Positions 1 through 64,000 of a DNA stretch of 64,000 bases are shown here, piece after piece (position 1 is the first letter of the stretch; each line of letters starts with the position of its first letter). Origin of the DNA: Bacteroidales bacterium (GTDB taxonomy: Bacteria; Bacteroidota; Bacteroidia; Bacteroidales; P3). Where the stretch lies: positions 227,365 through 291,364 of the forward strand of contig JAFUWF010000019.1 of NCBI GenBank assembly GCA_017483575.1. Reading direction: 5' to 3'. The notes beneath the pieces are model-generated. The model saw only the letters and a program-made list of their open reading frames with translations. It made no database searches and was not told the DNA's origin. A program made the translations under genes and the position numbers.

Positions 1-1
1 T

Positions 2-1264
2 GTCCTTGGTGGCACCACTGAGAACGGTACTGTTCTCACCCTTAAACCTGCCTGCGCCATCCTCCGCCTCAATACCCAGGGTGCTGGCGGCAGCTACAGC
101 TATGTCAAAGTCGGCTTCGACGCCAACGCAATTCCCAAGCAGGGTACCCTCAATGTCAGCGACCGTACCCTCAGTACCGGAGGTAACAGCAACTACCTTG
201 CCGGTGTCACCGCTGGCGGAGCCGGCGGGTTCCTGAACATGCGCTACAGCGACCCCTCCTCTACCGGCGAGGACGACTACTGGTATGTGGCTATCCCCAT
301 CGAGGGGTCCAACGTCACTACCACCCTCTATTTAGAATGGAATAATGGCTCCACCACCACTCAGTATAAGACTCAGTCTCCTGTGACATTACAAAAAGGT
401 TATGTCTATACCGTCGGTACCTCCCGTACCTCTGCATTCAATGTGAACGGTATTGGCAACAAACGTTTCAAAGTGAGCTCCTCTCAGTATGTCCGTTTCT
501 CTGCTGGCAATCTACGCTGCATTAGGGTTGAAGACCCCGAAACTTATGCGAGAAGCAACAAGTGGTCCTTCGCAGAACATCAGTACGATATGCTTCAAGG
601 TACCAACAGTAGTATTGGAGACGCTAATGTTTCTACTCCTATTGACCTTTTCGGCTGGGGAACCAGTGGCGACAACACTGGCAGAACCACAGGCATTAAG
701 TATCAACCCTACGAGACAATGGGTACATTTGGTTTTACTGATGGTGCTGTTGATATCGCAGGTACAAATGCAGATTGGGGTGTGGCCAACGTGAGCAATA
801 TTTATTTCGGAAGCAGGATTTCCACGGTTAGTTGGCGTACTTTGACCAGTGACGAGTGGAACTATCTTCTTTCTCGTTCTGGCCTTTGCGGATATGCTAC
901 CCTTAATGGAGTATACCAAGGTTTAATTCTCCTTCCCGATGAAGGTTGGACATTGCCCGATGGCCTGACTTGGAATTCCACGATGACTTCTTATTCTAAC
1001 AATTCCTATACTTTTGAACAATGGGACAAAATGGAGATGGCTGGAGCTATATTCCTGCCTGCCGCTGGTTCTCGTACGAACACCATGGTGACTGGCGATA
1101 ATGTTAGCGGTTTTTATTGGAGTTCTTCCAGTTTGGGTTCAAACACCGCTCCTCAAAAGAACCAAGCCTATTCTATGACTTTCACCGGTTCCACTGCTCC
1201 CAATGCTGCAAATGCACAAGTAAGAAACAAGGGTTTTGCAGTTCGTTTAGTGATGAATAACTAA
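2..1264 (+). CDS. Fimbrillin-like surface protein, 5' end outside window
   Basis: The frame is open from the first bases of the window, so the N-terminus and signal peptide are missing. The first part (LKPACAILRLN and the following beta-rich stretch) resembles Bacteroidota fimbrillin-like domains. The second half has the pattern VRFSAGNLRC, WSFAEHQYDML, LFGWGTSG, WRTLTSDEWNYLL, LILLPD, WTLPDG, FYWSSS, and ends in an AVRLV motif, which recurs in Bacteroidales surface proteins and looks like a lectin-type or sulfatase-modifying-factor-like fold. It probably acts at the cell surface in adhesion or glycan contact; this is inferred from the family. Base composition changes to more AT-rich near position 330. 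A strong terminator follows. Confidence 0.7.
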   Translation, partial: VLGGTTENGTVLTLKPACAILRLNTQGAGGSYSYVKVGFDANAIPKQGTLNVSDRTLSTGGNSNYLAGVTAGGAGGFLNMRYSDPSSTGEDDYWYVAIPIEGSNVTTTLYLEWNNGSTTTQYKTQSPVTLQKGYVYTVGTSRTSAFNVNGIGNKRFKVSSSQYVRFSAGNLRCIRVEDPETYARSNKWSFAEHQYDMLQGTNSSIGDANVSTPIDLFGWGTSGDNTGRTTGIKYQPYETMGTFGFTDGAVDIAGTNADWGVANVSNIYFGSRISTVSWRTLTSDEWNYLLSRSGLCGYATLNGVYQGLILLPDEGWTLPDGLTWNSTMTSYSNNSYTFEQWDKMEMAGAIFLPAAGSRTNTMVTGDNVSGFYWSSSSLGSNTAPQKNQAYSMTFTGSTAPNAANAQVRNKGFAVRLVMNN

Positions 1265-1274
1265 TATTAGTTTT

Positions 1275-1313
1275 GTGCGAATTCTCTATTATGGGAGAAT
1301 TCGCACTTTTTTT
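1275..1313 (+). terminator. Rho-independent terminator
   Basis: A perfect 12-bp stem (1275-1286 with 1295-1306, arm GTGCGAATTCTC) with an 8-nt loop is followed by seven T. It separates the fimbrillin-like gene from the InlB-repeat gene. Confidence 0.9.
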
Positions 1314-1324
1314 AAAGGTAAGTT

Positions 1325-4300
1325 ATGAAAAAAAGTGTATTTTCAAGGTTGCTTTTGTTTGCAACGTTTTTGATGTCATTTGCTGTTGCGAATGCTCAAA
1401 CTGTGAATGTCTATGTTGAAAGTGATCCCGCTGATGCAGGTATGGTATCTGGCGGTGGCGATTACGAAGCGGGTTCCTCCGTTACTCTTACGGCAACGCC
1501 TAGTGGTTCCTATATCTTCCTTTTCTGGGAAGATGCTTATTATGGTGATACCTACGAAACGCCATCAATTAATATAACTGTTTCCGAAGACAGTTACTTT
1601 ATTGCTCATTTTGGAATCCGCTATAATGTCAATGTTACGATGGTTCCCGAAGGTGTTGACACCATCTGTTCCGTTACTGGGGGTGGTTATGTCAATGCCG
1701 GGTCAGCTCCCACCTTGAATGCAGTTGTCCCCACTGGCGCACCATACGCTTTCGTCCGTTGGGAACGCGGTGGTGTTGAAGTCAGTACCATTAGTAGCTA
1801 TCTTCTTGGTATAGTCAATAGTGATATTGATATTACCGCCGTCTTCCGCTACATCCCTCAGGATCGCACCATCTCCGTTGCCTCAAGCAACAATGCTCGT
1901 GGTTCGGTCTCTATGACTTATGGTGGCAATACTGGCACCTCCTTCACCATGATGGAAAGAGAGTCGCTGACCCTTACCGCCACTCCGGCCAACAACGATG
2001 TCTCCTTCGTCAAGTGGGTGAAGAACGGCGTGGATGTCTCCACCGAGAACCCCTACACCTTCAACCTCCCCGACGGTAGCGGCAACGACACTTACACGGC
2101 CATCTTCGTCAGCTCTGACGACCAGTTCACCATGACGGCCCTCCGCGACCCCGAGGCCGGCGGTAACGTCACTCCTGCCAACCCCACGACCTACAATGGC
2201 AACGCCAACTGCCAGTTCCTCGCCACCCCCAATGCCGAGTGGAATTTCCTCGGTTGGTACGACGAGAACGGCAACCAGCTCACCTCCTCAACCGAATACT
2301 CCATCACCCGCGTCATCCAGAACCGCACCCTCACCGCCCGCTTCTCTCACCAGCCCTTCCGCATCGCCTATACGGTCAATCCCGCTGAGGGCGGCAGCGT
2401 CAGCGTGAGTGGTGCCAACGGCAGCGGCACCTACGATGCCGGCACCAGCCCCGTGCTGACCGCCTCCGCCAATGCCAACTTCCGCTTCACTCGCTGGAGC
2501 GGCGACATCTCGGGTACCAACCCCTCCTATACCATCAGCAACATCTCCAGCCACTACGACAACATCGTGGCCAACTTCGTCCGCACCTACACCGTCACCG
2601 CTTCTGCCAACAACGGCGGCTCCGTCAGTTTCACCTCTTCCACCGAGGCCCACGGCGGCCGTTATGACGCCGGCAGCCGCATCACCGCCACGGCCACTGT
2701 TCCCAGCGGCTATGTCTTCGACTATTGGACCATCGACGGCACCGACGACCTTACGGCTACCTCCACCACCTACACCGTCGCCAGCCTCGACCACGACATG
2801 ACCCTCGTGGCCAACTACAAGCCTGTCTTCCGCCTCCGCCTCTACACCTCGCCCTCCGGTGTTGGCACCCTCACCGGTGCCGGCAGCGAATACCCCCAGG
2901 GCACCGAGGTCACCGTCCGTGTCTCCGGCTTCGACCGTACGCGCTACGAGTTCGTCAACTGGACCAACAGCGCCTCCGAGGTGGTCTCCACCAGCGAGGA
3001 GTTCCCCTATACCATCAATGCCAATGCCGACCTCACCGCCAACTTCAACACCCTGACCCGCTCCTATGCCGTCACCGTGCAGATTGAAGGCGACGGCCAG
3101 GTGCTCAGCAGCGGCAGCGTCTTCACCGGCGGCACCTTTACTGAGGGCACCACCCTCAACCTGACCACCCGTCCCGGCGAGGGCTACCAGTTCTCCAAGT
3201 GGGTTATCAACGGCACCGAGTCCACGGTAGCCTCGCAAAGCGTCACCGTCAACGCAGCCACCACCATCAAGGCTGTCTTCAACGCCACGTCCTACCACAT
3301 CGTCACCGTCGCCACCGACCCCGAGAACGACCCCATCATCCAGATCCTCGGCCTCAATGCCGACGGCCGCTACAACGATGGCGAGCGTCTCACCATCACG
3401 GCCTTCGCCAGCAACAATCCCGCCTACAACTTCGTCGGCTGGTTTGTCAACGAGCATTTCTCCACCCGCAACACCACGCTGAACATCGCCTCCGTCACCT
3501 CCAACCTCAACCTGCGTGCCGTCTACGAAATCACCCAGAATGCCGGTGCCGAGGACTACCTGGTGTACAGCGACAACACCAAGACCACCGTCATCGGTAT
3601 CCGCGAAGGCTATCGTGACCTCGTCACCTCCGTGACCATCCCCACCAGCGTCACCGCCATCGGCGCCCAGGCCTTCGCCAACTGCACCAACCTCTCTGCC
3701 ATCGAGATCCCCTCCTCGGTCCAGACCATCGGCAACTATGCCTTCTCCGGCTGCTCCGCCCTCCAGGAGGTCACCATCCCCTCCAGCGTCGCCTCCCTCG
3801 GCACCCATGTCTTCGACAACTGCTCCGCCCTGCGTAGCGCCACGCTGCCCACCGGCCTCACCTCCATCCCCGAGGGTCTCTTCTTCAACTGCTCCGCCCT
3901 GGCGTCGATGACCATCCCCGCCACCGTCGAGACCATCGGCAACTCCGCCTTCTCCGGCTGCTCCAGCATCTATACGATTGATGTCCCCGGCTCTGTCGTC
4001 AATGTCGGTTCGCAGGCCTTCGCCGGCATGCGCGGCCTCCGCTTCGTCACCCTCAACGGCGGCACCCAGAGCTTCGGCACCAACGCCTTCGAGAGCACCA
4101 ACAACATTGTCTCCACCAACTTCAACGGCACCCTTGAGCAGTGGCTCGCCATCTCCTTCGCCGATGCCAACGCCCAGCCCGTGTCGCGTTCGCGCAACCT
4201 CGCCATCAACGGCCAGATGCTCACCGACCTCGTCATCCCCGACGGCACCACCGAGATCAAGCCCTACGCTTTCTTCTACGACACGCTGATCGCCACCATC

Positions 4301-6106
4301 ACCATCCCCGCCACCGTCACCTCCATCGGCGGCAGCGCCTTTGCCCATCTCAACAGCCTTGAGCGCATCGTCCTGGCCAACCTCTCTGCCACCGTCGACG
4401 AGAACGCCTTCCAGGCTGTCGACAAGGAGCATGTCACCGTGGCCGTGCCCTGCAGCCTCTACACCGCAGGCATGACCTGGGCCGGATTCTCCAACATCGT
4501 TGTCGACGGCATGCCCACCCTGACGCTCAACCAGCGCCCCGGCGGTATGGCCAACATCAACGTCGTTCCTTCCTGCTCCGACGTGGCCTACACCTACACC
4601 ATCTCCGCTGTCCCCGGCTCCAACTATGAGTTCCTCTCCTGGAGCGACGGCAATACCGACAACCCCCGCATCATCACCCTTACCGACAACGACATGGTCC
4701 TCGCCCCCGTGTGGCAGCGTACCAACAACATCTCGCCCGCCATTGCCTCCTTCTATGGCTTCGAGGGTTCCGAGGAACCTGCCAACTGGTACAGCCTCAA
4801 CAACGGCGCCAACCAGTGGTTCGTCGGCGGTGCCACCGCCAGCAGCCAGCTCGTCGGCGGCTCGAAGAGCCTCTACGTCTCCAACAACCAGGGTGCCGCC
4901 AACAACTACGACCCCTCCTCCAGCCCCTACGTCTTCACCGAGGTCTACCTCCTGCAGGGTGTCTACGAAGTGCGCTTCGACTATAAGGTGGGTGGCGAAA
5001 GCGGCGACTACCTCTCCTCGGCCCTCATCCCCGACCACGGCAACTATGCCACGCTCGCCCTCGACAACACCGGCGCCATCGTCCTGGCCGACGGCCTCTA
5101 CGGCGACGACGAGACCTCGCTCCTCTGGCAGCAGAACAACCGTCTCGTCAGCGTGAGCACCCCCGGCTGGTACCAGCTGGCCTTCTTCTGGAATGCTGAC
5201 GACGACAGCGAGGTCAACAACCCCGGCGCCGCCATCGACAACATCTTCCTCACCTATCAGACGCCCTCCAGCCTTCAGGACCGCGTGGTCACCGTCACCG
5301 TCCGCTCCAACGACAACACCATGGGTATTGCCACCACCGGTAGCGGCAGCGAGACCTCGCACATCTACCGCTACGGCGACGAGATCACCATCCATGCCGC
5401 CGTCAACAACGACGCCCTCTACCGCTTCGTGCGCTGGAGCGACGACAACACCGATGCCGACCGCACCATCAACTTCGTCGACATCGCCGGTACTTCGCCT
5501 GTCTTCGAGGCCATCTTCGAGGCCATCCCCGACGAGTTCACTATCAACGTGACCCTCGATCAGAACGCCGTCGACGGCTCCACCCAGTTCGGTGTCAAGA
5601 ACGGCAACAGCATCGAGCGCACCGCTACCGTCCCCTTCGGCTCCACCGCCAGCATCGTGCTCAACCAGCCGCAGGCCGGCTGGGCCTTCATCGGCTGGTG
5701 GGACGGCACCCGGATGGTCTCCACCACCAACCCCTACAGCTACACCTGCCCCTCTAGCGCCAGCGGCCAGAGCAGCATCACCCTCGTGGCCATCATGAAG
5801 CCCTGGAGCGACTGCTCCGGCGACGACGAGGTGAACGACTTCGCTCCCCAGCCCTTCAACTTCGACCACTTCAACCCCGAGCTCGACCCCGTCGTTGTCA
5901 CCAATGTGGAGGTCTCCGTTGAAAACGGTCAGGTCGTGGTGCGCGAGAGCGCCGGCCTCGAGGTGAACCTCTTCGATGTCAACGGTCGCCTCCTGGCCAC
6001 CCAGAGCGATGCCACCCAGCCCGTACGTTTCGACGTCCCTGCCAGCGGCTCCTACATGGTCCGCGTCGGCAACATCGTCACCCGCAAGGTGGTTGTCATC
6101 AGATAA
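1325..6106 (+). CDS. Giant InlB-repeat / BspA-LRR surface protein with sorting domain
   Basis: This 1593-residue exported protein starts with a Sec signal peptide (cleavage near ANAQ, residue 25). Residues about 26-770 are successive InlB/Listeria-Bacteroides beta repeats (pattern Y..G..V.LTA.P..GY.F..W, ending in A.F). Residues about 785-1080 form a BspA-type leucine-rich block (VTIPSSV..IG..AF..CSAL repeats). A lectin-like section around 1165-1340 is followed by two more InlB repeats. The last 70 residues (VEVSVENGQVVV, FDVNGRLL, YMVRV, KVVVIR) resemble a type IX secretion sorting domain. It is probably a surface adhesin. The first ~530 bases are more AT-rich than the rest, which suggests a mosaic gene. 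Confidence 0.85.
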   Translation: MKKSVFSRLLLFATFLMSFAVANAQTVNVYVESDPADAGMVSGGGDYEAGSSVTLTATPSGSYIFLFWEDAYYGDTYETPSINITVSEDSYFIAHFGIRYNVNVTMVPEGVDTICSVTGGGYVNAGSAPTLNAVVPTGAPYAFVRWERGGVEVSTISSYLLGIVNSDIDITAVFRYIPQDRTISVASSNNARGSVSMTYGGNTGTSFTMMERESLTLTATPANNDVSFVKWVKNGVDVSTENPYTFNLPDGSGNDTYTAIFVSSDDQFTMTALRDPEAGGNVTPANPTTYNGNANCQFLATPNAEWNFLGWYDENGNQLTSSTEYSITRVIQNRTLTARFSHQPFRIAYTVNPAEGGSVSVSGANGSGTYDAGTSPVLTASANANFRFTRWSGDISGTNPSYTISNISSHYDNIVANFVRTYTVTASANNGGSVSFTSSTEAHGGRYDAGSRITATATVPSGYVFDYWTIDGTDDLTATSTTYTVASLDHDMTLVANYKPVFRLRLYTSPSGVGTLTGAGSEYPQGTEVTVRVSGFDRTRYEFVNWTNSASEVVSTSEEFPYTINANADLTANFNTLTRSYAVTVQIEGDGQVLSSGSVFTGGTFTEGTTLNLTTRPGEGYQFSKWVINGTESTVASQSVTVNAATTIKAVFNATSYHIVTVATDPENDPIIQILGLNADGRYNDGERLTITAFASNNPAYNFVGWFVNEHFSTRNTTLNIASVTSNLNLRAVYEITQNAGAEDYLVYSDNTKTTVIGIREGYRDLVTSVTIPTSVTAIGAQAFANCTNLSAIEIPSSVQTIGNYAFSGCSALQEVTIPSSVASLGTHVFDNCSALRSATLPTGLTSIPEGLFFNCSALASMTIPATVETIGNSAFSGCSSIYTIDVPGSVVNVGSQAFAGMRGLRFVTLNGGTQSFGTNAFESTNNIVSTNFNGTLEQWLAISFADANAQPVSRSRNLAINGQMLTDLVIPDGTTEIKPYAFFYDTLIATITIPATVTSIGGSAFAHLNSLERIVLANLSATVDENAFQAVDKEHVTVAVPCSLYTAGMTWAGFSNIVVDGMPTLTLNQRPGGMANINVVPSCSDVAYTYTISAVPGSNYEFLSWSDGNTDNPRIITLTDNDMVLAPVWQRTNNISPAIASFYGFEGSEEPANWYSLNNGANQWFVGGATASSQLVGGSKSLYVSNNQGAANNYDPSSSPYVFTEVYLLQGVYEVRFDYKVGGESGDYLSSALIPDHGNYATLALDNTGAIVLADGLYGDDETSLLWQQNNRLVSVSTPGWYQLAFFWNADDDSEVNNPGAAIDNIFLTYQTPSSLQDRVVTVTVRSNDNTMGIATTGSGSETSHIYRYGDEITIHAAVNNDALYRFVRWSDDNTDADRTINFVDIAGTSPVFEAIFEAIPDEFTINVTLDQNAVDGSTQFGVKNGNSIERTATVPFGSTASIVLNQPQAGWAFIGWWDGTRMVSTTNPYSYTCPSSASGQSSITLVAIMKPWSDCSGDDEVNDFAPQPFNFDHFNPELDPVVVTNVEVSVENGQVVVRESAGLEVNLFDVNGRLLATQSDATQPVRFDVPASGSYMVRVGNIVTRKVVVIR

Positions 6107-6132
6107 AAAAAATTGAATGTTTCATAAATGGA

Positions 6133-6166
6133 AACCGGCGCTGTCGCGAGACACCGCCGGTTTTGT
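6133..6166. terminator. Bidirectional terminator hairpin
   Basis: Stem AACCGGCG (6133-6140) pairs with CGCCGGTT (6155-6162). An inner TGTC/GACA stem closes a GCGA tetraloop. T-rich sequence lies on the plus side and A-rich sequence upstream, between two convergent genes. Confidence 0.85.
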
Positions 6167-6196
6167 TTTGGCCGGACCTGCGGCCTCCTGCATGCG

Positions 6197-6853
6197 TCAG
6201 CCGATGTTGCCGCTGCCGATGTAGGTGCTGTCGCTGGTCTGGTTGGCACGCTGGTTGGTCTTGGCGCCGAGGGCGAAGCCCCACAGGTGCACCTTCAGGC
6301 CGTTCCAGTCCGCCGGGACCCTGACCTCCAGGGTGCCCGCGCTGCGCTTCACCGGAGCCGACAGCACGCCGCACTCGGCGTCGGGGCAGTAGGCGAAGAG
6401 GTAGACATCGTCGTCGGCGCTGGCGTAGCGGCACTCCGTGTTGCCCTTGAAGGTAACCGACACCTGCTGCGGGGTGTCGAAGTTGGCGGCTCCGAAGCCC
6501 ACCTGGGGCAGGGGACCGTAGGCCACGACGAGACTGGTGAAGTCCACGTTCAGCGAGTCGAAGTCCGTCGCCGTCACAGCGCCGGCGTTCATCGAGGTGA
6601 AGACATTGCTCTCCGTCATGTGGCGCGACACGGCCACGTTGTGCATGCCGACGACGGTGGCGTCCAGGAAGCCGGAGGACAGCTGCGCCAGGGCTTTGAA
6701 ACGCATACGCTGCAGGATCTGCTGCTCGGTCATCGCATCGCGATGATGACGGTTGTAGGCTCGCATCACAGGGACGCCTTTCCAGAACGATCCGACAACG
6801 GTGCCGACCTTGCCCATGAAACCATCGAGAATACCACAATTAACTTTTGCCAT
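6197..6853 (-). CDS. DUF6266 family protein
   Basis: A 218-residue protein whose N-terminus (MAKVNCGILDGFMGKVGTVV, then W.G..VMR) is the signature of DUF6266, a Bacteroidota family of unknown function often present in several copies per genome. The C-terminal part is beta-rich (V.FAYCPD, WNGLKVHLWGFA). It has no signal peptide or membrane segment. It converges on the surface-protein gene, with a shared terminator between them. The family call is firm; the function is unknown. Confidence 0.8.
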   Translation of the reverse strand: MAKVNCGILDGFMGKVGTVVGSFWKGVPVMRAYNRHHRDAMTEQQILQRMRFKALAQLSSGFLDATVVGMHNVAVSRHMTESNVFTSMNAGAVTATDFDSLNVDFTSLVVAYGPLPQVGFGAANFDTPQQVSVTFKGNTECRYASADDDVYLFAYCPDAECGVLSAPVKRSAGTLEVRVPADWNGLKVHLWGFALGAKTNQRANQTSDSTYIGSGNIG

Positions 6854-7083
6854 AGTTGTAAATGTTTTAAAAGGTTAATAAAAAAAATTTTGTTTGTTTT
6901 TTGTTTTTGCCTCCCCGGATGGCCGTCCGGACGGAAGCGCTTTGTCGGTCGCGACGACAAGTGACAATATAAGGCGATTTCGTGTTACCACCCAAAATGT
7001 AAACTTTTTTTCCCGGGAAAGTAACCAAAAAGTACCTCTTTTACACAAGAGCTTGTTACCTTGCGGAGGGGCTTTTTTTGACA

Positions 7084-7146
7084 CACTTTGCAGCCTTCCC
7101 TACACGCTTTGCTGCCTTCCCTACACACTTTGCAGCCTTCCCTACA
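7084..7146. repeat. Three 21-bp tandem repeats
   Basis: Units at 7084-7104, 7105-7125 and 7126-7146 match CACTTTGCAGCCTTCCCTAC plus A, with two mismatches in the middle unit. They run directly into the double-hairpin element at 7147. Confidence 0.9.
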
Positions 7147-7200
7147 CACTCCTCAGTCAGGCGCCTGCGCCTGACAGCTCCCCTAACTTAGGGGAGCAGC
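7147..7200 (-). repeat. Dispersed double-hairpin element, copy 1 (AGCTG subtype)
   Basis: From left to right: CACTCCTCAGTCAG, a hairpin GTCAGGCG/CGCCTGAC, then the palindrome CTCCCCTAACTTAGGGGAG. Further copies lie at 7316, 9003, 9096, 11901, 11983 and 39256. Confidence 0.9.
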
Positions 7201-7315
7201 CAAGATAGCGCCATCTTCCCAGCGATGATACCATCTCAGCTCCACCCCAAATGTGCCATCGTCACTCCTCCCATAAAGTGCTATCTCAGCTCCACCCCAT
7301 AAAGTGCTATCTTCA

Positions 7316-7370
7316 CTCCTCCCCTAAGTTAGGGGAGGTGGACGCCCGTAGGGCGGACGGAGGAGTGTGT
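7316..7370 (+). repeat. Dispersed double-hairpin element, copy 2 (AGGTGG subtype)
   Basis: The palindrome arms CCTCCCCTAA (7318-7327) and TTAGGGGAGG (7329-7338) are followed by GTGGACGCCC, a CGCCC/GGGCG hairpin, and GGACGGAGGAGTGTGT. It is the second subtype of the same family, in the opposite orientation to copy 1. Confidence 0.9.
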
Positions 7371-7389
7371 ATGAAGACAGAGGAGCGTG

Positions 7390-7836
7390 TCACCCCTGCG
7401 CAAGCACCGTACTATCCAACCTCCCGTTCTCCATGATGACGTTGTCGCGGATCATGCGGTCGATGTCGGCCCGGTCGTAGTAGGTGCGGCCCTCCACCTT
7501 CGCTGCGTTCAGCAGCCCTTTCCTGGTCCATTTCCACAACGTCTTCCGGCTGATACGCAGCAGGCGGCACACGTCCGGCACGTCCAGCCACTCCGTGGGC
7601 GGCACCCAGTCGGGGCGGTCCACGGCGAGGACCTCGCTGTCGCGCAGCGTCGGACTGCTGTGGCGCATCAGCTCCACGAGGTGTTCGTCGCTCATCTTGT
7701 TGCCGCGACGCACGCTGATGCTGTAGTTGTTGATGCGCCCGTCGGGCAGCCGGTAGAAGACATAGATGAGGGGGATCGGCGCCTCGCAGTCCAGCTCCAG
7801 CATCTCCATGATCCGTTTCAGTTCTTCGTTTGTCAT
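7390..7836 (-). CDS. Helix-turn-helix (excisionase/MerR-like) protein
   Basis: The start at 7836 is chosen because AAAGGAG lies just upstream; an upstream in-frame start at 7908 lacks such a site. The protein has 148 residues. Residues about 85-133 (WLDVPDVCRLLRISRKTLWK, then a wing ending YYDRADIDRMI) form a winged HTH like those in excisionases and MerR-type DNA-binding proteins. The N-terminal 80 residues are not recognised. It is divergent from the unknown gene at 8088, and the two sit between clusters of dispersed repeats, so they may be a mobile or formerly mobile module; that is inference. Confidence 0.65.
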   Translation of the reverse strand: MTNEELKRIMEMLELDCEAPIPLIYVFYRLPDGRINNYSISVRRGNKMSDEHLVELMRHSSPTLRDSEVLAVDRPDWVPPTEWLDVPDVCRLLRISRKTLWKWTRKGLLNAAKVEGRTYYDRADIDRMIRDNVIMENGRLDSTVLAQG

Positions 7837-8033
7837 TGTTTGCTCCTTTCTTTGTTTTTTGTTTAATCGGTTAATCTTTTTTTCTCTCCTGCAGGATTTC
7901 GGCCGCAAAAGTACACCTCTTCCTTGGGAACTTCCCCGGCGGAGAGGGGCGGTGTTGTTCCGGCGTATCGGATGGTGTTATAATGGTGTTATTCTGTTGA
8001 TATTTTGTTGATATCTTTTATTGTGCGATACAA

Positions 8034-8041
8034 TATCTTTG
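8034..8041 (+). promoter_or_regulatory. Bacteroidota promoter core (-7)
   Basis: TATCTTTG matches the TAnnTTTG -7 consensus, with TTG-containing sequence about 23-26 nt upstream. It predicts transcription from near 8047, which argues that the gene begins at 8088 or 8100 rather than at the TTG at 8049. Confidence 0.6.
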
Positions 8042-8087
8042 TCTATTTTTGCAAAAAGATAAAAGCATATTCTTCTCCATAACAAAG

Positions 8088-8843
8088 GTGTATAAAACGT
8101 TGATAGAGAGCATTAAGCGGTATTGTGACGTCGACCTCGGCGCCCAGCCGTACCAGGACGGAAGCGCCCTGGCCGAGGCTTTCTATCGTGCCCTCGTGGC
8201 CCAAGGCAAGGACTACGCCGAGCAACGCCACCTCCTCATCCGGGCGGTGGACCACGTCAACGAGCTCGATTTCGGCAACGCCTGCCTGGATCGCGTGGCC
8301 CGCATCGACGACTTCCGCCAGCGCCGCGCCGCCGTGGTGGACCACGAGGTGGCAAAACGAAATTCCGGTGTGCCCAAGAACAAGGACTGGGCCACCGGCG
8401 AGGCCTACGCCACGCTGCGTTTTGCCCCGGCGCGCGAGGTCTGCGACGAGCTCTGCGATGCCGTGGAGGACATGGTGGCCCTCATGGTGAAGGAGAACTA
8501 CCTCGAGGCCGCCGCCGACCTGCCGCGCGACCTGCGCCAGGGCCTGGGCTACTACCGCCCCGGCGAAGACCCCCTGCGGCGACGCCGCACGGCACGGTGG
8601 CTCAAGGGCCAGAACGTCCTCCACTGCTGGATCGCCGCCATGCTCGGCGGCCGCGACCCCCTCATCCGCGTGGCCCCCGGCGCTCCGGGCTGCTGGGTCA
8701 CCGCCGCCAGCCTCTTCATCGACCGCCAGGGCAAGGCCTTCACCTACAGCCGCCTCGAGCACGGCACCCTCAAAAACCAAACCCTCAAGAACTGGCTCCA
8801 CACCACCATCCCACAGGTACCAAATAGCACTGTTCTTATATAG
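8088..8843 (+). CDS. Conserved protein of unknown function
   Basis: This is a 251-residue soluble protein if translated from GTG 8088 (AAAGGTG context); TTG 8100 is also possible. Visible conserved-looking patches are ATLRFAP, WLKGQNVLHCWIAAMLGG, DPLIRV and SLFIDRQGKAFTYSRLEHGT. These may correspond to DUF6043, a family seen in Bacteroidales mobile regions, but I cannot confirm that from memory. It has no signal peptide or transmembrane segment. Its stop codon lies inside the left arm of the inverted 11-bp repeat array. It is divergent from the HTH gene. Confidence 0.55.
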   Translation: MYKTLIESIKRYCDVDLGAQPYQDGSALAEAFYRALVAQGKDYAEQRHLLIRAVDHVNELDFGNACLDRVARIDDFRQRRAAVVDHEVAKRNSGVPKNKDWATGEAYATLRFAPAREVCDELCDAVEDMVALMVKENYLEAAADLPRDLRQGLGYYRPGEDPLRRRRTARWLKGQNVLHCWIAAMLGGRDPLIRVAPGAPGCWVTAASLFIDRQGKAFTYSRLEHGTLKNQTLKNWLHTTIPQVPNSTVLI

Positions 8844-8939
8844 TATTCATATCGTTCTCATATACTTCTCATATACTTCTTATATACAGTATATGAATAC
8901 TATATGAGAACTATATGAATACTATATGAATACTATATG
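8835..8939. repeat. Inverted array of 11-bp repeats
   Basis: The right arm (from about 8889) is a head-to-tail run of 11-bp units TATATGAATAC, TATATGAGAAC, TATATGAATAC, TATATGAATAC. The left arm (8835-8886) carries the same units in reverse orientation (GTATTCATATC, GTTCTCATATA, CTTCTCATATA). The centre is near GTATATAC. The 11-bp period is close to one helical turn. It could be a protein-binding array, a replication or attachment site, or a large transcript hairpin after the 8088 gene. Confidence 0.85.
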
Positions 8940-9002
8940 TGAAGGGTCGATTCAAGTAGCTGTTATGTAGGCTTTTCGGCACACTCTTCCGTCCGTCCTG
9001 CA

Positions 9003-9058
9003 CACACACTCCACCGTCCGCCCTGTCGGGCGTCCACCTCCCCTAACTTAGGGGAGGA
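9003..9058 (-). repeat. Dispersed double-hairpin element, copy 3 (AGGTGG subtype)
   Basis: Reading left to right: ACACACTCCACCGTCC, a CGCCC/GGGCG hairpin, GTCCAC, then the palindrome CTCCCCTAACTTAGGGGAG. It is inverted relative to copy 2. Confidence 0.9.
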
Positions 9059-9095
9059 GCGAAGATGGTTCTTGCCGCAACCAGCAGTATCTAAC

Positions 9096-9150
9096 TGCTC
9101 CCCTAAGTTAAGGGAGCTGGCAGCGGCTTGCCGCTGACTGAGGAGTGTGT
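9096..9150 (+). repeat. Dispersed double-hairpin element, copy 4 (AGCTG subtype)
   Basis: The palindrome GCTCCCCTAAGTTAAGGGAG has one mismatch in the second arm. It is followed by a GCAGCGGC/GCCGCTG hairpin and ACTGAGGAGTGTGT. Confidence 0.9.
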
Positions 9151-9222
9151 AAGGAAGACCGACGGAGTGTGTTGGGAATAATAATTTACAAGCAAACACA
9201 ATAAAAAAAGCAAAACCAAGTT

Positions 9223-10269
9223 ATGAAAAAAAAATACAACCAGACGATGGATAAGATTACCCTAGGCCGCAGTGGCCTCGTGGTGCCCCGCAATGGGTTC
9301 GGGGCCCTGCCAATACAACGTATCAGTGAGGCCGATGCCGTGCGCCTCGTTCGCCGCGCCCTGGATGGCGGCATGTACTATTTCGACACCGCCCGCTTCT
9401 ACACCGACAGCGAGGCCAAGCTCGGTGCCGCCCTCGTTGGCCGTCGCAGCGACGTGATTATCAGTACCAAAACCGGTGCCACCAGCGTCGAAGGCTTCTG
9501 GAAGGACCTGGAGACGAGCCTGGGGTTGCTACGGACGGACTATGTGGACCTCTACCAGTTCCACAATCCCTCCTTCTGTCCCAAGCCCGGCGACGGCAGC
9601 GGCCTGTACGAGGCCATGCAGGAGGCTGTGCGCCAGGGCAAAGTGCGCCATATCGGTATCACCAACCACCGCCAGCGTGTGGCCCTCGAGGCCATCGAGA
9701 GCGGCCTCTACGAGACGTTGCAGTACCCCTTCTCCTACCTGGCGTCGGAGGCCGACCTGGACATCGTTGAGCGCACGCGCCAGGCCGGCATGGGCTTCAT
9801 AGCCATGAAGGGCCTCAGCGGAGGCCTCATCACCCACAGCGCCGTGGCCTACGCCTACCTGGCGCAGTATCCCCATGTGGCTCCCATCTGGGGCATACAG
9901 AAGGAGACGGAGCTCGACGAGTGGCTCTCCTACCAGGACAACTCGCCGGTGCTTACCGACGAGATGCGCGCCGTCATCGAGAAGGACCGCCGCGAGCTCA
10001 GCGGCGACTTCTGCCGCGGTTGCGGCTACTGCCAGCCCTGTCCCGCAGGCATACAGATCCAGGACTGCAACCGCATGTCGCTGTTCCTGCGCCGTGCCCC
10101 GCACAGTGTCTACCTCACCGAGAGCTGGTACCGCGAGATGATGAAGATCGACGGCTGCCTGCATTGCAACCACTGCGTGCAGCATTGCCCCTACGGCCTC
10201 GACACGCCGAACCTCCTGGTCCGCAACAAGGAGGATTTCCTGGAGTTCTGGAAGAACAGGAACCGTTGA
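9223..10269 (+). CDS. Aldo/keto reductase fused to a 2[4Fe-4S] ferredoxin domain
   Basis: A 348-residue oxidoreductase. The N-terminal TIM-barrel domain (about 10-255) has aldo/keto reductase landmarks: FDTARFYTDSEAKLG, STKTGA and DLYQFHN. The C-terminal part carries two cysteine clusters, CRGCGYCQPCPAG (about residue 263) and CLHCNHCVQHCPYG (about 310), suited to bind iron-sulfur clusters. Such fusions are common in anaerobes; the substrate is unknown. An alternative start is ATG 9247 (MDKITLGRSGL), which fits family members better. It overlaps trmO by one base (TGATG), so the two are probably co-transcribed. Confidence 0.85.
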   Translation: MKKKYNQTMDKITLGRSGLVVPRNGFGALPIQRISEADAVRLVRRALDGGMYYFDTARFYTDSEAKLGAALVGRRSDVIISTKTGATSVEGFWKDLETSLGLLRTDYVDLYQFHNPSFCPKPGDGSGLYEAMQEAVRQGKVRHIGITNHRQRVALEAIESGLYETLQYPFSYLASEADLDIVERTRQAGMGFIAMKGLSGGLITHSAVAYAYLAQYPHVAPIWGIQKETELDEWLSYQDNSPVLTDEMRAVIEKDRRELSGDFCRGCGYCQPCPAGIQIQDCNRMSLFLRRAPHSVYLTESWYREMMKIDGCLHCNHCVQHCPYGLDTPNLLVRNKEDFLEFWKNRNR

Positions 10270-10961
10270 TGGAACTGAAAACGATTGCACATATCGAATG
10301 CGCCTATGCCACCAAATTCGGGGTGCCGCGGCAGGCCGGACTCGTGGCGAGCCGTGCGCGTGTGGTGTTCGAACCCCCATACAGGGTGGCGGAAGCCGTG
10401 CGCGGTCTGGAGGGCTTCGACTATGTGTGGCTGCTCTGGGGCTTCCACCTCAACGGGCGCCAGGAGTGGAGCCCGACGGTGCGTCCGCCGCGTCTGGGCG
10501 GTAACAAGAGGGTAGGGGTCTTCGCCACGCGCAGTCCCTATAGGCCCAACGCCGTGGGACTGTCGTCGGTGCGCCTGCTGTCCGTGGGCGTGGACGCTGG
10601 GGTGGGACCCGTGTTGGAGGTGGAAGGCGCCGACCTGGTGAACGGTACGCCCATCTACGACATCAAACCCTACATCGCCTATGCCGACAGCCATCCCGAT
10701 GCTCGCAGCGGTTTTGCCCCCGCAGCGCCGGAGGGAGTGCTGGAGGTGAGCGACCCACGGGGCGTTCTTTCCCCGCTGCCCGCGGAGATGGCCACCGCCT
10801 TGCGGCAGTCGTTGGCCCAGGATCCCCGTCCGCACTACCAGGACGACCCTGAGCGTCGCTATGCGATGCTCTTCGGTGGCTGGGAGGTGAAATTCCACGT
10901 TGTTGGTAAAACGCTGATAATCGACACATTGGATGCCGTTGAAATGTTAAAAAACTGTTAA
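10269..10961 (+). CDS. trmO: tRNA (t6A37-N6)-methyltransferase TrmO
   Basis: A 230-residue member of the TsaA/TrmO family, which uses S-adenosylmethionine to methylate N6-threonylcarbamoyladenosine at tRNA position 37. Family landmarks are FDYVWLLWGFH, RPPRLGGNKRVGVFATRSP, YRPNAVGLSSVRLL and YDIKPYI. Length is normal. The start overlaps the reductase stop (TGATG), which suggests translational coupling. Confidence 0.88.
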   Translation: MELKTIAHIECAYATKFGVPRQAGLVASRARVVFEPPYRVAEAVRGLEGFDYVWLLWGFHLNGRQEWSPTVRPPRLGGNKRVGVFATRSPYRPNAVGLSSVRLLSVGVDAGVGPVLEVEGADLVNGTPIYDIKPYIAYADSHPDARSGFAPAAPEGVLEVSDPRGVLSPLPAEMATALRQSLAQDPRPHYQDDPERRYAMLFGGWEVKFHVVGKTLIIDTLDAVEMLKNC

Positions 10962-11011
10962 AGTTTGTTAACAGTGAAATTTTTCGGGCAAAAATGTGTC
11001 TATATAGTCGA

Positions 11012-11533
11012 ATGGAAGAAATGTACACACAGATGGTCAAGGATTGCCGCCGCCGCGACCGCGAGGCGATGCGACGCCTCTATGAGACCACAGCCCCCAT
11101 GGCGCTGGGTGTGTGCATGCGCTACTGCCACAACCGCGAGACCGCGCAGGACCTGATGCAGGAGGGCTACATCAAGGTGTTCGAACACATAGGACGCCTG
11201 CGGGAGCCCGAGAAGCTGATGGCCTGGGTGCGCCAGTTGATGGTCAACGAGTGCCTGAACCACCTCAGGAGCCACAAAGAGACGGTGAGCCTGGAGGAGT
11301 TGGATGAGGAACCCGCGGTGCCGCCGGCCGACCCGTTCACCGTCGAGGAGGTGGTGCGGGCCCTGCAGGGACTGCCGGAGCGGCAACGGATGGTGTTCAA
11401 CCTGCTGGAGGTGGAGGGCGTGGCGCCCAAGAAGGTGGCACGCAGGCTGAAGACCAACGAGCAGAACGTGAAGGTGCTGTTTTCCCGCGCCTGCAACCGT
11501 CTGCAAGAAATATTGAAGAACGAAAAAGACTGA
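11012..11533 (+). CDS. ECF-type RNA polymerase sigma factor
   Basis: A 173-residue sigma-70 family regulator. Region 2 is visible at residues about 15-85 (LYETTAPMALGVCMRYCHNR, ETAQDLMQEGYIKVFEHI, AWVRQLMVNECLNHLR). Region 4 is at about 110-165 (LPERQRMVFNLLEVEG, KKVARRLKTNEQNVKVLFSRA). ATG 11012 is preferred; an in-frame ATG exists at 10994. It lies 5 bases before a membrane protein with an anti-sigma-like layout and probably forms an operon with it. Confidence 0.85.
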   Translation: MEEMYTQMVKDCRRRDREAMRRLYETTAPMALGVCMRYCHNRETAQDLMQEGYIKVFEHIGRLREPEKLMAWVRQLMVNECLNHLRSHKETVSLEELDEEPAVPPADPFTVEEVVRALQGLPERQRMVFNLLEVEGVAPKKVARRLKTNEQNVKVLFSRACNRLQEILKNEKD

Positions 11534-11538
11534 TAGAT

Positions 11539-12423
11539 ATGGACCTGAAGAACTTTGAAGTGCAGCCCGACAGCGGGCTTTTCGAGAAGATTGAGCGTAG
11601 ACTGCGCATGCGCCGTCTGGCCAGGGTGGCCGGCGGAGTGGCTGCCGTCGGTGTGGCGGTGGCTGTGGTGTGCGTGGCCTGGCCCGGAAAGAGCGGGGCC
11701 GGGGAGCCCGGCCCGATGGTGGCGGCGATGCAACCGTCGCAGGTACAGGCCTTGTCCAGCTCCGCCCAGCCTGACATCGAGGACCTGCAGAGTGTTGGCT
11801 TCGAAGCGGTGGCAGCGTCCGGCACCTCCCCCAAGCGAGAGGTGGTGGACGCAGGAGTGAGTGTGGCAGAGCAGCCTGCGGCCACACCGACACACACCAG
11901 CACCTCCCCTAAGCTAGGGGAGGTGGACGCACGGAGTGCGGACGGAGGAGTGTGTGTGGCCGAGCAGCCCGCTACCTCCGCGACACACACCTCAGTCAGC
12001 CCTGACCGGGCTGCCAGCTCCCCTAACTTAGGGGAGCAGCAAGTTGCCACCATGGCCGACGGCGGTACCCCCTCGGCGCAGCAGGGCGTCGAGATGCCTG
12101 CCGACAAGAGCAAGGACCCCTCGGCGACGATTGTGCACGAGGACAACCTGATGTGGGCGCCCAATGTCATAGCGCCCAACGGCGATGTGGACGAGAACCG
12201 CACCTTCAAGCTGAAGTCCACGTCGGCGGTGACGGAATTCCGCCTCGTCATCTTCAACCGCGGAGGCCGTCAGGTCTACCAGAGCAACGACCCCGCCTTC
12301 CAGTGGGACGGCACGTACGACGGCGCCGCCATGCCACAAGGAGCCTATGTGTGGGTGGCCAAATTCCGCGACAGCGACGGCCGCGCCCATCAGGAAAAGG
12401 GCACGGTGACCATCATCCGATAG
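11539..12423 (+). CDS. Anti-sigma-like membrane protein with CHU_C-type domain and inserted repeats
   Basis: A 294-residue protein with a short charged N-terminus (1-26), one membrane helix (about 27-47), a Pro/Ala/Ser-rich linker, and a C-terminal beta domain (205-294: NVIAPNGDVDENRTFKL, FRLVIFNRGGRQVYQS, WDGTYDGAAMPQGAYVWVAKF) that resembles the gliding-motility/type IX sorting CHU_C domain. The position after a sigma gene and the inside-out layout suggest an anti-sigma or sensor role; this is inference. The linker (about 96-166) is built from three copies of the dispersed double-hairpin element read in frame, giving TSPKLGEVDAR and SSPNLGEQ, and an internal duplication (VSVAEQPAATPTHTS, VCVAEQPATSATHTS). 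Confidence 0.7.
   Translation: MDLKNFEVQPDSGLFEKIERRLRMRRLARVAGGVAAVGVAVAVVCVAWPGKSGAGEPGPMVAAMQPSQVQALSSSAQPDIEDLQSVGFEAVAASGTSPKREVVDAGVSVAEQPAATPTHTSTSPKLGEVDARSADGGVCVAEQPATSATHTSVSPDRAASSPNLGEQQVATMADGGTPSAQQGVEMPADKSKDPSATIVHEDNLMWAPNVIAPNGDVDENRTFKLKSTSAVTEFRLVIFNRGGRQVYQSNDPAFQWDGTYDGAAMPQGAYVWVAKFRDSDGRAHQEKGTVTIIR
11823..11868 (+). repeat. Degenerate in-gene double-hairpin element
   Basis: CACCTCCCCCAAGCGAGAGG followed by TGGTGGACGCAGGAGTGAGTG matches the AGGTGG subtype, with mutations and loss of the second hairpin. It lies inside the membrane-protein gene. Confidence 0.65.
11901..11957 (+). repeat. Double-hairpin element, copy 5 (inside coding sequence)
   Basis: The palindrome arms CACCTCCCCTAAGC and TAGGGGAGGTG are followed by a GACGCAC/GTGCGGAC hairpin and GGAGGAGTGTGTG. 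It is translated in frame as TSPKLGEVDARSADGGVCV. Confidence 0.92.
11983..12040 (-). repeat. Double-hairpin element, copy 6 (inside coding sequence)
   Basis: ACACACACCTCAGTCAG, a CAGCCC/GGGCTG hairpin, then the palindrome CTCCCCTAACTTAGGGGAG and CAGC. It is oriented opposite to copy 5 and still open in the gene's frame (TSVSPDRAASSPNLGEQ). Confidence 0.92.
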
Positions 12424-12457
12424 GGGAGGGCGGACGTTCTAAGTGCCACATAATCAT

Positions 12458-12490
12458 TGCCGACGGCATGCCGTCGGCATTATTTTATAT
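12458..12490 (+). terminator. Rho-independent terminator
   Basis: A perfect 22-bp palindrome (arm TGCCGACGGCA at 12458-12468, partner 12469-12479) is followed by TTATTTTAT. It ends the sigma/membrane-protein operon before rnpB. Confidence 0.8.
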
Positions 12491-12521
12491 GGTTGTTCGC
12501 GTGTAATTCAAAAATTATGCG

Positions 12522-12529
12522 TATCTTTG
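12522..12529 (+). promoter_or_regulatory. rnpB promoter core
   Basis: TATCTTTG followed by CACCCGAAA is the canonical Bacteroidota -7 element. It places the RNA start near 12536-12540. Confidence 0.8.
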
Positions 12530-12537
12530 CACCCGAA

Positions 12538-12966
12538 ATAGCAAGGGCTGTTCTATCGCTCGGCACTTCGGATGCCGAGAGGAAAGTCCGGGCAGCGCGA
12601 GCCACCATGCTTCCTAACGGGAAGGCAGCGGATGAATGCTTGAATGCGTGATTCCGCCGACAGAGAGCGCCACAGAAAAGAAACCGCTAATCGTGCAAGG
12701 CTGCCTCCGCAAGGTCGGCCACCATGCATGAAGCAAGGGTGAAAACGCGGGGTAAGAGCCCACGACGTGTCCCGGTGACGGGCGCGATGGCAAGCCTCAT
12801 GGGCTGAAAGACCAAATAAACCGACAACCTCGGGCCGGCTCGCCCGATAGCCGCAAGGCTTTTGTCGGCGGGTAGGTCGATAGAGACCGTCGGCGACGGC
12901 GGCCCTAGATTGATGATAGAAGAACCCGCAAGGGTTACAGAACCCGGCTTACAGGCCCTGGCTATT
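12538..12966 (+). ncRNA. rnpB: RNase P RNA
   Basis: This is the catalytic RNA of ribonuclease P, which matures tRNA 5' ends. The hallmark conserved segments are present: GAGGAAAGTCCGGGC near the 5' end, GGGTAAGAGCCCAC in the middle, and ACAGAACCCGGCTTACAGGCC near the 3' end. The ends pair (TAGCAAGGGC with GCCCTGGCTA), and nine T follow. It has its own promoter. About 429 nt, a normal length for bacterial type A. Confidence 0.95.
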
Positions 12967-12977
12967 TTTTTTTGAAA

Positions 12978-13005
12978 TGAGAAATGAAAACTGAAAATTG
13001 AAATG
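12978..13005. repeat. Heptamer array (TGAAAAN)4 over a start codon
   Basis: Units TGAGAAA, TGAAAAC, TGAAAAT, TGAAATG. The last contains the ATG (13003) of the next gene. It is complementary to the array at 13064-13091. Confidence 0.75.
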
Positions 13006-13854
13006 GGATTGAAAAAAAACTATAGAAACAGGAAAATATGGCGCATCATTGTTTGCGTCATGATTTTCAGTTTTCAATTTTCAATTTTCAATTTCCTAAC
13101 CTCCTGTTCCGGCAAGTATGTGGGTGTGCCGCGGGCCGAGGTGCTCAGCTACCAGACCTATCCCACCTACGGCGGCCTGCATGCGTTGGCCACGGCCTAT
13201 GCCGAGAGCATCAACGCCGCCGTCAAGGCCGACACCCTGCATCCCGGCATGTATGCCGAATATGGCGTCACCCTCGCCCTGATGGGCCGTAAGGGTACCG
13301 CCTGCCGCATGCTCAATGCCGAGATGAAGGCCTTCCCCGAGGGCCGTGGCATGGTGCAGCGTATCAAGCAAAGGCTGATGCCGGACATGCTGGCCGACAC
13401 CCTGGCGTCGCCCCGCGACACCGCCAACCGGGCCCAGTTGGCCGAGTGGGCCTACGATTCCCTCACCGCCCTGCAGCCGTTGCCCTATGTGGCCCCCGTC
13501 ATCGACAGCACCGACACCCTGTGGATCAGCCAGCAGACCCCCGTCGACTCGGTGGTCTACCCCGTGGAACTCACCGCCAACGAGAAGCGCGAACTGCTGG
13601 CGCAACAGCAGGCTGCCGAGGCGGCACGCAAACAGTTCGTGGCCGACTCCATAGCCGCCGCCAAGCAGGCCGTCAAGGATGCCCGCAAGCAGGAGAAGCT
13701 GGAACGCGAGCAGGCCAAGAAGGAGAAAGAGAAGGCCCGCCAGCTGGAGCGCAAGGAGCGCGACAGACAGAACAAGGAACGTGCCGAACAGCGCCGCAAA
13801 GAACGCGAAGAGCAGAAGGTCGCCCGCGAAGCCGAAAAGAAAAAAGAAAAATGA
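13003..13854 (+). CDS. DUF4810-type lipoprotein
   Basis: A 283-residue lipoprotein: a hydrophobic segment ending in the lipobox LTSC (Cys about 35), then a domain with YQTYPTYGGL, PGMYAEYGVTLALMG and AFPEG that fits DUF4810, and a long Lys/Glu/Arg-rich coiled coil (about 185-283). DUF4810 proteins normally travel with CsgG-like and GNA1162 lipoproteins; the next gene is of GNA1162 type, but no CsgG is beside it. The start codon sits in one heptamer array and the signal-peptide core (FSFQFSIFNF) is encoded by another of opposite sense, so expression may be affected by hairpin formation or repeat slippage. Confidence 0.7.
   Translation: MGLKKNYRNRKIWRIIVCVMIFSFQFSIFNFLTSCSGKYVGVPRAEVLSYQTYPTYGGLHALATAYAESINAAVKADTLHPGMYAEYGVTLALMGRKGTACRMLNAEMKAFPEGRGMVQRIKQRLMPDMLADTLASPRDTANRAQLAEWAYDSLTALQPLPYVAPVIDSTDTLWISQQTPVDSVVYPVELTANEKRELLAQQQAAEAARKQFVADSIAAAKQAVKDARKQEKLEREQAKKEKEKARQLERKERDRQNKERAEQRRKEREEQKVAREAEKKKEK
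13064..13091. repeat. Heptamer array (TTTTCAA)4 in signal-peptide region
   Basis: TTTTCAG followed by three TTTTCAA units encodes the hydrophobic core of the lipoprotein signal peptide. A change of one 7-bp unit would shift the reading frame. Confidence 0.85.
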
Positions 13855-13874
13855 AAAATGAGAAATGAAAAATA
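13847..13874. repeat. Heptamer array (AAAAATG)4 at a gene junction
   Basis: AAAAATG, AAAAATG, AGAAATG, AAAAATA. The stop codon of the DUF4810 gene (13852-13854) and the start codon of the next gene (13865) both lie in this array. Confidence 0.85.
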
Positions 13875-14680
13875 ATAGAGGAAAATATATTGACGGGATG
13901 AGGTTTGCGCTTGGCGGCGCAAGCCATGTCTTTGTTTTTTTCTTTTTCATTTTTGCTTTTACAATGACCTCGTGCAAAAGCGAGAAGAAACTCGAGCACT
14001 ACAGCGATATCTACAGCGAACGCCCCGCGGTGATATACGTGGCGCCTCTCAACGACCTCTCCTTGCGCCATGCCCTGCGCACCACCGAGGACTCGGCGCT
14101 CAACCTCTCGCTCAACATTGCCTCCAAGCAGTTGTACCTCACAGCCTCGGACCCCTTGGTCTTCAATGGCTACTATGTCCCCGGCCCCTTGGCGTCGGCC
14201 CAGATTGCCGCCACCGAGTGGCGTTCCGGCAAGCAGCTGCGCAACGAGGACATCTCCGACTACAACACCCAGCTCGGCATCGACGCCGTGCTCTTCATCA
14301 CCATCCACAACTGGAGCAGCACCACCAACAGCTGGACCGTCGAGGCGGAGTATGTGCTGCGCTCCACGACGAGCAACAAGGAACTGCTCCACGTGTCGGT
14401 CACCGCCCGCAAGACTCTCTCCACCGACTTCAAAGGCAATCCCCAGCCCTTGGTGGAGGACCTGGCCTTTGCCGACAAGTACGGCTGCGACCTGGAGACC
14501 GCCCAGCGTTGCCGCCTGGTGGAGACGCTGAACAAGTATGTCCTCAAAGACCTGCCCTCCGGTAAGCGCGCCCGCGAACACCGCACCGAGCGCTACATCC
14601 CGTCCCATCCCGAATATTTCAACCTCCAGATACATCCCGACGGCTCTGTCGAGATGAAACAGACCGAACTCGTTGATTAG
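13865..14680 (+). CDS. GNA1162/DUF799-like lipoprotein
   Basis: A 271-residue lipoprotein: a very hydrophobic segment (VFVFFFFIFAF) precedes the lipobox MTSC (Cys about 38). The mature part (PAVIYVAPLNDLS, ASKQLYLTA, NGYYVPGPLASAQIAA, YNTQLGIDAVLFITIHNWSS) fits the GNA1162/DUF799 family of outer-membrane lipoproteins with a CsgG-like nucleotide-binding-type fold. It follows the DUF4810 gene by 10 bases and is surely co-transcribed. The usual CsgG partner is not adjacent. Cargo or role unknown. Confidence 0.7.
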   Translation: MKNNRGKYIDGMRFALGGASHVFVFFFFIFAFTMTSCKSEKKLEHYSDIYSERPAVIYVAPLNDLSLRHALRTTEDSALNLSLNIASKQLYLTASDPLVFNGYYVPGPLASAQIAATEWRSGKQLRNEDISDYNTQLGIDAVLFITIHNWSSTTNSWTVEAEYVLRSTTSNKELLHVSVTARKTLSTDFKGNPQPLVEDLAFADKYGCDLETAQRCRLVETLNKYVLKDLPSGKRAREHRTERYIPSHPEYFNLQIHPDGSVEMKQTELVD

Positions 14681-14689
14681 CATCAAACT

Positions 14690-15385
14690 ATGAATATCGA
14701 AGTATCACTCACCCCGGCCCTCTATCCCTATCGTACCATCACCGAGAACCATGTCACTGTGGCCATAGACCTTCTGCGTGCCACCACCGCCGTCTGCGCC
14801 GCCTTCCAGGCCGGTTGCAGCATCGTGGTGCCCCTGGACAGCCTCGACAACCTGCAGCGCTACCGCGAGATGGGCTTCCTTCTCGCCGCCGAGCGCAACG
14901 GCAGCAAGGTGGGCGACGCCGAGTATGGCAACTCGCCTACGGAGTACCTCGACAACGACATGAGCGGGGTACGCCTGGCCTACAGCACCACCAACGGCAC
15001 CGTCACCATTGTCCGTGCCGCCGACGCCGCGCTGACCCTCGTGGGATGCTTCGCCAACCTCACGGCGTTGTGCCAACGGCTCGCACAGGAGAACCGCGAT
15101 GTGGTGCTGCTCTGCAGCGGTTGGAAGAACGATTTCTGCATCGAGGACACCCTCGTGGCCGGTGCCATCATCGAACGCTGCCAGGCCACGCCCCACGGCG
15201 ATGCCGCCACAATGGCCCTCGACCTCTGGCAGCAGGCCAAGACCGACCCCTTCGCCTACTGCGCCGACGCCACCCATGTCCACCGCCTCTACGGTCTTGG
15301 GGCCGAGAAGGATGTGCGCTTTGCTTTCAAAATGGATACCTGTCCCGTGGTGCCCGTGCTCTCCAACGGACGACTGACCCTATGA
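14690..15385 (+). CDS. comB: Probable 2-phosphosulfolactate phosphatase (ComB family)
   Basis: 231 residues. The pattern VAIDLLRATTAVCAAFQAG, GFLLAAERNGSKVGDAEYGNSP, AYSTTNGTVTIV and LLCSGWKNDFCIEDTLVAGAI is that of ComB, a magnesium-dependent phosphatase first described in coenzyme M synthesis. Bacteroidota have homologues without that pathway, so the real substrate here is uncertain. It ends in an ATGA overlap with the PAP2 gene. Confidence 0.82.
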   Translation: MNIEVSLTPALYPYRTITENHVTVAIDLLRATTAVCAAFQAGCSIVVPLDSLDNLQRYREMGFLLAAERNGSKVGDAEYGNSPTEYLDNDMSGVRLAYSTTNGTVTIVRAADAALTLVGCFANLTALCQRLAQENRDVVLLCSGWKNDFCIEDTLVAGAIIERCQATPHGDAATMALDLWQQAKTDPFAYCADATHVHRLYGLGAEKDVRFAFKMDTCPVVPVLSNGRLTL

Positions 15386-16020
15386 GAAACCTCCTGGTCA
15401 TACTTCTGCTGCTGTCGCCCGTGGGCCTGCGTGCCCAGTGGGACACCGCCACGCCCGAACCGTTGCCGATGAGGAAGTACCTGGGCCCCGCCATTACCGG
15501 CGTCTCGCTGGTAGGTATGGGCAGCCTGCTGGCTTTCCAGCCCGACATGCACGATTTGGCCGTGACCCTCCGCGACGAAGTGCTCTATCATGACCTGCCG
15601 AAAATCCATGCCGACGACTATGTCCAATACCTCCCTGCGCTGACCCCTGTGGTACTGAACCTCTGCGGTGTGAAGGGACGTCACGGTTTCTGGAAACTGG
15701 CCCAGCTCGAAGGGGCCAGCTACCTGCTGGGAGGCGGATGGCTCAATGCCGCCAAATACGGTTTCGCCCTGCGCCGTCCCGACAACTCCACCCACAACAG
15801 TTTCCCCTCCGGCCACACTTTCTTTGCCTTCACCGGGGCCGAAATCCTGAGACGCGAGTATGGCAAGGAGTATCCCTGGCTGGCCGTGGCGGGCTACGCC
15901 GTGGCCACCCTTGTGGGAATCATGCGCATCTACAACAACCGCCACTGGGCCGGCGACGTGCTGGCGGGTGCCGGACTGGGCATCCTCTCGGTGTCGTTGG
16001 TGTATTGGACCCTCGATTAA
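15382..16020 (+). CDS. PAP2-family membrane phosphatase
   Basis: 212 residues with an N-terminal signal peptide (MRNLLVILLLLSPVGLRAQ). The PAP2 motifs are present: K-x6-RP (KYGFALRRP), SFPSGHTFFAF and R-x5-H-x3-D (RIYNNRHWAGDVLAG). Family members dephosphorylate lipid or polyprenyl phosphates in the envelope. The start overlaps comB by four bases. The catalytic domain is C-terminal, with membrane helices around it. Confidence 0.85.
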   Translation: MRNLLVILLLLSPVGLRAQWDTATPEPLPMRKYLGPAITGVSLVGMGSLLAFQPDMHDLAVTLRDEVLYHDLPKIHADDYVQYLPALTPVVLNLCGVKGRHGFWKLAQLEGASYLLGGGWLNAAKYGFALRRPDNSTHNSFPSGHTFFAFTGAEILRREYGKEYPWLAVAGYAVATLVGIMRIYNNRHWAGDVLAGAGLGILSVSLVYWTLD

Positions 16021-16068
16021 AAGAATAACTAAAACAATCAAACATTCAAGCAATCAATTAAATAGAAA

Positions 16069-17766
16069 ATGAACCTCACTAGCAACATCAAAGGCGACCT
16101 GTTCGGCGGAGTGACCGCCGGCATTGTCGCACTGCCTTTGGCTTTGGCCTTCGGCATACAGGCTTTCAGCGGCGTAGCCTCCCCCGACGCTGCTTCCATG
16201 GGCGCCTACGTGGGCCTCACGGGAGCCATGCTCCTCGGCTTCTTCGCCGCCCTCTTTGGCGGTACCCACAGCCAGATCAGCGGCCCCACGGGTCCCATGA
16301 CCGTCATCACCGCCACCCTCGTCTCCGGCGCCTGGGCCACCTCCGGCGGCAACATCTCTGAGGTGCTCATCTCCATGGCCCTCGCCGCCATCTTCTGCGG
16401 CCTGTTCCAGATCCTCTTCGGCATCATCAAAATCGGCAAGTACGTACGCTACATCCCTTATCCCGTCCTCTCCGGATTCATGAGCGGCATCGGCGTCATC
16501 ATCATTCTGCAGCAGCTCTATCCTCTTGTGGGACAGAATGGTAGCGGCTCCATGGTTGAGCAGCTTGCCGGCCTGCCCGCCGCTTTCTCGCACACCTCGC
16601 TTACGGCGCTCCTTCTCGGCATCGGCACCGTGGCCATCATCTACCTTTTCCCGTTGCTCACCAAGAAGGTGCCCTCCACCCTCGTGGCCCTCATCGTGAT
16701 GACGGTGGTTTCCCTCTTCATCAACATGGACGGCGTGGCCACCATAGGCGCCATCCCCTCCGGCCTGCCCAAGCCCTTCTTCCTGCACGACCAGGTTTCC
16801 CTTGCCGGCATCAACTGGGGCACCGTCCTCATCGCCGCCATCATCCCCGGTCTCACGCTGGCCGGCCTCGGTTCCATCGACACGCTGCTCACCTCCGTGG
16901 TGGCCGACAATATCACCAAGACCAAGCACAACTCCAACCGCGAACTGATAGGGCAGGGCATAGGCAACGCCGTTGCCGGCCTCTTCTGCGGCCTTCCCGG
17001 TGCCGGCGCCACCATGCGCACCGTGGTCAACGTCAAGAGCGGCGGCCGCACCCAGCTCTCCGGCATGGTGCACGCCCTGTTGCTGCTGGCCATCATGCTT
17101 GGCCTCGGCTCTGTGGTTCAGTATGTTCCGCTGTCGGTCCTCGCCGGTATCCTCATCACCGTGGGCTGGGGCATCATAGACTTCAAAGGCTTCAAGGACC
17201 TGCCCAAGATACCGCGTGCCGACGCCGTGGTGCTCATCGTGGTCTTCCTCGTCACCGTCTTCGTCGACCTCCTCACCGCTGTCGGCATAGGCATGGTCAT
17301 CGCCTGCGTGCTCTTCATGAAGCGCGCCTCCGACCTCGTAGAGGGCGGCTACAGCAGCCAGGAACTCACCAACTTCGACAAGGAAAGTCCCTGGGACGAC
17401 GAACACGGCATGCCCGACACCGTGGCCCACAAGATCTACGTCCAGCGCCTCAACGGCCCCATCTTCTTCGGCACCATCAACAAGTTCAAGGAGGTGATGG
17501 CCACCGTGCCTGCCGACGCCAAAATCGTCATCATCCGCATGCGCCTTGTCTCCTTCATGGACCAGAGCGGCCTCTACGCCATGGAGGAAGCCATCAAGGA
17601 AATCCAGGCCAACGGCACACAGGTCCTCATGACCATCATCCAGCCGCAGCCCATGTACATGCTGACCACCCACAAGGTCATCCCCGGCGTAGTGCCCGAA
17701 GACCACACCTTCAAGACCTTCGAGGACTGCACCGAATATCTGCGTAAACAATTAGAAAACAATTAA
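16069..17766 (+). CDS. SulP-family anion transporter with STAS domain
   Basis: 565 residues. The N-terminal ~410 residues are a polytopic membrane domain of SulP type (GDLFGGVTAGIVALPLALAF, THSQISGPTGPMTVI, GLTLAGLGSIDTLLTSVV, GNAVAGLFCGLPGAGAT). The C-terminal ~110 residues (IYVQRLNGPIFFGTINKF, KIVIIRMRLVSFMDQSGLYAM) are a cytoplasmic STAS domain. It probably moves sulfate or bicarbonate; the substrate cannot be told from sequence alone. The yebC gene follows after 4 bases. Confidence 0.9.
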   Translation: MNLTSNIKGDLFGGVTAGIVALPLALAFGIQAFSGVASPDAASMGAYVGLTGAMLLGFFAALFGGTHSQISGPTGPMTVITATLVSGAWATSGGNISEVLISMALAAIFCGLFQILFGIIKIGKYVRYIPYPVLSGFMSGIGVIIILQQLYPLVGQNGSGSMVEQLAGLPAAFSHTSLTALLLGIGTVAIIYLFPLLTKKVPSTLVALIVMTVVSLFINMDGVATIGAIPSGLPKPFFLHDQVSLAGINWGTVLIAAIIPGLTLAGLGSIDTLLTSVVADNITKTKHNSNRELIGQGIGNAVAGLFCGLPGAGATMRTVVNVKSGGRTQLSGMVHALLLLAIMLGLGSVVQYVPLSVLAGILITVGWGIIDFKGFKDLPKIPRADAVVLIVVFLVTVFVDLLTAVGIGMVIACVLFMKRASDLVEGGYSSQELTNFDKESPWDDEHGMPDTVAHKIYVQRLNGPIFFGTINKFKEVMATVPADAKIVIIRMRLVSFMDQSGLYAMEEAIKEIQANGTQVLMTIIQPQPMYMLTTHKVIPGVVPEDHTFKTFEDCTEYLRKQLENN

Positions 17767-17770
17767 TACT

Positions 17771-18481
17771 ATGGGAAGAGCATTTGAATACCGCAAAGCA
17801 CGCAAGCTCAAGCGGTGGGGCCACATGGCCCGGACATTCACTAAAATCGGCAAGGAGATAGAGCTCGCCGTCATCGCCGGCGGTCCCGACCCCTCCAGCA
17901 ACCTCCGCCTGCGTCTGCTCATGCAGACCGCCAAGAGCGAGTCCATGCCCAAGGACAACGTGGAACGCGCCATCAAGCGCGCCACCGAGAAGGACAAGTC
18001 CGCCTACAAGGAAGTGGTCTACGACGGCAAAGGCCCCCACGGCGTTGCCATCGTCGTCGAGACCGCCACCGACAACCCCACGCGCACCGTCGCCAATCTC
18101 CGCGCCGCCTTCGTGCGCGGCAAGGGCGAACTCGGCACCATGGGCATGAACGACTTCCTCTTCGAACGCAAGTGCTCCTTCGTTGTAGCCTGGCAGGACG
18201 GCATAGACATGGACGAACTGGAGCTCGAACTCATCGACTGCGACATCGACGAGGTCTTCCGCGACGAGGACGAAATCCTCATCTATGCCGACTTCGCCAA
18301 CTACGGTCCCATCTCCAAGTATCTGGAAGACAAGGGGCTTGAGATCAAGAGCTTCAAGTTTGAACGCATCCCGCTTTCCGTCCGCGAACTCTCCGAGGAG
18401 GAACAGGAGGATGTCAACGGCCTCATCGAGCGCCTCGAGAACGACGACGACGTGGTCAACGTTTTCCACAACATGGCCTGA
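17771..18481 (+). CDS. YebC/PmpR-family protein
   Basis: 236 residues with the family start MGRAFEYRKARKLKRWGHMA, then FTKIGKEIELAV, SKSESMPKDNVERAIKRATE-like and YDGKGPHGVAIVVE segments. YebC proteins were described as transcription regulators, and more recently some have been linked to relief of ribosome stalling at proline-rich stretches. Length and domain order are normal. Confidence 0.9.
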   Translation: MGRAFEYRKARKLKRWGHMARTFTKIGKEIELAVIAGGPDPSSNLRLRLLMQTAKSESMPKDNVERAIKRATEKDKSAYKEVVYDGKGPHGVAIVVETATDNPTRTVANLRAAFVRGKGELGTMGMNDFLFERKCSFVVAWQDGIDMDELELELIDCDIDEVFRDEDEILIYADFANYGPISKYLEDKGLEIKSFKFERIPLSVRELSEEEQEDVNGLIERLENDDDVVNVFHNMA

Positions 18482-18486
18482 CACAG

Positions 18487-18945
18487 ATGAGACGCCTCCT
18501 CCTAGCCATCGCCATGCTGGTAGGCCTCGGCCTGCCCGCCGTAGCACAGAACACGCTGAACAACAGTGCCGACAACATTGTCGGCACTTATTCCGGCAAA
18601 CAGGGCGACGACCGCTTCCGCGCCAAAATCGTCAAGCTTACCAACGGCACCTATCGCGCCCAGGTCGTCTGGCTCGAACACGACCGCGACGCCAAGGGGA
18701 ACAAGCTCCTAGACACCAAGAACCCGGACAAATCGCTCCGCAACACCCCTGCCGACCGTATCGTCCTCTTCTCGGGTCTCAGGTACAACGCTTCCAAACA
18801 ACGTTGGGACGACACCAAAATCTATGACCCTCAGCGCGGTATCCGCGCCAAGCTCACCGTCTGGTTCACCTCCGACGGCCGTCTGGCCCTCAAAGGTTCC
18901 CTCTGGGGACTGAGCGAAACCGTCTATTGGAACAAGTTGGATTGA
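18487..18945 (+). CDS. DUF2147 exported protein
   Basis: 152 residues with a signal peptide (cleavage near AVAQ). The mature domain (NIVGTYSGKQGDDRFRAKIV, YRAQVVWLEHDRDAKG, LRYNASKQRWDDTKIYDPQRG, LALKGSLWGLSETVYWNKL) matches DUF2147, a calycin-like periplasmic family of unknown function. It starts 5 bases after yebC. Confidence 0.85.
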   Translation: MRRLLLAIAMLVGLGLPAVAQNTLNNSADNIVGTYSGKQGDDRFRAKIVKLTNGTYRAQVVWLEHDRDAKGNKLLDTKNPDKSLRNTPADRIVLFSGLRYNASKQRWDDTKIYDPQRGIRAKLTVWFTSDGRLALKGSLWGLSETVYWNKLD

Positions 18946-19163
18946 CCCTGCCCCAAACGGGGTCAAAGAGGTAATGGGGCAAAGAGGCCTTTCCGTTGGT
19001 GCAGAGAGGGGGGTAAAAGGCGAGTGGGAACGGTTTTGAAGCGTGGTACGCGACAAAAAAATGACATTCGACAAGTGGTTGATTGATACAAAATTGCAAC
19101 GTTGTTTGCCTGACGGGGGAAAATAAATGAAAAAAATATGTGTGCTATTTGCCATTTTATTCG

Positions 19164-19171
19164 TATCTTTG
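19164..19171 (+). promoter_or_regulatory. Bacteroidota promoter core
   Basis: TATCTTTG followed by CACCCGAA, 40 bases before the gene at 19212. The match to a -33 element is weak. Confidence 0.65.
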
Positions 19172-19211
19172 CACCCGAATTTTGTAGTGTAAACAAAAAA
19201 GAATTATTTAT

Positions 19212-19913
19212 ATGAAAGTTAAAACTATCATCCAAATCGTCCTGGCCGTTGCTATCGTCGGCCTGGCTTATCTGGTCTACAACAGCATCCAGAAACCGAT
19301 GCGTTTCGACAACGAGTACACGAAGCGTCGCGACGCCTGCGCCGAGAAGCTGAAGAGCATCCGCACCCTTGAGGAGGCGTACAAGCTGACCTACGGCACC
19401 TATTGCGGCAGTTTCGACACCCTGATCAACCGCCTGATGACGGAGGACAGCATGAAGGTTGTCAGCAAGGTGAACAACTACGACAAGATTCCCGAGGGCG
19501 TGGACATCAACGAGGTTCCGGAAAGCGAAGCCATCAAGAATGGTTGGACCACCCGTGTGGAAGTGTTTGTCAACCCCATCGCCAAGTTGCGCGAGGACAA
19601 GAAGCTCCCCATCGTCGATGCCGTTACGGGCAAGACCCGCCAGCTGACGGACGAGGAGATTGCCAATCTGCGCTTCGTCCCCTACCCCAAGGGCGAGAAG
19701 AACGAGTTCCAGCTGCAGGCCGGCCTGCTCGAGAAGAGTGGCTTCATGGTGCCCGTGTTCGAGTGCAAGGTGGACATGGAGGTGCTGCTGAAAGACCTGG
19801 ACGAGCAGCTCGTGGTGAACAAGATTGCCGAAATCCACGAGGTGAAGGATCGCTATGCCGGTTGGAAGGTTGGCGACATGACCCAGGCTGTCACCGATGG
19901 TAACTTTGAATAA
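19212..19913 (+). CDS. Membrane-anchored protein of unknown function
   Basis: 233 residues: one N-terminal membrane helix (about 4-25: IIQIVLAVAIVGLAYLVYN), then a soluble, charged domain beginning RRDACAEKLKSIRTLEEAYK, which resembles the stalk of pseudopilin-like proteins (the helix, then a region reading out a length of sample data). The rest (QLTDEEIANLRFVPYPKG, QLQAGLLEKSGFMVPVFE) is not recognised. It seems to be conserved in Bacteroidales next to DUF3822-rsmD, which follow here. Periplasmic location is inferred. Confidence 0.6.
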   Translation: MKVKTIIQIVLAVAIVGLAYLVYNSIQKPMRFDNEYTKRRDACAEKLKSIRTLEEAYKLTYGTYCGSFDTLINRLMTEDSMKVVSKVNNYDKIPEGVDINEVPESEAIKNGWTTRVEVFVNPIAKLREDKKLPIVDAVTGKTRQLTDEEIANLRFVPYPKGEKNEFQLQAGLLEKSGFMVPVFECKVDMEVLLKDLDEQLVVNKIAEIHEVKDRYAGWKVGDMTQAVTDGNFE

Positions 19914-19921
19914 TATTTAAT

Positions 19922-20737
19922 ATGTATCGCTGCAAGACTCTCATTGTTACCGAGAAAGAGACACCTTCCAGCGAAAAGAGATTATCCATTTGCCTTCGGT
20001 CAAATGGATTTTCTTTTTCGGAAGTGACAGTCGCGGGCGTTCTGCTGACTTTCGGCGAGGCCGAGGGGCAGCATGCCTCCTCGATGACCGTTGTGATGGC
20101 CGACGTGAAGGCCTTCTTCGCCTCCGTGGGAGTGCGTCCGTTGGGCTATGCCTCGATGGAGCTCATAGTGCAGAGCGACCAGAGTGTGTGGGTCCCGGAC
20201 GAGCTCTATAGTCCCGCGGCGCATCGCCAGTACCTGAAGCTTGTCGGCAGCGATGCCACGGCCATCATGGCCACACCCTGCAAGACGCTGGGGGCCACGG
20301 CCGTATATGCCGCCGACGATGCCATAGGGATGGCTTTCAAGGTGGCGTTGCCGGGTTTGGCGGTGATGAACCAGCATGTGAAGCTGGCCTCGTTGGGCCT
20401 GGAGCGCCGGAGCGAGCAGCATCCGTTGCTGCTGACGCACTGGCGCGAGGGCGTGATAGACTTTGCCGCTTTCCGCGACGGCCGCTACATCTATGGCAAC
20501 ACGGTGCCTTGCGCCTCGGACAGCGAGGCGCAGTTCCACACGGTCGAGGTGTTGAAGAGCTTCGGCCTGGAGAACAGCGGCACGGAACTGTTGATGTGCG
20601 GCGACGTGGGAAGGGAGCGTTTCGCGCTGCTGCGTCCATATTTCCCGCAGGCCACGCTCTATACGGGGAGCCACACGTCGTACCTCAACCCCGCCTTCAA
20701 GACCCTCCACACCTACCGCAATGCGTTGATACTATAA
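19922..20737 (+). CDS. DUF3822 family protein
   Basis: 271 residues, soluble. The layout (early SICLRSNGFSFSEV, central ASMELIVQSDQSVWVPDELY, later DGRYIYGNTVPCAS and LLMCGDVGRERFALLRPYF) fits DUF3822, a Bacteroidota family with an actin/ASKHA-like fold that usually lies upstream of rsmD, as here. Function unknown. Confidence 0.78.
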   Translation: MYRCKTLIVTEKETPSSEKRLSICLRSNGFSFSEVTVAGVLLTFGEAEGQHASSMTVVMADVKAFFASVGVRPLGYASMELIVQSDQSVWVPDELYSPAAHRQYLKLVGSDATAIMATPCKTLGATAVYAADDAIGMAFKVALPGLAVMNQHVKLASLGLERRSEQHPLLLTHWREGVIDFAAFRDGRYIYGNTVPCASDSEAQFHTVEVLKSFGLENSGTELLMCGDVGRERFALLRPYFPQATLYTGSHTSYLNPAFKTLHTYRNALIL

Positions 20738-20756
20738 GGAGAAGGAGACAAGAAAA

Positions 20757-21305
20757 ATGAGGATTATCGCTGGAAACCTGAAGGGGCGTCGCCTCAATCC
20801 ACCTGCCAATCTGCCTGTGCGTCCCACCACCGATATGGCACGCGAGAGCCTTTTCAACATATTGAACAACTATGTGGACTACGAGGAGTGCACGGTGATG
20901 GACCTTTTCTCCGGCACCGGAGCCGTGGCAATAGAGTTCATTTCGCGTGGCGTGAAAGAGGTGACGGCCGTTGACATCAACAATGCCTGCACGGAGTACA
21001 TCAAGAGCGAAGCCGTGCGTCTGAGCTTGCGCAACCTGCATGTGGTCCGCACGGACGTCTTCGACCTGCTGAAGAGGGCCAACCGCAAGTTCGACATCGT
21101 CTTTGCGGACCCGCCATATGCGCTGGAGAACCTCGCCGCGTTGCCCGATATGGTGTTTGGCAGCGAGGTGCTGACGGAGGATGGTATCTTCATCCTGGAG
21201 CATCCGAGGGAGTACAGCTTCGAGGAGCATCCGCGTTTCTGGCAGCATCGCAACTATGGCAAGGTGAATTTCACCTTCTTCGCCATGCAACTCGACAACG
21301 AATAA
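20757..21305 (+). CDS. rsmD: 16S rRNA (guanine966-N2)-methyltransferase RsmD
   Basis: 182 residues. Motifs: [28 protein letters not shown], the SAM-binding loop [13 protein letters not shown] and the catalytic FADPPYAL. It methylates G966 of 16S rRNA during 30S assembly. AAGGAG lies upstream of the start. Confidence 0.92.
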
Positions 21306-21318
21306 AACAATTCATTAT

Positions 21319-22266
21319 ATGAAAGCAGTAGTAAAAACCAACTTCAATTTTCCGAAACAGAAGAGCCTCTATGTGGGCAAGGTGCGCGATGTGTACAACA
21401 TCGACGACAAGTATATGGCCATGGTGGTCAGCGACCGTATCTCGGCCTTCGACGTAGTGTTGCCCAAGGGTATCCCCTACAAAGGCCAGGTACTGAACCA
21501 GATTGCCGCCAAGTTTCTGGATGCCACCGCCGACATCCTGCCCAACTGGAAGCTGGCGACCCCCGACCCGATGGTCACCGTAGGCCTGAAGTGCGAAGGT
21601 TTCCGCGTGGAAATGATTGTCCGTGGCTACCTGGCTGGCAGTGCCTGGCGTGAGTATAAGGCCGGCGCCCGCACCCTCTGCGGCGTGCCGCTGCCCGAAG
21701 GCATGGTGGAGAACCAGAAGTTCCCCACGCCCATCGTCACTCCCACCACCAAGGCCGACGAGGGCCACGACGAGAATATCAGCCGCGAGGAGATTATCCG
21801 TACGGGTCTCGTGAGCAAGGAGGACTACGACCAGCTGGAACGCTACGCCCTGCAGCTCTTTGAGCGTGGTACCAAGATTGCCGCCGAGAAAGGTCTGATC
21901 CTGGTGGACACCAAATATGAATTCGGCAAGCGTGACGGCAAGATCTACCTCATCGACGAAATCCACACCCCCGACAGCAGCCGTTATTTCTATGCCGAGG
22001 GCTACGAGGAGCGCCTGAAGAAGGGCGAGCACCAGCGTCAGCTCAGCAAGGAGTTCGTGCGTGAATGGCTGATGGACAACGGTTTCCAGGGTAAGGAAGG
22101 CCAGCAGGTGCCCGAGATGACCGAGGAGATTGTCAACAGCATCAGCGACCGCTACATCGAACTCTACGAGCACATCACCGGCGAGAAGTTCCAGAAAGCC
22201 GACGACTGCGCCGATGTGGCCGCCCGCATCGAGAAGAATGTTACCGACTATCTGGCCACCCTCTGA
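21319..22266 (+). CDS. purC: Phosphoribosylaminoimidazole-succinocarboxamide synthase
   Basis: 315 residues, closely matching the Bacteroidales PurC form ([69 protein letters not shown]). It joins aspartate to CAIR in purine synthesis using ATP. Its stop overlaps the CYTH start (TGATG). Confidence 0.95.
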
Positions 22267-22778
22267 TGGAGATAGAACGGAAATACCTTGTTCGCTCGCT
22301 TCCAAACGATTTGGACAGTTATTCTCATGTAGAGATTGAACAAGGCTACCTATGCACATCGCCCACCTTGCGTATCCGCAGGATGGGCGATGCGTATATC
22401 CTCACAGTGAAGGAGAACCGCCATTCCTCTGTCACCACGGCCATTGTCAACCGCGAGGAGGAGTTTACCCTTGCGGAGGACAAGTATCTGATGCTCCGCT
22501 CCAAATGCGAGGGCATCCTGGTCAGCAAGACACGCTATCGCATTCCATTAGGTATGAGGTCTGAGGTAGGAGGTCAGGGGCCAACGGAGCAGGTGGCCGA
22601 GCTCGACATCTTCCACAGCGTTCATGAAGGATTGCGCCTCGTCGAGGTGGAGTTTCGGACGGCGGAGGAGGCGAATGCCTTTACTCCTCCAGCGTGGTTC
22701 GGGGAAGATGTTTCGAACGACCGTCGCTACCGCAACAGCTGGCTTTCCATGAACAAAATAGGGGAAATGTCATTATGA
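22266..22778 (+). CDS. CYTH-domain protein with repeat-derived insertion
   Basis: 170 residues. The N-terminal MEIERKYLV is the ExExK motif of CYTH (triphosphate tunnel) enzymes, and further conserved pieces are LRIRRMGDAYILTVK and TRYRIPL. These bind triphosphates or polyphosphate-like ligands; the substrate is unknown here. Between TRYRIPL and AELDIFH lies an extra stretch of about 15 residues (GMRSEVGGQGPTEQV) encoded by four degenerate 7-bp units, which looks like an in-frame insertion into a surface loop. It overlaps the next gene by ATGA. Confidence 0.8.
   Translation: MEIERKYLVRSLPNDLDSYSHVEIEQGYLCTSPTLRIRRMGDAYILTVKENRHSSVTTAIVNREEEFTLAEDKYLMLRSKCEGILVSKTRYRIPLGMRSEVGGQGPTEQVAELDIFHSVHEGLRLVEVEFRTAEEANAFTPPAWFGEDVSNDRRYRNSWLSMNKIGEMSL
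22551..22578. repeat. Heptamer array (GGTNNGA)4 inside CYTH gene
   Basis: GGTATGA, GGTCTGA, GGTAGGA, GGTCAGG, in tandem within coding sequence. Confidence 0.75.
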
Positions 22779-23899
22779 AGAAAGAGATATTAGCATTGGC
22801 AATTTTGCTGTTTTTGGGTGCAGGTATGGCCACAGCCCAAGAGGAGGCCGACGGCCTGCCGACGATAGCGCCCACCTACGACAGCATTTTCAGCATGGTG
22901 CAGAACAAAAAAGGACCATGCTATTACGACAAGTTGGCGAAACGCTTTCTGCGTGCCGACACAACGCTGGGTTTGCAGGAGCTGCGCTGTCTCTACTACG
23001 GATATCCAGTGCAGAAGGGGTTCGATCCATACTCGAGAAGTGCTGAGCAGGAAGCGGTTACGGATATTCTGCACGGCGACAATGTGAGCGAGGCCGACTT
23101 CAAGCGTGCATACAAGATTGCCGAAAAAGGGCTTGCCAAGAAGCCGTCGGACCTTATCCTGGCCTATTGGAAAGTCATAGCGGCCTACTACGGATTTGGC
23201 GAAGAAAGCAAGGAGTTTAGACGGTCGCAAATACAGTTTGAGATGCTGCAGGTTGCCACTGCCTCGTCTGGTCGTGGTACGGCCGAGAGTCCTTTTTTCA
23301 TTACATCGGTCAGACATTCGTATATGATAATGAATATCATGGGTCTGCATCCGAAGATGCAGATGCTGGTTTATGACACGGTCCATGGTTACACCTGCGA
23401 TGCATTCCCGGTTGAGGACGATGAAGGAAACGCTGACACGCTGTATTTCGAAGTGAGTCAGTGTATGAGGTTCTGGACCATGGGTGAACAAGAAGAAGCG
23501 GCCAAGGTGAGGCAGAAAGTGAGGATTGAGGACGGTACACATTTCATACTCAGGCCACACTCGATAAAAAGGGAAAAAAGCAAGTTCGACATTGTGCTGA
23601 TGGAGACGTACAACAAGCCCCTGAGCATCCACTCCACCGACAGTCTGTTTTCAGAACAGGGAGAAGCGGGCACCATCGAGGGCTATTTCGGCTACGATGC
23701 CGACACTACGCACACGCTGTTCATCACCAAGAACCGTTGTTCGAAGGCAGTGGATTTCGACAGCGACATATATTATTACGAAGCGATGCAATGGCAGTCG
23801 ACCAGCAACCACGGCAACTGGCCCGGGGCAGTGGGTGTGGAGATTTGGGCGGGCCGCATTTCGTTTATCAACATCAGTAACCTGCGCCGCAAGAAATAG
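22775..23899 (+). CDS. DUF4919 exported protein
   Basis: 374 residues with a signal peptide (cleavage near ATAQ, about residue 21). The early domain (YDSIFSMVQNKKGPCYYDKLAKRFLRADTTL region, LRCLYYGYPVQKGFDPY, AEKGLAKKPSDLILAYWKV) fits DUF4919, a Bacteroidota family of unknown function. The second half is charged and not recognised. ATG 22775 overlaps the CYTH stop. Confidence 0.72.
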   Translation: MKKEILALAILLFLGAGMATAQEEADGLPTIAPTYDSIFSMVQNKKGPCYYDKLAKRFLRADTTLGLQELRCLYYGYPVQKGFDPYSRSAEQEAVTDILHGDNVSEADFKRAYKIAEKGLAKKPSDLILAYWKVIAAYYGFGEESKEFRRSQIQFEMLQVATASSGRGTAESPFFITSVRHSYMIMNIMGLHPKMQMLVYDTVHGYTCDAFPVEDDEGNADTLYFEVSQCMRFWTMGEQEEAAKVRQKVRIEDGTHFILRPHSIKREKSKFDIVLMETYNKPLSIHSTDSLFSEQGEAGTIEGYFGYDADTTHTLFITKNRCSKAVDFDSDIYYYEAMQWQSTSNHGNWPGAVGVEIWAGRISFINISNLRRKK

Positions 23900-23902
23900 T
23901 TC

Positions 23903-25296
<1,394 letters not shown>

Positions 25297-25321
<25 letters not shown>

Positions 25322-26202
25322 TTACCCTGCTCCTCATCTGGAGCGCCGGCATCTTGCCGGCATCACCCGTTGCCGTCCTCCATGCGCAGGACACCACCTA
25401 TGCCCGCCACATTATCCGCGACCTCACGGCGCCCTCGATGTATGGGCGCGGCATGCAGAATAGGGGAGACTCCATTGCCGCCGACTATGTGCGCAACGAG
25501 CTGAAGGCCATGGGGGTAAAACCCCTATGCAAGGACTACTACCAGTACTTCCATTTTCCGAACACCACATCGCGGCCGCCCATCGTCAAGGCGGGCTACC
25601 GTTCGCAGAACGTCTGCGGCTACCTGCCCGGCGAGACGGATACGATGATAGTCTTCACTGCTCACTATGAGCACCTTGGCATGCACGGCGACACCATCTT
25701 CTTCGGAGCCCACGATAACGCCAGCGGCACAGCGGCGGTGCTCGACATGGCACGCATGCTCTCCGCCCAACCGAGGCACTACACCTACGTCTTCCTCTTC
25801 TTCGGCGGCGAGGAGGCAGGGCTCGTCGGCAGCGGCTTTTTTGCCGACATGCCGCTCATCAAGATGAACAAGGTCAAGCTATTGGTGAACATCGATCTCT
25901 TCTGTGGCGGCGACGAGGGCCTGATAGTCGTCAACGCCAACGCCCGCGAGACGAAGCCCTACGTCGACCTCCTGCAGCGCATTAACGACGAGCGTGGCTA
26001 CGCCGCCAAGATCGGCCGTCGTGACAACGCTGCGAACAGTGACCACTACTACCTCAGCCAGTACTGCCCCGCCATCTTCATCTACACCCTCGGCGGCCCC
26101 TATGGCGGCTACCACAGCCCCACCGACACCTGCGACGACTGTGGCCTCGGCAACTACCCCCGATTCCTTACCCTCCTGCGCTCCTTCCTCGAAGCGTTGT
26201 AA
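25297..26202 (+). CDS. M28-family zinc aminopeptidase-like protein
   Basis: 301 residues with a signal peptide (1-31). Zinc-ligand motifs of M28 peptidases are visible: FTAHYEHLG (His), GAHDNASGTAAVLDMAR (bridging Asp), FFGGEEAGLVGS (Glu-Glu) and GGYHSPTDT (His). An Asp in NIDLF is also placed as expected. It should be a periplasmic or surface peptidase. The signal-peptide region contains a copy of a dispersed hairpin repeat, read as SAGILPAS. The start overlaps the carrier gene. Confidence 0.85.
25336..25359. repeat. Dispersed GCCGGCATCYTGCCGGC hairpin, copy 1
   Basis: GGAGCGCCGGCATCTTGCCG then GCAT. A near-identical copy lies at 37109-37131. Here it encodes part of a signal peptide. Confidence 0.7.
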
Positions 26203-26231
26203 ACAAAAAGTGTTAAATTATTCGTTTGTTG

Positions 26232-26327
26232 TTACTTATTTACCTGTGGACTCTGGTATGTTTGGAGTAGGTTGATGGCCTCAAGGATACGTTCCAGACG
26301 CATTTTGTCTTTACTGCGCTCTCTCAT
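26232..26327 (-). pseudogene. HepT-like toxin, truncated
   Basis: A 31-codon reading frame, MRERSKDKMRLERILEAINL and a short tail, resembles the first helix of HepT (DUF86) toxins, which normally have about 110 residues. The remainder and its catalytic R-x4-H-x-Y motif are absent. It overlaps the end of the nucleotidyltransferase remnant, which is the normal gene order of MntA-HepT pairs. Confidence 0.65.
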
Positions 26328-26576
26328 ACAGCAATATTCTGTCGTTTTCGGCCGTCTCGCGTGCAAAAGGAAGCAGGCCTTTTTCTGTCACGAGGTCAAC
26401 CTGTTTGTTCAGCATGTCTTACAATGCCAATCTCATGCCGCTAAAACGGAATAACCCGACGTGGGCCGACCTGTCGAGCTTGATCATTATGTCAACGTCG
26501 TTGTCCTCGCGCTCCTCGCCACGGGCTGCGTGACGAAGTAGTCGGCGATGGTTTCTGTCATTTCCTGAGTACTCAT
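26311..26576 (-). pseudogene. MntA-like nucleotidyltransferase antitoxin, decayed
   Basis: From ATG 26576 the frame reads MSTQEMTETIADYFVTQPV and then hits a stop. Another frame continues GEEREDNDVDIMIKLDRSAH, a stop in place of the expected Glu, then DMLNKQVDLVTEKGLLPFAR and ENDRILLYERAQ. The segment that should hold the GSxAR catalytic motif is missing, so there is a deletion with a frameshift plus a nonsense mutation. A degraded promoter (TATCTCTGC) precedes it. Confidence 0.8.
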
Positions 26577-26647
26577 TTCAAGGTGCAGAGATACGAATAA
26601 GAATCGAACTGGCATAATATATTTTGTCAGTTCAATAAAAAGTTGTA

Positions 26648-26685
26648 TAAAAAAAAGCCCCGGGCCGTAGAGGGGGCTCGGGGCT
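26648..26685 (-). terminator. Rho-independent terminator
   Basis: On the minus strand, AGCCCCG (26685-26679) pairs with CGGGGCT (26662-26656), and seven or more T follow. It ends the pyrB-pyrI-membrane-protein transcript. Confidence 0.85.
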
Positions 26686-26718
26686 GTGGCGTGTGTGATG
26701 GCCTGGTCGAGAGAGGGC

Positions 26719-27114
26719 TCAGGGTTGGTTCTGCTGGTGTTTTTTGCGCTCGTCGGCGATGGTGAGGATCATGGCGGTGGTCTCGAAGACCATCATGGCG
26801 GCAAAGCCGATGCAGAAGGCGATGGCGAAGGGCTTGGCGTGGGCCGTGTGGGTGAAGAGGTAGAGGGCGAAGACCACGAGGTGGATGAATAACGTGGCGA
26901 CGGTGGTGGCCAAGAAGACCTGGACGAAGCGCCGCGGCGACTGGTACATGCTCTTCAGCACGATGTAGTGTTGCGCGCCTGTGACGACAGCGAAGTAGAG
27001 CGCCAGCAGCGGCATGACGGTCAGGAAGGCCTCGGGGGTGGTCCAGAGGACCACGAAGGAGGCCAGCGCCAGCAGCAGGCCCATGGCTACGAGGGCGATG
27101 TAGTAGCGTCTCAT
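26719..27114 (-). CDS. Small four-helix membrane protein
   Basis: 131 residues from ATG 27114, which overlaps the pyrI stop (TGATGA). Four hydrophobic segments are visible (about 4-25, 31-50, 66-88, 95-117), with a charged C-terminal tail ERKKHQQNQP. The size and layout resemble small inner-membrane proteins such as the AtpI/AtpZ type, but I do not recognise a family. Coupling to pyrI suggests co-transcription rather than a role in pyrimidine synthesis. Confidence 0.65.
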   Translation of the reverse strand: MRRYYIALVAMGLLLALASFVVLWTTPEAFLTVMPLLALYFAVVTGAQHYIVLKSMYQSPRRFVQVFLATTVATLFIHLVVFALYLFTHTAHAKPFAIAFCIGFAAMMVFETTAMILTIADERKKHQQNQP

Positions 27115-27575
27115 CACTCAGCGAACTTCATGGTTTCCTTGGTGGTGAACTTCTCGCAGTAGTGGCAACGAAGCTTGAGGTTCTCCTTGTCGACGACGTC
27201 GAACTTAGTGGGGACGACTTCGGCATTGGTGATGCACTTGGGGTTGGCGCAGCGGACGAAGTTCTCGATGTGGTCGGGGATTTCGGCGCGGAACTTGCCG
27301 ACGACCTTGTAGTCCTCGATGTTGATGATGGAGGCGAAGGGGGCTACGAGGGCTATCTTGCTGATTTCCTCTTTGGTGAAGTGTTTGTTTTTGATTTTGA
27401 TGATACCCTTGCGGCCGAGTTTCTCGCTGCTGAGGTAGTTGCCGATGAGGACTTCGTCTTTGTATTTCTCGAGGCCGAGGATGCGGATGACTTGGTAGAC
27501 CGATTCGGTGGCTATGTGGTCGATGACGGTGCCGTTCTCGATGGCGCTGACGACCATTTCTTTTTTGTTTTCCAT
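27114..27575 (-). CDS. pyrI: Aspartate carbamoyltransferase regulatory chain
   Basis: 153 residues. The N-terminal nucleotide-binding domain (AIENGTVIDHI, GNYLSSEKLGRKGIIKIKNK) is followed by the zinc domain with four cysteines, CANPKC (about 108-113) and CHYC (about 137-140). It binds nucleotide effectors and tunes PyrB, the first committed enzyme of pyrimidine synthesis. It follows pyrB on the same strand. Confidence 0.95.
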   Translation of the reverse strand: MENKKEMVVSAIENGTVIDHIATESVYQVIRILGLEKYKDEVLIGNYLSSEKLGRKGIIKIKNKHFTKEEISKIALVAPFASIINIEDYKVVGKFRAEIPDHIENFVRCANPKCITNAEVVPTKFDVVDKENLKLRCHYCEKFTTKETMKFAE

Positions 27576-27608
27576 TGTCTTTAAACTTTAAACCTTAAAC
27601 TTTAAACT

Positions 27609-28526
27609 TTACTTCACGCCGAGGATGGCGGCCATGAGGGCCTGGCGGACATAGACGCCGTTCTGTGCCTGCTGGAAGTAGTAGGCATAGGGGGTGGAGT
27701 CGACGTCGGTTGTAATCTCGTTGACGCGGGGCAGGGGATGGAGGATGCGCATGTTGTCCTTGCAGCCCTTGAGCATGTCGGCGCTGAGGATGCAGCTGTC
27801 CTTGACGCGCTCGTACTCCATGGGGTCCGGGAAGCGCTCGCGCTGCACGCGGGTCATGTAGATGATGTCGGCGGTGGGGATGATGTCTTTGATTTCGGTG
27901 TACTGATAGTACTTCAGGCCGGCATTTTTGATGCTCATCTTGACGCTGGAGGGGAGCTTAAGCTCCTGCGGCGAGACGAGGTGGAATGTGGCATTGAAGT
28001 TGCACATGGCCTGGACGAGGGAGTGCACGGTGCGGCCGTATTTGAGGTCGCCGACCATTGCGATGTTAAGGTTCTCCAGCGTGCCTTGGGTCTTGCGGAT
28101 GCTGTAGAGGTCGAGCATGCACTGGGTGGGGTGTTGGTTGGCGCCGTCGCCGGCGTTGATGACGGGCACCGAGGCCACCTCGGAGGCATAGCGCGAGGAG
28201 CCCTCTTTGGGGTTGCGCATGACGATGAGGTCGCTGTAGGAGGAGACCATGACGATGGTGTCGTGCAGCGATTCACCTTTCTGGACGCTGGTGCCGCCCG
28301 GATCGCTGAAGCCGATGATGCGTGCGCCAAGCTGGTTGGCGGCGCTCTCGAAGCTCAGACGGGTGCGCGTGGAAGGCTCGAAGAAGAGGGTGGCCACCAC
28401 TTTGTCGCTGAGGATTTTCTGTTTGGGATTCTGTTCGAATCCTTCGGCAATGTCCAGCACCTGGATGTACTCCTCCTTGGAGAAGTCGGTGATGGAGATT
28501 AGGTTGCGTCCTTTTAATGTGCTCAT
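27609..28526 (-). CDS. pyrB: Aspartate carbamoyltransferase catalytic chain
   Basis: 305 residues. Carbamoyl-phosphate site FEPSTRTRLSFE, then GDGANQHPTQCMLDLYSI, VGDLKYGRTVHSLVQA and HPLPRVNEI are all intact. It condenses carbamoyl phosphate with aspartate. It is upstream of pyrI on the minus strand, matching the usual Bacteroidota pyrBI order. Confidence 0.95.
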   Translation of the reverse strand: MSTLKGRNLISITDFSKEEYIQVLDIAEGFEQNPKQKILSDKVVATLFFEPSTRTRLSFESAANQLGARIIGFSDPGGTSVQKGESLHDTIVMVSSYSDLIVMRNPKEGSSRYASEVASVPVINAGDGANQHPTQCMLDLYSIRKTQGTLENLNIAMVGDLKYGRTVHSLVQAMCNFNATFHLVSPQELKLPSSVKMSIKNAGLKYYQYTEIKDIIPTADIIYMTRVQRERFPDPMEYERVKDSCILSADMLKGCKDNMRILHPLPRVNEITTDVDSTPYAYYFQQAQNGVYVRQALMAAILGVK

Positions 28527-28558
28527 AATTATGATGGTATTATGTTGATTTGTTTTTT

Positions 28559-29554
28559 TTATTTGATTCGTTTCAGGCCCTCCAGGGCAGGCTGGTAGGT
28601 GTTGTTGATGGCGAGTGCGTTCTCGAAGTCGGCACGGGCCATGGCGGCATTGCCGCTGAGTTCGTAGGCGCAGCCGCGGTTGACGTAGGCCTCGATGTAC
28701 TGGCTGTTGGCTTCGACGGCATGGGTGAAGTACTCGATGGCGCGGGCGTAGTCACGGTAGGAGAAGAGCTCGATGTATCCCAGGTTGTGCCAGGCGTCGG
28801 CACTGTTTGGATTGAGATCCAGTATCTGGTGATAAAGAGTTTCCGCAGGCTCGAGTTCCTGACGTTCTTGATAGTAGAGCGCCAGAGCATACATCGAGTT
28901 GGTGTTGGAGGGGTCGAGGTTGAGGGCCGTGGTGAGATACTCGACGGCCATGGGGTTGTTCACCGAGGCGTAGAGCACACCGAGCTGCTCGAAGGCAGGG
29001 CTGTAGTCAGGGAACTTGTCGCATACGCGGCGGAAGAACTGCACGGCGTTGGCGGTGTCGCCTTTTTCCTTGTAGATGAATCCCTTCATGAAGAGGGCGG
29101 TGCGGCTATTGGGGTCACGCTCGGTGACCTGCGAGAGGTACTTCAGCGAGCGGTCGTAGTCGCGGCTGTAGAAGGTAAGTTCTCCCAATTTGAGCAATAC
29201 ATCCTGATTCGACGGATCAATACCTTCGGCTTCAGTAAGCGTGCGGTAACTGTCTTCAATATTGCCGCCGGCGAAGGCAATGTCAGACTTCAAAAGGAGA
29301 TATTCCAGATTTTTGGGGTCGGACTTCAGGGCTTGCGATATGTCGAAACCAGCTTCTTGCAGGCGTTGAAGATTGAAGAGCACACGTGCACGGGCGGCAA
29401 GGAGTTCTGCATTGTCGGGATCGCGTTCAATATTGATATCCAGAAGTTGCAGTTTGATGCTGTCGGGCATATCATCGGTCACCTCTCGCTGGCCGCAGGC
29501 AACGGTCAACAGGGGTAGCAGGGCTATGAGGCAGTATTTGTATACATTTTTCAT
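28559..29554 (-). CDS. TPR-repeat lipoprotein
   Basis: 331 residues from ATG 29554 (a GTG sits directly upstream). The signal peptide ends in the lipobox TVAC (Cys about 21). The mature protein is a chain of tetratricopeptide repeats (patterns A..LL..A...F, D.A..Y...A, N..A...LG....), which are protein-interaction scaffolds. Partner unknown. It lies between dus and pyrB in the same direction. Confidence 0.82.
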   Translation of the reverse strand: MKNVYKYCLIALLPLLTVACGQREVTDDMPDSIKLQLLDINIERDPDNAELLAARARVLFNLQRLQEAGFDISQALKSDPKNLEYLLLKSDIAFAGGNIEDSYRTLTEAEGIDPSNQDVLLKLGELTFYSRDYDRSLKYLSQVTERDPNSRTALFMKGFIYKEKGDTANAVQFFRRVCDKFPDYSPAFEQLGVLYASVNNPMAVEYLTTALNLDPSNTNSMYALALYYQERQELEPAETLYHQILDLNPNSADAWHNLGYIELFSYRDYARAIEYFTHAVEANSQYIEAYVNRGCAYELSGNAAMARADFENALAINNTYQPALEGLKRIK

Positions 29555-29582
29555 CACTCAATATTACGTAAAAAAAACATTT

Positions 29583-30515
29583 TTATTGTAGCAAATCGCA
29601 AATCATTTTTTCAACAATTGTCAGTTTCTCTTGGTGGAGCACTTGCCGTGCCTGCATCTCGCTGATGGGTAGCGACTTCCAAACAAGGCACCAGTACTCT
29701 TTTATTTTCCTTATGCGTGCTTGGTCGGAAGGCATTACGGAAAGAATTTCCTGCACCAGCCGTTCGATGAAGTGTGAGGCAAGACGTAGGTCATTGCTTG
29801 TATCGCGGGTTGGATCGGCGATGTCGAGGGGAAGGGTGGGGCGGTAGAGTATCCCGCGACCAACCATCAGGTCGGCCACCTGGGGAAAACGCTGACGGAT
29901 GCGACGGGCGTCGGCTCCGGTGACAATGTCGCCGTTGTAGATGACGGGGGCTTTGAGCAACGGCAGCACCTGCGAGAAGGTGTCTAGGTCGGGGTGGCCG
30001 CTGTATTGCTGGCGTCCGAGGCGGGGATGCACCGTTACGCTGGCCAACGGATAGTCATTGAAAACAGTAACAAGGCGGAAGATGTCGTCCGTGCTCTTCA
30101 ATCCGAGACGCACCTTGACGCTGAGGCGGGGCTTAAGCTGCGGCAACACGGCGTCGAGGATGGAACGCACCTCGTCGGGATAGGGCAGGATACCGCTGCC
30201 ACGATGCTTTGCCGCCACCTTACGCATAGGGCATCCCATGTTCCAGTTCAACTCGTTGTATCCCAATTCATACAGACGGTTGCCTAAAGCAATGAATTCA
30301 TCAGGCTCTTTACCGAGAATTTGTGGAACAACGGGGATGGAACCCACATTGTTCTCCGGCAGCACATCCTCTATTTTGTCCCAGGCGTCGGCAAGGTTAC
30401 CATGAGTAAGCGAAAGGAATGGCGAAACGGCCAAAGCAATGGCTCCGGGAAAACACTCCTCATACACACGACGGAACATCACCTCCGTCAGCCCTTGCAT
30501 CGGTGCCAGAATCAT
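29583..30515 (-). CDS. tRNA-dihydrouridine synthase
   Basis: 310 residues. An FMN TIM barrel starting MILAPMQGLTEVMFRRV, with the catalytic cysteine in NWNMGCPMRKVAAKHRGSGI (Cys95) and substrate segments VKVRLGL, TVHPRL and YNGDI. It reduces uridines in tRNA D-loops. The start overlaps the cvpA stop by ATGA. Which Dus subtype it is cannot be settled here. Confidence 0.9.
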   Translation of the reverse strand: MILAPMQGLTEVMFRRVYEECFPGAIALAVSPFLSLTHGNLADAWDKIEDVLPENNVGSIPVVPQILGKEPDEFIALGNRLYELGYNELNWNMGCPMRKVAAKHRGSGILPYPDEVRSILDAVLPQLKPRLSVKVRLGLKSTDDIFRLVTVFNDYPLASVTVHPRLGRQQYSGHPDLDTFSQVLPLLKAPVIYNGDIVTGADARRIRQRFPQVADLMVGRGILYRPTLPLDIADPTRDTSNDLRLASHFIERLVQEILSVMPSDQARIRKIKEYWCLVWKSLPISEMQARQVLHQEKLTIVEKMICDLLQ

Positions 30516-31039
30516 TCGCCCTCCTTTCCGTTGCCGATAATCTTGGATGGCAGGTCTTGATGCTCCTCAATGAAGTCTTTCAACGAGGATATCAGTAGGT
30601 TGCCTGTGGAATAAACGGGCTTATACAGAATGCTGTCAGCCTTGGTCTTGGCAGTAATGATTTGTTCTTGCTTGTCCAGGAGGACAATACCATTAAGTAT
30701 GACGGCGATGATACACAGTGCCTTGCCCATTCCAAGTGCAGCACCTGTAATCTTGTTGGCGAGAGAGAGGTGTGCCGATTTTACCATACGTTCTATTCCA
30801 CGGCCAAGCAAATACGTAAGCACCAACGCTCCGACGAATGTAATAAAGAAGGCGATAAGGATGGCACTTTCGCCGGTAAGCCCCAACAGGGTGGCAACAA
30901 GCTGAGAGAGATGCACTGCCGCCCAGATACCGGCAATAATACCGGCCAGCGTGGCAGCTTCGCGGATGATACCTTTCTTCCATCCGAGGAACACAAGCCA
31001 TCCGATGGGGATGAGCAGTATTATGTCCAAAACCGTCAT
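30512..31039 (-). CDS. CvpA-family membrane protein
   Basis: 175 residues with four hydrophobic helices (first LDIILLIPIGWLVFLGW, then AATLAGIIAGIWAAV, ILIAFFITFVGALVLTYLLG, and ALGMGKALCIIAVILNGIVL). The GWKKGIIRE motif after helix 1 is typical of CvpA (colicin V production) proteins. A hydrophilic C-terminal tail follows. Role uncertain; relatives affect envelope stability. Confidence 0.82.
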   Translation of the reverse strand: MTVLDIILLIPIGWLVFLGWKKGIIREAATLAGIIAGIWAAVHLSQLVATLLGLTGESAILIAFFITFVGALVLTYLLGRGIERMVKSAHLSLANKITGAALGMGKALCIIAVILNGIVLLDKQEQIITAKTKADSILYKPVYSTGNLLISSLKDFIEEHQDLPSKIIGNGKEGE

Positions 31040-31052
31040 CTTGCCTCACTAT

Positions 31053-31087
31053 AAAAAACAAGCGCCTTGCCAGAACCGGCACGGCGC
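31053..31087 (-). terminator. Terminator or attenuator upstream of cvpA
   Basis: Minus strand: GCGCC-G-TGCC, loop GGTTCT, GGCA-A-GGCGC (31087-31062), then TTGTTTTTT. It follows the PAP2 gene. A promoter-like TATCTTTG lies between that gene and the hairpin, so it could also attenuate cvpA. Confidence 0.7.
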
Positions 31088-31112
31088 CCAAATAACACAT
31101 TTCTTTCTCTAT

Positions 31113-31120
31113 CAAAGATA
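31113..31120 (-). promoter_or_regulatory. Promoter core for cvpA-dus transcript
   Basis: TATCTTTG on the minus strand, about 75 bases before the cvpA start and just upstream of the hairpin at 31053-31087. Confidence 0.5.
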
Positions 31121-31154
31121 GAAATAAGCAAGCACGCCATATATAACGAAAGAT

Positions 31155-31754
31155 TCATTTTTTTGTTTCGTTTTTTTGCAACTTTTTTTCTATCCATTTG
31201 ACAAACAGGTTGATTAACATACCAACCAAAACACCGAAAACAGCACCGCAGAGCAAGTCGCCAGGATAATGTTTTCCCAGATAGGCACGACTATAGCTGG
31301 TCAAGACTGCCCAAGCGACAAAAACGACGGGCACTATCATGGCCACGCTTTTCTTCATCCCAGACCAACGACGGTAACGAAGGAAGAAGAATGTGGCTAT
31401 CGCGAACGCATTGGCGGCGTGCGAAGAAATAAACCCATAGAGACCCCCGCAACCCTCGCGGAACATGTGCACATCGGGCAACGCATGGCACGGGCGCAAA
31501 CGGCAAACGGTATTTTTAAAGAGTTGTACCGACCCTTGGTCGGCCATGAGAAAACACAATCCAATTCCCGCCAGCACCAGCCACCATTTACGAGGCTCAC
31601 GCACAAGCGTTGACCCCACATATCCAAGCACGATGACCACCAACCAACTCCACCGGCTGCTCAGCACCCACATCACCCAATCCATCGCTGTGCAGTGATG
31701 GTGGTTGATGAGGTAGAACAACTGGGTGTCTAGGTTATTTAACACTTCAATCAT
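31155..31754 (-). CDS. PAP2-family phosphatase, undecaprenyl-diphosphatase-like
   Basis: 199 residues with about five membrane helices. PAP2 motifs: K-x6-RP (KNTVCRLRP), [14 protein letters not shown] (the PSGH motif here is SSHA) and [16 protein letters not shown]. Bacteroidota homologues with the SSHA variant are thought to recycle polyprenyl carrier lipids. It overlaps obgE by 8 bases. Confidence 0.85.
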
Positions 31755-32742
31755 TGGCAGTCAACTTTCTGAAAATAGCATCTTTGAGCTCCTGGATATT
31801 CTGACCGCTGACGGCACTAATGAACAGGCATTCCACCCCCTTGGGCAGGTGCCTCCGCAGCTGCTTCTCCATGTCGGCGTCAATCATGTCGCATTTGGTG
31901 ACGGCAAGGATACGCTGCTTGTCGAGCAGTTCGGGGTTGTACTTCTCCAGCTCGCCCAGCAGGATGTGGTATTCCTTGGCAATCTCCAGTTGCTCACAGC
32001 TGACCATAAAGAGCAAAATGGAATTTCTTTCAATATGGCGCAGGAAACGCAGGCCCAGCCCCTTTCCCTCACTAGCACCTTCAATGATGCCCGGAATGTC
32101 GGCAATGCAGAACGACTGGTCGTCGCGATATTTTACAATGCCCAGATTGGGCACCAACGTGGTGAAGGGGTAGTCGGCTATCTCGGGGCGTGCGGCACTG
32201 ACGGTACTCAGGAAAGTGCTTTTGCCCGCATTGGGAAATCCCACCAAGCCTACGTCAGCCAAAACTTTCAGTTCGATGATTACCCATCGTTCCACAGCTG
32301 GTTCGCCGGGTTGCGCATAGCGAGGGGTCTGGTTGGTGGCACTTTTGAAATGGTCGTTGCCCAGACCTCCGCGGCCACCTTTGGCAATAATGATTTCCTG
32401 GCCCTCCTCAGTCACTTCGCCCAGCATCTCGCCCGTTTCCGCATCCTTGCAGATGCAGCCCAGGGGCACCTCAAGAATCTGGTCCTTGCCCGTACGGCCG
32501 GTGCAGAGGTTCTCGCCTCCGTTCTGTCCGTTTTCGGCAAAGACATGTTTTGTGTATTTGAGGTGGAGCAATGTCCAGCGCTGCGTGGTGCCACGCAGGA
32601 TGACGTGGCCACCACGGCCACCGTCACCACCATCGGGACCGGCCTTGGCATTGTATTTCACCCGGAGAAGGTGGGCGCTGCCGGCGCCGCCCTTCCCCGA
32701 GCGAACCAGTATCTTGACGTAGTCTACGAAGTTGCTAGTCAT
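31747..32742 (-). CDS. obgE: GTPase Obg/CgtA
   Basis: 331 residues. The glycine-rich Obg domain ([52 protein letters not shown]) is followed by the GTPase domain with G1 [10 protein letters not shown]3 DIPGIIEGA and G4 TKCD. No OCT C-terminal extension is present. It acts in 50S ribosome assembly and stress control. The start overlaps the adk stop by ATGA. Confidence 0.95.
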
Positions 32743-33302
32743 CTCTTTTCCAGCTGGTCAAGGATGCGCTTCGAGATGTCCTCGATTTTTCCAAGACCAT
32801 CTATGACCACTTGCTTGCCCTGTTTGGCATAGTAGTCGGCCACGGGTTTGGTCTTGTTGTTGTACTCCTGGAGGCGGTTGTTGATGGTGGCCTCGTTGTC
32901 GTCGGCACGGCCTTGGATCTTGGCACGTTCCAGCAGGCGATGCATTAGCTCGTCCTTGGGCACCTCGAGTTGTACCATACAGGTCAGCTCACGACCATGT
33001 TTGGCCAACAGTTTGTCTAGGGTCTCGGCTTGTGCCACCGTGCGGGGGAAGCCGTCAAACAGCATGCCTTTGGTATCGTTGGCAATAGCTTTGTCTATCA
33101 TCTCGACCACAATGTCGTCGCTCACCAACTGGCCGGCATCCATGATGCTTTTAATTCGTTTGCCGAGTTCTGTCTGGTCGGCAATTTCTTTGCGGAGCAA
33201 GTCTCCGGTGGAGACATGTGTCAAACCGAAATGCTCCACGATGCAGTCGCTCTGGGTACCTTTGCCGGCGCCCGGGGCACCAAAAATAACTATATTTTTC
33301 AT
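32739..33302 (-). CDS. adk: Adenylate kinase
   Basis: 187 residues, the short-lid form. Walker [11 protein letters not shown], the AMP-site segment [23 protein letters not shown] and the lid-region [13 protein letters not shown] are present. It interconverts AMP, ADP and ATP. It sits between an FKBP isomerase gene and obgE with four-base overlaps at both ends. Confidence 0.95.
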
Positions 33303-34210
33303 TTTACGCTAACAATTTCAATGTCGAACACAAGGGGAGAGTAGGGGAGGATGAGGTTGCTCATCTGGCGGGGACCATAAGCAAGGGCCGAGGGGATGAT
33401 GAGCTGGAGGACAGTGCCTTCGGGCATGTTCATAACGCCCTGCTCCCAACCTTCAATCAGTTTGTCTTTGCCAACGGTGTAGGTCATGGGTTCGTATTTG
33501 CGCTGGGGATTGTATATCTCACCCGTGCGTGCATCGCTTTCCACGCTGCTGTCGAAGATGGTACCATCCAGCAGACGGCCGGTATAGTTCATCGACACCT
33601 CTTTGCCCATGGCAACCTTAGCACCCGTACCACGCTTCTTGACAATGACATATAGTCCTTCAGCGGTAGGTTTGGCGGTGATGTGGTTCTCTTTGACGTA
33701 GGCGGCAATGTCGTCAGGCTCGCTCTTCATACGCTGCTCCATCGAGGCCTCGAAGTTGGCGCGCTCCTCGGCCAGCTCCTCGCTCGTCACGATGTCCTGC
33801 AGATTGATTTCGTAATAGATCTTCTGGCCGGTGCCGGCTTTGTAGATAGGAGGCATGGGATCCACATACTTGGCGGCCGAATCGGCATCCATGGCAAAGG
33901 TGGCCACATCGCCCACATGCATCATCAGCAGGCCTTCACCAATCTTGATTTCAAAACTGGGAATGGCTTGTGCGATGCGTCTGGCCTCTCCTTTATTGCT
34001 GAAAGTAGTCACCGAGTCGAAACGAATGGTCATTTCGCCTACCAGCACATCGCCCTCCTGAACCTGCTGGCCCTTGGGGTTCTGCTTGTCAAACCTGTAG
34101 TACAGGCCGTTCTCGGTCTTCTGGAAACCTTCTTTGTCACCGCTGTTGCAGGCGACCATCATTGTTGTTGCGGCCACAAACATGGCGGCCAATTTGATAC
34201 TCTTTTTCAT
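33299..34210 (-). CDS. FKBP-type peptidyl-prolyl isomerase, lipoprotein
   Basis: 303 residues. Signal peptide with lipobox MVAC (Cys about 21). It seems to hold two FKBP-like halves: a first divergent one (GDVLVGEMTIRFDSVTTF, IGEGLLMMHVGDVATFAM) and a second more typical one (GKEVSMNYTGRLLDGTIFDSS, VGKDKLIEGWEQGVMNMPEG, LIIPSALAYGP). It should assist folding of periplasmic or outer-membrane proteins. Confidence 0.88.
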   Translation of the reverse strand: MKKSIKLAAMFVAATTMMVACNSGDKEGFQKTENGLYYRFDKQNPKGQQVQEGDVLVGEMTIRFDSVTTFSNKGEARRIAQAIPSFEIKIGEGLLMMHVGDVATFAMDADSAAKYVDPMPPIYKAGTGQKIYYEINLQDIVTSEELAEERANFEASMEQRMKSEPDDIAAYVKENHITAKPTAEGLYVIVKKRGTGAKVAMGKEVSMNYTGRLLDGTIFDSSVESDARTGEIYNPQRKYEPMTYTVGKDKLIEGWEQGVMNMPEGTVLQLIIPSALAYGPRQMSNLILPYSPLVFDIEIVSVK

Positions 34211-34232
34211 CTTATTTTTTAATGTACATTAA

Positions 34233-34817
34233 TTATTTTTCTTCCTTAGCAGTCATCTTCTTCACCTTCAACACTTCCACATCGTAGACCAATATCATGC
34301 GGCTTTTCACTCGGTTGCCGTCACCGGCCACTCCGAACGCCTGTTCCGACGGGAGAATCACCTTGGCACGCGCCCCCTGGGCCAGGATCCTCAAGGCGGC
34401 ATCCATTCCGCGGTTGGGTTGCAACTGGCCGGAAACAACGGTCTCTTCCTGGTCTTTGTATACAGTCGCACCGTTGATGGCTTCCACTCTGTAGCGGATG
34501 CTGACGGTGTCTTCGTACTCCACCTTGGGGCCATTCCCGTGCCGGGTCTCCATCACACGTGCCCCGCTGCTGAGTTGCGTCATCTTCCAACCCCGACGGG
34601 CGGCATAGGCATCAATCTGTGTAGCCTCGCTGTTGGCGATATGTCGGTTGGCATTGATGAGATTCTCTTTCAGCGTATCTCCCTTCTGCATCTGCACATC
34701 CACCACCGGCACCTCGCCACATCCTGTTAAAAGCATAAATGAAAAAGGAAGAAGGAGAAAGAGGCTGACGCAACGCGCCGGCACACAATGTCTCATCGTA
34801 TATTTCTCATTTTTCAT
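34233..34817 (-). CDS. FKBP-like peptidyl-prolyl isomerase lipoprotein (GldI-like)
   Basis: 194 residues. The lipobox LLTGC gives a lipid-modified Cys at about 33. The C-terminal FKBP-like domain (YEDTVSIRYRVEAINGATVY, GMDAALRILAQGARAKVILP, SRMILVYDVEVLKV) resembles the GldI family. An alternative start is ATG 34796 (MRHCVPARC). The region just upstream carries copies of the AAAATG/AGAAATG heptamer. It lies in the same direction as the next FKBP gene and is probably co-transcribed with it. Confidence 0.78.
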   Translation of the reverse strand: MKNEKYTMRHCVPARCVSLFLLLPFSFMLLTGCGEVPVVDVQMQKGDTLKENLINANRHIANSEATQIDAYAARRGWKMTQLSSGARVMETRHGNGPKVEYEDTVSIRYRVEAINGATVYKDQEETVVSGQLQPNRGMDAALRILAQGARAKVILPSEQAFGVAGDGNRVKSRMILVYDVEVLKVKKMTAKEEK

Positions 34818-34828
34818 TTCTCTTTTTT

Positions 34829-35893
34829 TTATTTCAACCCCAGTTCCTTCTTGACCTTCTCTACCGTAGCATCCAGACTCAAATGACTTGTGGCTCCAGC
34901 AGCGCGCTCGTGGCCGCCACCGTCGAACAGCTTGTGGGACAACTGGTTGACATCAACCTTGCTCTTTGAACGCAACGACAGTCGCACACGGTCCTCTTCC
35001 TCACGAATCAGTATGGCACAGTCGATATCGCGCAGTTTCATCACCTCGTTCACTAATCCCGTGAGTTCCGAACTTTCCACCTTGTATCGATCCATATCTT
35101 TCTGGCGAATCACCATCAGGGCCATCTCCTGTGCCGGATATTCCGTCAGCAGCTGGCTCATGGCATATCCGAAGAACTGCAGACGGTTGAAACTGAATAC
35201 ATTCTTTATCTGATGATTGATTTCCATGGGGTCGATACCCATCTGCGATAGGCAGGCGGCAGCCAGGTAGAGGCTTTCATTGCGGTTGCTGTAGCTGAAA
35301 GTGCCTGTGTCCGTGCAGATTCCCGTATAAAGACTTGTTGCGGCATCCATCCCGATGGCATCCATCCCGAAAGTCTGGCTCATGGTCCAGAAAATCAACT
35401 CGCAAGTGCTCGATATATCGGTATCCGACATCACCATCTCGAAACTCCCGCGGTCGGGACCCACATGGTGGTCGAAGAGAATACGCGAAGCCTTGACCTT
35501 CTGCAGTAGGTCGGCAAGCACGCCGGTACGGTCCAGGGTGCTCAGGTCCATCGCCACAATGAGGTCGGCTTTTTCTATGGCCTCTCGGCAACGGTCGATA
35601 TCTTTCTTTCCGTTGAGAATCTGTTCGGTATGCGGCAGCCATGCAAGGTCCTCGGGACAGCCGTCGGGCAGCATCGAAACCAGTTCCGCCTGTGTTACAC
35701 GGCGCAGAATGGCGTACATACCTGTCAGCGAGCCCACGGCGTCGCCGTCAGCATTGGTGTGGGCCGTCATCACAATGCTCCGCGCTCCCTCCAGGCGTTG
35801 CCTGAGGGCCTCGGGGCTCCAGCCACCGACCAATTCCACCGTGCTTTTGCATTCAATCTTCATGTGCGTCAATCTGTTATCCGATTCCTCCAT
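34829..35893 (-). CDS. DHH-family phosphoesterase (NrnA-like)
   Basis: 354 residues. The DHH domain has HTNADGDAVGSL, IVAMDLSTLDRTG and the name-giving LFDHHVGPD, and the DHHA1 domain ends with DGGGHERAAGATSHL. Relatives degrade nanoRNA and dephosphorylate pAp. The start at 35893 lies about 8 bases from the predicted transcript start; ATG 35863 (MKIECKSTVEL) is an alternative. Confidence 0.88.
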   Translation of the reverse strand: MEESDNRLTHMKIECKSTVELVGGWSPEALRQRLEGARSIVMTAHTNADGDAVGSLTGMYAILRRVTQAELVSMLPDGCPEDLAWLPHTEQILNGKKDIDRCREAIEKADLIVAMDLSTLDRTGVLADLLQKVKASRILFDHHVGPDRGSFEMVMSDTDISSTCELIFWTMSQTFGMDAIGMDAATSLYTGICTDTGTFSYSNRNESLYLAAACLSQMGIDPMEINHQIKNVFSFNRLQFFGYAMSQLLTEYPAQEMALMVIRQKDMDRYKVESSELTGLVNEVMKLRDIDCAILIREEEDRVRLSLRSKSKVDVNQLSHKLFDGGGHERAAGATSHLSLDATVEKVKKELGLK

Positions 35894-35907
35894 GCAGAAT
35901 CCAAATG

Positions 35908-35915
35908 CAAAGATA
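35908..35915 (-). promoter_or_regulatory. Promoter core for the DHH-FKBP-adk-obg operon
   Basis: TATCTTTG on the minus strand followed by CATTTGGA. It sits about 15 bases before the DHH start. Confidence 0.7.
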
Positions 35916-35991
35916 CGATTTAAATATAAATTAACCTTTACTTTATGAAAAAATATTTATCAACCGACTGTCAACATGCCGACCCTTGCAA

Positions 35992-37104
35992 TCAAGCGTC
36001 GGCGCCGAACTGCATCAGGTAGGCTTTGATGAACTCGTCGATGTGTCCGTCCATCACTCCGGCAACGTCGGAGGTCTGGTAGTTGGTGCGGTGGTCCTTC
36101 ACGCGGCGGTCGTCCATCACATACGAACGTATCTGCGAGCCCCACTCGATTTTCTTCTGCGAGGCCTTGATTTTGGCCTGCTCCTCCATGCGGTGCTTCA
36201 GCTCGCGGTCGTAGAGCTGCGAGCGCAACAGGCGCATGGCGTTCTCCTTGTTCTTGGGCTGGTCGCGCGTCTCGGTGTTCTCAATGAGGATTTCCTCCTC
36301 GGCACCCGTGTAGGGGTCCTTGTACTGGTAGCGCAGGCGCACTCCGCTCTCCACTTTGTTCACGTTCTGGCCACCGGCGCCGCCGCTGCGGAAGGTGTCC
36401 CAGCTCAGGCGGCTCATGTCAACCACCACTTCAATCGAATCGTCTACAAGCGGTGTAACACTGACACTTGTGAAACTCGTCATGCGCTTGCCCTGGGCGT
36501 TGAAAGGGGAGACGCGCACCAGGCGGTGGACGCCGGTCTCGCTCTTCAGGTAGCCGTAGGCGAACTCGCCTTCGATCTGCAGCGTGCAGCTCTTGATACC
36601 GGCGCCTTCGCCGTCGAGCGAGTTAGAGATAACCACCTTGTAGCCATGCGTTTCGGCATAGCGTATATACATGCGCATCAGCATCTCGGCCCAGTCCTGG
36701 GCCTCCACGCCGCCGGCACCGGCATTGATGGAGAGCACAGCGTCGAGGCGATCACTCTCGTTGCGCAGCATGTTCTTGAATTCCAGGTCCTCCACTTTCT
36801 TCTGTGTGACGGCAATTTGGGCCAACAGCTCCTCCTCGGAGGCGTCGCCGGCCTCGAAGAACTCGCCCATCACCTCCAGGTCGCCACACGAGGTGTCGAC
36901 ATCCTTGAAGGCCGTCACCCAACTCTTTTGGGCGTTGATACCCTTCACCACCTTCTGGGCCTCTTTGGGGTCATTCCAGAAGTCCGGGGCCTCCGTCTTC
37001 TTCTCTTCGTTGGCAATCCATGCCTGTTTGGCATCGATATCAAGGAATTTCTTCAGCGCGTCCTTGCGCGCGATGAGGTCTTTTATCTGTTCCTGGTTGG
37101 TCAT
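35992..37104 (-). CDS. prfB: Peptide chain release factor 2, no programmed frameshift
   Basis: 370 residues from ATG 37104 (MTNQEQIKDLIARKDALKKF). The GGQ motif (GGAGGQNVNKVESGVRL) and the recognition-region context are intact, so it should end translation at UGA/UAA. Where most bacteria have the CTT-TGA-C frameshift site, this gene reads FLDIDAK from CTT GAT ATC GAT, in frame without a stop. The SRP RNA gene and a dispersed hairpin repeat lie directly upstream. Confidence 0.93.
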   Translation of the reverse strand: MTNQEQIKDLIARKDALKKFLDIDAKQAWIANEEKKTEAPDFWNDPKEAQKVVKGINAQKSWVTAFKDVDTSCGDLEVMGEFFEAGDASEEELLAQIAVTQKKVEDLEFKNMLRNESDRLDAVLSINAGAGGVEAQDWAEMLMRMYIRYAETHGYKVVISNSLDGEGAGIKSCTLQIEGEFAYGYLKSETGVHRLVRVSPFNAQGKRMTSFTSVSVTPLVDDSIEVVVDMSRLSWDTFRSGGAGGQNVNKVESGVRLRYQYKDPYTGAEEEILIENTETRDQPKNKENAMRLLRSQLYDRELKHRMEEQAKIKASQKKIEWGSQIRSYVMDDRRVKDHRTNYQTSDVAGVMDGHIDEFIKAYLMQFGADA

Positions 37105-37108
37105 CTTT

Positions 37109-37131
37109 GAGCACCGGCATCCTGCCGGCAT
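37109..37131. repeat. Dispersed GCCGGCATCYTGCCGGC hairpin, copy 2
   Basis: GAGCACCGGCATCCTGCCGG then CAT, just upstream of prfB. The other copy lies in the M28 peptidase gene at 25336. Confidence 0.7.
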
Positions 37132-37149
37132 GTATCGTTTAAGTTCAAT

Positions 37150-37253
37150 AAAAAAGGGCAAGCTGTTTATATCGCACCGCTACAACCAAACACCCTTGCT
37201 GTATTCCTACCCTGGGGGATTCAATGGGAGCTGGTCGTATAAGACTTGCCCTA
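37150..37253 (-). ncRNA. ffs: Signal recognition particle RNA (4.5S)
   Basis: On the minus strand, GGGCAAG (37251-37245) pairs with CTTGCCC (37162-37156), followed by TTTTTTATT. TTATA/TATAA and ACGACC/GGTTGT extend the rod. The apical part CCCCAGGGTAGGAATACAGC followed by AAGGGT matches the conserved SRP domain IV with its GGAA tetraloop and asymmetric loop. The RNA pairs with Ffh in membrane protein targeting. The promoter at 37306 implies a 5' leader of about 45 nt, probably processed. Confidence 0.9.
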
Positions 37254-37305
37254 ACTCTCTGTTCCGGATGGATTTACATCGTTCATCCACCCTCTTTCCG
37301 AATTG

Positions 37306-37313
37306 CAAAGATA
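37306..37313 (-). promoter_or_regulatory. Promoter core for SRP RNA (and perhaps prfB)
   Basis: TATCTTTG followed by CAATTCGG on the minus strand, upstream of the SRP RNA. Confidence 0.7.
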
Positions 37314-37405
37314 CGAATACTTTCCGACGTGACCAAATTTTTTGTCAAAAATATCATTTTTGTCTTACGCGGCTCGCGGAGCCTCTCTTTCTTTTGGAAG
37401 GATTT

Positions 37406-39904
37406 TCAGGAGGGGTCGACGTCGTAGATGAGGGTGATGCCGGAGTGGCCGTCCTGTTTGGTGAGGTCGTCGCCAATCTGGCGGATGACGCGCTTGGCGT
37501 CGGCAATGGGCTCGGTGCGCTCGAAGCGGAGGGTTATCTGTTTGAGGTATAGGCCTCTGATGCGGCTCACCAGGGGGTACTCCGGGCCGAGGACGCGGCC
37601 GGCGAAGGCACCGCGCAGCTGCATGGCCATCCAGTCGGCGGCGCTGTTGAGGAGGTCGGCGTCACGATGTTTCAACGTGATCTCAATCAAACGGTAGAAG
37701 GGCGGATAGCGGAAGACGCGCCGCTCCTGTATCTGCTCCTCATAGAGGCCTTGGTAGTCGTTGTCCATTACGTTGGCAATCACCTGGTGGTGAGGGTTGT
37801 AGGTCTGGATGATGACCCTGCCGCCGCTGCCGTGACGCCCCGCGCGGCCGCTCACCTGCGTCATCTGCTGAAACGCCCGCTCGAACGAACGGAAACTCGG
37901 ATAGTTGATGATGTTGTCGGCGTTGACAATGCCCACTACGCTCACCCGCTCGAAGTCCAACCCCTTGGTAACCATCTGTGTGCCCACAAGGATGTCGATG
38001 CGGCGATGCTCGAAATCGGACAGGATTTCCAGATATTGGTTCTTCTGCAACGTGCTGTCCAGGTCCATGCGCGCCACGCTGGCTTCGGGGAAGAGTATCT
38101 GAAGGTCCTCTTCGATCCGCTCGGTGCCTACACCGGTCATTTTCAGGTGTGTGGAGTGGCAGGCAGGGCACTCCTGCGGCACCGGAATGGAATAGCCGCA
38201 GTAGTGGCAGCGGAGCGAATTGGAGGCTTTGTGATAGACCAGCGACACATCGCAATGCACGCAATGGGGCACCTCGTGGCAATCGTCGCACTCCAGCCGA
38301 AGGGAGAAGCCTCTTCGGTTCTGGAAGAGAATGACCTGGCGCTTGTTGTCCAGCGCATCCTTTATGGCCTCCAGCAGCTGCACCGAGAAATGTCCTTTGG
38401 CCATCTTCTGGCGATGGGCCTCTTTCATGTCGATGCATTCAACCTTTGGTAGAGAATAACCACCATAACGTTTTGTTATTGTTGCAAGTCCGTATTTACC
38501 ATTCTCTGCATTCCAATAGGTCTCCACGCTGGGCGTGGCGCTGCCGAGGACGGTACGGGCGTCCCAGAGACGGGCCAGGTAGAGGGCGGCGTCGCGGGCA
38601 TGATAGCGCGGCGAGGGCTCAAACTGCTTGTAACTGTTGTCGTGCTCCTCGTCCACGATAATGAGTTTCAGGTCCTTGAACGGGAGGAAGACGGCGCTGC
38701 GGGCCCCGAGCAGCACCTGATAGTCGCCGCGTAAGGTGCGATGCCACACCTCCGTGCGCTCGCTGGCGCTGAAACGCGAGTGGTATACGCCCACACGGTT
38801 GCCGAAATATTTGCGCAATCGGTTGATAATCTGTGCTGTCAACGCAATCTCCGGCAGCAGGAACAGGGCCTGGTGGCCGTCGCGTACCACTTCGTCTATC
38901 ATCTTGATATACACCTCCGTCTTGCCGCTTGAGGTAACACCGTGGAGGAGGTGGGTGGAGAGAGGGGAGTGGAGGGCGGAGAACGCCGCCTGCTGCTCGT
39001 CGTTGAGCACGATGCTACGAGGGTCGGTCGTCTCGGCATCGCTGTAGTCCTTCAGTCGGCTTTCGATGCGTTCCTCGACCAGAAGAACGCCATTCTTCAC
39101 AAGTGTCTGCAGGGCAGACCCCTGCGGCAACTCGCGCTTGGCCACGGGCTCCTTGCCGAAGTGCGACAGCTGCAGGAACTGCATCAGCACCTCCACCTGC
39201 TTGACGCGCTTCTTGCGCTCCAGGTCGTCGAAGAGGGCCTTCAGCTGGCTATCCGGCTGCTCCCCTAAGTTAGGGGAGCTGTCGGCAGCTTGCTGCTGAC
39301 TGAGGAGTGTGTCGTTCAGCCTCACATAAGCCGCCTTCCGCGGCGTGAACCGCTGGCGCAGCTCCTCGTCCATCACCACAATCTCGCGCTCTATCATGCC
39401 ACGGATGAGTGGCATAATCTTCTGAATGCCAATGGCCCGGCTGATGTCCACCACTCGCATCACGGGGTGGTCCGTCAGGAGTTGCACCACCATCAGCTCG
39501 TACTTGGTGAGGCTGGAGAGCTCGCCGCTGAAATCCGGATGGATGGCCACGGCGCTCTCGCTGGCCAACTTCAGTCCGGCGGGCAGGGCCACGGCCATCA
39601 CATCGCCCGGGGAGCACATGTAATAACGGCCCATCCACTCCCAGAACTCCATCTGGCGCTCGGTGACAATGGGCTCGGTGTCCAGCACGGCCATGATATA
39701 CTTCGACTTCCACTGCGGCGTCTCCTGGTGGATACGACGGACCACGGCGGAGTACATCCGCGAGTTTTTGGCCCCGAACTGCACCACCACCCGAGCGCCC
39801 ACCTGCACCTCTCCGTTGTATTCCTGCGGAACCCTATATGTATAGGTACCAGGTAGATGCAGCGGCAGCAGCACATCGACATAGTATACCTGCGTGTCTT
39901 CCAT
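37406..39904 (-). CDS. priA: Primosomal helicase PriA with an in-frame repeat insertion
   Basis: 832 residues. N-terminal DNA-binding domain (VDVLLPLHLPGTYTYRVP, VGARVVVQFG), helicase motifs (HGVTSSGKTEVY, LPEIALT, VDEEHD, GSATPS, GTQMVTKGLDF, QVSGRAGR) and eight zinc-binding cysteines (CDDC, CVHC, CHYC, CPAC). It restarts stalled replication forks. The start is ATG 39904 because the predicted transcript begins only a few bases upstream. Residues about 198-218 (NDTLLSQQQAADSSPNLGEQ) are encoded by a copy of the dispersed double-hairpin element, placed in the linker before the helicase domain. Confidence 0.93.
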   Translation of the reverse strand: MEDTQVYYVDVLLPLHLPGTYTYRVPQEYNGEVQVGARVVVQFGAKNSRMYSAVVRRIHQETPQWKSKYIMAVLDTEPIVTERQMEFWEWMGRYYMCSPGDVMAVALPAGLKLASESAVAIHPDFSGELSSLTKYELMVVQLLTDHPVMRVVDISRAIGIQKIMPLIRGMIEREIVVMDEELRQRFTPRKAAYVRLNDTLLSQQQAADSSPNLGEQPDSQLKALFDDLERKKRVKQVEVLMQFLQLSHFGKEPVAKRELPQGSALQTLVKNGVLLVEERIESRLKDYSDAETTDPRSIVLNDEQQAAFSALHSPLSTHLLHGVTSSGKTEVYIKMIDEVVRDGHQALFLLPEIALTAQIINRLRKYFGNRVGVYHSRFSASERTEVWHRTLRGDYQVLLGARSAVFLPFKDLKLIIVDEEHDNSYKQFEPSPRYHARDAALYLARLWDARTVLGSATPSVETYWNAENGKYGLATITKRYGGYSLPKVECIDMKEAHRQKMAKGHFSVQLLEAIKDALDNKRQVILFQNRRGFSLRLECDDCHEVPHCVHCDVSLVYHKASNSLRCHYCGYSIPVPQECPACHSTHLKMTGVGTERIEEDLQILFPEASVARMDLDSTLQKNQYLEILSDFEHRRIDILVGTQMVTKGLDFERVSVVGIVNADNIINYPSFRSFERAFQQMTQVSGRAGRHGSGGRVIIQTYNPHHQVIANVMDNDYQGLYEEQIQERRVFRYPPFYRLIEITLKHRDADLLNSAADWMAMQLRGAFAGRVLGPEYPLVSRIRGLYLKQITLRFERTEPIADAKRVIRQIGDDLTKQDGHSGITLIYDVDPS
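39256..39312 (+). repeat. Double-hairpin element, copy 7 (inside priA)
   Basis: GCTGCTCCCCTAAGTTAGGG then GAGCTG, a CAGC/GCTG hairpin, and GACTGAGGAGTGTGT. It is the AGCTG subtype and open in the priA frame on the opposite strand. Confidence 0.92.
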
Positions 39905-39913
39905 TTCGAAGTG

Positions 39914-39921
39914 CAAAGATA
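39914..39921 (-). promoter_or_regulatory. priA promoter core
   Basis: TATCTTTG followed by CACTTCGAA on the minus strand. The expected transcript start is only about 3-5 bases from ATG 39904, so the mRNA is nearly leaderless. Confidence 0.7.
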
Positions 39922-39999
39922 CGAAAAAAAAACAAATAATCTCACCTAAAGCATAAACCCTACGTTCGGAGCCGCAAACTCCCAGTCAAGACCCCACGA

Positions 40000-40032
40000 A
40001 CTCCCTACCAACTCCCTATCAACTCCCACCAC
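40000..40032. repeat. 11-bp tandem repeats (ACTCCCTACCA)3
   Basis: ACTCCCTACCA, ACTCCCTATCA, ACTCCCACCAC in the priA/argS intergenic region. Confidence 0.7.
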
Positions 40033-40224
40033 GGTGGGAAATGGTAGGACTGTGAACGGGAGAAAATCGGGCGTTTTAACACTTATTAGTAAAGTTGGGC
40101 GGTGTTTTCTCCCATCTGGAAAAAGACGTATGGCCACGGATTGGCCATTAATGGTAAATTCGTGATAATTTGCGTTTTAATAATCTTTTTTCAATCGACC
40201 GTGCCGAAATCAAAATTTTTTGCG

Positions 40225-40232
40225 TAAATTTG
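40225..40232 (+). promoter_or_regulatory. argS promoter core
   Basis: TAAATTTG followed by CATTTTATTTTGG. The upstream block CCATTAATGGTAAATTC is shared with the region before 54088. Confidence 0.6.
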
Positions 40233-40264
40233 CATTTTATTTTGGAATCTAATAAATATTATAT

Positions 40265-41776
40265 ATGAATATCACAACCACACTCTCTCAGGCAGTTGCC
40301 GAGGCACTTAATTCTCTTTACGGCATCGAGACCGAACCGGAAAGCATCGTGTTGCAGGACACGCGCAAGGAATTCAAAGGCGATTACACCCTCGTGGTGT
40401 TCCCATATGTGAAGCAGGCCCGGAAGAGCCCCGAGGCGGTGGCCAACGAGATTGGAGAGGCCGTGAAGGGCAGTCTGCCGCTGGTGGAGGGGTTCAACGT
40501 CATCAAGGGCTTCCTGAACTTTGAGGTTTCCGATGGCTATTGGACCTCGTTTGTTGCCGAGAATGCCGGCGACGAGCGCTTTGGCCTGGCCGGCGTGGAC
40601 CCGAAGGCGGCTCCCGTGGTGGTTGAATATTCGTCGCCCAACACCAACAAGCCGTTGCACTTGGGCCACATCCGCAACAACCTCCTGGGGTGGTCCGTCA
40701 GCCAGTTGCTGACGGCCAACGGCGCCAACGTGAAGAAAGTGAACCTGGTGAACGACCGTGGTATCCACATCTGCAAGAGCATGCTGGCCTGGCTGCGCTA
40801 CGGCAACGGCGAGACTCCGGAGAGTACCGGCATGAAGGGCGACCACCTGGTGGGCAAGTACTATGTGGAGTTCGACAAGCACTATAAGGAAGAAATCAAG
40901 AAGCTGATGGAGAGTGGGGTAGAGGAGGAGCAGGCCAAGAAGGAGGCCCCCCTGATGGTGGAGGCGCAGCAGATGCTGAAGCGTTGGGAAGAGGGCGACC
41001 CGGAGGTCCGCGGCCTGTGGGAGAAGATGAACGGCTGGGTCTACGCAGGCTTCGACGAGACCTACCGCCGCCTGGGCGTGGGCTTCGACAAGGTATACTA
41101 CGAGTCGAACACCTATCTGCTCGGCAAAGAGTTGGTGCAGAAGGGACTGGACATGGGCGTGTTCTATCGCCGCGCCGACGGTGCCGTCTGTTGCGACCTT
41201 ACGGGCGACGGCCTGGACCAGAAGGTGCTGCTGCGCAGCGACGGTACCAGCGTCTACATGACCCAGGACCTCGGCACAGCACAGCTGCGCCACAACGATT
41301 TCGGCGCCGAGCGTCTGATCTATGTTGTTGGAAACGAGCAGGATTACCACTTCAAGGTGCTGAAACTCATCCTCGGCAAACTGGGTTTCGACTGGGCCGA
41401 CAAGGTCTATCACCTGAGCTACGGCATGGTGGAACTGCCCAACGGAAAGATGAAGAGCCGCGAGGGAACGGTGGTGGATGCCGACGACCTCATCGACGAG
41501 ATGGAGAAGACCGCCGAGGAGATGAGCCGCGAGCACGGCAAGAACGACGAACTGAGCCCCGAGGAGCAGCAGCATCTCTACCACATCCTGGCCCTCGGAG
41601 CCCTCAAATATTTCATTCTCAAGGTAGACCCGACGAAGAATATGCTCTTCAACCCCGCCGAGAGTATCGACTTCAACGGCAATACCGGTCCCTTCATCCA
41701 GTACACGCATGCGCGTATCCGCAGCATTGTGCGCAAGGCAGGGGAGAGTGGAGAGTGGAGAGTGGAGAACGCCTGA
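40265..41776 (+). CDS. argS: Arginyl-tRNA synthetase, main part (frame interrupted)
   Basis: 503 codons covering the N-terminal additional domain, the class I catalytic core (HLGHIRNN as HIGH; KMKSREGT as KMSKS) and the first helix of the DALR anticodon-binding domain (HARIRSIVRKA). The frame then enters a 7-bp tandem repeat (GGAGAGT x3, GGAGAAC at 41743-41770) and stops. The missing ~90 residues continue in another frame from ATG 41776, which overlaps the stop (TGATG). One more 7-bp unit would join both parts in a single frame. Either the sequence has lost a repeat unit (real or assembly error) or the enzyme is made in two pieces. Confidence 0.88.
   Translation: MNITTTLSQAVAEALNSLYGIETEPESIVLQDTRKEFKGDYTLVVFPYVKQARKSPEAVANEIGEAVKGSLPLVEGFNVIKGFLNFEVSDGYWTSFVAENAGDERFGLAGVDPKAAPVVVEYSSPNTNKPLHLGHIRNNLLGWSVSQLLTANGANVKKVNLVNDRGIHICKSMLAWLRYGNGETPESTGMKGDHLVGKYYVEFDKHYKEEIKKLMESGVEEEQAKKEAPLMVEAQQMLKRWEEGDPEVRGLWEKMNGWVYAGFDETYRRLGVGFDKVYYESNTYLLGKELVQKGLDMGVFYRRADGAVCCDLTGDGLDQKVLLRSDGTSVYMTQDLGTAQLRHNDFGAERLIYVVGNEQDYHFKVLKLILGKLGFDWADKVYHLSYGMVELPNGKMKSREGTVVDADDLIDEMEKTAEEMSREHGKNDELSPEEQQHLYHILALGALKYFILKVDPTKNMLFNPAESIDFNGNTGPFIQYTHARIRSIVRKAGESGEWRVENA
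41743..41770. repeat. Heptamer array (GGAGAGT)4 at the argS frame break
   Basis: GGAGAGT at 41743, 41750 and 41757, and GGAGAAC at 41764. Seven is not a multiple of three, so every unit gained or lost changes the frame. Confidence 0.95.
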
Positions 41777-42048
41777 TGCTCAACGAGAAGGAGAGGGGAG
41801 TGGTGAAGGCGCTGCATGCCTTGCCGGAGACGGTGTCCGCCGCCGCCGCGGCCTACAGCCCCGCCATGGTGGCCAACTATGCCTACGACCTGGCCAAGGC
41901 CTTCAACAGTTTCTATCAGGATACGCCCATCCTGAAGGAGGCGGACCCGCAGGTGAAGGGCTTCCGCGTGGCGCTGTGCGCCATGGTGGCCAACGCGCTG
42001 AAGAACACGATGGCAATTCTCGGTATTGAAGTTCCTGAAAGAATGTAG
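41776..42048 (+). CDS. argS: Arginyl-tRNA synthetase, C-terminal part
   Basis: 90 codons: MLNEKERGVVKALHALPETV, SPAMVANYAYDLAKAFNSFY and MAILGIEVPERM are the rest of the DALR anticodon-binding domain, ending as ArgRS proteins do. It cannot work alone. ATG 41776 may be used by reinitiation at the overlapping stop, or the whole may be one gene with a frame error. The thioesterase gene follows after 5 bases. Confidence 0.85.
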   Translation: MLNEKERGVVKALHALPETVSAAAAAYSPAMVANYAYDLAKAFNSFYQDTPILKEADPQVKGFRVALCAMVANALKNTMAILGIEVPERM

Positions 42049-42053
42049 GTTGT

Positions 42054-42782
42054 ATGGACTCGTTTGAACAAACGCTCGACATTCCGTCGTACCTCTGCGA
42101 CCGCAAGGACCTGCTGCATCCCTGGGCTGCCGTGAGGTTGTGCCAGGAGGTTTCCGAATTCCACAGCAAGGCTACCGGCATCGGATACGAGGATATGCTG
42201 AAGCAGAACAGGATATGGATTATCTCGCGCGCGTACTATATTATATATAAGCGCCCGGCAGCCTTCGAGAAGGTTATGTTAAGTACGTGGTCGCGCGGCA
42301 ACGATGGCCTGTTCGCTTTCCGCGACTACCGCATGGTGGACGCAAAAGGCGAGACGTTGCTCGCCGGAACGACCTATTGGCCCATGATCGACTTTGCCTC
42401 CCGTAGGCCCATCCGTCTCAAGGAAGCTCTGGCCGGATACGAATACCGTCAGGAGGAAGCCACCAACCATAGCGTGCTGGACCGCCTACGGTTGCCGGAT
42501 ATGTCCGAATGCGATGGCCGTTTCGAACTGCAGGCACAGTTCTCGCTGATCGACCACGCCCAGCACGTCAACAACTCGGAATATGTCAAGTTTGCCATCG
42601 ACAGCATTATGCAGACCGGATTCGACATCGACAGACCGTTCAGCATCGAGATGAATTACCAGCACGAAACACAACCCAACGACACGCTCTCAGTTTTGCG
42701 TAAACAGATGGACGATGCTACTTTTGTCCAAATATCGAATTCTCGTGGACTTAGCGTAATTGCGAAAATCGTACAGAATTGA
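42054..42782 (+). CDS. Acyl-ACP thioesterase
   Basis: 242 residues made of two hotdog domains. The first begins DRKDLLHPWAAVRLCQEVSE with WIISRAYYIIYKRP and STWSRGNDGLFAFRDYRM; the second has the catalytic-type stretch DHAQHVNNSEYVKFAID (Asp/His/Asn). It releases fatty acids from acyl carrier protein. It is immediately downstream of argS. Length is normal for bacterial members. Confidence 0.85.
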   Translation: MDSFEQTLDIPSYLCDRKDLLHPWAAVRLCQEVSEFHSKATGIGYEDMLKQNRIWIISRAYYIIYKRPAAFEKVMLSTWSRGNDGLFAFRDYRMVDAKGETLLAGTTYWPMIDFASRRPIRLKEALAGYEYRQEEATNHSVLDRLRLPDMSECDGRFELQAQFSLIDHAQHVNNSEYVKFAIDSIMQTGFDIDRPFSIEMNYQHETQPNDTLSVLRKQMDDATFVQISNSRGLSVIAKIVQN

Positions 42783-42888
42783 CGGCTGTTTGAGTTTTGT
42801 TTGGCAATTGCCATTTTGCCTAATATCGGGGTTATGTTAAGTAGATATTGTTAAGTAAAGTTCCGACGGTGATCTTCTCTTTCGTTGA

Positions 42889-44769
42889 TTATTGTCTGGC
42901 GGTTGAGATAAGCGCGGCCTGGTCGATGTGGCAGTCGTGTTTCAGCTGGGATACGTTGCCGTGTGTGACGAACTCGTCGGGAATGGCAAGGATGTTTATG
43001 CGGGAGGCCTGATCGGGATGATGTTCAGCGAAGTATGTTTCCACGGCCTCGCCGAATCCGCCCAGTTTGACTCCATCTTCGATGGTGATGATACGCTTGA
43101 AGCCTTTGGCGGCAATCTCGTCGAGAAGGCGTTCGTCCAAAGGTTTGAGGAAGCGCATGTCGTATACGGCAGCGGAGATGCCCTCTTTGGCAAGGGTGTC
43201 GGAGGCCGCGAGGGCGTCGTTGCCGGGGAATCCGAGGCTGACGAAGGCTACGTCACTCCCCTCTCGCAGGCAGCGACCCTCCCCTATTCCGATGGCTTTC
43301 ATGGGCGACCGCCAGTCGCTGTAAACGCCTGAACCACGGGGGTATCGGATAACGATGGGCCCGTGGCCGGGCTGTTGGGCGGTGTACATCATGTTGCGCA
43401 GTTCGTGGTCGTCCATGGGTGCGCAGATGGTGAGGCCGGGAATGGGCCGCAGGGCCGCCAGGTCGAAAACGCCGTGGTGTGTGGGGCCGTCGTCGCCCAC
43501 GAGGCCTGCCCTGTCGAGGCAGAAGATGACGGGCAGACGCTGCAGTGCCACGTCGTGGATAATCTGGTCGTAGGCGCGCTGGGCGAAGGAGGAATAGATG
43601 TTGCAGAAAGGCACCAGTCCCTGCGCGGCGAGGCCGGCGGCGAAGGTGACGGCGTGCTGCTCGGAGATGCCCACGTCGAAGACGCGGTCGGGCATGCGGT
43701 CCATCATGAGGTTGAGCGAGCAGCCGGTGGCCATGGCGGGCGTGATGCCGACGATGGCGGGGTTCTGCTCGGCAAGTTCGATGATGGTGTGTCCGAAGAC
43801 CTCCTGGAATTTGATGGGTTTGCCCTGCGTGCTGCCGAGGATCTGCTGTCCGGTCTGTGCGTCGAACTTGCCGGGGGCGTGGTATACGATGGGGTTCTGC
43901 TCGGCCTGCTTGAGGCCTTTGCCCTTGCGGGTGACGACATGCAGGAGCATGGGGCCGCCGAGGTTCTTGAGGCGTTCGAGGATTTCCGTGAGGGCTGGGA
44001 TGTCGTGTCCGTCGACGGGACCGAAATAGCGGATGCCGAGGGCTTCGAAGACGTTGGGGGTGCCGAGGGCGATGGTTTTGGCGAGGCGTGTCATCTTCTG
44101 CGCGAAGCCTTTGGAGCGCTGGCTGAAGCCCTTGCCGGTGTCCAGCCGTTGCCACACCTGTTCCTTCAGCTGGTTGTAGCGGGGCGAGGAGGTGATACGC
44201 ATGAGGTTGTTGTTGAGGCCGCCCACGGCCTTGTCGATGGAGATGCCGTTGTCGTTGAGGATGACGATGATGTTGGCCTTTGAGAGGCCGACGTTGTTGA
44301 GGGCTTCGAAGGCCTGGCCGCCGGTCAGCGAGCCGTCGCCGATGACGGCTATGTGCTTGCGGGTGTCGTTGCCCTGCATGCGCGAGGCCACGGCCATGCC
44401 GAGGGCTGCGGAGATGGAGGTGGAGCTGTGTCCGGTGCCGAAGGCGTCGTAAGGGCTCTCGCTCATCTTGGGGAAGCCGCTGATGCCGCCGTAGGTGCGG
44501 ACGGACTGGAAGGCCTCTCGCCTGCCGGTGAGTATCTTGTGGGCGTAGGCCTGGTGGCCGACGTCCCAGATGAGCTTGTCGTCGGGGGTGTTGAAGACGT
44601 AGTGCAGGGCTACGGTGAGTTCCACGGTGCCGAGGCTCGAGGCCAGGTGGCCGGGATGGGTGGAGAGGGTGTCGACGATGTAGGTGCGCAGTTCGTCGGC
44701 AATGGCCTGTAGCTGGCTGGGGGCAAGTTTCTTGAGGTCGGCGGGGCTGTTGATGTCGCGCAAGGTCAT
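42889..44769 (-). CDS. dxs: 1-deoxy-D-xylulose-5-phosphate synthase
   Basis: 626 residues. Thiamine diphosphate site GDGSLTGGQAFEALNN, early HPGHLASSLGTVELTVALHY, GHSSTSISAALGMA and the pyrimidine-domain YDQIIHDVALQ, DGPTHHGVFD are present. It makes DXP from pyruvate and glyceraldehyde 3-phosphate, the entry to the MEP isoprenoid pathway. It converges with the thioesterase gene. An exported-protein gene lies just upstream on the same strand. Confidence 0.95.
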   Translation of the reverse strand: MTLRDINSPADLKKLAPSQLQAIADELRTYIVDTLSTHPGHLASSLGTVELTVALHYVFNTPDDKLIWDVGHQAYAHKILTGRREAFQSVRTYGGISGFPKMSESPYDAFGTGHSSTSISAALGMAVASRMQGNDTRKHIAVIGDGSLTGGQAFEALNNVGLSKANIIVILNDNGISIDKAVGGLNNNLMRITSSPRYNQLKEQVWQRLDTGKGFSQRSKGFAQKMTRLAKTIALGTPNVFEALGIRYFGPVDGHDIPALTEILERLKNLGGPMLLHVVTRKGKGLKQAEQNPIVYHAPGKFDAQTGQQILGSTQGKPIKFQEVFGHTIIELAEQNPAIVGITPAMATGCSLNLMMDRMPDRVFDVGISEQHAVTFAAGLAAQGLVPFCNIYSSFAQRAYDQIIHDVALQRLPVIFCLDRAGLVGDDGPTHHGVFDLAALRPIPGLTICAPMDDHELRNMMYTAQQPGHGPIVIRYPRGSGVYSDWRSPMKAIGIGEGRCLREGSDVAFVSLGFPGNDALAASDTLAKEGISAAVYDMRFLKPLDERLLDEIAAKGFKRIITIEDGVKLGGFGEAVETYFAEHHPDQASRINILAIPDEFVTHGNVSQLKHDCHIDQAALISTARQ

Positions 44770-44781
44770 GTCTGTGTGTGC

Positions 44782-45762
44782 TTATTTGTTGTTGAAGTCG
44801 TAGCTGGGAGCCTGCTTGGGGAGGGGTGCGAAGTCCTTGTTCAGCTTCTTGTCGCCGAGACGACCCTGGGCGCCGGTGCGGAGTTCCCATTTGCCGTCGA
44901 CGAAGGCGTATGCCAGCTCGGTGCCCGACGGCACATAGTATTGATAGAGGCCTTCCATGCCTGGAATCTGGGGCTCTACCTCGTCGAAGATAATCATTTT
45001 TTCCTTGTGTTCCTTCACCTTGTCCACCGTGTGGTAGCGGTTGGTTCCCTTCACCTTCTCGCGTTTGTGCTCCACTTCCTGGACCGTCTGGGTCTCGTAG
45101 GAGAGGCTCACCATGGCGTCGTTGGTATATTCCAGCACCACGCGGCGCTGGTTGCGCATGCGGCGGAAGAGCGGAGCGCCGAACTGGGGCTCGCCGCCCT
45201 TGATCCACACGGGCTCGATAATTTTGCGGTCGGTGATGTTGTCCACGCCGTTCCAGCCGAGGAGCGTGTAGTAGGTGCGGTCGCCGGCGGAGACCTGGAT
45301 GAGTTCCTGGTAGATGGCGCCCAGCCAGTTGTTTGCCGTGAGGATGGTCTCCTCGCGGTTCATGATTTCTTCGGACTTGTCGTTGAGGAGGCGGTAGACG
45401 AATTCCTCCTCTTTCTCGTTGTAGTACTGCACGATGCCGAAGCACTCGAACTCGCCGTCGTCGCGGATGACGGCCCAAGAGAAGATGCGGAACTTGCCGT
45501 CGGGGGCCGTGAGCACGGAGACGTAGTCGGGCAGGTTCCATTTCCAGCGTTCGGAGTCTTCCTCGTCGAGGGCTTTGCAGAGGAGCTGTACGGTCTCCTC
45601 GGAAGCGAGGTAGCGCTCATTGTCGGTAGGGGCGGCGGCAATGCGGTCGACGAGCGACGCAAGACGCGACTGATAGCTCTGCATCAACGCCTTGTCCTGC
45701 GCGTGGGCGATGGTCGATGCTGCCAGGAGCAGGGAGAGTATGGCGGTTCTTTTTGTGTTCAT
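44782..45762 (-). CDS. Exported protein of unknown function
   Basis: 326 residues with a signal peptide (cleavage near AHAQ, about residue 22). The mature protein begins with a helical part (ALMQSYQSRLASLVDRIA) and continues with beta-rich stretches (DYVSVLTAPDGKFRIFSWAV, YYTLLGWNGVDNITDRKIIE, VVLEYTNDAMVSLSYE). The phrase TAPDGKFRIFSW and the GWNG...K motif recur in Bacteroidales periplasmic proteins, but I know no function. It is 12 bases before dxs, so co-transcription is likely. Confidence 0.65.
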   Translation of the reverse strand: MNTKRTAILSLLLAASTIAHAQDKALMQSYQSRLASLVDRIAAAPTDNERYLASEETVQLLCKALDEEDSERWKWNLPDYVSVLTAPDGKFRIFSWAVIRDDGEFECFGIVQYYNEKEEEFVYRLLNDKSEEIMNREETILTANNWLGAIYQELIQVSAGDRTYYTLLGWNGVDNITDRKIIEPVWIKGGEPQFGAPLFRRMRNQRRVVLEYTNDAMVSLSYETQTVQEVEHKREKVKGTNRYHTVDKVKEHKEKMIIFDEVEPQIPGMEGLYQYYVPSGTELAYAFVDGKWELRTGAQGRLGDKKLNKDFAPLPKQAPSYDFNNK

Positions 45763-45924
45763 ACGAAGGTATGAACGCGTTTTGAGGTGATTTATTGCCA
45801 GGGGACTGTTTTTTTTTATTTTTTCCCGGCTGTTTCGGACAAAAGAGCGTAAAATATTTCGTTGATTTTCTGTGTTTTTTAGGCGAACCTTATCTTTTTG
45901 GCATCTGTATTGGAAAAAAATGTG

Positions 45925-45932
45925 TATTTTTG
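45925..45932 (+). promoter_or_regulatory. Promoter core for the leader RNA
   Basis: TATTTTTG followed by CACCCGAAAA. A TTGG lies at 45910-45913. The expected transcript start is about 45939. Confidence 0.75.
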
Positions 45933-45938
45933 CACCCG

Positions 45939-46182
45939 AAAACGACGAGAGAAGTCGTGCGATGCGAAGAGAGCATTTGTATTGGTCCGCTAACTGAATT
46001 TCGCCAAAAATTTATAACACAAGGGCTATGATACTGATGCCTTTTGCTTTTGCCTATGTAATGGTATTCTGCCACCGCATAGCTAAGCATAGGATAAGGT
46101 TCAAAGTTGGTTTTACTTGTGTAAGGCGTTTGGCGATGCCTAGTTAGCGTAGAACAAACAACGCGAGTTCTATGCTTTTTTT
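45939..46182 (+). ncRNA. Structured RNA of about 244 nt, candidate sRNA or attenuator leader
   Basis: Bounded by a strong promoter and an intrinsic terminator (GCGTAGAAC 46147-46155 with GTTCTATGC 46167-46175, then seven T). The 5' part holds two small hairpins with purine loops (ACGAC/GTCGT and GATGC/GCATT). The body folds as nested long-range helices: GCTAAC with GTTAGC, TCGCCAAA with TTTGGCGA, ACACAAG with CTTGTGT, GCTATG with CATAGC. The rod shape recalls 6S RNA, but I cannot assign it. It lies 58 bases before the seven-gene operon and could control it. Confidence 0.65.
46147..46182 (+). terminator. Rho-independent terminator of the leader RNA
   Basis: A 9-bp stem with one G-U pair, an 11-nt loop and a T7 tract. 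Confidence 0.85.
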
Positions 46183-46239
46183 GTATTCACGCCGTGCCAG
46201 GGGGGTAAAGAAAAAGAAAAACATTAAACACTTGAAAAT

Positions 46240-47019
46240 ATGATATACACAAACAACCCGTCAAAGATCATCGGAGATGCCCCGATGAACATTCTGTCCG
46301 ATGATGTACACCAACTCTTCAGCGACTCCTGTGCTGTCAAGTCGCAGCAACTGGTCCTGCAGGATTTCGGAATCTACATCCCCGAAGAACAATTGTATAT
46401 GGAAGCTGAGGCAAACGGATGGATCCATGAAGGAACAAGCCCCTATGATGTCGGAAAGCTGCTGGAACTCCATGGCGTCCCCGTCTCACAGTACGAGAAC
46501 GCCAACATCTTCAATCTGGTCAACGAACTCGCACAAGGCCACAAAGTCATCGTCGGCGTCGATTCCGGTGAACTGTGGCAAGACGATGTCTTCGACAAAC
46601 TCTTCGAAGACAACCAGGCCGACCATGCATTGATAGTCTCCGGTGTGGACACAACCGACCCCAACAACGTCAAGGTCATCCTCACCGACCCCGGCTCCGG
46701 CGAATTGCTCAAGGAATACCCAATGGAGCAATTCGTGGACGCCTGGCAGGATTCCGGCTGCTTCATGGTGACGACAAACAATGCGGTTCCCAACATCTTT
46801 GACCCGTTCAGCACCATGCCAGGATTCGACACACCGATCTCCAACCTCCCTACTATCGGCCACATGCCCTATGATATTTTCTACAACGATTTGGCGTTCC
46901 TCAACTACACCAACGACATCCCTGTGTATGTCTATGACGACTTCGCCAACTACGTTGACGGCGACATATCCTCGTTCTCTCCGGAATCGATGGATTATTT
47001 TGGCACATTAATAATGTAA
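46240..47019 (+). CDS. C39-like (papain-fold) peptidase-like protein
   Basis: 259 residues, no signal peptide. The pattern CAVKSQQLVLQDFGI (Cys31), YDVGKLLELHGVPV, LAQGHKVIVGVDSGELW, DHALIVSGVD (His129) and VILTDPGSGE (Asp150) is that of C39-like cysteine peptidases such as those linked to toxin or bacteriocin processing. The Cys-His-Asp set is complete, so it may be active. The C-terminal 75 residues are Asp/Pro/aromatic-rich and not recognised. First gene of a seven-gene operon; the next gene starts 4 bases later. Confidence 0.7.
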   Translation: MIYTNNPSKIIGDAPMNILSDDVHQLFSDSCAVKSQQLVLQDFGIYIPEEQLYMEAEANGWIHEGTSPYDVGKLLELHGVPVSQYENANIFNLVNELAQGHKVIVGVDSGELWQDDVFDKLFEDNQADHALIVSGVDTTDPNNVKVILTDPGSGELLKEYPMEQFVDAWQDSGCFMVTTNNAVPNIFDPFSTMPGFDTPISNLPTIGHMPYDIFYNDLAFLNYTNDIPVYVYDDFANYVDGDISSFSPESMDYFGTLIM

Positions 47020-47023
47020 GCCT

Positions 47024-49183
47024 ATGGAGCCATTCACAATGATGATTGGCTACGGGCTGGTCAATTCGCTCTCGCAGCTAGCCATTAGGCCTTTGGCCGA
47101 CAAAATGTCGCAAAAGGGCCGGCGTGAGGACATGCTTCTCCAGATGGAGGAGAAGCACCGCCTCGACCTTGACATGCTCAGACTGAACAAAGAGATCGAT
47201 CTCGCCAACAATTTCAACATTCAGCAATACAGCCATGCCCTTCGGATCAAAGAGGCCCAAGGGCAGTTCGAAAAGCAACTGGAAATGTGGCAACTCGGGC
47301 AGTTCAACCAGACCATGTGGCCCCTGCTCACCCCCTTCGACCACCCCTCGCTCAAACCCCACGGCACCAAGAACGGACAGGTCCCCGTCAACTTCTTCAT
47401 GGCCAAGACCGACCCAAGGTCGCCCTACGCCTCGCTCATGCAGTCCGACGTGAAAAACCAGCTCAGCACCTTCCTCCAGACCTCCTATTCCGCTAGCACC
47501 GACCACCCCTGCATCTGCCGCATCGGCGACTGGAAGGACGGCTTCCAAGACGCCGCTTTCATCAACGCACTTTGGTACGGTCTCCAAGGACAACCCTGCA
47601 TAGTCATCAACCCCATCCAGTCCGAATTCGGAGAACGCCTGGACCTCAACGTCAGCCTTTGGGGACTGGCACAGGACGGATTCTCCCCCCTCACACAATC
47701 CGTCCTCACCGGCCCCTTCGGCTCCGCCATCGGCAAAATAAAACGAGACGAAACCATCAAATGGAAAGACATGGGCCTCCCCGCCTCCTCGCCCGAAATG
47801 ACACACAACTTCTCCCTCCTGGCACAGGAAAAAAGCCTGCGCGAGCAAGGCCGCGACGAAAACGTCATCCGCCAACTCCTCATCCAGTACAAGCTCCCAA
47901 AAGAAATACAGACCACCGTCCTCAACCGTTTCACCAGCGACTACTCCCACACACTCGCCTGCATCAGCGGCATGTACTCCGACATCATCCACCTCATAGA
48001 ATATGGCGCCGAGCCCTACATGCCCACAGCCATCAACGCCTATAGCCATCTCGTTGGCCGCAATATCACCATCCCCGATGTCGCCGTAGAATACTATCGA
48101 AAAGCCCTGTGCAACATCACCTGCTCCGACTATCTCCAGGGACACCTGCCCTATGCCTACCTCAAAGTCGCCAAATCCATCCAGTTCGACACCCTCAACG
48201 CACACCAAGTCTTCCAGGAAGGCATCGGCCTTTGGGCCAACCGCAAACAGGATCTCCAAAAAGAACTCCCACTGCCCGACACCATCGACGGTTGTGTCCG
48301 CCTGCTCCGCGACATCTCCACCGACACGGACAAGCCCTACCTCGAGCTGGCACAGAAGGTGCTCATATCCATCAACGAACAGGATGCCGCCAAAGAACTG
48401 GACGAAAAGATAGTATACATTGCAGCATCTGAAACGACAGATCCTGAATCCGAGAAAGAAGTCACTTGGGACATTCTGGAAACCGCACACTATTCCCAAA
48501 GAGAGTTTGAACGCTGGGCGAATAGGAACAGTCCTCAAGCACTCCGCCTCGGAGCCTCTGCGGCAGCATTGCAGGTGCGCCAGTCATGCCTCTGTATGGC
48601 CTTCCTCGACGCAGAAGCAAACATCATCCATCACGAAAAGTCCTTGCACGGAATGTGCGTGTCGGCCCGTACCTTCGTTGTCGACAACGAAATGCCGCCC
48701 GATGGAATGCTGATATATGACCTTGATAAACATTATTATAAAACAAACACAGTATTTATGGAAAAGAACAATCTATTTGAAAGTGTTGGGAAAAAACTCG
48801 ACGAGTTCTTTGCCAACTCGCCGCGCATCGTCATAGTACCGCGCGAACAGCACCCTCGGCAAGACGACGTGGTGCAGCTCCTGATGTCTCGTGCAGGCCA
48901 GGATGTGGAAGTGCACAGCATTGACAGCAGCTTTGAGTACAACGACCTGATCCGGTGGGTGGAAAAGAACGCCATTGGCGACACCTTCTATGTTGCCAAG
49001 AGTACATCCAACGAAAACAGAAAGGCCTTGTGTGTCTTTTTTGGGAAAAACGACACAGTGCTCTCTGGAGTACAGTATCCCAAAGTGTGTTTATTTTACA
49101 GCAAACTACATCCGAGCATAGCCGATCTGTTTGCCGACGGAAATAGTATTTATGTTCAATCTTTTAAAATAGTGGAGGAATAA
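47024..49183 (+). CDS. 719-residue protein of unknown function
   Basis: Soluble, no signal peptide. The N-terminal third begins with a short hydrophobic start (MMIGYGLVNSLSQLAIRPLA) and a charged helical segment (about 30-90: MLLQMEEKHRLDLDMLRLNK and on) that looks like a coiled coil. The middle (NFFMAKTDPRSPYASL, DHPCICRIGDWKDGFQDAAF, INALWYGLQGQPCIVINPIQ) is beta/alpha-like, followed by helical-repeat sequence (about 300-480), and a C-terminal part (ARTFVVDNEMPPDGMLIYDL, RIVIVPREQHPRQDDVVQLL). I recognise no family. It may be the large scaffold or sensor of this operon; that is inference. Confidence 0.6.
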   Translation: MEPFTMMIGYGLVNSLSQLAIRPLADKMSQKGRREDMLLQMEEKHRLDLDMLRLNKEIDLANNFNIQQYSHALRIKEAQGQFEKQLEMWQLGQFNQTMWPLLTPFDHPSLKPHGTKNGQVPVNFFMAKTDPRSPYASLMQSDVKNQLSTFLQTSYSASTDHPCICRIGDWKDGFQDAAFINALWYGLQGQPCIVINPIQSEFGERLDLNVSLWGLAQDGFSPLTQSVLTGPFGSAIGKIKRDETIKWKDMGLPASSPEMTHNFSLLAQEKSLREQGRDENVIRQLLIQYKLPKEIQTTVLNRFTSDYSHTLACISGMYSDIIHLIEYGAEPYMPTAINAYSHLVGRNITIPDVAVEYYRKALCNITCSDYLQGHLPYAYLKVAKSIQFDTLNAHQVFQEGIGLWANRKQDLQKELPLPDTIDGCVRLLRDISTDTDKPYLELAQKVLISINEQDAAKELDEKIVYIAASETTDPESEKEVTWDILETAHYSQREFERWANRNSPQALRLGASAAALQVRQSCLCMAFLDAEANIIHHEKSLHGMCVSARTFVVDNEMPPDGMLIYDLDKHYYKTNTVFMEKNNLFESVGKKLDEFFANSPRIVIVPREQHPRQDDVVQLLMSRAGQDVEVHSIDSSFEYNDLIRWVEKNAIGDTFYVAKSTSNENRKALCVFFGKNDTVLSGVQYPKVCLFYSKLHPSIADLFADGNSIYVQSFKIVEE

Positions 49184-49187
49184 ATTT

Positions 49188-49661
49188 ATGTTTACAGCAA
49201 TTTTATCTTATGTTGTTCTGGCCGGTCTCGTTTATTACGGTGTCAAAGGAGCTTGGGAATTGCTCAAGTTCGCCTGCAAGGCCGCCGTTTGGGTTGTCGG
49301 AGCATTGTTTACTGTTGCGGAGTCCTTGGTGGATTATGTAAGAGACACTATCTCTACGAGTCCCGAACATGAAACACAATCGGTATACATAACCGACGCT
49401 GGTCCTTTGAATGATTTCATTAAAAAGCAACTGGCTGAGAACAAAGTGAAAACAGAAGATGGCGTTCTTGAGATTTCTCGTCGATTGGATGAGGCTGAGA
49501 AAAAGAATGAGAAAATCATCATGTCCGAAGTAAAGGATGCATCGGGCAAGGTGGGCATTGCCAATCCCAAGTTTGTCCAGGCAGATAAATTTGAGTCCAA
49601 CATACAGGATGCTCTCGATAACGGCCAAATCTATCAAAAGAAAGTTAAGTTGACCAACTGA
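49188..49661 (+). CDS. Small membrane-anchored protein, operon gene 3
   Basis: 157 residues. The first ~50 residues are hydrophobic with one or two membrane helices (ILSYVVLAGLVYYGV, AAVWVVGALFTVAESLV). The rest is a charged cytoplasmic or periplasmic domain with a coiled-coil-like part (LEISRRLDEAEKKNEKIIMS). No family recognised. More AT-rich than the flanking housekeeping genes. It starts 4 bases after the 719-residue gene. Confidence 0.6.
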   Translation: MFTAILSYVVLAGLVYYGVKGAWELLKFACKAAVWVVGALFTVAESLVDYVRDTISTSPEHETQSVYITDAGPLNDFIKKQLAENKVKTEDGVLEISRRLDEAEKKNEKIIMSEVKDASGKVGIANPKFVQADKFESNIQDALDNGQIYQKKVKLTN

Positions 49662-49780
49662 ATTTTTGGGTAGGTGGCGTGCGCCCCCTCTCATTATCCA
49701 ATCCGCATATTAAAATAATGGTTAGAGATAGTGATGCCCCGAAAAATGACGATAAAAAAACCGTAAAATAAAGAAAAAAA

Positions 49781-50284
49781 ATGAAAAAAACATTGCTCAT
49801 AATATTAATAATAGTACTGGCAGTTGCTGTTCTGGCAGCGGCAGGTCTGTTTATCTACAAAAGGTGGCTCGACATGCACAAGAAGCCGAGCCCGGCTTTT
49901 CCAGATGATAATGACAAACTAATATACGCAAAAGAGACTGTCGACACGCTGTCGTACGAATACATAGTCCGCTGCGTAACCAATACTGCCAAAGCAAAAA
50001 AGGATGAGCTGGACGACACGGAGGACCTCCGTTTTTACGTGTTTCCAAACAAAATGGCACAGGATTACTACAAATACAGTAAAGATCATGGAGTGGATCC
50101 TTTCCAAGGTCTGACAGATGAGGAACTTGGAAAAATGGTGCTGGTCCATCTTGCCACCGAAAAGGATGGTAAACAAAAAACTATGTGGGGCAAATTGTTT
50201 ATAGCCAACAATCTTGCTGACGATTATCTGGATTTTATTCCAGATGACAAAATATACGAAAAAATGATAACCATAACAGATTAA
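49781..50284 (+). CDS. Small membrane-anchored protein, operon gene 4
   Basis: 167 residues. MKKTLLIILIIVLAVAVLAA followed by AGLFIYKRW is one N-terminal membrane helix; the rest is a soluble domain (LSYEYIVRCVTNTAKAKKDE, LRFYVFPNKMAQDYYKYSKD, DEELGKMVLVHLATEKDG). Family unknown. A 119-base AT-rich gap precedes it, and the next gene starts 3 bases later. Confidence 0.6.
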   Translation: MKKTLLIILIIVLAVAVLAAAGLFIYKRWLDMHKKPSPAFPDDNDKLIYAKETVDTLSYEYIVRCVTNTAKAKKDELDDTEDLRFYVFPNKMAQDYYKYSKDHGVDPFQGLTDEELGKMVLVHLATEKDGKQKTMWGKLFIANNLADDYLDFIPDDKIYEKMITITD

Positions 50285-50287
50285 CAA

Positions 50288-50581
50288 ATGCTGCTGGAGT
50301 TTTTAATAGGCTATGCCCTTATCGGGATAATTGGTGCCATACTGGAAGTGTGCATCGAGATTGCCAGTTATAACAATGCAAAGGCCGAAATCAAACATAA
50401 GGCACAGGCATCTATTGGCAACCAGAAAGATATCTTCGAGATGTTCGTTGCTTCACAGGAAAAATATGTGGACGGAGAGACTCTGGTGTTAAAAGCCTTC
50501 GACCGGAATAAGAACCACATAGCCAACGTTAAGGTAAAAGCCCCCCAAGGTACTCCCTTGCGCGTAGGGGAACGTTTTTGA
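50288..50581 (+). CDS. Small membrane protein, operon gene 5
   Basis: 97 residues with one N-terminal helix (MLLEFLIGYALIGIIGAILE) and a short domain (KDIFEMFVASQEKYVDGETL, KVKAPQGTPLRVGERF) that could be an OB- or NfeD-like beta barrel: the last 25 residues read like the membrane-proximal fold of such proteins (GTPLRVGERF). That is only a suggestion. Confidence 0.55.
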   Translation: MLLEFLIGYALIGIIGAILEVCIEIASYNNAKAEIKHKAQASIGNQKDIFEMFVASQEKYVDGETLVLKAFDRNKNHIANVKVKAPQGTPLRVGERF

Positions 50582-50610
50582 TATTTAAACATACTAAAAG
50601 GAATCAATTC

Positions 50611-52509
50611 ATGACAATCAATCCCGAAATAATAACACAAAAACCGGAACAGATACCCGCCTATGAGCAGAAACTGGCTGATGATATCTTGAAAATCATA
50701 CAGAACAGGGCTGATAATTCTGAAACAGCGAGAAAAAATAGTTCCAATCTGTATGTCTACATCGCCATCGATGCGATAAGTTCCGAAAAGAAATCAGCGC
50801 TCTTCATGGAACTGAAGCCGGGTCTCTTTTTCGCCAAGGACAACAGCTTTTCTTTAAAAACAGAGGAGAATATTTTAGTCGATGTACTGAAAAGAGCCAT
50901 CCAGATGCATGTAGACATCCCCCGCGAAGTGAAGACATGTCTTGTCTACCTTTCGCTGGAAGAACGGGATCAGTCGGTACTTTGGGGCTCAGCCGACAAG
51001 GAGACGGGCAACGATACGGTAAAATTCGAGGCCGAAGAGCCGCTCTATTCTTTGGATGAGGTGGTGATGAACGACGACGAGCGAGATGCCATCATGCGGG
51101 CCGTGACGCTGGTCAAGGAGAAGGAGCTCATTTTCAAGAGGTGGAATTTCTCCAAAGTGGACAAGCACACGAAGTCTATCCTTTGTTTCCATGGTGCTCC
51201 GGGTACGGGCAAGACGATGGCGGCACATGGAGTGGCACGTTTCCTCGGTAAAAAAATACTGGTGGGAAGCTATGCCCAGATAGAGTCCGAGTTTGTAGGT
51301 GTGGGTGCAAAGAACCTGAAGGCGTTCTTCGAGTGTGCGAGGGTGCAGGATGCCGTCCTGTTCATCGACGAGGCGGACACGTTCCTCAGCAAGCGGCTGC
51401 CGAGTTCGAACGAGAGCGCGAAGCACTACAACAGCATGTCCAACGAGCTGTATCAGCTAATCGAGGGGTTTGACGGTTGCATTATTTTTGCGAGCAACCA
51501 TATAAAGGATTTCGACCCTGCGGTGATTTCCCGCATCATAGAGCCGGTGGAGTTCAAGCTGCCGGACCAGCCCACCCGCAAGCGGATTCTGAGCAACCTC
51601 TGGCAGGAGGAGTTCCCGGTGGAGGGTGGGAAGAGCGAAGAACTGTTGACCCTTCTTTCGGAACGGACAGAGGGTTTCTCGGGACGCGACATCCGCAAGG
51701 CTCTGCTAATTGCAAATGCGAATGCGGCGTACAGGATGAAGGTGGTTGGAGGAATGAATGACAGCGATATTGTTGTGCCAAAAGACATTCTTTTGGATAG
51801 TTTTGCGGAGGTACGGGAGGCGAAGGATGCGCTGGATGCCGCCATGGGTAAAAACACGACGTCCGACCTTCTGTCTTCATTCATCGATAAGAAGCAGAAG
51901 GAGACCCGTTATCTGCAGATGGCGGCACACGCGCTGCTGGCCGACAGGCGTATCGATTCCAGGGAGAGGTCTCTGTATGATGAGCTTTCGTCGATTACGG
52001 GGGTGACTGTGCCGCTGGTGGAAGAGGAACTTCCCGCTGTGGAGGAGCTGTGCAAGGGTGCGACATCGAAGGAGGAGCGGAGTCGGCTGTTGGATGTGGT
52101 GGTCAGGATGAGCGCCTACGACCTGAATATACATGATCTGGAGGAGTCGTTGATAGTGAGGGCGGCGGAGCTGCTGGGTGTCGGTCCGGAGAAGAAGGAG
52201 ACGTTGCTGCGATATGCGCAGAGCTTAAGGGATCTGTCGCAGGAGTGGGAGGATATCACGGGTACCATGGGAATGACGGACGAGGATATTCTGGCTTCGT
52301 TGCAAGAGGAATACACGAAGGGTGCGGCGTACTACCATCTAGGGGAGATGTACGAGAGTGGGTCGAGCGACTTCGGTGGTATACAGAGGGACGAGACGAA
52401 GGCGAAGCAGTACTATGCAGAGGCTGAACGGTGTGGCTTTGCGAAGGAGAGGGGGAAACGCCGGGAGGAGGAGTTGATTAGAAAGGAGGATACCTATGAA
52501 GAGAGATGA
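50611..52509 (+). CDS. AAA+ ATPase with TerB-like and Sel1-like parts
   Basis: 632 residues from ATG 50611 (AAAAGGA upstream). Residues 1-180 are an unrecognised N-terminal domain. The AAA+ module has Walker A GAPGTGKT (195-202), Walker B VLFIDEAD (249-256), sensor 1 FASN (293-296), an Arg finger near SRI (308) and GFSGRDIRKA (355-364). Residues about 433-530 (LQMAAHALLADRRIDSRERS and on) look like a TerB/DjlA helical domain, and 571-610 is one Sel1/TPR-like repeat. Probably a remodelling ATPase of the FtsH/proteasome-like clade. Its end overlaps the OmpA-family gene by 14 bases. Confidence 0.78.
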   Translation: MTINPEIITQKPEQIPAYEQKLADDILKIIQNRADNSETARKNSSNLYVYIAIDAISSEKKSALFMELKPGLFFAKDNSFSLKTEENILVDVLKRAIQMHVDIPREVKTCLVYLSLEERDQSVLWGSADKETGNDTVKFEAEEPLYSLDEVVMNDDERDAIMRAVTLVKEKELIFKRWNFSKVDKHTKSILCFHGAPGTGKTMAAHGVARFLGKKILVGSYAQIESEFVGVGAKNLKAFFECARVQDAVLFIDEADTFLSKRLPSSNESAKHYNSMSNELYQLIEGFDGCIIFASNHIKDFDPAVISRIIEPVEFKLPDQPTRKRILSNLWQEEFPVEGGKSEELLTLLSERTEGFSGRDIRKALLIANANAAYRMKVVGGMNDSDIVVPKDILLDSFAEVREAKDALDAAMGKNTTSDLLSSFIDKKQKETRYLQMAAHALLADRRIDSRERSLYDELSSITGVTVPLVEEELPAVEELCKGATSKEERSRLLDVVVRMSAYDLNIHDLEESLIVRAAELLGVGPEKKETLLRYAQSLRDLSQEWEDITGTMGMTDEDILASLQEEYTKGAAYYHLGEMYESGSSDFGGIQRDETKAKQYYAEAERCGFAKERGKRREEELIRKEDTYEER

Positions 52510-53905
52510 TTCAGTAAATAAACTGTTTTTGAATGCATTGTTTATGCCTTTGGCAGTGATGGTGCTGGCTGCGCATCCTGTTGCGGCTCAGGGTCAGGAG
52601 AGGGGGCTCAGGTTGGGTGTGGATCGGGACAGTGTGTATTACACGGTTGCTTCTCCAGGGGACAACTGGTGGGTGCGCCTAGATGGTGGATTGGGTACGT
52701 TCATCGGCAACGAGCAGGACGGCGAGGCCCGTTGGAACAAGGTGGACGGACGTGTGAACGTGGAGGTGGGCAAGTGGCTGATTCCCGATGTGGCTGTGTC
52801 GCTACGGTTGTCGGCGTTTCATGTAAGCAGTCAGGGATGCGACTCGCTGGGCAACCCGTGGCTTGATATGGAGAGCCGGACGGGGGACACCTACTTCGGC
52901 GGGTACTACCACCCGATGTCGCTCCACGGCTTGTCGGCAATGGGCATTGTCACCCTAGACTGGACCAATTTTATATATGGATACGAACGTGGCGGTCGAC
53001 GTCGCATGCACGTGCAGACGCCGCTCGGCATTGGCGGGGTCTGGCTCTACGGGAAGCAGTGCAACGCGTTGGCTACCAGTGGACAGACGGGCGATGTGCG
53101 CTGGAGGAGCAATGTGGCATTCATGGGAGGCCTGAGGGCGGAGTGGGCGCTTTCTGCAGATGTTGCTTTACATGGCTCAATGGAGATGCTGGCCACCAGC
53201 GGGGCCATCGACTGGACAGACCTCTACGGCAATGCCAATCCGCCGCACCCGAACCGTGTCGTCGACTGGATGCCGTCGCTGAACGTAGGCGTTACGATCA
53301 ACCTGAAGGGACGGCGGACGAAATACAGGGCGGAGCATGGCTTCGAGCCGATCTATATCCAGCGGTCCGGGCTGAAGCCTCTGATTATATACGACACGAT
53401 AGAGGAGTTGCATAGGTATGTCGACAACAGTCCATGCGAATATTGTGCCCATATGTCGTACCTCCGCCGTCTGGAATACGACATGAAGAACCTAATGCCC
53501 ACGGGGAGCGCTCCGGAGCCCCCCATTACGCTGGGGACCGCCGTGTTTTTCGCTAGTGGCAGCAGCAATATCGACCTCAACGGGCAGGTGAACCTCGGCT
53601 GGCTGGCAGGTCAGCTGGCCATGTGTGACGACAGCACGGAGCTATTTGTTGTCGGTATGGCCGACACTGCATCCGGCAGCCCCGAGGCCAACCGCGTGCT
53701 GTCGGAGAAGAGGTGCGAGGCCGTGCGCGATGCTTTGATGGGAAAACACGGGATAGACGGAAGCAGGCTGGTCATGATACCGCTGGGCGGTTTCGCCCTT
53801 CACCCCGAAGCGGAGAGGAACCGCAGCGTGATAGTGGTGGTCAAGACCGATGACACACAGGCCATCATTGAAAGATGGGTGGAAAAGGCGGGGAAAAAGC
53901 ACTGA
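52496..53905 (+). CDS. OmpA-family outer-membrane protein
   Basis: 469 residues with a signal peptide (about 1-32, AHPVAAQ). The middle (WWVRLDGGLGTFIGNEQDGE, GKWLIPDVAVSLRLSAFHVS, SLNVGVTINLKGRRTKY) is beta-barrel-like. The C-terminal ~115 residues (VFFASGSSNIDLNGQVNLGW, VVGMADTASGS, NRVLSEKRCEAVRDALMG, AERNRSVIVVVK) are an OmpA-like peptidoglycan-binding domain with the expected Asp and Arg. The gene is embedded in the AAA+ operon (14-base overlap), which ties an envelope anchor to the cytoplasmic ATPase. Confidence 0.82.
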   Translation: MKRDDSVNKLFLNALFMPLAVMVLAAHPVAAQGQERGLRLGVDRDSVYYTVASPGDNWWVRLDGGLGTFIGNEQDGEARWNKVDGRVNVEVGKWLIPDVAVSLRLSAFHVSSQGCDSLGNPWLDMESRTGDTYFGGYYHPMSLHGLSAMGIVTLDWTNFIYGYERGGRRRMHVQTPLGIGGVWLYGKQCNALATSGQTGDVRWRSNVAFMGGLRAEWALSADVALHGSMEMLATSGAIDWTDLYGNANPPHPNRVVDWMPSLNVGVTINLKGRRTKYRAEHGFEPIYIQRSGLKPLIIYDTIEELHRYVDNSPCEYCAHMSYLRRLEYDMKNLMPTGSAPEPPITLGTAVFFASGSSNIDLNGQVNLGWLAGQLAMCDDSTELFVVGMADTASGSPEANRVLSEKRCEAVRDALMGKHGIDGSRLVMIPLGGFALHPEAERNRSVIVVVKTDDTQAIIERWVEKAGKKH

Positions 53906-53943
53906 CGCTATAACACAATCATCGTAATCTCTCCGCTGGAGGA

Positions 53944-54013
53944 AAAACACGAATGTCGATGAATCAGCCATTAATAATTAATGGTAAATTCACGATAAAT
54001 CGTGTTTTTTTAG
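53944..54013 (+). terminator. Possible terminator with nested palindrome
   Basis: AAAACACGA (53944-53952) pairs with TCGTGTTTT (54000-54008), followed by T-rich sequence. The loop contains the perfect palindrome CCATTAATAATTAATGG (53968-53984). It may end the seven-gene operon. Confidence 0.5.
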
Positions 54014-54055
54014 TATTTTTTCATCCCTCTCTGTCAAAAATCGAGGTTTTTTATG

Positions 54056-54063
54056 TAAATTTG
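54056..54063 (+). promoter_or_regulatory. Promoter core for the Cpn10-like gene
   Basis: TAAATTTG followed by CAATCTG, 24 bases before ATG 54088. It resembles the argS promoter. Confidence 0.65.
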
Positions 54064-54087
54064 CAATCTGATAATTGATACATCATT

Positions 54088-54447
54088 ATGGCTAAATCAA
54101 ACATAGACAAGCTGATAGTTGTCGGCGACAGGGTGCTCATAGAGCCCTCTTTAGCCACCAAGAAGACCAAAGGGGGGCTTTTGCTGCCTGCTGGATACCA
54201 GGAAAAAGAGGAAGTGCAGACGGGCTACATCCTGAAGTGCGGGCCGGGCTATCCCCTACCCTCCAGCGATGAGGGCGAGGCGTGGAACGCCGACGGCAAG
54301 GAGCCGCGCTACCTGCCCCTGCAGGTGCGGCCGGGCGACATGGCCATCTTCCTCCTGAAGAACGCCGTAGAACTGAAATACGACGGCAAGAAGTATTTCA
54401 TCGTGCCGCAGAACGCCATACTGATGGTGGAAAGAGAAGAGTTTTAA
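54088..54447 (+). CDS. Cpn10/GroES-family paralogue
   Basis: 119 residues. The segments VVGDRVLIEPSLATKKTKGG, LLLPAGYQ and AVELKYDGKKYFIVPQNAIL fit the GroES beta-barrel fold, with an insertion (PLPSSDEGEAWNADGKEPRY) where the canonical protein is shorter. No groEL lies beside it. Bacteroidota commonly have this second, non-canonical co-chaperonin-like protein; its partner is unknown. Confidence 0.78.
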   Translation: MAKSNIDKLIVVGDRVLIEPSLATKKTKGGLLLPAGYQEKEEVQTGYILKCGPGYPLPSSDEGEAWNADGKEPRYLPLQVRPGDMAIFLLKNAVELKYDGKKYFIVPQNAILMVEREEF

Positions 54448-54452
54448 ATTCC

Positions 54453-54540
54453 CAATCAGATTTGGAAAGATTATAAAAGACTATTCGCACATTAATCAAC
54501 AGCCTTGTGTTTTCTTATTAAATCTTTTACAATCTGATTG
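54453..54540. repeat. Long inverted repeat before alaS
   Basis: CAATCAGATT-TGG-AAAGATT (54453-54472) is complementary to AATCTTT-TAC-AATCTGATTG (54521-54540), 17 of 20 positions. The right arm is followed by seven A, so on the minus strand it is terminator-like; on the plus strand it is a hairpin in the alaS leader. Confidence 0.7.
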
Positions 54541-54559
54541 AAAAAAAGTAAATCAACAG

Positions 54560-57148
54560 ATGATGACAAGCAACGAAATACGCAAAGCATTCCTCGATTT
54601 CTTCGAGAGCAAACAACACCATGTGGTGCCCAGCGCCCCCATGGTCATCAAGAACGACCCGACGCTCATGTTCACCAACGCCGGAATGAACCAGTTCAAG
54701 GACATCTTCCTCGGCAACCGGCAGCGGCAGTGGCCGCGTGCCACCGACAGCCAGAAGTGCCTCCGCGTCAGCGGCAAGCACAACGACCTTGAAGAGGTGG
54801 GGCACGACACCTACCACCACACCATGTTCGAGATGCTGGGCAACTGGTCGTTCGGCGACTACTTCAAGAAAGAGGCCATTGCCTACGGCTGGGAGTTCCT
54901 CACCGACGTGATGAAGATCAACAAGGACTGGCTCTACGTCACCGTCTTCGGTGGCGACGAGAAGGAGGGCCTCGCCATGGACACCGAGGCCTACGACTTC
55001 TGGAAGGCCCACATCAGCGAGGACCGTATCCTCCGCGGCAGCAAGAAGGACAACTTCTGGGAGATGGGCGACCAAGGCCCCTGCGGCCCCTGCTCCGAGA
55101 TACACGTCGACATCCGTCCCGACGAGGAGAAGACCAAGGTGCCCGGCAAGGATCTCGTCAACAAGGACAACCCGCAGGTCATCGAGATATGGAACCTCGT
55201 CTTCATGCAGTACAACCGCAAGGCCGACGGCACCCTTGAGCCCCTGAAGGCCAAGCACATCGACACCGGCATGGGCTTCGAGCGCCTCTGCATGGTGATG
55301 CAGGGCAAGCGCAGCAACTACGACACCGACGTCTTCCAGCCCCTCATCCAGGAGCTCGCCGCCAAGGCCGGCAAGGTCTACGGCAAAGACGAGGACACCG
55401 ACATCGCCCTGCGCGTCTGCGCCGACCACCTCCGCGCCGTCAGCTTCTCGATTGCCGACGGCCAGCTGCCCTCCAACGTCAAGGCAGGCTACGTCATCCG
55501 CCGCATCCTGCGCCGCGCCGTGCGCTACGGCTACACCTTCCTCGGTTTCACCGAGCCGTTCATGAACACCCTCGTCCCCACCCTCGTGGGACAGATGGGC
55601 CACCAGTTCCCCGAGCTCAAGAAGCAGCAGGAGCTCATCCAGCGCATCATCCTCGAAGAGGAGCAGGCCTTCCTGCGCACCCTCGCTGGTGGAATCAAGC
55701 GCTTTGAAGACTATGTGGTCAAGAATGCTGACAAAAAGATTGTCGACGGCGCCTTCGCCTTCGAGCTTTTCGACACCTATGGTTTCCCCATCGACCTCAC
55801 GCAGCTGATGGCCAGCGAGAAAAGCTGGACGGTGGATATGGCAGGTTTCGAAAAAGGTCTGCAGGAGCAGAAAGAGCGTTCGCGTGGTGCCGCCAAGGTG
55901 GAGAGTGACGACTGGCAGGAGTTGCTGCCGGGCGTGGAGGAGGAATTTATCGGCTATGATGTCCTCGAGGCCGACGTGCGTATCGCCCGCTACCGTAGGG
56001 TGAAAGCCAAAGACAAAGAATTCTACCAGCTGGTCTTCGACCGCACCCCCTTCTATGGCGAGAGTGGCGGTCAGACAGGCGATACCGGTAAGTTGGGTGA
56101 GTTGGCAATCAAGAATACCAAAAAGGAGAACGGCCTTATTGTGCATATTGTAGACACGTTACCTGAGGATTTGACGGCCACCTTCCACGCCAGCGTGGAT
56201 GCCGCCCGCCGTCAGGCCATCGGCAACAACCACACCGCCACACACTTGATGCACTATGCTCTGCGTCAAGTCCTGGGCGACCATGTGGAGCAGAAAGGCT
56301 CGAGTGTCGACGCCGAGCGTCTGCGCTTCGACTTCAGCCATTTCGCCAAGCTCAGCCATGAAGAGATTCGTGCCGTGGAGCGCCGCGTGAACGAGATGAT
56401 ACGCCAGTGTCTGCCCCTTGAGGAGCACCGTGCAATGCCCATCGCCGAAGCCCAGAAGTTGGGCGCTATGGCCCTCTTTGGTGAGAAATACGGCGACAAG
56501 GTGCGTGTGGTGAAGTACGGCCCCAGTATCGAATTCTGTGGCGGTACCCATGTAGCCAACACCGGTATGATAGGTTCCTTCCGCATCGTCGGCGAAGGCG
56601 CCATTGCCGCCGGCATGCGCCGCATCGAGGCCGTCACTGCTGTAGGCGCCGAGCGTTATGCCGACAATCAGCAAGATTTGATTGCCTCCCTCAACGACAT
56701 GTTCAAAGGCACCAAGGATTTGGCTGCCTCCATTGCCAAATTGCAGGAAGACAATGCTTCACTGAAAGCAAGCGTTGAACAATTGCAGAAAGAGAAAGCC
56801 GCCGGTGTGGCCAAGGGCTTCGCCGACAGATTGAAAGTCACTCCTACCCTCATAGAGCGTGTTGATTTCGATGTCAATACGGTCAAGGATGCCATGATGG
56901 CTCTCCGCAACGACAACCCCGACATGGCACTCGTCCTGGGCAGCGTCACCGCGGGCAAGCCTGCCCTGCTTATCGTGCTAGGTCAGAACCGTGTGGATGC
57001 CGGCATGAATGCCGGCCAGATGGTGCGCACCCTCGGTAAGGAGATTCAGGGAGGTGGCGGCGGACAGCCCCATTTCGCTACCGCCGGTGGCAAAAATCCC
57101 GACGGATTGGACAAGGCTCTCGCCGTGGCCAAGGAAATGCTTGCATAA
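54560..57148 (+). CDS. alaS: Alanyl-tRNA synthetase
   Basis: 862 residues (two adjacent ATG codons, 54560 and 54563). Class II core (VPSAPMVIKNDPTLMFTNAG, MNQFKDIFLG), editing-domain HTATHLMH and CGGTH motifs, and a C-terminal DHHA1 domain (GGGGGQPHFATAGG). It charges tRNA-Ala and edits mischarged species. Its leader has a long inverted repeat, and a small gene follows after 32 bases. Confidence 0.96.
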   Translation: MMTSNEIRKAFLDFFESKQHHVVPSAPMVIKNDPTLMFTNAGMNQFKDIFLGNRQRQWPRATDSQKCLRVSGKHNDLEEVGHDTYHHTMFEMLGNWSFGDYFKKEAIAYGWEFLTDVMKINKDWLYVTVFGGDEKEGLAMDTEAYDFWKAHISEDRILRGSKKDNFWEMGDQGPCGPCSEIHVDIRPDEEKTKVPGKDLVNKDNPQVIEIWNLVFMQYNRKADGTLEPLKAKHIDTGMGFERLCMVMQGKRSNYDTDVFQPLIQELAAKAGKVYGKDEDTDIALRVCADHLRAVSFSIADGQLPSNVKAGYVIRRILRRAVRYGYTFLGFTEPFMNTLVPTLVGQMGHQFPELKKQQELIQRIILEEEQAFLRTLAGGIKRFEDYVVKNADKKIVDGAFAFELFDTYGFPIDLTQLMASEKSWTVDMAGFEKGLQEQKERSRGAAKVESDDWQELLPGVEEEFIGYDVLEADVRIARYRRVKAKDKEFYQLVFDRTPFYGESGGQTGDTGKLGELAIKNTKKENGLIVHIVDTLPEDLTATFHASVDAARRQAIGNNHTATHLMHYALRQVLGDHVEQKGSSVDAERLRFDFSHFAKLSHEEIRAVERRVNEMIRQCLPLEEHRAMPIAEAQKLGAMALFGEKYGDKVRVVKYGPSIEFCGGTHVANTGMIGSFRIVGEGAIAAGMRRIEAVTAVGAERYADNQQDLIASLNDMFKGTKDLAASIAKLQEDNASLKASVEQLQKEKAAGVAKGFADRLKVTPTLIERVDFDVNTVKDAMMALRNDNPDMALVLGSVTAGKPALLIVLGQNRVDAGMNAGQMVRTLGKEIQGGGGGQPHFATAGGKNPDGLDKALAVAKEMLA

Positions 57149-57180
57149 AAATGATTATCAACCTTTAAACATCAAATATT

Positions 57181-57426
57181 ATGGATTTACAGAGCATCAC
57201 CAAATTAATGCTTTCTGGCGATTACAAGGACAGAATGAAAGCTGAGTACTATCACCTGCAGAACCGCAAGGAGAACCTCGAAGCGGTCTTGAAGCTCTGG
57301 GATAGCGGCAAATTGACCTTCACTCCCGACTGTCCCCGTAGCATCTACGACCTGCAGATGCGCGCCATGAACGACTACAAGGCCGTCCTCGAGGCACGCG
57401 CCAAAATCGAAGGCGTAGCCCTCTAA
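57181..57426 (+). CDS. Small helical protein, crAss001_48-like
   Basis: 81 residues: SGDYKDRMKAEYYHLQNRKE, NLEAVLKLWDSGKLTFTPDC, PRSIYDLQMRAMNDYKAVLE and RAKIEGVAL. The pattern (YK.R..AEY..L..R...L, F.P.CP...Y..Q...M..Y, L..RA.IEG) is that of a small protein shared with crAss-like phages and Bacteroidales genomes; this comes from memory. Role unknown. It follows alaS and precedes an exported-protein gene by 10 bases. Confidence 0.65.
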   Translation: MDLQSITKLMLSGDYKDRMKAEYYHLQNRKENLEAVLKLWDSGKLTFTPDCPRSIYDLQMRAMNDYKAVLEARAKIEGVAL

Positions 57427-57436
57427 CTGTCAAAAG

Positions 57437-58975
57437 ATGACATACCGACGGATTCTGACGCTTGCATTGTTGCTGGCGTTGGCAGGGAGGGTGTGTGCCA
57501 ATGGCGACCCGGTGGCGGTACGTTCGGCATTGACCCTCTCACCTACCCCGGTGGCAGTGCATGTGCCCGAGGTGCAGTTGGTTGACGAACAGGTCTCCTT
57601 CATGCCACGCGGTCTCTACACCGAGGTCGTGGTGCGCTACCTGCTCCACAACCGCAGCAACCGCTCGTTCGACAGCCTTCCCTACGGCTTCCCTATTGAC
57701 TATTGGGGCAGCGGTGAGGCAGAATGGGTGAGTCTGGACGACTTCACCGAGTCACAACAGGAGGTGGGATGGCGCGACGGCTACATACGCAACGTGAGTT
57801 TCATGCTTGGTGACCGCCAGTTGCAGTGGCAGCACTCGCGCGACAGCGTCATACGCCCACCGAAGAAATACCTTTACACCCTAGAGATGGACGCGCTGCC
57901 CGACAGCGCCGACGGCTATTCGAAGCACCTCGTTGACAGCCTCTATGCCATCTATGGGGATGACATCTACGCCTACACCAAGGCCGTGTCGCGCCGCTGG
58001 TACTACACCTACCTCGACATTCCGGCGCAGAGTTTTGCCACCCTCGAGGTGCGCTACACCGTAGAGACACCACTCAGCGAGGGCGCCTACTACCGTCGCA
58101 ACCATTATTACTATTATACACCCGACTACTACTGGGAGTTGCGATTCATGTACGACTTCACCCCTGCCGCCTACTGGGGCGACGGCCACGCCGACCACTT
58201 CTCGGTACAGCTCGACGCCTCCAACGTGCGCATCATAAACGAGAAGGCATACCTCCGTGGCTGGGAGAGCTGGAGCAGAGGCATCAGCGGCCTGCCCATG
58301 AAACAGGAGGGCGACCTATGGCGCTACGAGGCCCGACACTTCGACCTTGCCGCCGCCAAACCGTTCATCGTCGATTACAAGTTGAAGAACTGTCCACAGC
58401 AACCCATTGACAATATTCTCAACCACCGCATCGACCCGTCGCAGTTCACCGTCGAGGTGAGCGGTGCCGACAGCAAGTATCCCGCCGCCAACCTCTTCGA
58501 CCTCGACCCCACCACCGCCACGGTGCTGCGTCCCGACAAGGAGGGTAATATCTATATCACCATCCGCTTCAAGAAGCCCACCTGCCTGGAAGGCATAATG
58601 CTCCTAAACGGATATACCAAGAACGCCGACACATGGCGCAACAACGCCCGCGTCGACAGCCTGTTAGTCTACAAAACAAGCTACGAAGTGGTAGGGCCAT
58701 TCGACAACGGAAGAATGGACACCTCAACATACACTAATGAGTTGAAAGTCGGATGGGCTTCCCACGGACAACGGCCAATATCCCAAGAGGTAGCAGGCCG
58801 CGAACCCTCCGGTTACAGCTGGCAGTCCCTGCTCGACAACGTCGACGCCTTCCGCCTCAGCGATCCTTGGTGGCCTGAATACTACACCGAGTTGCGCATT
58901 GTCATCACCTCCACAAAAAAAGGATTGAAATACAACGACCTTTGCATCTCTGAATTACTACTGATTGGGAAATGA
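57437..58975 (+). CDS. Exported protein with discoidin-like (NADase-type) glycan-binding domain
   Basis: 512 residues with a signal peptide (cleavage near CANG, about 22). The N-terminal part (QVSFMPRGLYTEVVVRYLLH, YGFPIDYWGSGEAEW) looks like a beta-sandwich of DUF4424 type. The C-terminal part (YPAANLFDLDPTTATVLRPD, GNIYITIRFKKPTCLEGIML, NGYTKNADTWRNNARVDSLL) matches the F5/8-like, NADase-type glycan-binding domain. It is probably a periplasmic or surface binding protein. Its stop overlaps the tgt start by ATGA. Confidence 0.75.
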   Translation: MTYRRILTLALLLALAGRVCANGDPVAVRSALTLSPTPVAVHVPEVQLVDEQVSFMPRGLYTEVVVRYLLHNRSNRSFDSLPYGFPIDYWGSGEAEWVSLDDFTESQQEVGWRDGYIRNVSFMLGDRQLQWQHSRDSVIRPPKKYLYTLEMDALPDSADGYSKHLVDSLYAIYGDDIYAYTKAVSRRWYYTYLDIPAQSFATLEVRYTVETPLSEGAYYRRNHYYYYTPDYYWELRFMYDFTPAAYWGDGHADHFSVQLDASNVRIINEKAYLRGWESWSRGISGLPMKQEGDLWRYEARHFDLAAAKPFIVDYKLKNCPQQPIDNILNHRIDPSQFTVEVSGADSKYPAANLFDLDPTTATVLRPDKEGNIYITIRFKKPTCLEGIMLLNGYTKNADTWRNNARVDSLLVYKTSYEVVGPFDNGRMDTSTYTNELKVGWASHGQRPISQEVAGREPSGYSWQSLLDNVDAFRLSDPWWPEYYTELRIVITSTKKGLKYNDLCISELLLIGK

Positions 58976-60108
58976 CCGACCGACTCACCTTCGACCTGCA
59001 AGCCACCTGCGGCAATGCGCGAGCGGGTGTGATACACACCGACCACGGCGACATCCAGACCCCCATCTTCATGCCTGTAGGTACCGCAGGAAGTGTTAAA
59101 GCTGTACATCAACATGAACTGCGTAATGATATTGGTGCCCAGATTATTCTAGGAAACACATATCATCTCTATCTACGTCCAGGATGTGGCATATTGAAAG
59201 CGGCCGGAGGTTTGCACAAGTTCAATGGATGGGACCGCCCTCTGTTGACCGACAGTGGCGGTTTCCAGGTTTTCTCGTTGGCCGACAATCGCAAAATCAA
59301 GGAAGAAGGTTGTACCTTCCGCAGCCATATCGACGGCAGCAAGCATCTTTTCACTCCCGAGGGCGTGATGGACATCGAACGCGTGATTGGGGCCGACATC
59401 ATGATGGCCTTCGACGAGTGCTGTCCGGGCGATGCCGACAAGCGCTATGCTAAACGCTCAATGGAACTTACGCATCGCTGGCTCGACCGATGCTTGAAGC
59501 GCTTCGGCGAGACCGACCCCCTCTACGGTCACCATCAGGCGCTGTTCCCCATCGTGCAGGGGTGCCAGTACGAAGACCTGCGCCGCCAAAGCGCCGAATA
59601 CATTGCCAGCAAAGACCCCGATGGCTGCGCCATCGGCGGCTTGGCTGTGGGCGAACCTACCGAGGTGATGTACAGGATGATAGAGGTGGTCAACGCCATC
59701 CTGCCCAAGAACCGTCCGCGCTACCTCATGGGCGTGGGCACGCCACAGAACCTGCTGGAAGCCATCGAACGCGGCGTGGACATGTTCGACTGCGTCATGC
59801 CCACGCGCAACGGCCGCAACGGCCTGTTGTTCACCGCAGAAGGCACCATCAACATCAAGAACAAGAAGTGGGAGAGCTGCTTCGAGCCCATCGACCCCAC
59901 CTCCTCGGCCGAGGCCGACCGCGTCTACACCCTCGCCTACCTGCACCATCTAATCCGCGCCGAGGAAATCCTTGGCCTACAGATATGTTCCATCCACAAC
60001 CTCAGGTTCTACCTCTGGCTCGTCAGCGAAGCCCGCAAGCATATCCTTGCCGGCGACTATAGCCCCTGGAAGAGCTGCATGGTGCAACAACTGGGCAGAA
60101 GACTTTAA
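58972..60108 (+). CDS. tgt: Queuine tRNA-ribosyltransferase, zinc-site cysteines absent
   Basis: 378 residues. Active-site stretches TDSGGFQVFSL, GGLAVGEP, FDCVMPTRNGRNGLLF and the late YLHHLIRAEEILGLQICSIH are intact. It exchanges guanine for preQ1 at the wobble position of Asp, Asn, His and Tyr tRNAs. Where most bacterial Tgt proteins have C-x-C-x2-C, this one reads DPTSSAEADRVYTLAYLHH: no Cys triad, while the His of IHN remains. Zinc may not be bound as usual. Tightly coupled to the preceding gene. Confidence 0.92.
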   Translation: MTDRLTFDLQATCGNARAGVIHTDHGDIQTPIFMPVGTAGSVKAVHQHELRNDIGAQIILGNTYHLYLRPGCGILKAAGGLHKFNGWDRPLLTDSGGFQVFSLADNRKIKEEGCTFRSHIDGSKHLFTPEGVMDIERVIGADIMMAFDECCPGDADKRYAKRSMELTHRWLDRCLKRFGETDPLYGHHQALFPIVQGCQYEDLRRQSAEYIASKDPDGCAIGGLAVGEPTEVMYRMIEVVNAILPKNRPRYLMGVGTPQNLLEAIERGVDMFDCVMPTRNGRNGLLFTAEGTINIKNKKWESCFEPIDPTSSAEADRVYTLAYLHHLIRAEEILGLQICSIHNLRFYLWLVSEARKHILAGDYSPWKSCMVQQLGRRL

Positions 60109-60248
60109 CCCTCTTGGACCTTCTGGACCATGGCCTCGCGATGAAATATTGTGTACCATGTTGAATACTTGTTGATATTTTAGACGAAAGAAAGGGAACA
60201 TTTTAACAAAATATATGTAATTTTGTAGGCTGAAACAACAACTGAAAG

Positions 60249-61418
60249 ATGTTCGACTTTTCTAATTTTCTAACTGATACACAATCCATTGTATTCACGG
60301 TACTGATGGTGCTGGCCATGTTTTTCTGTTGCCTGTACTACGGCTTGTTCCACTTCCGCATTGGCCGCTGGCACCGCAAAGCGAAGCCTGAAGAGGGCTC
60401 TGGCGACCACAATACCAACAACCTGCCCCCTGTGAGCGTGGTGCTTACGGCACACAACGACGTCACCTGGCTCAAAGAGAACCTGGTATACCTCCTGGAG
60501 CAGGACTATCCTGATTTCGAAGTAGTTGTGGTGGATTACCTAAGCCAGGACGACACCCCCTTTGTCCTCAAATTGCTCAAGGACTACTACCCCCACCTGA
60601 AGATTGTCCCCTTCAAGGAGGACGTCAACCTCTTCCAGGGCAAGAAATACCCCCTCTCCATCGGCATCAAGAGCGCCAAGAACGACATCCTCCTGCTGGC
60701 CGACCCGGACTGCACGCCGAAGAACATGCAATGGCTCCGGGGCATGGTAAAGGGATACATGAAGAAAGACACCCAAATTGTACTGGGATTCTGTGGATTG
60801 AACCGTACGAAAACCCTCCTCGGACCCCTGCAGCAATACGACAATCTGGCCTACAGTTCCCACTACCTTGGCTGCGCCCTGCTGGGGCACCCCTACACCG
60901 GCTCGGGCCGCAACCTGAGCTATCGTCGCAGCTTCTTTTTCAAACGCGGCGCCTTCATCAACCACTACAGCGTGGCCGGCGGATCGGACGACCTCTTCGT
61001 CTATCAGAACGCCACCCGCACCAACACCGCCATCAGCATCAGCGGCGACGCCTGCCTGCGTACCGAACCCAAGAAACGTTTCAGCGAATGGCACAAGCTG
61101 CGCTTGGCACGGGTGTCGACCCGCAACTGGCACAGCGTCGGCGGTCGCATGATGGAGGACCTGCTGCCCATCAGCAACGTGGTGTTCTACGCCATGGTCG
61201 TCCTGCTGGCCCTCGGGGGCGGCATGCCATGGGGCGCGGTGCTGATTGCCGCCGTGTTGAAGTGGGCATGGCAGATAGTGGCGTTCGCCCAGCTCTGCAA
61301 ACGGTTTGAGGGCGGTCTGGTATACCTCGCGGCACCACTTTTTGAAATTTATTTTATCATTGCAAATACTATTTTGGTCTTAACGCCGTTAGATAACAAC
61401 AGAAAATTCAGCAAATAG
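60249..61418 (+). CDS. Membrane glycosyltransferase, family 2
   Basis: 389 residues. An N-terminal membrane helix (about 12-36) is followed by a GT-A domain (PPVSVVLTAHNDVTWLKENL, YPDFEVVVVDYLSQDD, DPDC as DxD-like metal site, GGSDDLFVYQNA, RFSEWHKLRLARV) and two or three C-terminal helices. Bacteroidota keep such a gene beside an ECF sigma, as here. Sugar and acceptor unknown; envelope polysaccharide or glycolipid synthesis is likely. Confidence 0.85.
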   Translation: MFDFSNFLTDTQSIVFTVLMVLAMFFCCLYYGLFHFRIGRWHRKAKPEEGSGDHNTNNLPPVSVVLTAHNDVTWLKENLVYLLEQDYPDFEVVVVDYLSQDDTPFVLKLLKDYYPHLKIVPFKEDVNLFQGKKYPLSIGIKSAKNDILLLADPDCTPKNMQWLRGMVKGYMKKDTQIVLGFCGLNRTKTLLGPLQQYDNLAYSSHYLGCALLGHPYTGSGRNLSYRRSFFFKRGAFINHYSVAGGSDDLFVYQNATRTNTAISISGDACLRTEPKKRFSEWHKLRLARVSTRNWHSVGGRMMEDLLPISNVVFYAMVVLLALGGGMPWGAVLIAAVLKWAWQIVAFAQLCKRFEGGLVYLAAPLFEIYFIIANTILVLTPLDNNRKFSK

Positions 61419-61461
61419 GCCTCCGACAAGAGCCTGATGCACACAGAAAACGACGCCTACC

Positions 61462-62070
61462 ATGGAACCAAAAGCAGAAAAAACAGAACGCTTACAGCAT
61501 GACTATCAGCTTGTATGCGATGCCCGCGACCGGGGAAGCCACAAGGCCTACGCCGCCCTGATGGCCTCCTACCGCGAACCGTTGTACCTGCTTCTGCTCC
61601 GCATGACGCACAACACCACCACGGCATCGGACCTCACCGTGGAGACCTTCAGCAAGGCTTTTCTCCAGCTGCACCGCTATGCCCCCACGGGATCGTTCAG
61701 CTCGTGGCTCTTCTCCATCGGCGTCAACACCTACATCGACTACCTTCGCAAACGCCGCCCCGACACCGTGTCGCTGAGCAGCATCACTCGAACCAACGAC
61801 GGCGAATTCATTGAATACCAGATACCCTCCGGCCAACCCAACCCTGAGGAAGACCTCATCCGCCGCCAACGCGACGCCGCGCTCAAGGAGGTGGTGTCGG
61901 AACTCAAGGAACCCTACCGCCGCATTATCGAACTGCGCTACTACGAAGACCTCAGCTACGAGGAAATCGCCGAGCGCCTCAAGCTGCCCCTGGGCACCGT
62001 CAAAGTGCGCCTGATGAGGGCCAAGACACTGATCGCCAGCATAGTGAAAGAACGGGGCGATGTGATTTGA
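61462..62070 (+). CDS. ECF-type RNA polymerase sigma factor
   Basis: 202 residues. Region 2: YREPLYLLLLRMTHNTTTAS, DLTVETFSKAFLQLHRYAP and SWLFSIGVNTYIDYLRKRRP. Region 4: ELKEPYRRIIELRYYEDLSY, EEIAERLKLPLGTVKVRLMR. It starts 43 bases after the GT2 gene. No anti-sigma gene lies beside it, so it is probably of the housekeeping-like type that Bacteroidota carry near this glycosyltransferase. Confidence 0.88.
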   Translation: MEPKAEKTERLQHDYQLVCDARDRGSHKAYAALMASYREPLYLLLLRMTHNTTTASDLTVETFSKAFLQLHRYAPTGSFSSWLFSIGVNTYIDYLRKRRPDTVSLSSITRTNDGEFIEYQIPSGQPNPEEDLIRRQRDAALKEVVSELKEPYRRIIELRYYEDLSYEEIAERLKLPLGTVKVRLMRAKTLIASIVKERGDVI

Positions 62071-62108
62071 AAATGAGAAATAAGCAATAACAAACCAAAA
62101 ATATATTG

Positions 62109-63017
62109 ATGATTAAAGGATTGATAATAACAGCGGCATTCATGCTCACGTCGGCGGCGACGGTGAGCGCGTCGGCGTTGCCAGCGGGCGACGACGACGG
62201 GGTGCCGAGGCCCGGGCCTACGGGATTGTCAGTCTTTGCCAACGCCGGCGCCATCTGGGCCGACGGCGTTAACGCCAACTTCTATTCCGGCCGTCCGGAA
62301 AACGCCAACACCATCAACCGCGTGCTGCACAGCAACAGCTACGGCACACAGATATGGAACGACCTCCGCAACGACGGCCTCATCTCCTCAGCCATAGGCA
62401 GCTACAACGAGCTGCAGGTCGTCGAGTACCCCGAAATGTACTACCGCACGTCCTACAACCTCGGCCTCGGCCTGCGCTACGACTACGCCAGCGGCTTCGG
62501 ATGGCTGCTGCGCTTCGACATGTGGCGTCTCGAAGCCATCGGCGCCTTCAACCTCAGCAGCAACAACGGCTCCGGCATCCTCAGCGGCAACCACCAATAC
62601 ATCCGCTGCGGCATGCTCGGCCAGGAAGACCGTATCAGCATCGACCTGGCCATCACGCGCACCGTCGACCTCGGCTCAGGCCTCTGCCTCGAGGTGGACC
62701 TCGGCGCCAGCTTCAACAACACCAAGGTGAAGGAAAACCTCATGGAAATCAACGGCCACACCTATTCCATCCTCGACGTGTGGAACGGCAGCACACCCGA
62801 CGTCGGCGCCGGCAGCTACGACTACGTCAACCAGGGCGGCATCGGCTTCGGCGTCTTCATGAGCGGCTACCTCGGCTACCGTATCACGGGTGTCGGTGCC
62901 ATCAAGGCCGGCTACACCTGCCACCACAGCCAGGCCAACCTCAAGGGCTACGACGCCTGGGGCTGGACCCACTGCCTGAACATCAGATTCGAAATCAATA
63001 ATTTTAGCTTTTTTTAA
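62109..63017 (+). CDS. Outer-membrane beta-barrel-like exported protein
   Basis: 302 residues from ATG 62109, with a signal peptide (about 1-24, VSASA). The mature protein has alternating aromatic/small beta strands (YRTSYNLGLGLRYDYASGFG, WLLRFDMWRLEAIGAFNLSS, GFGVFMSGYLGYRITGVGAI) and ends in Phe (NNFSFF), as outer-membrane barrels do. No family recognised. A copy of the AAAATGAGAAAT heptamer lies just upstream. Confidence 0.65.
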   Translation: MIKGLIITAAFMLTSAATVSASALPAGDDDGVPRPGPTGLSVFANAGAIWADGVNANFYSGRPENANTINRVLHSNSYGTQIWNDLRNDGLISSAIGSYNELQVVEYPEMYYRTSYNLGLGLRYDYASGFGWLLRFDMWRLEAIGAFNLSSNNGSGILSGNHQYIRCGMLGQEDRISIDLAITRTVDLGSGLCLEVDLGASFNNTKVKENLMEINGHTYSILDVWNGSTPDVGAGSYDYVNQGGIGFGVFMSGYLGYRITGVGAIKAGYTCHHSQANLKGYDAWGWTHCLNIRFEINNFSFF

Positions 63018-63542
63018 ATGATAACCTTTACAACATTAGCAGAAAGCGACCATTCGCACTTTGCGCAAAGCCTGTTTGAAGAGGCGTTCCCCGAGCAGGA
63101 ACGCCCGCCCTTCTCTAGTCTCCGGCATAGAGATGCCGGCAAATTCCATTTCCTCGTGGCCGAAAACGGCGACGACCCGGTGGGCATCCTGACCTACTGG
63201 ACCTTCGAAGACCTCATCTACATCGAGCATTTCGCCATCGCCGAAGAACTGCGCAACCAGGGCCTCGGCAAGGCGGCCTTCCTCAACTTCCTCTCCCAGC
63301 AGACGGAACAGGTGGTGCTCGAGGTGGAGCTCCCCAATACCGAAGAAGCCGACCATCGCGTAGAATTCTACGCCAGCATGGGCTTCTTCCAGAACCCCCA
63401 GGACTATGTCCAGCCCCCCTACCGCAAAGGCGGCAAGGAGGTGCCCATGATCATCATGTCGAAATACGAACTCGACGACGACGAATTTTGCGAAATTCGC
63501 GACCTTTTATACCGCGAAGTGTACGGGAAAAATGAGAAATAA
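63018..63542 (+). CDS. GNAT-family acetyltransferase
   Basis: 174 residues, starting at the base after the preceding stop. The GNAT fold is visible: FHFLVAENGDDPVGILTYWT, IEHFAIAEELRNQGLGKAAF (motif A, Q/RxxGxG/A as RNQGLGKA) and FYASMGFFQNPQDYV. It transfers an acetyl group from acetyl-CoA; the acceptor is unknown. Confidence 0.85.
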   Translation: MITFTTLAESDHSHFAQSLFEEAFPEQERPPFSSLRHRDAGKFHFLVAENGDDPVGILTYWTFEDLIYIEHFAIAEELRNQGLGKAAFLNFLSQQTEQVVLEVELPNTEEADHRVEFYASMGFFQNPQDYVQPPYRKGGKEVPMIIMSKYELDDDEFCEIRDLLYREVYGKNEK

Positions 63543-63653
63543 GCAAAGAAAAATGAAAAAAAATTATGCCGACAACTTGTTGATTTATAACCGACAATTG
63601 AATATCGGCAGAAAAAATTGAAAAAAAAATTTTGTCAGTATCGAAAAAGTTAG

Positions 63654-63661
63654 TACTTTTG
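63654..63661 (+). promoter_or_regulatory. tRNA promoter core
   Basis: TACTTTTG followed by CACCCGA, about 40 bases before tRNA-Arg. Confidence 0.75.
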
Positions 63662-63700
63662 CACCCGATTTCGAGAGAGAAACAATGAGAAATCAAAGAT

Positions 63701-63777
63701 GGCTCCTTAGCTCAACTGAATAGAGCATCTGACTACGGATCAGAAGGTTGCAGGTTTGAATCCTGCAGGAGTCACCA
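63701..63777 (+). tRNA. tRNA-Arg (anticodon ACG)
   Basis: Acceptor GGCTCCT (63701-63707) pairs with AGGAGTC (63767-63773). The D arm is GCTC/GAGC; the anticodon arm is TCTGA/TCAGA with loop CTACGGA, anticodon ACG; the T arm is GCAGG/CCTGC. Discriminator A and an encoded CCA (63775-63777) follow. Confidence 0.95.
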
Positions 63778-63780
63778 CCA

Positions 63781-63815
63781 AGAGGAGAACACCAAAAATG
63801 TTCTCCTCTTTTTTT
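63781..63815 (+). terminator. Rho-independent terminator after tRNA-Arg
   Basis: Stem AGAGGAGAACA (63781-63791) with TGTTCTCCTCT (63799-63809), 7-nt loop, then T7. Confidence 0.92.
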
Positions 63816-63948
63816 GTACCCTTTCACGCTTCTGGCATATTGCAAAATGATAAAAACACGTTAAACTTTGTTAAAAATGACCCCCTGAAACTAACTTTTG
63901 GGCTTTTCGATGCTATTATATATAGTAGGAAGGCAAATTTTTTTGTCC

Positions 63949-64000
63949 ATGATGGAAGAAGAAAACATAGTCAACCGGGAGTTCAACCTCCTCATCGAGC
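63949..64000 (+). CDS. Start of a gene cut by the window end
   Basis: Two adjacent ATG codons (63949, 63952) after AGGAAGG open a frame reading MMEEENIVNREFNLLIE that runs off the window. Too short to identify. Confidence 0.45.
   Translation, partial: MMEEENIVNREFNLLIE

Follow-up and report, generated by a model that had tools for sequence, protein, structure and literature searches.

A structured leader RNA recurring before accessory genes of Bacteroidales, among them an unnamed operon for a C39-like peptidase and an AAA+ ATPase

In a stretch of 64,000 nucleotides from a Bacteroidales bacterium (the window), a structured leader RNA of approximately 250 nt precedes a seven-gene operon, and relatives of this RNA stand before many other genes of the order. 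Both the RNA structure and its repeated position were computed directly, and the leader, which may be a common RNA switch for accessory genes, is a larger finding than the operon itself. The features, all on the plus strand, are as follows.

45925..45932, plus strand: TAnnTTTG promoter element, 5' end of leader RNA (60 of 61 copies have the motif within their initial 70 nt)
45932..46183, plus strand: structured leader RNA, about 250 nt, ten consensus helices, U-tract at the 3' end (fold z, covariation, covariance model R1)
46147..46182, plus strand: terminator-like 3' end, GCGTAGAAC...GTTCTATGC, then seven T (sequence, pairing)
46240..47019, plus strand: g1, C39-like (papain-fold) peptidase, 259 aa (weak Pfam matches, residue alignment)
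47024..49183, plus strand: g2, unnamed protein, 719 aa (sequence comparison with relatives)
49188..49661, plus strand: g3, 157 aa, N-terminal hydrophobic segments (hydrophobicity, hhalign)
49781..50284, plus strand: g4, 167 aa, single N-terminal hydrophobic helix (hydrophobicity)
50288..50581, plus strand: g5, 97 aa, single N-terminal hydrophobic helix (hydrophobicity, hhalign)
50578..52509, plus strand: g6, AAA+ ATPase with an IetA/CDC48-like AAA domain (Pfam, PADLOC, NCBIfam; ATG 50611 is the likely start)
52496..53905, plus strand: g7, 469 aa, signal-like hydrophobic start and C-terminal OmpA domain (Pfam, hydrophobicity)

The single-sequence fold of positions 45925-46200 gave a z of -4.07. 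Alignment of 61 copies revealed 119 double-sided covariation cells compared with 38.2 ± 4.9 after shuffling, a count reached by none of 500 shuffles, and supports ten helices, including a pseudoknot in which TTCGCCAA (46000-46007) pairs with TTTGGCGA (46129-46136). The 3' strand of the terminator-like hairpin also pairs long-range with GCATAGGA upstream. Unfitted alignments, one of them covering 32 further copies, differed from column shuffles with z of -17.2 and -15.1. Model R1 scored the window leader at 245 bits, the window being one of its 61 training rows. The occurrence of the leader beside unrelated cargo at unrelated places, phage contigs included, could also be explained if the leader were a recombination site, or a boundary at the DNA level, belonging to a mobile cassette, with incidental RNA structure; however, the RNA pairs covary over the 61 copies and in the unfitted alignment of the 32 further ones, and we consider this explanation highly improbable. 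A leader peptide conserved in the frame of the window is not supported: the ATG frame of the window is open in only 5 of the 61 copies, and the length of the segment is not kept modulo 3. An earlier annotation of this DNA, made from the sequence alone (the first-pass annotation), contains neither the leader RNA directly upstream of the operon nor its many relatives.

A search of the order with R1 located the leader in 48 of 364 genomes and 31 of 202 genera. The first downstream ORF was co-oriented in 58 of the 60 genus copies by one rule and in 56 of the 60 by another, as well as in 29 of 31 further copies; the median distance from leader to gene was 57.5 nt, and the window leader lies 56 nt from g1. 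Genes behind the copies are mostly accessory (tubulin-like, caspase, kinase, TerD, dynamin, type I restriction, BspA-like), and in the source genome a second copy is followed by genes encoding an FHA-trypsin protein, a PP2C phosphatase and a protein kinase. Since the wider copies often stand before BspA-like or other exported proteins, the RNA is not specific to defence. Some copies are found in phage contigs as moron-like cassettes, and at four loci (L198, L201, L204, L207) the RNA and small genes are oriented against the surrounding phage genes, as in phage morons. In contrast to morons, most of the leader copies examined sit in bacterial genome contigs, some of which may be prophage: by eye, the genes behind the L169 and L175 copies are those of L198 and L207. 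A blastn search of plasmids and phages with the leader gave no match.

A conserved secondary structure with compensatory changes, an own promoter and a short distance to a co-oriented gene are among the attributes of a cis-regulatory leader, and they are present here. TAnnTTTG is the Bacteroidota-type promoter. Structured 5' leaders ahead of operons are typical of riboswitches, attenuators and antitermination leaders, such as those controlled by UpxY or LoaP. The present RNA shares with them the structured 5' leader, the own promoter and the terminator-like 3' end before operons, but its downstream genes are unrelated and do not constitute one pathway, and no Rfam 15 match to it was found in the sequences scanned: at the gathering threshold nothing but RNase P, small SRP and tRNAs was recovered from the window and 19 further loci, and a permissive scan over 601 bases yielded three matches with E of 0.64-3.6; membership in a known family such as 6S or Bacteroidales-1 was not supported. 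The small SRP match of the window is to the Bacteroidales family, and, together with the Bacteroidales-like look of the locus from the same genus, it overturned an initial assignment of the host to Akkermansia. At least five T were present in the 8-nt tail of only 54 of the 61 copies and TTCTATGCTTTT in only 45 of the 61, and with these incomplete frequencies a terminator switch is proposed tentatively. The local 3' hairpin pairs in 94.5% of cells without clear covariation, and alternative helices can form, likewise without clear covariation among them. The T tails, the nearly universal promoter, the several long copies within some genomes and the cassettes in phage contigs would also suit an independent small RNA with its own terminator that acts in trans and was placed before accessory operons by cassette-wise transfer. 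Of 44 close copies, 42 lack another TAnnTTTG in the gap that separates RNA and gene, and shuffled gaps predict one in 0.6 of 44; the gaps are so short that chance rarely gives the motif, thus its absence excludes no other promoter and is evidence neither for a leader nor against a trans-acting RNA. Nevertheless, the next gene is near-constantly co-oriented and a median of only 57.5 nt away, which makes an RNA acting in trans rather unlikely in our judgement.

The operon itself, likewise computed directly, comprises seven ORFs on the plus strand at 46240-53905. The packing described in the first-pass annotation (gaps of 4, 4, 119, 3 and 29 bases, then a 14-base overlap) was reproduced provided that g6 starts at ATG 50611, the mechanical ORF start being TTG 50578. 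The g1 protein has neither a signal nor a membrane stretch and scored 17.5 and 16.3 bits with two Pfam C39 families, under the cut-offs of 24 and 22. Its Gln25/Cys31/His129/Asp150-Pro151 form a papain-type set, in which the glutamine has a recognised role; these residues were invariant in six of six aligned sequences, the g1 of the window included, and comprise the previously noted Cys31/His129/Asp150. Against PDB sequences the C39 profile had one weak match (E 0.94) and the g2 profile, searched to a limit of E 1, a single one (E 0.71). The g2 protein, conserved over residues ~1-460 and more variable towards the C-terminus, could not be placed earlier and is still unnamed; no Pfam match over any cut-off was obtained for g2-g5. 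The hydrophobic N-terminal stretches of g3-g5 agree with the membrane helices ascribed to them, and the AT-richness of these genes was borne out by GC contents of 43.5%, 40.9% and 45.2%, respectively, compared with 56.1% for the window. The soluble parts of g3 and g5 are related (hhalign probability 80%, against at most 0.3% in ten column-shuffled controls). One domain common to the g2 C-terminus, g3, g4 and g5 was rejected, because hhalign supports the g3-g5 pair only; the two g2 halves gave 4.5% and the remaining pairs at most 1.2%. The AAA domain of g6 is clear in Pfam (81 bits), whereas the TerB-like and Sel1-like parts proposed for it are under the cut-offs (20.9 bits versus 24.4 and 22.5 versus 30.7). 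The OmpA domain of g7 (33.5 bits, over the Pfam cut-off of 27.2) and its signal-like start held up, export being only a prediction. The set of seven genes has no name in Pfam, NCBIfam or PADLOC, in line with the earlier remark that no described system with these genes was known.

Comparison with related loci delimits the conserved set. The C39-like peptidase, the 719-aa protein, the three small membrane proteins and the AAA+ ATPase occur in the same order as in the window at L003, L004 and L005, and at L002 with the peptidase moved downstream; counterparts of g4 and g5 were assigned solely from their position and a visual alignment. Judged by these comparisons at the sequence level, the operon is real: it is a module of gut Bacteroidales that can be transferred, with a set conserved beyond chance. 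The ATPases of the relatives (525-535 aa) stop before the Sel1-like part, and the TerB and Sel1 parts are outside the core, as is g7, for which the only match had an E of 0.78. Of the first interpretation, an unnamed, co-occurring and accessory set stands and the genes are not scattered, but the OmpA anchor and the TerB/Sel1 parts are not members of it; the single complex across the envelope suggested there is conjectural. At L002, L003 and L005 sigma-factor-like and anti-sigma-like genes head the operon, and the contig of L004 starts inside the second, anti-sigma-like gene. Sigma70_r4_2 (Pfam) was over its cut-off in L005 and just under it in L003, and among ten C39 neighbours tested for sigma type only those of L005, L023 and L036 exceeded the Pfam cut-off. 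No sigma or anti-sigma gene or remnant adjoins the window operon (best window match E 0.012 at 61915), and the L003 sigma protein as query found one weak match elsewhere in the source genome (E 0.002). R1 had no match in L002-L006 and, at E 0.1, none in 10 of 12 other C39 loci; within the same genus, the sigma-C39-dynamin operon L036 has a degenerate form of the leader in front of it (E 3.9e-5). We tentatively propose, at slightly less than an even chance, that this uncatalogued, pseudoknotted RNA class of ~250 nt is a common Bacteroidales switch for mobile cargo (anti-phage or conflict operons, surface proteins, prophage morons), for which the present operon swapped its ancestral sigma/anti-sigma control.

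The accessory status of the operon, suggested previously as acquisition by transfer, is supported by its rare and patchy distribution and its partial AT-richness. The g2 gene was found in 2 of 190 genomes of the family, one being that of the window, and in 1 of 395 genomes of the phylum, again that of the window. The operon site adjoins groES-alaS and is variable by direct computation: among eight related genomes compared it was empty in two and carried Cas9 plus a Cas1 match in one. Neither g2 nor C39 was found in viral contigs, nor C39 in phages; in plasmids C39 gave 27 distant records. Relatives of the peptidase neighbour TIR, CHAT, RyR, Hsp70 and dynamin genes, which bears on the earlier question of defence islands. 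An envelope-maintenance or secretion complex without a conflict role, built from the OmpA protein and periplasmic proteins, would accord with the small membrane proteins, with small secreted-looking CxxCxGxG proteins present in relatives (by eye) and with leader copies before BspA-like and lipoprotein-like genes. The rarity and patchiness, the site shared with Cas9 and the conflict-type neighbours of C39 relatives speak against such a complex, and we regard it as rather unlikely.

For the accessory system with its leader, we infer the switching and its signal, the complex, its role and its biochemical output. Transcription would begin at the TAnnTTTG promoter and yield the ~250-nt RNA, and the polymerase would have to pass the U-tract after the long-range closing helix before reaching g1, 56 nt further. 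The fold, or a protein bound to it, might choose between termination and read-through. In the switched-on state, a membrane-anchored set would be made that comprises the cytoplasmic C39-like cysteine peptidase, a scaffold-like 719-aa protein, the three small membrane proteins and the ATPase, which may extract or unfold a substrate for the peptidase. The leader would here replace the sigma/anti-sigma control of the relatives, and the probable role would be an answer to phage or envelope damage. Whether this is a horizontally moving Bacteroidales accessory system that a structured leader RNA of its own controls as a gate, with a role in the response to phage or envelope damage, we judge to be evenly balanced. 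Should the proposed working of the leader be correct, the RNA would offer a single handle on the timing of defence and other accessory genes in gut Bacteroidales, and new cargo systems could be sought with it as a marker, by searching for RNA rather than for homologous proteins.

The operon combines a cysteine peptidase with an AAA+ ATPase, the whole set being unnamed in the libraries scanned, and is open to testing as a defence or envelope-stress system. NTP-dependent conflict systems have reportedly been described by Aravind and co-workers. The passages of PMC8195603 relevant here report NTPase, protease and effector-type genes, ECF sigma factors and TIR and caspase neighbours, all in common with the present loci; RyR, dynamin and C39 do not occur in that paper, and a leader RNA is not mentioned in these passages. 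A literature search found no paper joining three of C39 peptidase, dynamin, Hsp70 and conflict system. The anti-phage system IetAS consists of an AAA ATPase and an S8 subtilisin. The present operon differs from it in its C39-like protease and five further genes, in the NCBIfam IteA score of g6 (75 bits versus a cut-off of 510) and in that no IetS-like subtilisin partner was matched among the seven proteins by Pfam, PADLOC or NCBIfam. In both, an ATPase gene is paired with a protease gene, and g6 matches the PADLOC IetA models with 87 bits (E 4.2e-25).

Computational analysis showed that the operon is conserved, retains an intact peptidase site, occupies a variable genomic site and stands behind a covarying leader RNA, and that this RNA recurs ahead of unrelated accessory operons. 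The features of the window are:

46240-53905, plus strand: operon of a C39-like peptidase (g1), a 719-aa protein (g2), three small membrane proteins (g3-g5), an AAA+ ATPase (g6) and an OmpA-family protein (g7)
45932-46183, plus strand: leader RNA
12540-12967: RNase P RNA
37152-37258: Bacteroidales small SRP RNA

The seven open reading frames were confirmed with the layout of the first-pass annotation, whose intergenic gaps hold given a g6 start at ATG 50611 and not at the mechanical TTG 50578. Its reading of g3-g5 as AT-rich was borne out (GC 43.5, 40.9 and 45.2% vs 56.1% for the window), each also having the N-terminal hydrophobic segment described, and g7 has a signal-like start. Pfam supported the AAA domain of g6 (81 bits) and the OmpA domain of g7 (33.5 bits vs a cut-off of 27.2); the TerB (20.9 bits) and Sel1 (22.5 bits) parts ascribed to g6 both fell under their cut-offs. 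The C39 assignment of g1 stood in its catalytic set, Gln25, Cys31, His129 and Asp150 being invariant across 6/6 C39 rows, and did not stand by Pfam score (17.5 and 16.3 bits, under the cut-offs). PADLOC returned matches for g6, with IetA ranked first, and none up to E 1 for the other six proteins, and NCBIfam gave no name above cut-off to any of the seven. The small SRP RNA of the Bacteroidales type at 37152-37258 places the window in a genome of that order. Titles and abstract openings turned up by searches of the open-licence literature contained no description of the operon or the leader RNA, an absence that is not proof.

Scanning genome contigs with g2 identified five relatives; the MAGs that carry them are labelled Prevotellaceae (two), Muribaculaceae, Lentimicrobiaceae and Bacteroidales. 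The set was found to co-occur in other genomes, as had been asked of it: loci L003, L004 and L005 have, in this order, C39, g2, one or two g3-like genes, g4-like, g5-like, AAA+ ATPase and finally a small CxxCxGxG protein that looks secreted, and L002 holds the same set with the C39 relocated downstream. In L006 the C-terminal part of the g2 relative differs, and a C39 match sought in its genome was not found. Identity to the window is 69-72% for C39 in three loci, and for g2 47-52% in four loci, 38% in L006 and 27% in L007. A weak BLAST link (best E 0.003) joins g3 to its counterparts; BLAST gave no match between g4 or g5 and theirs, the correspondence being by position and by alignments judged by eye. 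The soluble parts of g3 and g5, paired by hhalign with a probability of 80% vs at most 0.3% in ten column-shuffled controls, look like one family. The OmpA anchor, formerly counted in the set, has no counterpart in the relatives (best E 0.78), and their ATPases (525-535 aa) stop before the Sel1-like tail of g6. The AAA+ ATPase would feed or control the peptidase at the membrane, and the operon might serve in a response to phage or envelope damage. By eye, a motif resembling D(I/M)FG..H, followed further along by VD(I)M(F)SGLP, recurs in small proteins encoded close to g2-type loci:

L002 9206-9745: small motif-sharing protein
L003 9992-10537: small motif-sharing protein
L006 12440-13108: small motif-sharing protein

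These are possible peptidase substrates or adaptors.

The operon module is rare. Within the family, 2/190 genomes had a g2 match, one being the window's own and the other matching partially (28%); g2 was also present in 1/395 genomes of the phylum (the window's own) and, around two relatives, in 1/393 and 1/200 genomes, each the relative itself; C39 relatives were present in 10/189 family genomes. For the site, eight relatives (L155-L162) were fetched around alaS. The window's dxs and 326-aa gene adjoin groES/alaS, separated by no more than one other gene, in L155, L156, L158 and L159, the operon site being empty in L158 and L159, and neither gene lies within the stretch fetched for L161 and L162. 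Several genes fill the site in L157 and L160, and PADLOC identified Cas9 (1353 aa) and a partial Cas1 match (123 aa) beside groES-alaS in L160 (genome G091, 1741-6177). Thus the operon site is variable and also takes CRISPR-Cas.

The region 45925-46200 folds at -87.1 kcal/mol (z -4.07, 0/200 shuffles as good), and Rfam 15 left the leader RNA unmatched in the window and 19 further loci. A DNA search found it widely in the genus: at least 152 of 189 genomes have some match at E <= 0.01, many of the matches listed being of promoter length only, and some genomes have several long copies. From 60 regions fetched from the best of the matches listed, not from every copy, 60 copies with a length of 180 nt or more (59 regions) were kept and aligned with the window (61 rows), a short copy on contig C23 of the window's own genome being excluded by the length limit. 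The Bacteroidota-type promoter element TAnnTTTG is present in 60/61 copies. The structure tested comprised an RNAalifold consensus and helices added manually on the basis of that alignment, namely a pseudoknot (TTCGCCAAA/TTTGGCGA), its host hairpin and an outer arm. The structure is paired in 94.3% of cells, and 119 cells show double-sided changes vs 38.2 ± 4.9 in shuffled alignments (0/500) and 23-57 in slid versions. Another 32 copies (29 of other genera, three of a single same-genus genome, G100) gave 269 double-sided cells vs 99.4 ± 9.2, and at most 44 in slid versions, in an alignment made by the covariance model R1 and biased toward it. Unfitted MAFFT plus RNAalifold gave z -17.2 for these copies and -15.1 for the 61 rows, 0/60 column shuffles being as low. 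In the frame read from the window, there was no support for a conserved leader peptide.

The first downstream ORF (at least 80 aa) is co-oriented with the RNA for 58/60 genus copies, or for 56/60 by a second rule (longest ORF starting within 1.5 kb), at a median distance of 57.5 nt; the upstream neighbours vary in strand (37 plus, 22 minus, and no neighbour in one case). Among the further copies 31 have a downstream ORF, co-oriented in 29/31. We suggest that the leader RNA gates read-through into the operon. The 3' strand of the RNA has three possible pairings, which makes a terminator/antiterminator switch plausible; the alternative pairings lack clear covariation, and some copies have a weak U-tract. 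That the RNA is instead an independent trans-acting small RNA appears unlikely, though slightly less so once an argument against it from the promoter gaps is set aside: 42/44 gaps (up to 150 nt) lack a second TAnnTTTG, which is uninformative because after shuffling a mere 0.6/44 would contain one.

Across the order, R1 detected the leader RNA in 48/364 genomes and 31/202 genera (E <= 0.01, strict filters). Thirty downstream proteins from 28 loci were scanned, a hand-chosen selection that gives no measure of enrichment, and the families comprised Tubulin_2, caspase C14 (three loci), VWA plus kinase, PP2C, dynamin, TerD, GTPase, FHA-kinase, FHA, HsdM, sigma-70, M48, DnaJ, AAA, LRR_5 (two loci), TPR and DUF6175. 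No family reached E 0.001 for five of the 30, and four more (L124, L107, L077, L103) had best matches under cut-off. Locus L127 carries HsdM, HsdS and HsdR behind the RNA, and the shortened copy on C23 (L093 3-5326; RNA at 5159-5326, minus) precedes genes for a small protein, FHA-trypsin, an FHA-like protein (by eye), PP2C and a protein kinase. By eye, the wider copies often stand ahead of genes for BspA-like or other exported proteins, LRR_5 being confirmed for L189. R1 had no match in L002-L006 at E 1, nor at E 0.1 in 10/12 further C39 loci or in L155-L162; L039 matched at E 0.13 only, and in L036 a shortened leader precedes a sigma-C39-dynamin operon.

In these twelve C39 loci (L020-L023, L035-L042), a gene of 182-237 aa, sigma-like by resemblance, lies directly upstream of C39 in 11, L035 being without it. 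Pfam was run on nine of the eleven and on that of L005: Sigma70_r4_2 was above cut-off in L023, L036 and L005, L020 had sub-threshold sigma matches only, and up to E 0.01 L021, L022, L037, L041 and L042 had no match and L039 an unrelated weak one. Elsewhere, L003 was just under cut-off and L104 above. Thus the sigma type is firm in some loci and by resemblance in others. In the same eleven loci the N-terminal stretch before C39 resembles by eye a zinc-less anti-sigma domain, and the L022 protein (8989-9927), the one tested by Pfam, carries a RyR domain at its C-terminal end (E 8.6e-32). The ends of C39 proteins in L020, L021 and other loci look similar to it by eye. The combination of anti-sigma-like start, C39 and RyR is possibly a protease-sensor regulator of conflict islands. 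Among the neighbours recognised by Pfam are two paired dynamins (L023), a dynamin-family GTPase that also matches a phage tail collar domain (L036 2187-3593, E 2e-22), an Hsp70-family protein (L020), an M48 peptidase (L021), CHAT, FGE-sulfatase and a below-cut-off TIR (L022), an above-cut-off TIR (L039) and WD40 (L042). A NusG-domain protein (L020 10299-11045, 31 vs 22.2 bits) directly upstream of the sigma-like/C39 pair is a candidate antitermination factor. In three annotated plasmid loci, C39 occurs with Hsp70 (3/3), dynamins or GTPase (2/3) and sigma-70 factors (2/3).

The exact 17-base leader core was found in 25 IMG/VR stretches. R1 matched nine of these at E <= 1e-6 and a tenth at 5e-4; within the nine, L207, L214 and L218 score identically and are perhaps near-duplicates. 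In L198, L201, L204 and L207 the leader RNA and small genes are oriented against the neighbouring genes, a layout shared with phage morons. In the two of these loci scanned, the surrounding genes include those for major head, portal and head morphogenesis proteins (L207) and for head morphogenesis (L198). In L203, also from IMG/VR, an HSDR_N protein lies behind a weaker leader copy.
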